A stretch of 34,530 nucleotides of DNA from Chlorobiota bacterium (lineage in GTDB: Bacteria; Bacteroidota; Bacteroidia; Bacteroidales; Prolixibacteraceae): assembly GCA_013152355.1 (NCBI GenBank), contig JAADGO010000005.1, positions 1 to 34,530 on the forward strand, written 5' to 3'. The notes under the pieces were generated by a model. The model worked only from the letters and a program-made list of their open reading frames with translations. It was not told the origin of the DNA and did no database searches. Below, piece after piece: positions 1 to 34,530 of this stretch. The position numbers and the translations under genes were made by a program. The stretch's first letter is position 1; every line of letters starts with the position of its first letter.

Positions 1-280
1 AACAATATCAAACATATTCACCAACCTGAACCTGACCGACATGGAAACCTGCTATAAACTTTTCAGGTCAGATATTATCAAAAACCTTGATTTAAAAGAA
101 AAAAGGTTTGGCTTCGAACCGGAGGTTACAGCGAAAATATCAAGAGTCCCGGGGGTAAGGATTTATGAAATTGGCATCTCCTATTACGGCCGAACTTATG
201 AAGAAGGAAAAAAAATAGGTTGGCGGGATGGGCTTTGGGCCTTGTGGTGTGTGTTGAAGTATAACCTGTTTCCCAGCTAA
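1..280 (+). CDS. Family 2 glycosyltransferase, C-terminal fragment (DPM/GtrB-like)
   Basis: This is the last ~92 residues of a gene that enters from the left edge; the reading frame is open from base 2, so the first internal ATG at 41 is not a real start. The segment [13 protein letters not shown] followed by [12 protein letters not shown] and a [16 protein letters not shown] stretch is the typical C-terminal part of polyprenyl-phosphate sugar transferases (dolichol-phosphate-mannose synthase / GtrB type), which make polyprenyl-P-hexose at the cytoplasmic face. The catalytic N-terminal DxD half lies outside the window. No membrane helix follows, so it would be a single-domain or peripheral enzyme. 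It ends 10 bases before the convergent AlgX-like gene. Family assignment is fairly secure; the sugar donor cannot be told. Confidence 0.85.
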
Positions 281-290
281 AGGTAGTATC

Positions 291-1631
291 CTATTTCCCC
301 TTGTTTTGTTTGCTTTTTTTATACTCTATCATCCACATTGCATCTAAGGTAAGCATGGAGTCAACAGAAATATTTTTTTCTTCAGCTTTTCTTCGAATAT
401 CTTTCATCCAGTTATTGTTGCCCCTAATATTGTTAATGTGCTTTTGAAGCTCCGCTCTAAATTTTTTTTCTTCACTTGTCCTTTCACTATTTTCAGTTTT
501 ATTGTCCAGAGCCGATAGCACATTTCGTACAAATCCCCAGGGGAACTTAGGTAAATTTGCTTCGGTTGTCAACAGAATAAAGATATCATTACTGTCTATA
601 GCCTCTTTCTGGTCTATATCTTCAACCATTGTCGGTTTTGAAAAGCTTTCCGGGTAAATTTGCCTGTTATAAAACCAAAATCCACCAGGGCTGAAGCTTT
701 TTGTCCAAATCCCGGTATTGAACATACTCCAGTAAAAGCTATCGGAGATAACAATAACTTTGGGTTTTGTTTTCCCCTCAGCTTGTTCCCATGCAAATTC
801 GGGGTAACACATTTGTTCCGATGGCAGTTGAAAAATAAGGTTCATCCCATCAGCAATGTCATAGTCCATTCGTGCCAGGTTCCCGGATAGCTTATATTCC
901 CCAAGAATTAAATCAGGCATATCTATCCCCCTGGATGCTTCTAAATAATGAATAAGTGAATCTTCGGCCATAAGCATCCCATAAAAGCTCCAGTGTATCC
1001 CATATTTTGGGTAAAGAATATATCTTGAAGTGTCTTTCATCTCCAGGAACCAATGGTTAAAATCAATATGGTTAATGCCCGATTCCTTTAGTTGCCTGGA
1101 AAAGACTTTATAGTTGGTTGTGTCTGTTTTTGGAGAATCATATTTTTCGGGGAAATATTCAGGGTAAAATGACCCCTTCCCCGGGGCGAGGCATACCAAT
1201 AATGATTTGCCCATTGCCTGTAAGGTGTCTTGTAGCCGTTTGATACGTAAAATAGTATGTGTTATTGAATCGAAGCCAACAAAATCAACGCCATTATAGG
1301 CTTTTATATAGTTCAATTCATATAAATAATTTTCTTTTCCACGAATCACGCCCCGAGCGTTAATTTTATCGTAAAGAGTGTATGCAACCTGATTCCTGAG
1401 ACGCACCAGATAAGGCCTGAAACCGATATTATCATTAATATATTTCTCAAATTTATTTTGAAACTCACCATTCAACCAGGAGCCCAGGTTTAAGGTTGGC
1501 AACACATTTAATGTTACAGCACCTTTTAATGGTATTTTTCTGTTAAGGTGAGTAAAACTAAATAATAAAGGCATAGTGATTAGTATACAGAAAAATAAAA
1601 AGGATGCTATTTTGAACCATTGATTTTTCAT
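291..1631 (-). CDS. AlgX/AlgJ-like SGNH-fold O-acetylation protein
   Basis: A 446-residue protein with one N-terminal hydrophobic segment (about residues 8-26) that acts as a membrane anchor or uncleaved signal. The rest resembles AlgX/AlgJ/DHHW-type acetyltransferase proteins: GKENYLYE near residue 99, LVCLAPGKGSFYPEYFPEKY near 145-164, an IHWS motif near 212-215 and a VIVISDSF serine motif. Such proteins move acetyl groups, supplied by an MBOAT partner, onto a periplasmic or surface polysaccharide. In classic AlgX/AlgJ the histidine belongs to a D-x-H pair; here the sequence before it is KYGIHWS, so the usual aspartate position is glycine. The gene starts 5 bases after the MBOAT gene stops (TAGGAGATATG), with an AGGAG immediately upstream, so the two are translationally coupled. 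Role is inferred from family and partner; the acetylated polymer is unknown. Confidence 0.82.
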   Translation of the reverse strand: MKNQWFKIASFLFFCILITMPLLFSFTHLNRKIPLKGAVTLNVLPTLNLGSWLNGEFQNKFEKYINDNIGFRPYLVRLRNQVAYTLYDKINARGVIRGKENYLYELNYIKAYNGVDFVGFDSITHTILRIKRLQDTLQAMGKSLLVCLAPGKGSFYPEYFPEKYDSPKTDTTNYKVFSRQLKESGINHIDFNHWFLEMKDTSRYILYPKYGIHWSFYGMLMAEDSLIHYLEASRGIDMPDLILGEYKLSGNLARMDYDIADGMNLIFQLPSEQMCYPEFAWEQAEGKTKPKVIVISDSFYWSMFNTGIWTKSFSPGGFWFYNRQIYPESFSKPTMVEDIDQKEAIDSNDIFILLTTEANLPKFPWGFVRNVLSALDNKTENSERTSEEKKFRAELQKHINNIRGNNNWMKDIRRKAEEKNISVDSMLTLDAMWMIEYKKSKQNKGK

Positions 1632-1636
1632 ATCTC

Positions 1637-3058
1637 CTAAAATCTGAAATATATAAATGGGTTAAAACCAGTTGTTGTAATGTATGCAGAACATAATAGT
1701 AAAAGTAACAATGAAAGAACAAGATAGATACTATGTCCTGGCACTTTTAAGTTAGAAGTGTAAACCCTTGATTCCAGTTTCCTTCCGAAGTTTGTTAACG
1801 TGATAAATGAGAAGATAAAGCCTAAAATAAGCGTAACATAAAATTCATTATCAAATACTGACAGCGTGTTTGAGAAATCAAAACTAAACATCTTTTTTAA
1901 GTAGAAAAACGCATCAGTAATATTTTCAATACGAAAGAAAACCCAGCCCACCAAAACAACTATGTAGGTGAAGATAGTACGCACAATTGTAGCCGATGAA
2001 TCCAGGATTTTTTTCAGGAATATCCTGTCGAGGACAAGGAATAATCCGTGCCAGGCTCCCCATATTACAAAATTCCAGCTAGCCCCATGCCAGAAACCCG
2101 ATAAAATGAAAACAACGATAAGGTTAAAATACAGCCTTCGTTGAGTCGCTACCCGATTCCCGCCAAGAGGGATGTAAAGGTAATATTTCATAAATTGCCC
2201 CAGTGTAATATGCCAACGATGCCAAAACTCAGTGATACTTCCCGACACATAAGGATTGTCAAAATTCTCAGGGAATTTAAAGCCTATAATCTTCCCTAAA
2301 CCAATTGCCATATCAGAGTAGCCGCTGAAATCAAAATATATCTGGAAAGAATAGGCAACAACTGCCAACCATGCAAAACCCGTGTCAATATTTTCGAGAG
2401 GCATGGAATAAATAGCATCAACCTGTTCACCCAGGACATTCGCAATTAATATTTTTTTCGACAAGCCTATTACAAATCGATATACCCCCAATAGTTTGTT
2501 GTCGATAGTTTCGTTTCTCTTCCTGTCAGATATATCGTCAGCAATAGTATTAAACCGCACAATGGGGCCTGCAATAAGTTGCGGGAACATCAAAATATAT
2601 AATAAATAGTCGGTTAGCTTATCCAGGGGCTTATGTACTTTCCTGTACACGTCAATGGTATAAGTAAGTGACTGGAACGTGAAAAATGAAATGCCAATTG
2701 GCAGGGCAACCTTGACCCAGTGAATGGTATTGAGCGACAAAGATGCCAGGGCAAAATTCACATTGTCGATAAAAAAGTTGGCATATTTAAAATAGCCCAG
2801 TAACCCGAGATTTATCAAAACAGAAATAAGAAGGAACAATTTCCTGTTTTGCTGTTTCTGATAAAGCTGCCTTACCACATAAAAGTTTACACTAAGAGAT
2901 AATATAACCAGAAAAATGAATTTGGGTGCACCCCATGCATAAAAAAAGATGCTGGCAACCAATATCACATAGTTTTTCAAACGTACCCCGACCAAGTGGT
3001 AAACAATGATAAAAACAGGCAAGAAAACGTATAAAAAAAGTATGCTGCTGAAAACCAT
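1637..3058 (-). CDS. MBOAT family O-acyltransferase (AlgI-like)
   Basis: A 473-residue multi-pass membrane protein of normal AlgI/DltB-like length. Diagnostic motifs are PQLIAGPIVRF (about 159-169), FWHRWHITLG (His 280 and His 283) and SGFWHGASWNF (His 324), the last matching the conserved histidine of MBOAT acyltransferases. These proteins carry acyl groups, usually acetyl, across the inner membrane for O-acylation of an exported glycan. It is the first gene of a two-gene operon with the AlgX-like protein just downstream. On the minus strand, a TTTCTTTG box (bases 3073-3080) about 15 bases upstream of the start differs in one base from the Bacteroidota -7 consensus and may be its promoter. 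Confident family call; acceptor glycan unknown. Confidence 0.93.
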   Translation of the reverse strand: MVFSSILFLYVFLPVFIIVYHLVGVRLKNYVILVASIFFYAWGAPKFIFLVILSLSVNFYVVRQLYQKQQNRKLFLLISVLINLGLLGYFKYANFFIDNVNFALASLSLNTIHWVKVALPIGISFFTFQSLTYTIDVYRKVHKPLDKLTDYLLYILMFPQLIAGPIVRFNTIADDISDRKRNETIDNKLLGVYRFVIGLSKKILIANVLGEQVDAIYSMPLENIDTGFAWLAVVAYSFQIYFDFSGYSDMAIGLGKIIGFKFPENFDNPYVSGSITEFWHRWHITLGQFMKYYLYIPLGGNRVATQRRLYFNLIVVFILSGFWHGASWNFVIWGAWHGLFLVLDRIFLKKILDSSATIVRTIFTYIVVLVGWVFFRIENITDAFFYLKKMFSFDFSNTLSVFDNEFYVTLILGFIFSFITLTNFGRKLESRVYTSNLKVPGHSIYLVLSLLLLLLCSAYITTTGFNPFIYFRF

Positions 3059-3117
3059 AAATTAGTTTTACTCAAAGAAACAAAAAATTTCAGAAGGGAG
3101 GAAAGGGCATAAATCAA

Positions 3118-3125
3118 TAACTTTG
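3118..3125 (+). promoter_or_regulatory. Candidate -7 promoter box TAACTTTG
   Basis: Exact match to the Bacteroidota primary-sigma -7 consensus TAnnTTTG, lying 38 bases before the TTG start of the metallophosphoesterase-like gene. No clear -33 TTTG is seen at the usual distance. Confidence 0.5.
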
Positions 3126-3163
3126 TGTAAAATTGCAATTATAAAATTGATAAAGTTTCCATT

Positions 3164-4051
3164 TTGAAAAAGAAATTTCTGGCATTGTATTTAATGTTGC
3201 ATATATGCCTTCTCGTAATGCCTCAGGAAGATACTCTGTCATACCTGTTTATGGGGCATACTTACGAGTACCATTATGCCAACAATAAAGTAGACCCACG
3301 GATTGAACAAATGGACCTTTCAGTGTACAATGGGATTTGGCTAGGCGGCGATGTTTGTTCAGAAAGCCTTATGAACTACAGTACTTTACTGATAATCGAC
3401 AGTTTGTTCCACCTGAAAGCCCCCAATACTCATTGGGCACTGGGTAACCATGATACCAGGAATGGCAACTGGATATGGCTTGAGGAGTTTACCGGCAAAA
3501 AAACCTATTACGCCAGTCATTATAAAGGAATCAGTTATATTGTGTTGAATACCAGCCTTACCCCTTATGATTGTGAGCAACTGGAGGATCAATACAGGAT
3601 GATTGTGAATATGTGCGACACTATCGAAAAATCTTCTCACCTGATAATACTCATGCACCATGGATTATGGGAAGGGGTTCCAGGTTTGCCATCGCCTGTT
3701 TCGTATGCACAAAGCAACCTGAAATACTATAATTTTACCTGCAAGTCGGTTGAAAGTAACTTTGTTAACGAAATATACCCCAGGTTGGTGAAGGTCAAAG
3801 AAAAAGGAATCGAGGTAATATGTATTTTAGGAGATATGGGTGCAAAAAAGATTGATTACCTATCTGACGATGGGATACATTTTTTAGGCACCGGCTTAAA
3901 TAAGAGTCATTATAAAGACCCTGAAGAACGGGCAGCTTCACCTGCCGATTTTATATTGATTTTTAAACATGTCCCGTCAAAAAGATTATTAACCTGGGAG
4001 TTTTACGACCTGGATAAATTCTTGGAAGACAACAAACTATTGGAAAATTAG
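3164..4051 (+). CDS. Exported metallophosphoesterase-like protein
   Basis: A 295-residue protein that starts at TTG; the start is chosen because it gives a basic-then-hydrophobic signal peptide (MKKKFLALYLMLHICLLV). Calcineurin-like phosphoesterase motifs are partly present: GGDVCSE (Asp 62), GNHDTRNG (94-101) and LMHHG (His 165/166). Two canonical features look altered: the first D-x-H is replaced by MGHTYEYH near residue 30, and the final GHxH is replaced by LGDMGAKK near 222. It may therefore be a divergent enzyme or a binding protein of this fold. It stands alone on the plus strand and its 3' end overlaps the convergent T9SS cargo gene by 15 bases. Substrate cannot be inferred. Confidence 0.7.
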   Translation: MKKKFLALYLMLHICLLVMPQEDTLSYLFMGHTYEYHYANNKVDPRIEQMDLSVYNGIWLGGDVCSESLMNYSTLLIIDSLFHLKAPNTHWALGNHDTRNGNWIWLEEFTGKKTYYASHYKGISYIVLNTSLTPYDCEQLEDQYRMIVNMCDTIEKSSHLIILMHHGLWEGVPGLPSPVSYAQSNLKYYNFTCKSVESNFVNEIYPRLVKVKEKGIEVICILGDMGAKKIDYLSDDGIHFLGTGLNKSHYKDPEERAASPADFILIFKHVPSKRLLTWEFYDLDKFLEDNKLLEN

Positions 4052-5500
4052 CTTGCCCCTAAAAATATTATCACCTTTATTTATGACAGTATAGAAATAA
4101 ATCCCGGGCAGGACAGATGGGGAAAATTCATTTATTGTATTTAGTGTTACATTATCTTCAAATACCTTTTTACCATTGATATCGAATAAGGAAAATTTGA
4201 AATTACCTTCATTCTTGGATGTTATTTTAACAGAAATCTTGTTTTGAACCGGGTTGGGGAACACCTGAATTAATTCAAGGCTATCGTTAAACGGCGAATA
4301 CGCCGAAATTACTTCCGGGTTACCGTCTTTTGAAACTTTACAGAGTACAATGTCACTCCGCCCATGGCTTCCCTGATCGGTCCACCCTGTATACATGCAA
4401 CCAGAATCAGGTGTGCAGATTAAATCAGTTCCATAATCGGAGCCTAGGCCGCCAAAAGTCTTTGTCCAGATAATATCCCCATCCAGATTGGTTTTTATTA
4501 AAAACTGGTCCGGCTTCAGGTTTCCTGAATAACTGGCACTGGTGCCGATCATATAAAGCATATTGTCTTCACTAATTTGAACCGACTCACCATATTCGAA
4601 CTCAGGCCCACCGAAGGTTTTCATCCATTCTTCATTTCCCGATTCATCAACCTTCATTAAAAAAACATCGAAACTGCCACTTCCATAACTTTGAGTTGAG
4701 CCACAAACAAAATACCCGCCTTCAGGAGCCAAAATAATATCTTTTGCCCAATCGTGCCCATTGCCTCCAAAGGTTTTATACCATTTTAATTCCCCTGAAT
4801 TATCAGTCTTAATCAGCAAAATATCAGCATCGTGTGTCGAAAAATCAGTCTGGGTAGGATTATAAAATCCGTTTTCAGTCCCGGCCAGCATATAATCACC
4901 CTCCTTGTTTTCAAGTAAACTGAACCCATAATCAACATATTTAGGCCCGAATAATTTTTCCCATTGCATTTCTCCGTTGCTATCGGCTTTTACAAAAAAG
5001 AAATCGCCTCCGTCCAATTGCGTGTTGGAATAACCAATCATTGCAAAGCCGCCATCGCTTGTTCGGATAACATCAAACCCCATATCCTGGTATTGAGTGC
5101 CATAAAACTTTTCCCATTCGGGAAGCCCGTTTTTCCCTAATTTGAAAAGGTGCATGTCAACGTTTGGGAAGCCAAAATCGTAGGCACTGCCAATAACAAA
5201 AACACCCTGTGAGTCAACTAATACCTGGCTGCCAACATCATGGTGCTGAAACCCATATAGGGCTTCACTTGCTATTGTCCCATCAGCATTTAGGCAAAGG
5301 ATATAATAATCTTTTGCGCTTTTTTCATCTTTACGCGAGGTCCCGGCAATGTAATACTTCCCACCGTATGCTGTTAGCGAATTAGCAATATCTTCTTGCT
5401 TGGTGCCCAGCATAATAGCATCCTGGGCATTGGCTACGGATAGTGTTGAAAAAATAAAAGCCATCAAAAACAGGTATGTATGACGAACTACTTTGTTCAT
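4037..5500 (-). CDS. Secreted repeat protein with T9SS type A C-terminal sorting domain
   Basis: A 487-residue protein with a signal peptide ending in VANAQ. The middle has about six repeats of roughly 55-60 residues, each with a W-x-K-x-(F/Y)-G-G or similar turn followed by D-x-G (for example WTKTFGGLGSDYGTDL and WMKTFGGPEFEYGESV), consistent with a beta-propeller. The last ~80 residues, beginning IQVFPNPVQNKISV and continuing FSLFDINGKKV and LPGIYFYTV, are a classic por secretion/T9SS sorting domain, so the protein should cross the outer membrane by T9SS and be attached to or released from the surface. PorQ of the same machinery is encoded at 28307-29341. The biological ligand is unknown; the propeller assignment is by repeat pattern only. 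Confidence 0.88.
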   Translation of the reverse strand: MNKVVRHTYLFLMAFIFSTLSVANAQDAIMLGTKQEDIANSLTAYGGKYYIAGTSRKDEKSAKDYYILCLNADGTIASEALYGFQHHDVGSQVLVDSQGVFVIGSAYDFGFPNVDMHLFKLGKNGLPEWEKFYGTQYQDMGFDVIRTSDGGFAMIGYSNTQLDGGDFFFVKADSNGEMQWEKLFGPKYVDYGFSLLENKEGDYMLAGTENGFYNPTQTDFSTHDADILLIKTDNSGELKWYKTFGGNGHDWAKDIILAPEGGYFVCGSTQSYGSGSFDVFLMKVDESGNEEWMKTFGGPEFEYGESVQISEDNMLYMIGTSASYSGNLKPDQFLIKTNLDGDIIWTKTFGGLGSDYGTDLICTPDSGCMYTGWTDQGSHGRSDIVLCKVSKDGNPEVISAYSPFNDSLELIQVFPNPVQNKISVKITSKNEGNFKFSLFDINGKKVFEDNVTLNTINEFSPSVLPGIYFYTVINKGDNIFRGKLIFQ

Positions 5501-5519
5501 TTTCAGATAAAATATAATG

Positions 5520-5527
5520 CAAACTTA
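5520..5527 (-). promoter_or_regulatory. Candidate -7 promoter box TAAGTTTG
   Basis: On the minus strand this matches TAnnTTTG exactly and lies 19 bases upstream of the ATG of the T9SS cargo gene. It sits about 60 bases before the preferred start of the divergent CotH-like gene. No -33 element is evident. Confidence 0.5.
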
Positions 5528-5581
5528 AAAAGTTTCTTGTTGAATTGTTATTTTAGCGGGTCGTTTCTTAAAGTTTTTATC

Positions 5582-8554
5582 GTGTTTGTACCATCAACAA
5601 AAATTGTATTTTTTTTTATAATTCTTTTTTCCATTGCCTGTTCACAGGATGAAAAAAAAACAATGCGTAAATTTGAAAGGCGGTATTTGTGTGATGCAGA
5701 AACAGTTAATTCTGACAAGTGGGGGTTTGCAGAAGCGTCAGGGCAGCCCGTATTTTTTCAGAATGTCGATACACGGTCGAATGAGTTGGCTTTTAACGGA
5801 GAATTCTCAAGTAAATTAACAGTCGAGAAACCCTATGGGATGACAATTGAGATTGACGATATCCTCCCTGACGACTATATTCAGGTAAATGTTTGGCGGA
5901 AAAGCAGCAAAGGTGACGGCGTTTTGGTAATTGATGGAGGAGAAGGCTTTTATGATGCATCAAAAGAAATAATAGAGACTGCACAAAATGGATGGCAAAA
6001 ATTACAACTAAACTATTTCATCCCGCCAAATTATACGGGGAAGACGATAAAAATTTATACCTGGAACCAAGGGCAGGATACTGTATTTTTTGATGACTTT
6101 GAGATCATTCACCGGCGCAGTAAAAATTATCCGGAATTTGACAATATTCCCGGACTCCGGTTATTTACCAATGAATCAGACCTGGAAAAATTAAACAAGA
6201 AACGCAAATTTGCTTTCGAGAATGGTGCTTTAATAAACTCTGATGAGGATTATTCCAAAGTTATCCTCTATGATGGGAATGATTTTTTAAATGGGAAATT
6301 CCGTTTAAAGGGTGATTTGGTTGACCACTTGCAAGGCGATAAATGGTCGTTCAGGATAAAACTCAAAAAAGGGTTCGCCTGGAGGAATATGGTAACTTTC
6401 TCGATACACAGCCCTGTTACCCGCAACTTTTTGAGTGAATGGCTTTCACACCAGGTGTTTATTAAGGAAGATGTGTTAACGACAAGGTATGGCTTTGTCC
6501 CGATAACCTTAAATGGGAAATCATTAGGATTATATGCATGGGAAGAGCATTTTGAGAAACAGCTACTTGAGAGTAAAAACCGGATGGAAGGGCCTATCCT
6601 TAAATTTGACGAAAGCCTTTTTTGGGCCAGGCTTGTACAAACCAATTTAACCAAACGTCAGTGGGACATAAATTTCTTTGATGCATCAAAAATCCTTCCT
6701 TTCAAACAAAACAAGACTGTTGCCGACACTCTTTTATATACTCAATTGGTTGAGGGGCAAAAACTGGTACAGCAGTACCGCAATTTTTCGTTGCCTGTTA
6801 ATAAAATTTTTAATATTGATAAACTGGCGCGTTATTATGCCTTAGTTGATATTACAAAAGCATACCATGGGTTTACCTGGCATAACCAGCGGTTTTATTA
6901 TAATCCCATTACCTGCCTTCTTGAGCCAATTGCATTTGATTGCTATATTGAAGGAGGGGTTTATCAACGTATTGATGAACCCGTATTAGGGCTGCTTGAC
7001 CCTTCCAAACTGCATGGTTTTTTGAAAGAAGAATTAATGCTCTTTCAGGTTTTTGAGGATAAAGGTTTTAACAGGAAATATATCAATTACCTTAAAATAT
7101 ACTCAAATGAAAACTTTATTTCGGGTATAATGGCCGGATTGTATCCAGAGATTGATTCCATCTCAGAGTTGTTACGAGTAGAATTCCCTGCTTATCATTT
7201 TAATACTGATTTTTTAATGGACAATGCATCGTTCATTCGTAAAAACCTGAAGGAGATAGAAAATAATATTAGCCGGTTAGGAGAAGAGTTCCAGGTGGTA
7301 AAGCATAAAAAATTCAGGATCGATTATACACAGGATATTAATCCTGAATTAATAATAAAGCAGGTTCATGCAAATTACGATTCCCGGTCAGGGAAACTTC
7401 AATTGTCTAATTTCCACAATGGAAGAGTTATTGTAACCGGGGCAATATCAAAAAGTCGGTCTTTAACTGGATTTGAAAAAAAAGTTATTTTACCCCCTTA
7501 TAAAGGAAGCAGCCAGCCCGGGGTTATAATGCTGCAGGATTTTATACCTGAAATGGTTATCTTTTCTGTCGGCAGGAGGGAGTTTATAACGAAAGTAGAC
7601 CCGTGGCCGGTTCCAGAAGGGTTTACCAGCAGGCAGTTATGTATTGGTAGTTTTGATATATCATCGCTTCCTGTCGTTGGCGATTCGATAATTTTTGATG
7701 GTAAATATCAATACAGCTCTGATGTGGTTATTCCTGATTCGTTTCATGTGGTTATGAAGCCGGGAACGCAGTTTGACCTGATAAATAATGCATCGTTCAT
7801 AAGCTTTGCCCCGGTTAAGGTTTTGGGCGAAACGGAGAGGCCTGTAAATATTTTTTCAAGCGATAAGTCGTCCCAGGGTTTTCATATTTTACAAGCCAAC
7901 GAACGGTCGGTGTTGCAATATGTTCATTTCTCCGGGCTTTCAAATCTGAAAAGGGGGGGGTGGCGAACCACGTCTGCAGTTACTTTTTATGAATCGGATG
8001 TTGACTTGTATAATTGTGTATTTAGAGCTAACATTGCCTGTGATGACGCATTAAATGTGGCCAGGTCTGATTTTTTTGTAGAAAACTGCCGGTTCGAAAA
8101 CACCTTTGCCGATGCATTTGATTCTGATTTTAGTACCGGCACTGTCCATAAATGCCGGTTTAAAAATATTGGCAATGATGCAGTTGACTTTTCGGGGAGC
8201 AATGTGGTGATTAAAGATTGTTTTATGGAAGGGATTGGAGACAAAGCCATTTCAGGTGGCGAACATTCAACTTTAAAAGTGACGGATTGTGAGATTTATA
8301 AAACTAATATAGGTATTGCCTCAAAAGACCTGTCGGAGATTACTCTGAATAAAATCATTATTGAAGAGGCAGTGTATGGAATGGTAGCATTTATTAAGAA
8401 ACCGGAATATGGCCCGGCAATTATTAAAATAGACAACCTTAAATTGAAAAATAGTGTTGTCTTCCATAAAATTGAAAAAAAATCAGTATTGATAGTGAAC
8501 GGTAAAATAATAAATGGCACAGAAAAGAATTTAGCTCAAAAATTATATCAATAA
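5582..8554 (+). CDS. CotH-like lipoprotein with N-terminal beta-sandwich-like and C-terminal beta-helix regions
   Basis: The frame is open from an ATG at 5480, but that start would overlap the divergent neighbour. A GTG at 5582 gives a compact lipoprotein signal (MFVPSTKIVFFFIILFSIAC, Cys 20), so a 990-residue protein is preferred. About residues 36-178 form a carbohydrate-binding-like domain ending in FFDDFEI. A CotH-like region follows at about 195-470: FRLKGD, GKSLGLYAWEEHFEK (310-326), WHNQRFYYNP (433-442) and a loop with FDCY (452-455). CotH of Bacillus is a secretory-pathway protein kinase. The C-terminal ~200 residues repeat short units such as NCRFEN, KCRFKN and DCFMEG, typical of a right-handed parallel beta-helix. 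It is first in an operon with DUF4956, VTC and GT-C genes (12-base gap to the next). Kinase activity is not proved; the metal-binding acidic residues look non-canonical (FDCY where DxD-like acids are usual). Confidence 0.8.
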   Translation: MFVPSTKIVFFFIILFSIACSQDEKKTMRKFERRYLCDAETVNSDKWGFAEASGQPVFFQNVDTRSNELAFNGEFSSKLTVEKPYGMTIEIDDILPDDYIQVNVWRKSSKGDGVLVIDGGEGFYDASKEIIETAQNGWQKLQLNYFIPPNYTGKTIKIYTWNQGQDTVFFDDFEIIHRRSKNYPEFDNIPGLRLFTNESDLEKLNKKRKFAFENGALINSDEDYSKVILYDGNDFLNGKFRLKGDLVDHLQGDKWSFRIKLKKGFAWRNMVTFSIHSPVTRNFLSEWLSHQVFIKEDVLTTRYGFVPITLNGKSLGLYAWEEHFEKQLLESKNRMEGPILKFDESLFWARLVQTNLTKRQWDINFFDASKILPFKQNKTVADTLLYTQLVEGQKLVQQYRNFSLPVNKIFNIDKLARYYALVDITKAYHGFTWHNQRFYYNPITCLLEPIAFDCYIEGGVYQRIDEPVLGLLDPSKLHGFLKEELMLFQVFEDKGFNRKYINYLKIYSNENFISGIMAGLYPEIDSISELLRVEFPAYHFNTDFLMDNASFIRKNLKEIENNISRLGEEFQVVKHKKFRIDYTQDINPELIIKQVHANYDSRSGKLQLSNFHNGRVIVTGAISKSRSLTGFEKKVILPPYKGSSQPGVIMLQDFIPEMVIFSVGRREFITKVDPWPVPEGFTSRQLCIGSFDISSLPVVGDSIIFDGKYQYSSDVVIPDSFHVVMKPGTQFDLINNASFISFAPVKVLGETERPVNIFSSDKSSQGFHILQANERSVLQYVHFSGLSNLKRGGWRTTSAVTFYESDVDLYNCVFRANIACDDALNVARSDFFVENCRFENTFADAFDSDFSTGTVHKCRFKNIGNDAVDFSGSNVVIKDCFMEGIGDKAISGGEHSTLKVTDCEIYKTNIGIASKDLSEITLNKIIIEEAVYGMVAFIKKPEYGPAIIKIDNLKLKNSVVFHKIEKKSVLIVNGKIINGTEKNLAQKLYQ

Positions 8555-8565
8555 AAAATATTAAG

Positions 8566-9246
8566 ATGGATAAGTGGAATTTATTTCAACGGTTTTTGAT
8601 CAGCGAAAATGCACAAATCTCGATTTGGGATTTCGTGGTGAATGCATTGGTGATTTTAATATTATCGGCAATCCTTGAATTTACGTATGCCAGATGTGCA
8701 ACGAGTTTGTCAGGGAGGAAAGCGTTTGCAGCAAACTTTTTCCTTATTGCATTTACAACCATGTTGATAATATCAATAGTAAAATCTTCGCTGGCTTTGT
8801 CGCTCGGGTTGGTTGGGGCTTTGTCAATAGTCCGGTTCCGGTCTGCCATTAAAGAGCCCGAAGAACTGGCGTACCTGTTTTTCACCATTGCAATCGGGCT
8901 GGGGCTGGGAGCCAACCAACGGATAATAACAGTGATAGCTGCACTGATTTTGTTGATGATTATCTGGTTGAGGCACTTCCGGACAAGGAAAGACAGTCAG
9001 CAAAACCTGTATCTTACCATAAGCGGGACAGGAGGTGACAAACCATCGCTTGAAAAGCTCAATGCATTGGTACTAGAGAAGTTTAATGCCTCAAAACTGG
9101 TGCGCTACGATGAAACAAATGATTTGATTGAAGTGGCATTTTGGGTTGAAATAAAAAAAACTGATGACTTACATTCATTAAAGATTAGTTTGAATAAAAT
9201 AGACCCTTCTATACGGGTTTCGTTTGTAGATAATAATTCATTTTAG
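8566..9246 (+). CDS. DUF4956 domain membrane protein
   Basis: A 226-residue protein with about four membrane helices in residues 20-136 and a soluble C-terminal domain (about 145-226) that resembles a small alpha/beta domain. The central block LGLVGALSIVRFRSAIKEP (80-98) followed by AYLFFTIAIGLGLGANQ is the hallmark of DUF4956. The function of this family is not established; it is repeatedly found beside VTC-domain proteins and CotH-like proteins, exactly as here, so it probably acts with them in the inner membrane, for instance as a transport or scaffold subunit. Gaps of 11 bases (upstream) and 8 bases (downstream) indicate one transcript. Confidence 0.88.
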   Translation: MDKWNLFQRFLISENAQISIWDFVVNALVILILSAILEFTYARCATSLSGRKAFAANFFLIAFTTMLIISIVKSSLALSLGLVGALSIVRFRSAIKEPEELAYLFFTIAIGLGLGANQRIITVIAALILLMIIWLRHFRTRKDSQQNLYLTISGTGGDKPSLEKLNALVLEKFNASKLVRYDETNDLIEVAFWVEIKKTDDLHSLKISLNKIDPSIRVSFVDNNSF

Positions 9247-9254
9247 GCATCAAT

Positions 9255-9962
9255 ATGGTGGAGGGCTATACCGAATTAACAACTTACCGGTATGAACGGA
9301 AATTTGTTACATGCAGATTGTTCCGGGCACAGGTAGAATTAATAATCAGGCAGAATTCTGCATTTTTTATACCGGTTTTTCACCCGCGCAGGGTGAACAA
9401 TATTTATTTCGACACGCCTGGTTTAGATTGTTATTTTGACAACCTGTTTGGGGTTAGCGAACGTTGGAAAGCGCGAATACGTTGGTACAATTCTTCATTT
9501 GGGCGGATTGCAAACCCCATTCTGGAGTTTAAAATTAAAAAGGGCTTTGTCGGCACAAAAAAATCTTATCCTTTCCCTTCTTTCGAAATTCAAAGATCAT
9601 TTGATGCAAACCTTTTTAACCAGCTTATTTCAGAAAGTGATTTCCCGGCCGAAGTAAAAAAGAAAATATCAGGATTACAACCTGTTTTATTAAATACATA
9701 CACCAGGAACTATTTTTCATCGATCAATGGTAAATTCCGGATAACCATAGATGACCAGATGGAGTATTACAACCTTCGCCCGAATAGGAACTACTTAGAA
9801 TATGCTTATAAAGAAACTGGCAAAACGGTTGTTGAATTAAAATATGGGCAGGAGTATGACCCGGAAGCAAATATTATTACGAACCAGTTTCCTTTCAGGT
9901 TGGATAAAAACTCGAAATTTGTTTCAGGGATGAATCATTTTAGGACTGCTATTGCTACATAG
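9255..9962 (+). CDS. VTC-domain protein (polyphosphate polymerase-like, CYTH/TTM fold)
   Basis: A 235-residue soluble protein. The order of motifs fits the triphosphate-tunnel fold of the yeast VTC4 catalytic domain: YRYERKFV at residues 10-17, NNIYFDTPGLDCYFDNL near 48-64, ERWKARIRWY near 69-78, LEFKIKKG and KKSYPF near 88-102, and VVELKYG near 193-199. The alternating basic and acidic residues in these strands (E-x-K, R-x-R, E-x-K) are those that line the tunnel and bind phosphate and metal. VTC4 makes inorganic polyphosphate from ATP; whether this bacterial homologue does is inference. It has no signal peptide, so it likely works at the cytoplasmic face with the DUF4956 membrane partner. 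The ATG chosen lies 8 bases after the previous stop. Confidence 0.87.
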   Translation: MVEGYTELTTYRYERKFVTCRLFRAQVELIIRQNSAFFIPVFHPRRVNNIYFDTPGLDCYFDNLFGVSERWKARIRWYNSSFGRIANPILEFKIKKGFVGTKKSYPFPSFEIQRSFDANLFNQLISESDFPAEVKKKISGLQPVLLNTYTRNYFSSINGKFRITIDDQMEYYNLRPNRNYLEYAYKETGKTVVELKYGQEYDPEANIITNQFPFRLDKNSKFVSGMNHFRTAIAT

Positions 9963-9985
9963 CACCCTTTTATTACTTTTATTTC

Positions 9986-11365
9986 ATGGCAAAGTTCAAA
10001 AAGAATCTATCGAAATACAGCATTGTTTTCAGTGTTTTACTGGTGGTCTTTTTTATTATTACAGCCCGGTTCTGGAGAGATGACGGGAAAATCATTGCTT
10101 CCGATGTAATTGATTACTATTCTTACCTGCCAGCCACCTTTATTTTTCATGATATTGGAATTAACAAAGCCGAAACCATCGAAAATGGTAGATTTTATAC
10201 AAAAAGACTGCCCAATGGGAATAACGTAATCAAAATGTCTATGGGGATGTCGTTTATTTATGCCCCGTTTTTCTTTGCCGGGCATGTATATGCCCTTATA
10301 ACAGGCGAAAAAGCCAATGGTTTCTCTGTTCCATACCGCATTGCGCTATTATTTGGCGCGGTTCTTTATTTTATACTTGGCCTTATTTTCCTTCGTAAGA
10401 TTTTATTGAGGTTCTTTTCTGAAAATATTACGGCATTAACCATACTAGCCATTGCCATTGGCACTAATCTTTCGTATTATGCCAGTAACGAAGCTACCAT
10501 GTCGCACCTATATAATTTTTCGCTGATTACTGTTTTTATCTGGCATACCATCCGCTGGCATGAATCGCAAACTGTTAAGCGTTTGGTTGGATTAGGGGCA
10601 CTTGCCGGGCTAATCACTTTAATAAGGCCTTCAAATATCATTATACTGCTTTTCTTTTTCCTCTACAATGTTTATTCATGGGATGGGCTTAAAGAGAAAT
10701 TTTTATTTGTAGCAAGAAAATTCCATTGGTTCATCTTCATGCTGATTGCCTTCCTGCTTGTTTGGATACCACAATTCATTTACAACATAGTAATTACTGA
10801 TCATTTATTGTTTTATTCGTATGTTGATGAAAGGTTCTTTTTCAACAACCCACAGATATTGGATGGGTTGTTTAGCTACCGAAAAGGATGGCTGGTTTAT
10901 ACACCAATGATGGCAATTGCGATATTGGGTATCCCTATTTTGTTTTTTAAGATGAAGGAGTTCTCGGTTGGGATTTTAGTTTTTATGGTTATCAATATTT
11001 ATATCACTTTTTCCTGGTGGTGCTGGTGGTATGGAGGTTCATTCGGGCAACGGCCAATGGTTGATTCGTATGGTATGATGTCTATTCCATTTGCACTGGT
11101 GCTTTCAGAATTATGGAAGTTGAGGAAATGGCTGTACAAAACTGCCGTAGTAATTATTATTGCACTCATACTCCTTAATAATTTTATGTTTCAGAAATAT
11201 ATGCACGGGTCGATTCATTTTGCCGACATGACAAAAGAAGCATTTTGGCATTCATTTTGGAGTGTAAGGGCAAAACCCGGATTTTATGATTTATTGGAAA
11301 CCCCCGATTATAAAAAGGCTCGGAAAGGTATCTATGTTATAAAAGAAAGAAAACCAGGCAAATAG
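9986..11365 (+). CDS. GT-C-type membrane protein, possible glycosyltransferase
   Basis: A 459-residue protein with roughly ten hydrophobic segments. The first periplasmic loop holds ASDVIDYYSYLPA (Asp 40 and Asp 43), as in GT-C enzymes that use polyprenyl-phosphate sugars and an acidic loop-1 residue. Further conserved-looking blocks are MSMGMSFIYAPFFFAGH, IRPSNII and FSWWCWWYGGSFGQR. It follows the VTC gene by 23 bases and is probably the last gene of the CotH/DUF4956/VTC operon; it ends 2 bases from the convergent GT39-like gene. This placement suggests that the operon also transfers sugar, or that the modified object is a glycan. Substrate unknown; the enzyme call is by topology and loop-1 acids. 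Confidence 0.65.
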   Translation: MAKFKKNLSKYSIVFSVLLVVFFIITARFWRDDGKIIASDVIDYYSYLPATFIFHDIGINKAETIENGRFYTKRLPNGNNVIKMSMGMSFIYAPFFFAGHVYALITGEKANGFSVPYRIALLFGAVLYFILGLIFLRKILLRFFSENITALTILAIAIGTNLSYYASNEATMSHLYNFSLITVFIWHTIRWHESQTVKRLVGLGALAGLITLIRPSNIIILLFFFLYNVYSWDGLKEKFLFVARKFHWFIFMLIAFLLVWIPQFIYNIVITDHLLFYSYVDERFFFNNPQILDGLFSYRKGWLVYTPMMAIAILGIPILFFKMKEFSVGILVFMVINIYITFSWWCWWYGGSFGQRPMVDSYGMMSIPFALVLSELWKLRKWLYKTAVVIIIALILLNNFMFQKYMHGSIHFADMTKEAFWHSFWSVRAKPGFYDLLETPDYKKARKGIYVIKERKPGK

Positions 11366-11367
11366 GA

Positions 11368-12786
11368 TTACTCAATATCTTTGTTTGTATAAATTTCTCC
11401 CCATGCATGCTTTTGCTTAAAGGTTTTTACCAAAACCTTTTCATTTTTTATGGAATCAAGTTCTTGGCGGTAGTCGTAAAATGTCGATTCATTAATAAAT
11501 ACCTCGGCAGACCTGAACTTGCCCATGTTCATTACATTTGAAAATCCCTTTTTTGCAGAAACATACCCCAGATGAGGATTGCGAAGGCAGAAAATCATGT
11601 TAAAACTTGCGGCAATAGGCTTATCCTGCCAGTTTTCTTCTTCGCAGAATTTCACCATTTGTTGATATGTTTTTACCACCTCAACATAGCCCAGGTCGCT
11701 GTCGGAGCTCGTTTTTTTAGTAAAACTGTAATAAAGCGGAACAACGGTTATGATTGCAAGGATAAAAAAAGTGACATACTGTTTTTTTAACTTAACCTGC
11801 GATAATAATACCGAGACTATAATTACATACAAAGCAAGCAAACTAAGCATATAACGCTGGGTGTAGAAATTTAACACCGAGAATGCCAGAAAAAGAAGCA
11901 TTAATAACAGGATAAGCGAAAGAAGCTTTACAAACTCTATTTTTTTACGTTTTATTAAAATCCAACCTAATGCGTAAATTAAAGCTGCCAGGATAACATT
12001 CCGCCCATAGCCGGTGAAGATTATCGCAGTAGCAATTTTTAATTTCCGAACGATAGTAGCCATGTCAAACTGTATGTACCCAACATGGTCTTGAAACAGA
12101 TATGTGCCAAATTCTTTTTTATGCAGAATCAGGAATCCGGCATACACAAAAAACGGGGTGATAATCAGCAGGCTTTCAATAATATATTTCCGTGATTCTT
12201 TCCCCTGTCGAAGGTGAACCAATGTGTGGAAGAGGAAAAAGGCACATACAAAAACAACCGAGGTTTCTTTGGTTAATACCATTAATGATGCAAGAAGCGC
12301 AAAAAGCACATATCTTTTTGACAAATAGGAATCAATAGTTAAAATAAGGAAAAGGGTAATCAACATTTCGGGCAACAGCATGGTTGCCTGTGCCAGGAAT
12401 AACGACTGCACACTGAATAAAAGCACTGCAGCATTAGCAGCCCATTTGTTCGAATGCCGTTTGACCATAAAATAGGTACTTACCAATACGGCAACAGAAA
12501 TAAGTAACGGTAATAAATGCACGGTAAAAACCTCATTGCCGAACAACCGCATCCATAAAGATGAGATAAAAAAGAAAAACAGCGGATGCCCTTTTGCATC
12601 CCAGAGAGGTAACGAACCGGGCAACATCCCGGGGCCGGTTTCATACATCTTATATACTGCCGGGAAATATGACCATGCCTCATCCCAAAAATAGGGCAGG
12701 TATAAATGAGGAATCTTCACAATCAGTAAAAAGAATATTGGAATAATGAAAAAATTGTTTCCAAGTTTTAAGAGTAGATTCTTCAT
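11368..12786 (-). CDS. GT39/ArnT-like membrane glycosyltransferase
   Basis: A 472-residue multi-pass protein. PYFWDEAWSYFPAVYKM (Asp 35-Glu 36 in the first extracytoplasmic loop) is the signature of the PMT/ArnT (GT39/GT83) superfamily, followed by a KGHPLFFFF segment and a long set of hydrophobic helices; a soluble periplasmic tail of about 100 residues closes the protein. Such enzymes move a sugar from a polyprenyl-phosphate donor to a lipid, glycan or protein on the outer side of the inner membrane. It is the last gene of a minus-strand operon (GT2, GT-C with binding domain, this gene), 20 bases after the preceding gene. The likely donor source is the GT2 enzyme of the same operon. Confidence 0.82.
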   Translation of the reverse strand: MKNLLLKLGNNFFIIPIFFLLIVKIPHLYLPYFWDEAWSYFPAVYKMYETGPGMLPGSLPLWDAKGHPLFFFFISSLWMRLFGNEVFTVHLLPLLISVAVLVSTYFMVKRHSNKWAANAAVLLFSVQSLFLAQATMLLPEMLITLFLILTIDSYLSKRYVLFALLASLMVLTKETSVVFVCAFFLFHTLVHLRQGKESRKYIIESLLIITPFFVYAGFLILHKKEFGTYLFQDHVGYIQFDMATIVRKLKIATAIIFTGYGRNVILAALIYALGWILIKRKKIEFVKLLSLILLLMLLFLAFSVLNFYTQRYMLSLLALYVIIVSVLLSQVKLKKQYVTFFILAIITVVPLYYSFTKKTSSDSDLGYVEVVKTYQQMVKFCEEENWQDKPIAASFNMIFCLRNPHLGYVSAKKGFSNVMNMGKFRSAEVFINESTFYDYRQELDSIKNEKVLVKTFKQKHAWGEIYTNKDIE

Positions 12787-12806
12787 TATCGCAGGTTATA
12801 TAATTT

Positions 12807-14879
12807 TTAAGGATTCCTTCCTTCCTGGGTATATATTATCTTTTTGATGGAAAAATCATCGAAATAGGACGTCTCTTTTCCGGTGTTCCAAAGGTAAATC
12901 TTTAAAGTTTCATTTTCTAGTTCTTTTGTAACTAAAAATTTAATCCGTAATAAGTCCCAACCTTTGTTGTCGGATGTGATGAAGTCATTTTGCGACTTAT
13001 AGAAAATCTTGGCATCATTTGCAGTAACAACTAACCTCCCTTTGTAATTGTCTGCTTTCCTCCATACCTCTACTTCATAAGTGCATCCTAATTGTAAGCT
13101 GTCCAGGTAATATTCTACTGCATATTCGGTTTTATTGTCCAGTTTGAGAGAATGCTTCCCCGACCTTGCTTCTTCATCGCTTTGGGTAAAGGCCTTTCCA
13201 AAAGGTTTACCATTCGAACCAAGGTAGAGATGATTGGGTTCGTCTATTGTTTCATAATCACATTCAATATTTTCAAGGACAACCCTGAAATGTTGGCGTA
13301 CCAGCTTGTTGTACCGGATTGTGTCAAGTTCATAAATAGCCTGAATGCGCCCTTTGTAAACCTGTTTTAATGGAATTCCCCTGTTTCCCATCTCCTGTGC
13401 TGCCTGTTCGTCTCGCGGCCCTCCTACAACAAGTATCTTATTCCCTTTAAATTTAACTATATCTTCCAGGAAAATCTCAGCATTCCAGTTTTGCATCAGG
13501 TTGTAATAAAAATCATAGAAGTATGTGTCAGGGTATAAGGCCTTTAAAGCAGGAAGCAGCTTACGCTTGGTATAAACATCCCCAAAATTTAATGCCGAAT
13601 ATTTATTCAGGGTGTATGGGTAATAATAAATTTTAGTGTAACCCGGGTAATCCCTTTCAATCATTAGGTTGGTCGAATCCATCTCTTCATTGGTGATTTT
13701 ATACCCGTGATCTGCATATTCCATTTGAGGTGGCCTTGCCCATGCCAGGAATATAAATAGTGCCATTACAATTACCGGCAGTGTAGCTCTATGGATAACC
13801 TCCGGCAACAAATCAAAAGGAATATTTTTTAATGAGAAAAAGAGTAGGATTCCTGAAAGCAGCAATTCGGGCAGCAGGTAGTGGTTGGCATGGAAATGTT
13901 TAGCTACCAGCAAAATCCCAAAAACCGATGTGGCAACTAATCCGGACAATATTTTAAGGTCCCGGCCCGATTCCCTGGTTTTTTGTTTCCTTTTTCGGAT
14001 GAATGCAAAAACCAGGACAACAATAGAAAAAAATGTAACGATTCCGAAGATTGGGTTTGCCTCTACTATTTTCCAAATATTGGGGAAATACGTGTTAAGG
14101 TCGACTAATCCTTTTTTGCCATGCCCGTATTTGCCCGTATGCCTGATTAAATCCCTGAACCAGAAATACATGGATTTGTATTCTGGTATGGCAGGTATGG
14201 TGAATAAAACAAACGATACAATGACCCCACCCAGGTAAATCAATTTACTTTTTATCCGGGGGAAGATAAAAAACGGGAAAATCATCAGTGGCAAAAAGGT
14301 GGCTTTAGTCCCTAACCCGGCACCCACGATAAGTGAAAACAGGATGATATATTTATATTTGTGATTTTCCTTTTCGGCATAAAAAAACAATAGGGCGATT
14401 ATAAACAGGGACGTAATAAAAAACAGCAATGGCTCCGGAGAAACCTTCGTCCAAATGTGGTCGAGTGTATTGGCAGAGAAAAAAGATGTTAGCTGTAGCA
14501 ATAATGCTACCCAAACAGAACCGGTTTTTTTTAAGGCAATCAAACCCAATAACAAAATGATCAGAGCATTAAGGAAAAGTAACACATTCTGAATGTCTTC
14601 AATGTATCGGTCAGGATCGGTCAAAACATGGTTTACAAGTGTTTTATTGTTTGGGTTATTGAACAGATGGGTAGCAGCAATGGTAGCAGCCCCGAGCTGC
14701 ATTACCGTTGTACCCGGATTGTCAATATGCCCGACACTTTCCCCCATACAAATAGCAACGGCATTCACCAGGTAAATATATTCCGGGTCGTTGGCATACT
14801 TTGCGCGATGGAAATTAATCCCAACTATAAAAAATAAAACGGGTAAGAATAATATCAGGTATTTCAGGTATCTGTTCAA
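12807..14879 (-). CDS. GT-C-like membrane protein with C-terminal carbohydrate-binding-like domain
   Basis: A 690-residue protein. The N-terminal half has about ten hydrophobic segments and an acidic loop-1 motif YANDPEYIY (Asp 31, Glu 33) followed by HIDNPGTTVMQL, as in GT-C glycosyltransferases. A soluble region of about 150 residues follows. The last part (about 540-682, bases 12834-13262) is a beta-sandwich-like domain with CDYETI, VEVWRK, GWDLLRI and LKIYLWNTG then YFDDFSI. The same order of motifs occurs near the N-terminus of the CotH-like lipoprotein at 5690-6109, so the two domains are homologous. Placement between a GT2 gene (12 bases upstream) and a GT39-like gene supports a role in surface-glycan or protein glycosylation. 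The exact reaction is unknown. Confidence 0.72.
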   Translation of the reverse strand: MNRYLKYLILFLPVLFFIVGINFHRAKYANDPEYIYLVNAVAICMGESVGHIDNPGTTVMQLGAATIAATHLFNNPNNKTLVNHVLTDPDRYIEDIQNVLLFLNALIILLLGLIALKKTGSVWVALLLQLTSFFSANTLDHIWTKVSPEPLLFFITSLFIIALLFFYAEKENHKYKYIILFSLIVGAGLGTKATFLPLMIFPFFIFPRIKSKLIYLGGVIVSFVLFTIPAIPEYKSMYFWFRDLIRHTGKYGHGKKGLVDLNTYFPNIWKIVEANPIFGIVTFFSIVVLVFAFIRKRKQKTRESGRDLKILSGLVATSVFGILLVAKHFHANHYLLPELLLSGILLFFSLKNIPFDLLPEVIHRATLPVIVMALFIFLAWARPPQMEYADHGYKITNEEMDSTNLMIERDYPGYTKIYYYPYTLNKYSALNFGDVYTKRKLLPALKALYPDTYFYDFYYNLMQNWNAEIFLEDIVKFKGNKILVVGGPRDEQAAQEMGNRGIPLKQVYKGRIQAIYELDTIRYNKLVRQHFRVVLENIECDYETIDEPNHLYLGSNGKPFGKAFTQSDEEARSGKHSLKLDNKTEYAVEYYLDSLQLGCTYEVEVWRKADNYKGRLVVTANDAKIFYKSQNDFITSDNKGWDLLRIKFLVTKELENETLKIYLWNTGKETSYFDDFSIKKIIYTQEGRNP

Positions 14880-14891
14880 TTTAAAATGGTT

Positions 14892-15635
14892 TTATTGAGA
14901 GAATATTTTGTTTTTAATCATTCCCCACTTCTGCAAACGGTACTGAACTGCTGTTTTCAGTACCCCCAGCCCGTAAATACTGCTATTCCTGATACTTATA
15001 CTCGAAGCATCGTCAAAATATTTAGTGGGGCAGGTAATTTCGGCAATTTCGTAGCCTGCATACCAAATTTGTGCCAGCATCTGGTTGTCGAACACAAAGT
15101 TATCAGAATTGGCATGGTAATTTATATTCTCCAATACTTCCCGGCTGAAAGCCCTGTAACCTGTATGGTATTCCGAGAGCTTGGCATTCATCAAAATATT
15201 CTGGATGAAGGTCAGTCCACGGTTTGCCGCATATTTTATCATTGGCATGCCTCCTTTTAAAGCCCCCCTACCCAGTATGCGCGACCCAAGCACCACATGG
15301 TACAAACCATTGGCAATAAGGTGCACCATCGAGGGGATCAAAAGCGGAGTATACTGGTAGTCGGGGTGCAGCATAATAACAATATCTGCACCCAGTTCAA
15401 GTGCTTTGTTGTAACACGACTTCTGATTCCCCCCGTAACCTTTGTTTTGTTCGTGTACAATTATATATTTGATGCCAAGCGACTTTGCAACCTCCACAGT
15501 GCTGTCGTTGCTTTTGTCGTCAACTAATATAACATCGTCAACAACCGAAAAATCAATTTCGTTGTAAGTAACCTCTAATGTTTTTGCCGCATTGTAAGCC
15601 GGCAATACAACTACAACTTTCTTATTATTAAGCAT
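14892..15635 (-). CDS. Family 2 glycosyltransferase (polyprenyl-phosphate sugar synthase type)
   Basis: A 247-residue single-domain GT-A enzyme. It shows VVLPAYNAAKTLEVT at the N-terminus, ILVDDKSNDST (Asp 39/40, nucleotide binding), HPDYQYTP (Asp 92, at the metal-binding position), the RGALKGGMP stretch, and the acceptor-side motif SEYHTGYRAFSREVLE with FVFDNQMLAQ after it. This subfamily resembles dolichol-phosphate-mannose synthases but lacks membrane helices. It probably makes the polyprenyl-P-sugar used by the two GT-C proteins that follow in the same operon. No convincing promoter box was found in the 92 bases upstream, so it may be transcribed from ahcY or from an atypical promoter. 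Confidence 0.87.
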   Translation of the reverse strand: MLNNKKVVVVLPAYNAAKTLEVTYNEIDFSVVDDVILVDDKSNDSTVEVAKSLGIKYIIVHEQNKGYGGNQKSCYNKALELGADIVIMLHPDYQYTPLLIPSMVHLIANGLYHVVLGSRILGRGALKGGMPMIKYAANRGLTFIQNILMNAKLSEYHTGYRAFSREVLENINYHANSDNFVFDNQMLAQIWYAGYEIAEITCPTKYFDDASSISIRNSSIYGLGVLKTAVQYRLQKWGMIKNKIFSQ

Positions 15636-15727
15636 CTGTCAGATTTTTGTTAAAAACAGGGGTTAATTTAAACAGTGCATGGTTGTAGTGTAATGTGCTA
15701 TTAATTCCATCCCTTTGGGATTTTCTT

Positions 15728-19365
<3,638 letters not shown>

Positions 19366-19388
19366 AACTGTAATACCCCTAATTTCCT

Positions 19389-19396
19389 CAAAATTA
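19389..19396 (-). promoter_or_regulatory. Candidate recQ -7 promoter box TAATTTTG
   Basis: Minus-strand match to TAnnTTTG, 23 bases upstream of the recQ ATG. The -33 element is not recognisable in the A/T-rich sequence behind it. Confidence 0.45.
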
Positions 19397-19514
19397 ATTC
19401 TAATTTATTAAAAGTAAGTAAAATGACAAAAGCTATTTGAAAAAATATTCTTATTCATGGATTGAAATTACAATAAAAAAAAAAGTATACAAACATGAAA
19501 TGTTTTGAAGTGAT

Positions 19515-19522
19515 TATATTTG
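19515..19522 (+). promoter_or_regulatory. Candidate tatC -7 promoter box TATATTTG
   Basis: Exact TAnnTTTG on the plus strand, 36 bases upstream of the tatC ATG and divergent from the recQ box. It would drive tatC and lptB. Confidence 0.55.
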
Positions 19523-19558
19523 TAGAGTTTTTATGAGTAATATTTATACTGTAGATGA

Positions 19559-20416
19559 ATGAGCGAGGACATTAACAGAGAGAAAAAAGCCATTAAAAAG
19601 AAAAACTCAACCCAGAGGGAAATGTCTTTTTTAGAACATCTTGAAGAATTGCGTTGGCACATTATTCGTTCGGCAATAGTTATTGTAATATTTTCAATAG
19701 TAGCATTCATAATGAAAGATTTCATTTTTAATGTTGTGCTGCTTAACCCAAAAACCCCTGATTTCTGGACGAACAGGATGTTTGTAAAACTGGGAGACTT
19801 AATAGGGTCTGAGGCCATTAAGATAAACCAGAAAAATCTGGAATTAATAAGTATTAAGATGGCGGGGCAGTTTTCGGCCCATATCTGGACTTCGATTGTT
19901 GCCGGGATGATTATTGCATCACCGGTAGTTTTTTACGAATTCTGGAAATTTATAAGCCCGGCACTTTACGACAAAGAAAAAAAAGCTGCTTCAGGGGCTG
20001 TTTTTTACACTACTTCTCTTTTTATTATCGGGATACTTTTCGGCTATTTTTTAATTGTGCCGTTAAGCGTACATTTTTTGGGGTCGTATAATGTAAGTAG
20101 CGAGGTAGGCAATAAAATTAACCTTACTTCGTATATCGGGACAGTAACCACCATTAGCCTGGCTTCAGGCATCGTATTCCTGTTGCCTGTATTCGTTTAT
20201 TTTTTAAGTAAAGTAGGGTTGCTTACGCCAGAATCGATGAAGAAGTACCGTAAACATGCTTACGTAGTTTTGTTGTTGCTGTCGGCCATCATTACTCCCC
20301 CCGATATTTTCAGCCAGATATTGGTATGTTTCCCCTTGATATTCCTTTATGAAATTGGTATCGTCATCTCTCGCAGGGTTGTAAAGAAACTGGACAAACA
20401 ATTAGATGAAATATAA
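19559..20416 (+). CDS. tatC: Twin-arginine translocase subunit TatC
   Basis: A 285-residue inner-membrane protein with a charged cytoplasmic N-terminus and the diagnostic MSFLEHLEELRWHIIRS, where the conserved glutamate and arginine bind the twin-arginine signal. Six hydrophobic segments follow, with FYEFWKFISPALYDKEKK in the first cytoplasmic loop and ITPPDIFSQILVCFPLIFLYE in the last. It recognises folded Tat substrates. A TatA/B partner is not in the window. lptB follows after 6 bases, an arrangement that implies co-transcription. Confidence 0.96.
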   Translation: MSEDINREKKAIKKKNSTQREMSFLEHLEELRWHIIRSAIVIVIFSIVAFIMKDFIFNVVLLNPKTPDFWTNRMFVKLGDLIGSEAIKINQKNLELISIKMAGQFSAHIWTSIVAGMIIASPVVFYEFWKFISPALYDKEKKAASGAVFYTTSLFIIGILFGYFLIVPLSVHFLGSYNVSSEVGNKINLTSYIGTVTTISLASGIVFLLPVFVYFLSKVGLLTPESMKKYRKHAYVVLLLLSAIITPPDIFSQILVCFPLIFLYEIGIVISRRVVKKLDKQLDEI

Positions 20417-20422
20417 TATAGC

Positions 20423-21157
20423 ATGATTTTACGTGCCGAGAAGATTGTAAAGAAATACCGCAAACGGACTGTGGTGAAAGATGTAAGCTTCCATGTTGAG
20501 CAGGGCGAGATAGTTGGGCTGCTGGGGCCTAACGGGGCAGGGAAAACCACATCTTTTTATATAATTGTTGGGTTGATAAAACCTTTTTCAGGAAAGGTAT
20601 TCATCAATGATGAGGATATTACAAAGCTGCCTGTGTACAAACGTGCAAAAAAAGGGATCGGTTACCTGGCGCAGGAATCTTCGGTATTTCGCAAGTTAAG
20701 TGTTGAAGATAACCTGAAGGCGGTATTGGAAATGACCGATTATACTAAAGAATACCAGAAAGAGAAACAGGAGTCGTTACTGGAAGAATTTGGGCTTCAG
20801 CATATACGGAAAAGCAAAGGGTATCAACTTTCGGGTGGCGAACGGCGAAGGACTGAAATTGCCCGGGCATTGGCCATCGACCCAAAGTTTATCCTGTTAG
20901 ACGAGCCTTTTGCAGGCGTTGACCCAATTGCAGTGGAAGATATACAGCAAATTGTACTTAAATTAAAAGAAAAAGGTATTGGTGTTTTGATTACCGACCA
21001 CAATGTCCATGAAACTTTGTCGATTACCGACCGTTCTTACCTTTTGTTCGAAGGCTCAATAATGAAAGCCGGGACAGCTGAAGATTTAGCGAATGACGAG
21101 GAGGTGAGGCGGGTTTACCTGGGGCAGAATTTTGAACTGCGGGAATCGTTACGATAA
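20423..21157 (+). CDS. lptB: LPS export ABC transporter ATPase LptB
   Basis: A 244-residue ATPase that powers extraction of lipopolysaccharide from the inner membrane with LptF/G/C. Walker A is GPNGAGKT (35-42), the Q-loop is [18 protein letters not shown] (a strong LptB trait), the signature is [16 protein letters not shown], Walker B is [20 protein letters not shown] and the switch histidine is in [19 protein letters not shown]. All catalytic residues are present and the length is normal. It follows tatC closely; the tRNA-Leu promoter begins just after its stop. Confidence 0.96.
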
Positions 21158-21166
21158 TAAAAAAAA

Positions 21167-21198
21167 TTTCCGCACGTATAAAAAAATTATTAGCTTTG
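21167..21198 (+). promoter_or_regulatory. tRNA-Leu promoter (TTTC / TAGCTTTG)
   Basis: TAGCTTTG at 21191-21198 matches TAnnTTTG, and TTTC at 21167-21170 (one base off TTTG) lies 20 bases before it. The box ends 11 bases before the mature 5' end of the tRNA, the spacing expected for a short leader. This is the best promoter in the window. Confidence 0.7.
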
Positions 21199-21209
21199 CG
21201 CCGCAAATT

Positions 21210-21291
21210 GCGGACGTGGCGGAATTGGTAGACGCGCTAGACTTAGGATCTAGTGCCATACGGCGTGGGGGTTCGAGTCCCTTCGTCCGCA
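21210..21291 (+). tRNA. tRNA-Leu, anticodon TAG
   Basis: The acceptor stem pairs GCGGACG (21210-21216) with CGTCCGC (21284-21290), with discriminator A at 21291. The D arm reads GGCGGAATTGGTAGACGC, the anticodon stem CTAGA/TCTAG encloses loop CTTAGGA (anticodon TAG at 21244-21246), a class II variable region GTGCCATACGGCGT follows, and the T arm has GGTTCGAGTCC. It decodes CUA-type leucine codons. CCA is not encoded. It has its own promoter and a terminator downstream. Confidence 0.97.
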
Positions 21292-21399
21292 CTAATAAAA
21301 AAGGACTGGATAGAAGCCTGTCCCGGGGTACTTGGCTTTAGGAGTTGATCTGTAAAATTGTTTCTTCGCCTGAGCCTGTTTGTACGCATAAAAAAAACT

Positions 21400-21446
21400 A
21401 ACCGCCTGTCTTTCCTGAAAAGAGAAAGCATTGGCGGTTTTATTTA
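21400..21446 (+). terminator. Rho-independent-type terminator after tRNA-Leu
   Basis: AACCGCC at 21400-21406 pairs with GGCGGTT at 21433-21439, with an inner CTTTC/GAAAG that can also pair, followed by TTTTATTTA. An A-run precedes the left arm, so the structure may act in both directions. It separates the tRNA transcript from tig. Confidence 0.7.
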
Positions 21447-21477
21447 TACACTGTTCGCGAATATTAAGTAGCAAATC

Positions 21478-22830
21478 ATGAATGTCACAAAAGAAAATAT
21501 TGACGAAACAAATGCCGTCATAAAAGTTTTAATAGAAAAGGCTGATTATGAAGGATCGGTAAATGACGTATTAAAAGATTACCGCCAGAAAGCATCAATC
21601 CCGGGGTTCAGGCCGGGGAAAGTACCAATGGGGTTAATCCAAAAACGCTTTGGCAAAGCCATCCTGGCCGAAGAAATAAATAAGGTGCTTTCGAAAAGCC
21701 TCTCAAAATTCATTGTTGAAGAGAAACTGCCTATTTTAGGAGAACCTCTTCCAAATGAGGGGCAGCAAAAACCAATCGATTGGGAAAAAGATGAGGAATT
21801 CGAATTTGTTTTTGATGTGGCGATAGCTCCCGAAATAAAGGTAACACTTGATAAACGCAGCAAATATAAATACCACGTCATTAAAGTTGACGATAAAATG
21901 ATCGACCGCCAGATTGAAGATATTACTGCAAGTTTTGGCAGCAACAAGCCTATTGATGAGGTGGTTGAAAAAGCAACGGTAAAAGGCGATTTTGCCCAAC
22001 TTGACGATGAAGGCAATGTGCTGGAAGGAGGCATCAGCCCTTCGGGGGTTTTAATAGCCGTTGATATTATAAAAGACGAAGGCATAAAAAAAGAATTCAT
22101 CGGCAGGAAAAAAGGTGACACATTGGTTTTCGACCCGGTAGAAGCCTTTGACAACCGGCATGAGGTTGGGCACATGCTGAATATCAGCCACGAAGAAGCT
22201 GAAACCCTCAATGCAAAGTTTAATTATACGATTACCGAAATACTACAATTCGAAAAAGCTGAGGTAAACGAAGAACTGTTTAAAAAAGTTTACGGTGAAG
22301 ATTCGGGAATTACAACCATTGAAGCATTCCGTGAAAAAATAAAAACTGAAATAGCTGCCAACCTTGCCTATTCGTCTGATAATAAATTTACCCAGGATAC
22401 AAGGGACATCCTCCTTGAAAAAACAAATATTGAACTACCTGAGGCATTCCTGAAGAGGTGGCTTAAAGTAACCAATAAAGAACTGACCGAAGAGCAGATC
22501 GAAAATGATTTTGGCAACTTTGTAAAAGACCTCAAGTGGCAATTAATAAAAGATTTCCTTGCTAAAGAGAATGAAATATCGGTTACCGAAGATGAAGCAA
22601 TGGAGCTGGCACGCCAAATTTCTTTTGCTCAGTTCAACCAATACGGGATGTACAATGTTACACCGGAGCAGCTGGATTCTTTTGCAAAAATGATGCTTGA
22701 AAAAGAAGAAGAGAAAGAAAGAATTTACAAGAAGCTATACGAAGACAAAATAATTAAAACAGTAAAAGAAAAAGTTAATATTGAAGAAGTTGAGGTAACA
22801 CAGGAAGAGTTTTCTGAAATGATGAAATAA
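21478..22830 (+). CDS. tig: Trigger factor (ribosome-associated chaperone and prolyl isomerase)
   Basis: A 450-residue protein that binds nascent chains at the ribosome exit. The ribosome-docking signature IPGFRPGKVPMGLIQKRFG (about 41-59) is intact. A middle PPIase-like domain (about 150-240) is weakly conserved, with EFIGRKKGDTLVF and HEVGHMLNI; the canonical FKBP active-site residues are not obvious, as in many Bacteroidota trigger factors. The long helical, acidic C-terminal part forms the chaperone arms. It is the head of the conserved tig-clpP-clpX block, but a separate promoter precedes clpP. Confidence 0.95.
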   Translation: MNVTKENIDETNAVIKVLIEKADYEGSVNDVLKDYRQKASIPGFRPGKVPMGLIQKRFGKAILAEEINKVLSKSLSKFIVEEKLPILGEPLPNEGQQKPIDWEKDEEFEFVFDVAIAPEIKVTLDKRSKYKYHVIKVDDKMIDRQIEDITASFGSNKPIDEVVEKATVKGDFAQLDDEGNVLEGGISPSGVLIAVDIIKDEGIKKEFIGRKKGDTLVFDPVEAFDNRHEVGHMLNISHEEAETLNAKFNYTITEILQFEKAEVNEELFKKVYGEDSGITTIEAFREKIKTEIAANLAYSSDNKFTQDTRDILLEKTNIELPEAFLKRWLKVTNKELTEEQIENDFGNFVKDLKWQLIKDFLAKENEISVTEDEAMELARQISFAQFNQYGMYNVTPEQLDSFAKMMLEKEEEKERIYKKLYEDKIIKTVKEKVNIEEVEVTQEEFSEMMK

Positions 22831-22871
22831 AATACTTTTCTTACTGAATGACATACCAATAACATTTTTTA

Positions 22872-22879
22872 TAACTTTG
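22872..22879 (+). promoter_or_regulatory. Candidate clpP -7 promoter box TAACTTTG
   Basis: Exact TAnnTTTG in the 134-base tig-clpP gap, 85 bases before the clpP ATG. It predicts a leader of roughly 75-80 bases on a clpPX message. Confidence 0.55.
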
Positions 22880-22947
22880 TACATCTGCGAATTGATGGGA
22901 GCTTATATTGTTGCTGCCACATTGGGTTCGTAAGGTTATGTTTAAAC

Positions 22948-22954
22948 AAGGAGG
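22948..22954 (+). promoter_or_regulatory. Full Shine-Dalgarno sequence before clpP
   Basis: AAGGAGG lies 10 bases upstream of the clpP ATG and settles that start. Strong Shine-Dalgarno sites are uncommon in Bacteroidota, where most genes rely on A-rich leaders. Confidence 0.6.
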
Positions 22955-22964
22955 ATAAAACATT

Positions 22965-23636
22965 ATGCCAGGAAAAGAATTTATAAAATATGCGACCAGG
23001 CATGCCGGGATAAGCAGCCTGACTATGCACCGGTATACTTCGTTGTACGGGAATTATATTTCGCCAACCATTATTGAAGAAAGGCAACTGAACGTTGCAT
23101 CAATGGATGTCTTTTCACGGTTAATGATGGACAGGATTATATTTTTAGGCATCCCGATTGACGATACTGTTGCAAATATTATCCAGGCACAACTTTTATT
23201 CCTTGAATCGACTGATTCGGGCAAAGATATCCAGATATATTTTAATACTCCCGGAGGCTCGGTACATGCCGGATTTGGAATATACGACACCATGCAGTAT
23301 ATAAGTGCCGATGTTGCCACAATCTGTACAGGGATGGCAGCTTCCATGGGGGCAGTTTTATTGACTGCCGGGGAAAAAGGTAAACGCTCGGCATTGCAAC
23401 ACTCCAGGATAATGATCCACCAGCCAATGGGCGGCGCCCAGGGGCAGGCTTCTGATATTGAAATTACTGCCAGGGAGATATTGAAAGTAAAAAAAGAACT
23501 CTATACTATCATAGCCGAGCATTCCGGGAGATCATTTGAACAGGTCGAAAAAGATGCCGACCGCGATTACTGGATGACCTCGGAGGAAGCTGTTGCATAC
23601 GGTATGATCGATGAAATATTAGTTCGGAATAAATAA
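22965..23636 (+). CDS. clpP: ATP-dependent Clp protease proteolytic subunit ClpP
   Basis: A 223-residue serine protease subunit. The triad is Ser 127 in GMAASMGAVLL, His 152 in IMIHQPMGGAQGQ and Asp 201 in DADRDYWM; the spacing of 25 and 49 residues equals that of E. coli ClpP. FNTPGGSVHAG forms the oxyanion loop. A ~30-residue N-terminal extension precedes the conserved core, consistent with a propeptide. With ClpX encoded 12 bases downstream it forms the ClpXP protease in the cytoplasm. Confidence 0.98.
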   Translation: MPGKEFIKYATRHAGISSLTMHRYTSLYGNYISPTIIEERQLNVASMDVFSRLMMDRIIFLGIPIDDTVANIIQAQLLFLESTDSGKDIQIYFNTPGGSVHAGFGIYDTMQYISADVATICTGMAASMGAVLLTAGEKGKRSALQHSRIMIHQPMGGAQGQASDIEITAREILKVKKELYTIIAEHSGRSFEQVEKDADRDYWMTSEEAVAYGMIDEILVRNK

Positions 23637-23648
23637 AATTACCTTAAA

Positions 23649-24881
23649 ATGAGCGATAAGGGGGATATAGATAAGTGTTCATTTTGCGGCAGGGAAAAAA
23701 AAGAAGTTGAACTGCTGATCGCCGGTATTGATGGCCATATATGCGACCGTTGTGCCGACCAGGCCCATTCTATTATCCGGGAAGAAATAAAAAAAGAAAA
23801 TACGTTTGACCTGGATGGCGTGAAGCTGCTGAAGCCCAGGGAGATCAAAGAGTTCCTCGACCAATATGTTATTGGGCAGGACCAGGCGAAGAAAGTCCTC
23901 TCAGTGGCTGTTTACAACCACTATAAAAGACTCACCCAGCGGGTTGACGATGATGAAACGGAAATTGAAAAATCAAATATTATCCTTGTCGGGGAAACCG
24001 GGACCGGTAAAACACTTTTAGCCCGTACAATTGCACGGATGCTACATGTGCCTTTTACCATTGTTGATGCTACTATACTAACCGAAGCCGGCTATGTGGG
24101 CGAAGATATTGAAAGTTTGCTGACCCGGTTGTTACAATCGGCCGATTACAACGTTGAAGCAGCAGAACGAGGCATTGTATTTATTGATGAAATTGATAAA
24201 ATCGCCCGTAAAGGCGACAACCCTTCTATCACCCGCGATGTGTCAGGCGAAGGCGTTCAGCAGGGCTTGCTGAAATTGCTGGAAGGTTCGGTAGTAAATG
24301 TCCCGCCACAAGGAGGGCGTAAACATCCCGAACAGAAACTCATACCTATAAATACAAAAAATATCCTGTTTATCTGTGGAGGTGCATTTGACGGAATAGA
24401 GCGGAAAATTGCCCAACGCCTTAACACAAAAGTTGTGGGTTACAGTGCAGCAAAAAACAGCACCCGGATAGATAAGCAAAATTTCCTGCAATATATTTCG
24501 CCTCTTGACCTTAAATCGTTTGGACTAATACCTGAAATTATTGGGCGTTTGCCTGTTTTGACACATTTAGACCCGTTAAACAAGGAAGTTTTGAGGAGTA
24601 TTTTGACTGAGCCTAAAAATTCTGTCATCAAACAGTATATTAAACTTTTCAAACTGGATGGCATTGAACTCGAGTTTGAAGAAGAAGTACTTCAGTTTAT
24701 TGTCGATCAGGCTGTTGACTTTAAGCTAGGGGCCAGAGGCCTTCGCTCTATCTGCGAAAATATAATGATTGACGCCATGTTTGATTCTCCTTCGGATAGT
24801 ATTGACAAATTGCCTATAACAAAAACTTATGCCGAAGAAAAACTTAGCAGGTCGGGGTTACAGCGATTAAAAGCAAGTTAA
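23649..24881 (+). CDS. clpX: ClpXP unfoldase ATPase ClpX
   Basis: A 410-residue AAA+ unfoldase. The N-terminal zinc finger has Cys 10, 13, 32 and 35 ([11 protein letters not shown] and HICDRC). Walker A is GETGTGKT (115-122), the pore loop is GYVGED (148-153), Walker B is [11 protein letters not shown] (176-186), and [15 protein letters not shown] plus [15 protein letters not shown] mark the sensor regions. The ClpP-docking loop, IGF in E. coli, appears here as VGY in [10 protein letters not shown]. Standard length. It feeds unfolded substrates to ClpP encoded just upstream. Confidence 0.98.
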
Positions 24882-24914
24882 AATAAAAATAACCGGAATT
24901 TTATTCTATATCTT

Positions 24915-25541
24915 ATGATTGAAATCCGGGAAATATCAAAATCATTCAACGGGAACCCTATTATCCGCGATTTCAGCCTGTCTGTACCTGAAAATAGCCG
25001 GGCATGGCTAAATAACTCTTCCGGGACAGGAAAAACAACCCTTTTTAAAATGCTATTGGGATTTACCCCTCCTGATAAGGGGAATATTTTTATTTCCGGT
25101 AAAGAAATCACTCCCCAGAATATTAATGATCTAAGAAGTAAAATTGCTTATTTAAGCCAGGACGTAGACCTGCCACCTGATACAGGCAGGCAGGTAATAG
25201 AGGAAATAGGCAATTATAAATCAAACAAGGGGAATCGACATTTTAAAGCATTGACAACCCATTTTTTAGGGGAAATGGCTATTGAAGAAACCATGCTGTC
25301 TAAAAATGTATGTGAGCTTTCGGGTGGCGAACGCCAACGGCTGGGACTGGCTATTTGCCTGGCTCTCAACAGGCCAATACTTTTACTTGACGAGCCTACT
25401 TCCGCACTGGATAAAAAGATGAAGGAACATGCAGTGGAATTGATTATGCCACTAAAAAAAACAATCCTGGTAAGCAGCCATGATCCCGTTTGGGCAAAAC
25501 TGGGGGCAACTGAAATACATTCATTTAATGGAAACTGCTAA
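24915..25541 (+). CDS. fetA: ABC transporter ATPase, FetA-type, with altered P-loop
   Basis: A 208-residue ATPase next to a FetB-type permease. The signature LSGGERQRLGLAICLAL, Walker B ILLLDEPTSALD and switch histidine VSSHDPVW are normal. The P-loop reads NSSGTGKTT, so the first glycine of the GxSGxGK(S/T) motif is asparagine (codon AAC), while the key GKT is intact. In E. coli FetAB is a putative iron exporter linked to oxidative stress; the substrate here is inferred from the partner only. Its last 14 bases overlap the start of the permease gene, so the two are translationally coupled. It starts 33 bases after clpX. Confidence 0.82.
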   Translation: MIEIREISKSFNGNPIIRDFSLSVPENSRAWLNNSSGTGKTTLFKMLLGFTPPDKGNIFISGKEITPQNINDLRSKIAYLSQDVDLPPDTGRQVIEEIGNYKSNKGNRHFKALTTHFLGEMAIEETMLSKNVCELSGGERQRLGLAICLALNRPILLLDEPTSALDKKMKEHAVELIMPLKKTILVSSHDPVWAKLGATEIHSFNGNC

Positions 25542-26322
25542 TATCGGTATCGTATCTTTAATAATGGGGATGTTGTTGCTTGCCCCGGTTTTTTTTGTTG
25601 CCTGGCGACTCAAAATAGGCATTGGCAGGGAGTTAGCTGTCTCTGCACTAAGGATGATCCTTCAACTTGGGCTGGTTGCAATATACCTCAAATACATTTT
25701 CTTATTGAATAAAACCTGGCTCAATTTGCTTTATGTACTTCTAATGGCCCTGGCTGCCAGTTATTCATTGTTAAGGAGCTCATCATTAAAAGTTAATAAA
25801 ATATTTATCGCTTCAATGATTGCCATTCTTATCCCGCTTGCCGTCACAATTTTATATTTCAATATTGCCATCCTTCGGCTCGAAAACCTATTTAATGCTA
25901 TGTACCTGATTCCTTTGGTAGGATTAATGTTGGGGAATACTTTAAAGTCGAATATTGTAACCATGAAGAGTTTTTACAATTCTGTTGGTTCAAACGAAAA
26001 ACAGTATCATTACAGGCTGGCAATGGGGGCGACTAAAAATGAGGCATTACTCCCTTACTTACGCAATAGCCTGAAAATATCATTAGCCCCGAATTTAGCA
26101 ACTATGGCAACTGTGGGGATTGTTTCTCTTCCGGGAATGATGACAGGCCAGATATTGGGAGGTTCTCCACCCGGACTTGCAGTAAAATACCAGGTTATGG
26201 TGATGGTTGCAATATTCTTTAACAGCTTCTTCAGCAATATTCTCCAGATATACCTTACCCACCGGTTCTCTTTTAATAAGTTTGGTATCCTCAGGAAGGA
26301 GGTATTTAAAAAGAAGGAATAG
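25528..26322 (+). CDS. fetB: ABC transporter permease, FetB/UPF0014 family
   Basis: A 264-residue membrane protein from the ATG at 25528 (METANIGIVS); an earlier in-frame ATG at 25480 lies deep in the upstream gene and is less likely. It has six to seven hydrophobic segments and the family blocks LRMILQLGLVAIYLKYIF, PLVGLMLGNTLKSN, RLAMGATKNEAL and SLPGMMTGQILGGSPPGLAV followed by KYQVMVMVA. These match the UPF0014/FetB family of permeases, which work with FetA. It is the second gene of the pair and ends 51 bases before the GH3 gene. Confidence 0.9.
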   Translation: METANIGIVSLIMGMLLLAPVFFVAWRLKIGIGRELAVSALRMILQLGLVAIYLKYIFLLNKTWLNLLYVLLMALAASYSLLRSSSLKVNKIFIASMIAILIPLAVTILYFNIAILRLENLFNAMYLIPLVGLMLGNTLKSNIVTMKSFYNSVGSNEKQYHYRLAMGATKNEALLPYLRNSLKISLAPNLATMATVGIVSLPGMMTGQILGGSPPGLAVKYQVMVMVAIFFNSFFSNILQIYLTHRFSFNKFGILRKEVFKKKE

Positions 26323-26373
26323 CTAAATTGATATTTAACTTTAACCTGCATTATAAACCAACCAACTAAAAAA

Positions 26374-28329
26374 ATGAAAATAAAAAGATACCTTTTAATG
26401 TTTTCCATAATTCTTACAATGGTAAACTGCCAAAACAAAAAAGAGGGTGCTTCCAGGAGGACTCTTTCGGAAACCACTTTAAAGAAGACAAAAGTTAAGC
26501 TGGAATATAACGGGCACTATTTCAGAGACTTAAATAGCAACGGCATCCTTGATGTTTACGAAGATATCAACCAGCCAATTGAAGCAAGGATAAACGACTT
26601 GCTTGCACAAATGACCTTGGAAGAAAAGGCAGGTATGATGTTTATTAACGGAGCCCCGGTCAATGAAGATGCTTCGCTTGAAAAGAAAGAGGGGGCAAAA
26701 GGCCCTGCTGCCTTAATGCCTTCTGCAATAGATAATATTTCACATTTGAAAATGTCCCATTTCAATTTATGGGGGATTCCTGCCAATCCGGAAATTTTAG
26801 CCAAATGGTACAATAATTTGCAACAATATGCAGAGCAAACAAGGCTTGGTATCCCAATTACTATTGCATCCGACCCGAGAAATCATTTTAGCAATAGTAT
26901 TTTTTCCATGGAGGCTCAGGGGTTTTCTCAATTTTGTGAAACTCTTGGGTTTGCAGCTATAGGCGATACAGCACTGGTAAAAGAGTTTGCCAATATTGTC
27001 AGGCAGGAATATCTGGCTGTTGGGATCAGGGAAGCACTGCATCCGCAGATAGACCTTGCTACCGAGCCCCGATGGGCAAGAATAAGCGGTACTTTTGGTG
27101 AGGATGCCCTGCTCACCGCCAAACTCGCCAAAGCCTATATTGAAGGCATGCAGGGGGAAGTACTCAATGAAGAAAGCATAGCCTGTATGGCCAAGCATTT
27201 CCCGGGGGGTGGCCCTCAAAAGGACGGTTTAGACCCTCATTTTGAATTTCAAAAAGGGCAGGTTTACCCCGGCGGGAACTTCGATTACCACCTTATTCCG
27301 TTTGAGGCTGCATTTGAGGCTCATACAGCAGCTATTATGCCCTATTACGGAGTGCCAAAAGGGCAAACCGATGAGGATGTTGCAATGGCATACAACAAAA
27401 TGATAATTACAGGCTTATTGCGCGGGCATTACAAATACAACGGGGTGGTTTGTACGGATTGGGGCTTGGTCACAGACCTTCCATTGGGCCCGGGCATAGT
27501 TTGGCATGCAAGGGCATGGGGGGCAGAGCATTTAAGCGAAGCAGAAAGGGTTTTAAAAATTATAGAGGCCGGGTGCGACCAGTTTGGCGGAGAAAACCGC
27601 CCCGAATTAGTTGTTCAGCTGGTTAAGGAAGGGAAGCTTTCCGAAGAGCGTATCGATATTTCTGTAAAAAGGCTATTGAGGCAAAAATTCCAATTAGGGC
27701 TTTTTGACAACCCTTTTGTAGATGAAAATAAAGTAGGTGAGGTATTCGGGAATGAAAAATCCCGTAAACTTGGCGAAAGAAGCCAGCAGCAAGCTATGAC
27801 TTTACTAAAAAACGAAGGAGGCTTGCTTCCTCTTGAAAAAAATAAACTGAAAATTTATATAGAAAATATCGACAGTTCTATCGTTGCCAGTTATGCCACC
27901 ATCGTAGAAACTCCCCGGGAAGCCGATTTAGCAATTATCAGAGTGAATACGCCGTGGTATCCTGTTGAAACCAACAATCCGTTTGCAAAAGGATTTCACC
28001 ATGGAGACTTAGATTTCAAAGGAAAGGAAAAAGATAAAATCATCAACCTGCTAAATACTGTCCCAACCATTGTTGATATATATTTAGACCGCCCTGCTGT
28101 CATTCCTGAGATTGCAGGTAAAGCGAAAGTATTGATTGCCGATTTTGGCGCAAGTGATAAATCCGTTTGTGAAGTACTGTTTGGCAATGTAGAGCCCAAA
28201 GGCAAATTACCATTTGAACTGCCTTCGTCAATGGACGCCGTCCGGAATCAAAAGGCAGATGTGCCTTACGATAGTGAAGAACCACTATTTAAGTTTGGCT
28301 TCGGGATTAAAAATTTTCAGACAAATTAA
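26374..28329 (+). CDS. Glycoside hydrolase family 3 lipoprotein
   Basis: A 651-residue exported enzyme. The N-terminus MKIKRYLLMFSIILTMVNC is a lipoprotein signal (Cys 19). DLNSNGILDVYED (52-64) is the short calcium-loop-like element common in this GH3 subgroup, and RINDLLAQMTLEEKAGMM (72-89) opens the TIM-barrel domain. KHFPGGGPQKDG (274-285) is the substrate-binding loop and GVVCTDWG carries the nucleophile Asp 362. The second, alpha/beta-sandwich domain is present (MTLLKNEGGLLPL to VLFGNVEPKGKLPFELP). Activity is probably exo-beta-glucosidase or similar; the sugar cannot be told. No SusC/SusD genes are nearby, so it is not part of a visible polysaccharide-utilisation locus. Its 3' end overlaps porQ by 23 bases, convergently. 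Confidence 0.92.
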   Translation: MKIKRYLLMFSIILTMVNCQNKKEGASRRTLSETTLKKTKVKLEYNGHYFRDLNSNGILDVYEDINQPIEARINDLLAQMTLEEKAGMMFINGAPVNEDASLEKKEGAKGPAALMPSAIDNISHLKMSHFNLWGIPANPEILAKWYNNLQQYAEQTRLGIPITIASDPRNHFSNSIFSMEAQGFSQFCETLGFAAIGDTALVKEFANIVRQEYLAVGIREALHPQIDLATEPRWARISGTFGEDALLTAKLAKAYIEGMQGEVLNEESIACMAKHFPGGGPQKDGLDPHFEFQKGQVYPGGNFDYHLIPFEAAFEAHTAAIMPYYGVPKGQTDEDVAMAYNKMIITGLLRGHYKYNGVVCTDWGLVTDLPLGPGIVWHARAWGAEHLSEAERVLKIIEAGCDQFGGENRPELVVQLVKEGKLSEERIDISVKRLLRQKFQLGLFDNPFVDENKVGEVFGNEKSRKLGERSQQQAMTLLKNEGGLLPLEKNKLKIYIENIDSSIVASYATIVETPREADLAIIRVNTPWYPVETNNPFAKGFHHGDLDFKGKEKDKIINLLNTVPTIVDIYLDRPAVIPEIAGKAKVLIADFGASDKSVCEVLFGNVEPKGKLPFELPSSMDAVRNQKADVPYDSEEPLFKFGFGIKNFQTN

Positions 28330-29341
28330 TTGCCATAGAAAATAAATTGGACGAGCCGGCCAGGTGGAAACGGCTTGTCCCGAAATCGAACCTAAAACGT
28401 TTTACTTTAAACCCAAACCCAAGAGAAAAGCCCACTGTCGAATTTTTTTCGCCAAACACCAGTTCCTGGCGGCGTTGGTAATTATAGCCTGCCCTTATCG
28501 TAAAGTTATCCGAGGGCAAAAGTTCTATCCCAAACACAATATGGCGCATCAATTGTTTGCCAAAGCTTTCGGTTGGCCCGTAAAATGAATATTCATCTGT
28601 TGCTGAATTTTTGTCGTCCTCAAGATTGGCAAGATTCCACCGGTTCAGATGCTGGGCAGTCAGGAATAGAACCAACGGGGCATGTTCCAACCGCTTGGAA
28701 ACACCAAATTGCAAATCGAAAGGGACCTGCTCAATATGCCCGTTTTTGTAGTAGGGGGTAATCTGCCCGCCAATATTCCTTGCTACGAACGCCACTGTGG
28801 TTAACCCTTTTTTACTGCTGATACTTATCCCCAGGTCGGCAACAAGCCCAACCGACTGGTAACTTTCAAATATCGAAAGTACCGGTTTCAGGTTTATTCC
28901 GTAGTGCCAGCGTTTGTATTGGTTCGAGTAAATAAGGTTCAGGGCATATTCGGCAGCTTTGAACGTATTCCCTGTGAGGGAGCCCTCTTCAGTTGCTTCC
29001 CTGAATTTGCCATAGTTAATATAGTGCATGCCAAACGCAACATTCCCGGGGATATTCAGGGTAGGCGAATACGAAGCATAACCATATTTTACATCGGCAA
29101 AATAGTTGACATAATTGATTAAAAACTGGCCTTTCATGCCTGCGGTCAGTAATGAAGGATTGTGGTATGGTAGGTTCAGGTCTGAAGAATCATTTATGGC
29201 TATCTGGTTTCCGCCCAGTGCAGCAACCCTGGCCGAATTGGTTAGTTCGAGGAACTGATATGTACTTTCACCCCCAATCTGACCAAAAGATTTAACCGAA
29301 AAAAATAAAAGAAGTATAAAGATGTACCTGTTTGATGTCAT
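28307..29341 (-). CDS. porQ: Type IX secretion system protein PorQ
   Basis: A 344-residue outer-membrane beta-barrel-like protein. The signal peptide (RYIFILLLFFSVKSFGQ) is followed by the PorQ hallmark GGESTYQFLELTNSARVAAL and GGNQIAI, then N-P-S-L-L and alternating strands up to a terminal aromatic-ending strand (SMAINLSENF). PorQ works with PorU, PorV and PorZ in the surface attachment complex that cleaves the C-terminal domain and links cargo to A-LPS. The partners are not in this window. The gene is single; its promoter region holds two TAnnTTTG boxes and a palindrome. Confidence 0.92.
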   Translation of the reverse strand: MTSNRYIFILLLFFSVKSFGQIGGESTYQFLELTNSARVAALGGNQIAINDSSDLNLPYHNPSLLTAGMKGQFLINYVNYFADVKYGYASYSPTLNIPGNVAFGMHYINYGKFREATEEGSLTGNTFKAAEYALNLIYSNQYKRWHYGINLKPVLSIFESYQSVGLVADLGISISSKKGLTTVAFVARNIGGQITPYYKNGHIEQVPFDLQFGVSKRLEHAPLVLFLTAQHLNRWNLANLEDDKNSATDEYSFYGPTESFGKQLMRHIVFGIELLPSDNFTIRAGYNYQRRQELVFGEKNSTVGFSLGFGFKVKRFRFDFGTSRFHLAGSSNLFSMAINLSENF

Positions 29342-29359
29342 AAGCTATTAATAGTATTC

Positions 29360-29379
29360 CAAAACTAACGCCAAATATA
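29360..29379 (-). promoter_or_regulatory. Candidate porQ promoter (two TAnnTTTG boxes)
   Basis: On the minus strand TATATTTG (29372-29379) and TAGTTTTG (29360-29367) both match the -7 consensus, 30 and 18 bases upstream of the porQ ATG. One of them is probably used; sequence alone does not decide which. Confidence 0.5.
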
Positions 29380-29392
29380 AGTTTTTATTATA

Positions 29393-29407
29393 AGTGGCAT
29401 GGCCACT
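29393..29407. repeat. Palindrome AGTGGCATGGCCACT
   Basis: A 6-bp inverted repeat with a 3-base centre. It lies 13 bases upstream of the outer porQ -7 box, where the -33 region should be, so it could be an operator. No T-run follows it, so it is not a terminator. Confidence 0.35.
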
Positions 29408-29719
29408 AATTTAAACAGTTTCTTATTCCCCGGAATCTTTCCCCATTTCCTTGAGGCTGTCTAAAGTTGAAGGGGGTTTTCGAGAGGATTATATTGCTTT
29501 TAGGACTCGGGGAGCCCGGTTTTTATTGCACCCCTAACATCGGGACGGAATAAAAAATAGATGAAGCCTAATGAAATCAGGATGTTTCTCGTAGATTCTC
29601 ATTTTAACTTCAGGCAACTTCCTGGTAACCTATTCAGAATAAAAACCATAAAACCTGCTTTTTAATATTTTTGAGTACCTTTTTTTTCAAATAAGGACAT
29701 CTTTGATTTATAATATTAT

Positions 29720-29727
29720 TATATTTG
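29720..29727 (+). promoter_or_regulatory. Candidate -7 promoter box TATATTTG
   Basis: Exact TAnnTTTG, 76 bases before the ATG at 29804. A TTTG at 29702-29705 is only 14 bases upstream, shorter than the usual 19-21, so the -33 assignment is doubtful. Confidence 0.5.
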
Positions 29728-29803
29728 TTTATAGATAAAATATATTCTGAGGTTATTTTAATTCTAAAAAACCTCTGGCTAACCTTCAATAATTTTAAGA
29801 CAG

Positions 29804-30298
29804 ATGAAAAAGAGATTATTAAGAATCGTAAGTATTTTTTTAGGCGTACTAATGCTAAACCTGCAAACGTTTGGCTATACACCAATTCATTTTAAAGCAG
29901 AGTCGTCAAGTGATGTTGTTAATGATATCCTTGCGTTCAACGATTCTGAGGTCTATGATGCATTTGCAGAGATAAACGACCTCACTCAGTTTGTTGCTGA
30001 TAATGAGGGAGTAACTTACACTGACCTGGAAAAAGAAAACAGCGAATTGATTTCAAAGGTAAGTGCCTCTGCGTCTCTCTCAATGCAACAGGATCCGGAT
30101 GAGCTTGCCCTGGGAATCCCTTCGTTCTTGTGGGGATGTGTTTTCGGGATAATTGGTGTATTGGTGGTTTACATAATGACCGATGAAAATAAAGAACAGA
30201 CCAAAAAAGCCTTTTGGGGGTGTGTTGCCGGCACCGCAGTGTCTGTAGTAATTTATGTTGTTGCTTTTGGGGTTGCAACCACCAGCACTGGATATTAA
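29804..30298 (+). CDS. Small exported membrane protein of unknown function
   Basis: A 164-residue protein that I do not recognise as a characterised family. Residues 1-24 look like a signal peptide. A polar, acidic region (about 30-100) follows with D/E-rich helices. Two hydrophobic segments close the protein, IPSFLWGCVFGIIGVLVVYI (105-124) and AFWGCVAGTAVSVVIYVV (136-153), joined by a short charged loop with TDENKEQTKK. Both segments begin with WGCVxG, so they look like a duplicated helix, and the hairpin may oligomerise or bind a partner through the Cys/Gly faces. It precedes the LolA-like/YidD/TPR genes but is separated from them by a strong hairpin. Confidence 0.75.
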   Translation: MKKRLLRIVSIFLGVLMLNLQTFGYTPIHFKAESSSDVVNDILAFNDSEVYDAFAEINDLTQFVADNEGVTYTDLEKENSELISKVSASASLSMQQDPDELALGIPSFLWGCVFGIIGVLVVYIMTDENKEQTKKAFWGCVAGTAVSVVIYVVAFGVATTSTGY

Positions 30299-30324
30299 CA
30301 AAACTGTTCACAGTAAAAAAAATT

Positions 30325-30371
30325 ATAGCTACAAGTATGAATTAGACTCATACTTGTAGCTATTTAATTTT
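30325..30371 (+). terminator. Strong perfect hairpin, terminator or attenuator
   Basis: ATAGCTACAAGTATGA (30325-30340) is fully complementary to TCATACTTGTAGCTAT (30348-30363): 16 bp with a 7-base loop. It is followed on the plus strand by TTAATTTT and preceded by an A8 run, which reads as a T8 run on the minus strand. The right arm ends only 14 bases before the next start codon, leaving no room for a promoter after the hairpin, so the downstream genes depend on read-through or on a promoter overlapping the hairpin. Confidence 0.75.
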
Positions 30372-30377
30372 AAAAGG

Positions 30378-31067
30378 ATGTATTATTGGTTGAAACTACT
30401 TGCTGTTGCATTTTTTAGCATTTTTACTGGTTATAATTGTTTTAGTCAAAGTGCATACCGGCTGAAAGCAGATATTACGATTAAAGTAAAAAATATCGAC
30501 AGTACATTTCAGTTTACAAAAGGGAGGGTGTTTTATGACCAGAATGCAAAAAAGATTGTTTATGACATCAGTTTCCCGGCTAAACAACTTTTTGTTTCGC
30601 ATGATACCCTTTTGTACCGTTTTGTAAACGACACACTTCGTTCAACTACCTATTCGCCATTAAAACCTGAGTTTTCGGTATTCCATTTTATCCTGAATGA
30701 ACAGCTTGTTGATTATGGTTTAAAGAGTTCCCGTTTTTTTATTTCGGATGTTGAAAAAGGTAAGGGCTTAATTGTGACAACCTGGTCGCCGCCTGAAGGA
30801 ATTGACTCCCCGGTAGGGAATATATACATTTCAACAAAAGAGAAAAAACTGTTTGCTGTACTAATTCATAATTCGGAAGGGCAATTGCTGAGCAGGCAGA
30901 TTTATAAAAAATATATATACGTAAAAGGGGTAAATATCCCTACCGAGATTCTGTCTGTTTCTTATATACAAGGGCAGAAGATGTATCAGATAATACAGTT
31001 TGAAAATATTGTATTAAATGAGGAAGGCAATAATAACTTGTACGATTATCCAATTTATAAAAACTAA
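30378..31067 (+). CDS. Exported LolA-like protein
   Basis: A 229-residue protein with a signal peptide (WLKLLAVAFFSIFTGYNCFSQ). The rest is rich in alternating beta strands: KADITIKVKN, KGRVFYDQNAKKIVYDISFP, QLFVSHDTLLYRFVNDTL, then a late VKGVNIPTEILSVSYIQGQK stretch. This order (amphipathic strands, a D-x-L-x-Y-R turn, an I-P-T-E strand) resembles the half-barrel of LolA/LolB and outer-membrane lipoprotein-sorting proteins, which carry lipid or lipoprotein through the periplasm. The similarity is by pattern only. The ATG directly follows AAAAGG. Next gene begins 7 bases after the stop. Confidence 0.6.
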   Translation: MYYWLKLLAVAFFSIFTGYNCFSQSAYRLKADITIKVKNIDSTFQFTKGRVFYDQNAKKIVYDISFPAKQLFVSHDTLLYRFVNDTLRSTTYSPLKPEFSVFHFILNEQLVDYGLKSSRFFISDVEKGKGLIVTTWSPPEGIDSPVGNIYISTKEKKLFAVLIHNSEGQLLSRQIYKKYIYVKGVNIPTEILSVSYIQGQKMYQIIQFENIVLNEEGNNNLYDYPIYKN

Positions 31068-31074
31068 TAACCTT

Positions 31075-31482
31075 GTGAGAATTTTTTACCTGCCAATATT
31101 GCCCCTGTTGTTTTTATGCTTCCCGAATGTTGCATTCTCACAACTGCATAACGATATAAAGCAGGTAGAGCATTTGTTTAAACTGGAAGAGGATGCCGAT
31201 TATTCCATTCATTTAAAACAGAGTAAAAATGAGTTGGAAGCAACCGCCTCTTTATTATTTTTGTTTTATAAAGAATTTATTTCGTCACAAGATATTGATG
31301 CATGTGTTTTCTACCCTTCGTGCTCTGTATATTCTATGGAGTGTTTGTCGGAGGAAAAGAACACCATTATTGCACTACTTAAAATCTCGGATAGGTTAAT
31401 GCGTTGCCATCCTCTTGCTTCGCCGGCATCTTATCCTATTCATAAAAAAACAGGGAAATTATATGATCCGGTTGAACATTAG
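31075..31482 (+). CDS. Exported YidD-domain protein
   Basis: From the GTG at 31075 the protein is 135 residues with a clear signal peptide ending NVAFSQ; a longer frame from 31018 would bury the signal and overlap the previous gene. After an acidic linker (about 24-57) comes a YidD/Haemolytic domain: LFLFYKEFISSQDIDACVFY, PSCSVYSMECL, DRLMRCHPLA and LYDPVEH, with the conserved Cys 77, 83 and 111. Normal YidD is an ~80-residue cytoplasmic, membrane-bound factor linked to YidC insertion and sits by rnpA/yidC. Here the domain is predicted to be outside the cytoplasm and lies in an envelope operon. The stop overlaps the next gene by 20 bases. Confidence 0.85.
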   Translation: MRIFYLPILPLLFLCFPNVAFSQLHNDIKQVEHLFKLEEDADYSIHLKQSKNELEATASLLFLFYKEFISSQDIDACVFYPSCSVYSMECLSEEKNTIIALLKISDRLMRCHPLASPASYPIHKKTGKLYDPVEH

Positions 31483-32287
31483 CTTTACTTTCCTTTTTGT
31501 TTTAACTGTTGTTAATTCATTTGCCCAGGATTATTACAACCATGATAATTCGGCCAGGTTTGGGAAGTTCCTTTATAATACAAAGCAATACGATATAGCT
31601 GCTCAGGAATTTGAACGTGCTGTTTTTTTGCACCCTAAAGACACATTGTCTTATCTTTTCCTTTTTAAATCCTATTGCCGCACCAATCAGTTTGAGTCTG
31701 CTTTAAGCAGTTACAGGAGGCTATATGGCACATTGGATGTTGAGGTTATGCCAAAGGAGTTTGGGGCAGAATATATTGATGGGCTGATTTCAAATAAACG
31801 GTATAAAGAAGGAGAGGACTTTCTGAACCGCAACCGTTTTTTTTCTGATAAACCCGATTATATATTAGGCCTGCAGTTGATACAGAAGGATTGGGAAGGA
31901 GCAAATTTATTTGTGAGCAGGAATACGGGTATACTGAATAAGTCGCTTGTGAATATTGTTAGGGAGAGTAATATGATTACGTATAAAAAACCTATTTTGG
32001 CTGCGTCAATGTCAGCAATTTTTCCCGGAAGCGGTAAAGTTTATTCAAAACAATGGAAGGATGGTGTTGTTTCTTTTCTGTTAACATCATTGTCGGGATG
32101 GCTTACTTACAGGGCATTTAAAAATTACGGCAGTAAAAATGTATACCCCTGGGCTATGGGGGCAATAACAGCAGGGTATTATTCAGGTAATATTTATGGC
32201 AGCTTCCAGGCAGCAAAAAAATATAATCAACGACAAGAAGATGAACTTACTACGAAAGCCCGCAATATTTTGTTGCCTGATTATTAG
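31463..32287 (+). CDS. TPR-type exported protein with C-terminal PGSG membrane region (paralogue 1)
   Basis: A 274-residue protein from the ATG at 31463. Signal peptide to about residue 21 (VNSFAQ). Residues 30-110 hold TPR-like helices (KQYDIAAQEFERAVFLHPKD then LFLFKSYCRTNQFESALSSY). Near 180-245 is SAIFPGSGKVYSKQWKDG followed by hydrophobic helices, the arrangement seen in DUF5683-like membrane proteins. It starts inside the YidD-domain gene and its end overlaps the next gene by 47 bases, so all three are coupled. The second TPR protein has the same build, so they arose by duplication. Function unknown. Confidence 0.8.
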   Translation: MIRLNISFTFLFVLTVVNSFAQDYYNHDNSARFGKFLYNTKQYDIAAQEFERAVFLHPKDTLSYLFLFKSYCRTNQFESALSSYRRLYGTLDVEVMPKEFGAEYIDGLISNKRYKEGEDFLNRNRFFSDKPDYILGLQLIQKDWEGANLFVSRNTGILNKSLVNIVRESNMITYKKPILAASMSAIFPGSGKVYSKQWKDGVVSFLLTSLSGWLTYRAFKNYGSKNVYPWAMGAITAGYYSGNIYGSFQAAKKYNQRQEDELTTKARNILLPDY

Positions 32288-33101
32288 CATTACATCGGCT
32301 AAACAGTTATCTGCTCAGCACCTTGATGAAGTTATATCTTTTGCAGGACGGCAATTTGAATTGGGTAATTATCAGTTGTCTGCAAAAGAATACAACCGTG
32401 CGGTATTCTTTGGGGCTGAGAACCAGGATTTGATTTATTTAAAAATTGCCCAATGTTATTTTAATACAAAAGATTATGCCTTAAGCAATACATTCTTCGA
32501 TAAATCCTATTTTGCGTCATCTTCGGATAGCATAAAAACAGAAGCTGTCCTGGGAAAAGCGTTCAACAACATTTTGCAGTCCCGCTACATGCCGGCTCTT
32601 ACAGAGCTAATGAACCTGGATACGATGTTATCCCCAAGCCAGGAAATAAAAGCAAATTTTTACGCCGGGATTGCCTATTTTGGCATGAATGAGAACCAAC
32701 AGGCAGAAGAAGCCTTTAAAGCATGCCTGGAGTATATGGGGCGGGAAGAAAAAGTGGCACTAATGGAAGATGAATTTGATGCTATCAGGAAATGGGGGGG
32801 GAGATACAACCCTAAAACAGCGTGGGTGTTAAGCCTCATTATTCCCGGTTCGGGGCAATTGTATGCAGGAGAGGTTAAAGAAGCAGTAAATTCAATGGCC
32901 CTTACGGGAGGGTTACTCTACCTGTCAATACTCCTGAGCCGGAGGTACTCCTTCTTTGAGGCTGTTTTAACTGTGCTGCCCTGGTTTCAGCGTTATTACC
33001 TGGGAGGAGCCAACAAAGCAGAAAAATATGCAAACGAAGCATTTTTGAGGGAACGGTACAACTCATACAGGAATATATTAACCCTGATGGAAGATGAATA
33101 A
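32241..33101 (+). CDS. TPR-type exported protein with C-terminal PGSG membrane region (paralogue 2)
   Basis: A 286-residue protein from the ATG at 32241; the earlier in-frame ATG at 32196 would put charged residues before the signal. Signal peptide ends near LSAQ (25). TPR-like helices run through about 30-165 (FELGNYQLSAKEYNRAVFFG, LKIAQCYFNTKDYALSNTFF, YAGIAYFGMNENQQAEEAFK). The membrane region begins LSLIIPGSGQLYAGEVKEAV (198-217). Matching order and motifs with paralogue 1 (GKFLYNTKQYDIAAQEFERA, PGSGKVY) show a tandem duplication. It is the last gene of the operon, followed by the convergent YkgJ-type gene. Function unknown. Confidence 0.8.
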   Translation: MNLLRKPAIFCCLIISITSAKQLSAQHLDEVISFAGRQFELGNYQLSAKEYNRAVFFGAENQDLIYLKIAQCYFNTKDYALSNTFFDKSYFASSSDSIKTEAVLGKAFNNILQSRYMPALTELMNLDTMLSPSQEIKANFYAGIAYFGMNENQQAEEAFKACLEYMGREEKVALMEDEFDAIRKWGGRYNPKTAWVLSLIIPGSGQLYAGEVKEAVNSMALTGGLLYLSILLSRRYSFFEAVLTVLPWFQRYYLGGANKAEKYANEAFLRERYNSYRNILTLMEDE

Positions 33102-33117
33102 TGTGCAGGGGCCCATT

Positions 33118-33675
33118 CTACCAGCTCTGTTTTTTCAACTCTTCAACAATATCAAACACCACCGGGCATATTTCACAATTTTTATGCGACAGGGTTAATA
33201 TCTGGTAAAACCTTTTCCGGTCGGTATGGGGGTATTCACGGCACGCTTTGGGGCGTTGTTCGTAAACCATGCAATAATTGTCGGGCAGTAAAAACGGGCA
33301 GGGGTGTTCCTTAAAAATATAATCATTGTCTTCGTCAACCTCTACATATTGCCGGATAAACCCGGAAGGTTTTACTTTCAGGTATTTTGCCAGCCGTTCA
33401 ATGTCTTTACCGGTCAGCCGTGGGCCAATGGTTTTGCAACAATTGGCACAATCAAGGCAATCAAATTTTTCAAAGGCTTCGCAGTGCAGTTTGTGAACAA
33501 CATTGTCGAGCTGTTTGGGCCTCTTCTTTCGAAGTTTTTTCAGGAACGATGCTGTTTCAGCACGAGTTTTGCCGGTGAGGGCTTTTAGCTCCCCGGGAGT
33601 TTTGTATGTTGTGTCAATCATCTCATTCCGGCTTGAATCTCTTAACTTTTGCCTTGCCCCTATGCGCTGTACCAT
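33118..33675 (-). CDS. YkgJ-family cysteine-cluster protein
   Basis: A 185-residue protein whose centre has the metal-cluster pattern CLDCANCCKTIGPRLTG (Cys 73, 76, 79, 80), then CPFLLPDNYCMVYEQRPKAC and REYPHT. These zinc- or iron-sulfur-cluster-binding proteins (UPF0153/YkgJ) are widespread and of unsettled function. No signal peptide, so cytoplasmic. An internal ATG at 33621 is an alternative start. The first ATG overlaps the repaired 3' end of the upstream EamA gene by 16 bases, which suggests coupling. Confidence 0.85.
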   Translation of the reverse strand: MVQRIGARQKLRDSSRNEMIDTTYKTPGELKALTGKTRAETASFLKKLRKKRPKQLDNVVHKLHCEAFEKFDCLDCANCCKTIGPRLTGKDIERLAKYLKVKPSGFIRQYVEVDEDNDYIFKEHPCPFLLPDNYCMVYEQRPKACREYPHTDRKRFYQILTLSHKNCEICPVVFDIVEELKKQSW

Positions 33676-34530
33676 ATCCTTTTTTTAATTTGAGCCATAA
33701 AAAGCCCGGCAATAACAACAGTAATCCCAATCATTTTTTGCAGGCTGAGTTCATCTCCCTCCCAGGATCAGGTATGCAAAAACAGCTACAAAAACAGGTA
33801 TGGCATTAACAAAAATATTGGTGCGGTTAATGCCCATGTGCCGCATACTGTAAGTGAAAAACATGAATGCCAGGGAGGAGGCAAAAATCGACAACAGGAT
33901 AATTGCCTGAAAAGCCCGGGCATGGAACGGGGTATTTATAAAATCGTTTAGGTCGGTTGCCAGCCATAATGGAAGGAACATTAAAAACCCAAGGAAATTT
34001 TGGTAGGCAATAATTGTAAGTGCGTTATAGCGGGTTGCTATATGTTTTAATACGGTGGCATAACCAACTGCTGCAAATACCGCTAAAAATTCAAGGAGTA
34101 TACCCTTTGGTGATGCTGAAACCCCAAATGTTTTATTTAAGACAACCAATGCAACACCCGCAAAAGAAATTATTAACCCCAGAGAATTCATCCACGAAAG
34201 TTTTTCTTTGTAGAAATACCATGCAAGGATAGGCGAAAACAAGGGGATAGTAGCAATAATTACAGCAGCCTCTGTTGATGAGATATAAAGTAACCCGAAA
34301 CTTTCTCCCATAAAATAGAGGAACGGCTCGAAAAAAGCCATTAGCAAAAGCCAGAGGAAATCCTTTTTTGAAGGTTGTTGAAGCCGCCCGATTACCTTTG
34401 CGAAAAGGAACAGGATACCTGCTGAAATAGCGAGCCTGAAAACAACAACAGTGATTGGTTTGTAGGCCAGGTAAGCAATTTTTACCCACACAAACGAAAA
34501 ACTCCAAAACATCATGGATAAAAGGGCTGC
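33660..34530 (-). pseudogene. EamA/DMT-family transporter, frameshifted and partial at the window edge
   Basis: Ten-helix drug/metabolite transporter-type protein that runs off the right edge; the frame is open past the first ATG (34515) with AALLSMMFWSFSFVWVK, so the true start lies outside. The two EamA halves are seen (SSTEAAVIIATIPLFSPILA; MGINRTNIFVNAIPVFVAV). The reading frame stops at 33751 after YLILGGR, but skipping one base in the GGGAGGGA tract (33756-33763) restores LGGDELSLQKMIGITVV and IAGLFMAQIKKR, the usual last helix, with a stop at 33660-33662. This is either a genuine frameshift or a one-base sequence error. Substrate unknown. Confidence 0.8.

Follow-up and report, generated by a model that had tools for sequence, protein, structure and literature searches.

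A contiguous CotH-like/DUF4956/VTC gene module in a Prolixibacteraceae genome and its possible role in cell-envelope phosphate chemistry

The window analysed here is a stretch of 34,530 nucleotides (GCA_013152355.1, contig JAADGO010000005.1, positions 1 to 34,530, forward strand) from a Chlorobiota bacterium placed by GTDB in the Prolixibacteraceae; the genome has an estimated completeness of 98.4%. ORF calling confirmed the four closely spaced plus-strand genes claimed in a preliminary description (5480-8554, 8566-9246, 9255-9962 and 9986-11365), encoding a CotH-like lipoprotein, a DUF4956 membrane protein, a VTC protein and a GT-C-like membrane protein. Because the genes share a strand and are separated by gaps of 11, 8 and 23 bases, they likely form one transcription unit. 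The first gene had been placed from 5582, where an in-frame GTG does exist, but the ORF itself opens at 5480; as judged by eye, a start from the GTG also leaves a plausible lipoprotein signal with Cys54. Genome-wide, these copies are the only Pfam matches to CotH, VTC and DUF4956 (E ≤ 0.001). The domain scan took in window genes up to position 26374, and no Rfam elements were found in positions 1-15700. The features discussed below are:

291-1631 and 1637-3058, minus strand: AlgX-like and MBOAT/DltB-like pair (Pfam, NCBIfam)
3164-4051, plus strand: calcineurin-like metallophosphoesterase, signal peptide judged by eye, put forward as fourth member
5480-8554, plus strand: CotH-like lipoprotein (Pfam, AlphaFold model, Foldseek, VIA-align, residue counts)
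5672-6124, plus strand: CBM-like domain of the lipoprotein (residues about 65-215)
6143-7273, plus strand: CotH fold of the lipoprotein (residues 222-598)
7649-8533, plus strand: AlgG-like right-handed beta-helix of the lipoprotein (residues 724-1018)
8566-9246, plus strand: DUF4956 membrane protein with a C-terminal ACT-like domain (Pfam, 78-sequence alignment, model, fold search)
9255-9962, plus strand: VTC / triphosphate-tunnel protein with Vtc4-type tunnel residues and Glu14 (Pfam, profile match, residue count)
9986-11365, plus strand: GT-C-like membrane protein, not a conserved member (hydrophobic topology, adjacency, phyletic test)
12807-14879, minus strand: membrane protein, GT-C-like by topology, with a C-terminal CBM-like module as in the lipoprotein N-terminus

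The lipoprotein matches CotH (PF08757, E = 1.8e-9, 38 bits against a cut-off of 23.8) and, over the curated cut-off, Beta_helix (PF13229, E = 7.9e-8). Its AlphaFold model (pLDDT 85.7, pTM 0.82) matched 5jd9 in Foldseek (E = 3.5e-11), and VIA-align superposed it on Bacillus CotH over 327 residues (Z 22.1, 17% identity) and on AlgG (Z 27.5, 10% identity). The preliminary description as CotH only had thus missed two further domains, the CBM-like N-terminus and the C-terminal beta-helix. An epimerase or lyase role for the latter was not adopted, as a common fold with AlgG at that level of identity does not bear witness to activity. The Foldseek list also held toxin-pore, insecticidal-protein and tailspike entries, all of them partial domain-fold matches. 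Within its own genome, the lipoprotein has a second match at 12774-13274 (E = 4.2e-18), overlapping the membrane protein at 12807-14879, for which Pfam gave CBM_4_9 at E = 0.089.

The DUF4956 protein (PF16316, E = 1e-16, 61.6 bits against a cut-off of 30.6) belongs to a divergent branch; most class members among the matches listed score 140-205 bits. It carries a basic/acidic stretch, R90-x-R92...K96-x-P-E-E, in which R90, R92 and K96 are invariant in all 78 aligned sequences. A channel found no support in the sequence or in a fold search with the model (pLDDT 78.7, pTM 0.58), which matched solely ACT/ferredoxin-like parts, and profile matches to solved structures were at chance level (best E 0.57, viral envelope chains).

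The VTC protein (PF09359, E = 2.3e-24, 86.7 bits against a cut-off of 23) aligns by profile with Vtc4 of yeast (3g3q, E = 6e-8). After three of 102 matches of 190 aa or less were left out, R12, K16, R74, R76, R151 and R162 were found in 99/99 sequences and S220 and K221 in 98/99, so that the phosphate-tunnel residues expected in the preliminary description are present, as far as sequence can tell. This near-invariance of tunnel residues and catalytic Lys suggests catalysis. Among the Vtc4 residues used for mapping the tunnel, R264, R266 and E426 are given in PMC9911596 and the catalytic K458 in PMC4641920; judging from the motif, E194 probably corresponds to E426, the metal Glu.

CotH-like, DUF4956 and VTC genes are contiguous on one strand, in several gene orders, in 37 of the 79 loci examined around DUF4956 relatives. 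These loci (L063-L142) are the best 80 of at least 536 confirmed matches, ranked by similarity to the window DUF4956 and so biased to its subfamily, less L112, which has no called DUF4956 ORF; at least five come from the same genomes as L055-L059, so the two locus sets overlap. Of 150 DUF4956 places among the class matches listed, 126 have a VTC gene no more than 3 kb away. Across 61 related genomes the three genes follow a common phyletic pattern, with thresholds set once the tables had been inspected (DUF4956 >200 bits, phosphoesterase >100 bits), the weak G344 left out of and the partial G339 kept in the VTC set, and the fragmented G346 and 70%-complete G347 kept in the CotH-like set. We conclude that the three-gene module is almost certainly real. 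It is widespread in bacteria, with hosts in Bacteroidota and in several MAGs that carry the labels of other phyla, and extends to the archaea through at least one methanogen; cultured environmental hosts include Maribellus sediminis and Puteibacter caeruleilacunae (L065, L067). Among the 25 commonest families of 125 neighbour proteins scanned (of 201 eligible, nearest first), glycan genes were only moderately common, and housekeeping genes recurred, which counts against the envelope mechanism proposed below.

The GT-C-like gene, by contrast with these three, is not a fixed part of the module. It had been singled out as the distinguishing member of a set of four expected together elsewhere, but lies directly downstream of VTC in 3/23 complete loci and is present in 4/8 triad genomes versus 17/53 others (p = 0.43). 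We reject core membership on this adjacency and phyletic test, while close homologues are weakly linked (p = 0.02 when those of at least 40% identity alone are counted). The protein had no Pfam match (E ≤ 1), nor had five homologues, and its NCBIfam match was weak (NF047440, E = 0.0054, 15.6 bits where the cut-off is 200), so the GT-C label rests on hydrophobic topology. The gene is probably co-transcribed with the triad here.

The metallophosphoesterase at 3164-4051, which the earlier gene set had missed, is proposed as the better fourth member. In four loci (L082, L124, L130 and L141, one of them archaeal) it joins the complete triad in a single run of genes on one strand, its relatives lie within 9 kb in 15/23 complete loci, and it is phyletically linked to the triad (p = 2e-4, 61 genomes). 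Relatives were counted to E = 1e-3 after iteration in the 23 loci and to 1e-20 in the 79. The protein scores 20.6 bits against a PF00149 (Metallophos) cut-off of 21.5; of seven relatives, three pass, one falls just under and three have no match. Motifs GD and GNH are present in 44/44 relatives (four of 48 matches, of 200 aa or less, were left out), with GH in place of the first motif, usually DxH. MBOAT or AlgX relatives lie within 9 kb in 7/23 complete loci, and the pair in the window may O-acylate a surface polymer.

The lipoprotein had been described as having a kinase-like fold. Profile alignment to 5jd9 places H463 at the position of the catalytic Asp (D228), which is essential in B. subtilis CotH. 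This position is His in 70 of 77 CotH-like family matches, which include the window, duplicate genomes and a few canonical-like proteins such as that of L050. The Asp is kept in 19/19 ordinary CotHs near VTC-DUF4956 pairs, among which the Asp-bearing L050 protein is also counted; the 14 canonical CotH loci were selected for a high-scoring CotH within 6 kb of DUF4956. Other kinase-type positions are largely kept: the second Asp, D487 (D251 in B. subtilis), is Asp in 65/77 and Glu in 7/77, and N469, E355 and E356 are kept in 63/77, 71/77 and 72/77. Loci L047, L048, L049 and L052 each contain both a canonical and a divergent CotH. Because the catalytic Asp is so widely replaced, phosphotransfer by this domain is doubtful, and a plain kinase label fails here.

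The set is already in the literature: cotH, poly-phosphate polymerase and DUF4956 are accessory genes of Gram-positive pel operons (PMC7112168). The same three families are contiguous there as in the window, whereas the window module has a CotH without the catalytic Asp and with added CBM-like and beta-helix domains, and a metallophosphoesterase partner. In Streptococcus intermedius, deletion of the DUF4956 or CotH gene altered the amount of Pel and lowered aggregation (PMC12345266, in the portion available). In that portion, the VTC deletion mutant still aggregated, with no loss reported, but aggregation of the DUF4956 mutant was lost in one of the media; as these phenotypes differ, VTC and DUF4956 do not act simply as one step in that species. 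The same 2025 study, to the extent of that text, did not find the synteny outside Pel loci. PelG had no match in the window's own genome, the one genome searched, so the module is not bound to Pel here, and no pel genes were among the window genes scanned for domains.

Three other systems bear comparison, each through the accessible text of its source. In yeast, the VTC complex links polyphosphate production in the cytosol to a channel with a lining of basic residues (PMC9911596); the window likewise encodes a tunnel domain that keeps the yeast catalytic residues, paired with a membrane protein in which basic residues are conserved, but the membrane-partner family is unrelated, residue 14 is acidic, and Pfam found the VTC domain only, with no SPX or DUF202-type domain, in 9255-9962. 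The Bacillus CotH kinase (5jd9; PMC7821199) shares the fold and second Asp with the window lipoprotein, which differs in its His for the first Asp, added CBM-like and beta-helix domains and lipoprotein signal. The NELoc-2 locus of Clostridium perfringens (PMC2879425) has genes for VTC and CotH together with one for a membrane protein of 222 aa, all adjoining; that membrane protein is annotated as a tubulin/FtsZ GTPase and may be a counterpart of the window DUF4956.

We tentatively suggest a cell-envelope phosphate mechanism, which as a whole we consider possible though not probable. Cytoplasmic VTC would convert ATP to a phosphoanhydride polymer or similar donor, and DUF4956, its putative membrane partner, probably an oligomer with the invariant basic patch at its cytoplasmic mouth, would carry this product through the inner membrane. 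On the outer side, the lipoprotein may bind surface polysaccharide by its CBM-like and beta-helix domains, on which the CotH-fold domain would use or hold phosphate and from which the secreted metallophosphoesterase may trim or remove it. The topology proposed in the preliminary description (VTC in the cytoplasm, DUF4956 in the membrane, lipoprotein outside) fits, with locations, transport, catalysis and glycan substrate all inferred. That the module acts on surface polysaccharide in some way is somewhat better than an even prospect.

An alternative that we consider just as possible, though likewise not probable, is a regulatory module. Here VTC, together with the ACT-like domain of DUF4956, would act as a sensor of nucleotide or phosphate status and relay a signal through the membrane to a pseudokinase CotH/beta-helix lipoprotein controlling polysaccharide export or assembly, with no phosphate crossing the membrane. 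The Asp-to-His change and the loci with both CotH types are consistent with it, as are the ACT domain, noted also in the S. intermedius relative, and the opposite shifts in Pel amount in DUF4956 and CotH mutants (both in the available portion of PMC12345266). It sits less well with the near-invariant VTC tunnel residues and catalytic Lys, and with the retention of N469, D487, E355 and E356 and of the His itself.

Position 14 of VTC is acidic (Glu/Asp) in 99/99 sequences, where yeast Vtc4 has Thr198. The residue is at the place of AtTTM3 Glu-4, as in tunnel phosphatases (PMC4641920, accessible part), and would count against a polymerase mechanism. VTC could accordingly be a (poly)phosphatase of the tunnel type, or an enzyme that processes nucleotides, paired with DUF4956 in MgtC-like phosphate or stress homeostasis and encoded with surface proteins by chance; weak DUF4956-MgtC similarity (E = 0.074 in Pfam, 0.0051 in NCBIfam) points the same way. 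We consider this unlikely, since the other acidic-patch places are basic (R12 99/99, K196 98/99, K102 92/99; mapping partly inferred) and contiguity with the lipoprotein gene survives changes of gene order. That the CotH domain, its fold kept, is an ordinary ATP-dependent kinase with its catalytic Asp supplied by another residue and H463 misaligned or secondary is very unlikely: the loop has one residue more than that of canonical CotH and leaves an ambiguity between H463 and G464, but neither is Asp, no other nearby Asp/Glu is invariant in the family by eye, and ATP is not expected outside the inner membrane.

A more specific form of the envelope phosphate mechanism, which we regard as improbable, is that polyphosphate, or the energy of its bonds, is sent out across the inner membrane by VTC and DUF4956 to fuel chemistry in a place without ATP. 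In that case the CotH domain with the Asp-to-His change would be a polyphosphate-using transferase, its conserved His acting as base or phospho-carrier, that phosphorylates the held polysaccharide, and the metallophosphoesterase would reverse the reaction.

Surface polymers are decorated in a compartment thought to be without ATP, and the source of a phosphate donor for a kinase-like protein outside is an open question. The module unites a candidate phosphate-polymer synthase with a membrane partner, a candidate glycan-binding CotH-fold protein and a phosphoesterase. It shows that the CotH/VTC/DUF4956 set known from the literature does not depend on a Pel setting. It also points to a family with His almost uniformly in place of the essential residue of the kinase, a change that is directly testable.

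The preliminary description's four-gene set was borne out: in this Bacteroidota genome (3.38 Mb, 98.4% complete), the window carries four consecutive plus-strand open reading frames spaced by 11, 8 and 23 bases, the first three Pfam-confirmed. Its interpretation as a phosphate-based surface modification system was half right. A module of CotH-like, DUF4956 and VTC genes is present, but its fourth member and its kinase differ from those proposed, and its function is one that we infer. The genes discussed are:

3164-4051: calcineurin-like metallophosphoesterase (Pfam match slightly below cut-off; signal peptide by eye)
5480-8554, plus strand: CotH-like lipoprotein (Pfam match over cut-off)
8566-9246, plus strand: DUF4956 protein (Pfam match over cut-off)
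9255-9962, plus strand: VTC protein (Pfam match over cut-off)
9986-11365, plus strand: membrane protein, called GT-C-like (no Pfam match, weak NCBIfam match)

A domain scan of the window up to 26322 found mostly housekeeping genes at 15728-26322 (SAH hydrolase, RecQ, TatC, trigger factor, ClpP, ClpX).

Nine stretches were fetched around the best VTC matches in relatives (loci L054-L062). The three genes are contiguous, in the window's order and on one strand, in 7/7 stretches that belong to the window's own family (L054-L060); L061 and L062, taken from its order, carry DUF4956 and VTC with no adjoining CotH-like gene. Named genomes were scanned with the DUF4956 alignment and the best 80 of 536 loci were taken, with a DUF4956 ORF called in 79. 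Mariniphaga, Maribellus and Puteibacter are among the closest named carriers of the window's DUF4956 in the matches listed. Within 5 kb of DUF4956, VTC was found in 72/79 loci and a CotH-like gene in 50/79, many contigs ending early; where 9 kb or more of sequence flanks DUF4956 on each side (28 loci), these counts were 26 and 25, and the 23 holding both genes are termed complete loci. An unbroken same-strand run of all three occurs in 37/79 loci, ordered CotH-DUF4956-VTC in 22, DUF4956-VTC-CotH in five, DUF4956-CotH-VTC in four and otherwise in six. That contiguity survives reordering speaks for a shared function. Among 61 relatives, for which all presence cuts were set after the tables were inspected, VTC and DUF4956 occur together in 10 genomes and DUF4956 alone in just 1 (p=1e-10), with a CotH-like gene in 8 of those 10 and in 2/51 remaining genomes (p=6e-7). 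At class level (295 genomes), DUF4956 was found in 161, VTC in 144 and CotH in 170, and VTC lies within 3 kb of 126 of the 150 DUF4956 places among the matches listed.

Other arrangements were also observed. A gene of ~355 aa flanks VTC-DUF4956 on the VTC side in 6/6 stretches (L034-L039), in which no CotH-like gene was found. Elsewhere the slot after VTC-DUF4956 holds a DUF2490 outer-membrane protein (L045, 10234-10872; E=2.6e-23), genes of similar size (L043, L050) or, in most of L143-L156, genes of ~225-280 aa.

A profile of 15 VTC relatives matches yeast Vtc4 (3g3q; E=6e-8) and pairs R74, R76 and K221 with R264, R266 and K458. Further counterparts, in what we take to be the Vtc4 numbering, are K16=K200, K93=K281, K102=K294, R151=R361, R162=R373, K218=K455 and S220=S457; judging by its motif, E194 probably corresponds to E426. 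Yeast VTC is reported to be impaired by R264A/R266A/E426N (PMC9911596), and Vtc4 K458 is described as catalytic (PMC4641920). Across 99 aligned sequences (3 of 102 matches, of 190 aa or less, were left out), R12, K16, R74, R76, R151 and R162 are each present in 99/99, K93, E194, K196, S220 and K221 in 98, K102 in 92 and K218 in 79. At position 14, where yeast has Thr198, 92/99 sequences carry Glu and 7/99 Asp; by our own mapping this position may take the place of AtTTM3 Glu-4, described as part of a tunnel-phosphatase acidic patch "not found in Vtc4p" (PMC4641920). Judged by sequence, the tunnel is intact; this does not by itself prove polymerase activity. The first strand reads R-x-[E/D]-x-K in 99/99 proteins, intermediate between R-x-T-x-K of yeast Vtc4 and E-x-E-x-K of CYTH-type phosphatases.

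DUF4956 residues S75-L101 are nearly invariant across 78 sequences, with R90, R92, K96, P98, E99 and E100 in 78/78. In the model (pLDDT 78.7, pTM 0.58), residues 20-139 form helices and residues 146-222 an alpha-beta domain similar to ACT domains (3ibw, TMt 0.68); a fold search with the model gave no match at E<=0.001. The C-terminal domain of a S. intermedius relative is predicted to be cytoplasmic (PMC12345266); if this holds here, loop 91-97 would be cytoplasmic and the basic patch would lie at the inner mouth.

The CotH-like lipoprotein (model pLDDT 85.7, pTM 0.82) has three parts. Its N-terminus is CBM-like, matching porphyran CBM 8xmz at E=1.9e-4, with E near 1e-3 for CBM22 and CBM16. 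The CotH fold matches 5jd9 at E=3.5e-11 (Z 22.1, 327 aligned, rmsd 3.6), and the beta-helix has AlgG as its nearest structure (10% identity over 270 aligned residues, Z 27.5, rmsd 2.5). Its proposed role as a kinase was not sustained. B. subtilis CotH is reported inactive as D228Q or D251A (PMC7821199). Profile alignment to B. cereus 5jd9, whose two Asp are 23 residues apart (matching 228-251), places H463 on the first and D487 on the second; the loop is 1 residue longer in the window's protein, and the true counterpart could be H463 or G464, neither Asp. Among 77 family matches (including the window, duplicate genomes and a few canonical-like proteins), His occupies position 463 in 70, Gln in 2 and Asp in 2, with a gap there in 3, vs catalytic Asp in 19/19 canonical CotHs near VTC-DUF4956 pairs; position 487 is Asp in 65 and Glu in 7, Asn469 is kept in 63 and Glu356 in 72. 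Canonical and divergent CotH share a single gene run in each of L047, L048, L049 and L052 (canonical Pfam E=3.1e-52 in L047, 3.8e-52 in L052), and 3/4 class-level canonical examples scanned bear a T9SS sorting tail. Because the Asp is replaced and canonical CotH co-occurs in the same runs, the divergent CotH is not simply the system's kinase; it is probably a pseudokinase or a catalyst of different chemistry.

The GT-C-like gene, earlier considered the distinguishing member, did not hold that position. Homologues lie within 1.5 kb downstream in 3/23 complete loci (L068, L070, L115) and within 9 kb in 5/23, and occur in 4/8 genomes with all three genes vs 17/53 others (p=0.43; p=0.02 with the homologues restricted to those of 40% identity or more). 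In Mariniphaga-like loci (L063, L064, L066, L071) a 478- to 492-aa protein occupies the slot behind VTC, by Pfam a methyltransferase-GT2 fusion in L064. The GT-C-like gene appears to be an adjacent member of a glycosylation cluster and is not a fixed part of the module. We propose the metallophosphoesterase as fourth member: relatives lie within 9 kb in 15/23 complete loci and occur in 5/8 genomes with the triad vs 2/53 others (p=2e-4), and 44/44 aligned sequences have GD and GNH motifs. In the majority of loci it lies near the triad run without belonging to it; it joins the whole triad in a same-strand run in a Bacteroidales MAG (L082), a 'Deltaproteobacteria' MAG (L124), a Calditrichaeota MAG (L130) and the archaeon Methanogenium marinum (L141). 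The archaeal run (9980-15131) comprises DUF4956, a divergent CotH-like gene with His, metallophosphoesterase and VTC. A single run in L052 (8501-18683) holds DUF4956, VTC, canonical CotH, a Wzy_C O-antigen-ligase-like protein, divergent CotH and metallophosphoesterase.

A glycan link is supported by the lipoprotein's two glycan-type folds (CBM-like and AlgG-like beta-helix) and by the O-antigen-ligase-like gene within the L052 run. The CBM-like module recurs at the C-terminus of membrane protein 12807-14879 (match 12774-13274, minus strand, E=4.2e-18), and AlgX/MBOAT genes stand beside the module, with relatives within 9 kb in 7/23 complete loci. Among 125 neighbour proteins scanned (of 201 eligible, nearest first), GT2 matched 10, MBOAT 4 and PMT_2 4; against a universal link, PdxA matched 5 and GTP1_OBG 3. 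The pair of lipoprotein and CBM-bearing membrane protein is also seen in four other family genomes with the module (G306, G308, G320, G324). Divergent from the CotH-like gene lies a minus-strand gene for a T9SS-sorted beta-propeller-like protein (4037-5500; Por_Secre_tail E=1.2e-8), with a 21-base overlap between its start and the CotH-like ORF; propeller relatives are found up to 9 kb from the module in 11/28 loci with at least 9 kb flanks.

In published accounts, cotH, a poly-phosphate polymerase, DUF4956 and DUF4832 are accessory genes contiguous with pelDEADAFG (PMC7112168), and VTC, a 222-aa membrane protein and CotH lie side by side in Clostridium perfringens (PMC2879425). In S. intermedius, deletion of DUF4956 is reported to raise the amount of Pel and deletion of cotH to lower it, with reduced aggregation of both mutants in one medium; the VTC deletion mutant still aggregated; in the accessible text, the authors did not find CotH/VTC/DUF4956 synteny outside the Pel locus (PMC12345266). 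In a search with most subscription literature outside it, no work was recognised on the divergent CotH, the phosphoesterase link or biochemical function. The window's genome has the arrangement outside Pel: a PelG search of this genome alone gave no match, and no pel family is among the 25 commonest families of the 125 neighbours. We conclude that the CotH-like/DUF4956/VTC module is real and broader than the published descriptions cited here, as far as their accessible text extends.
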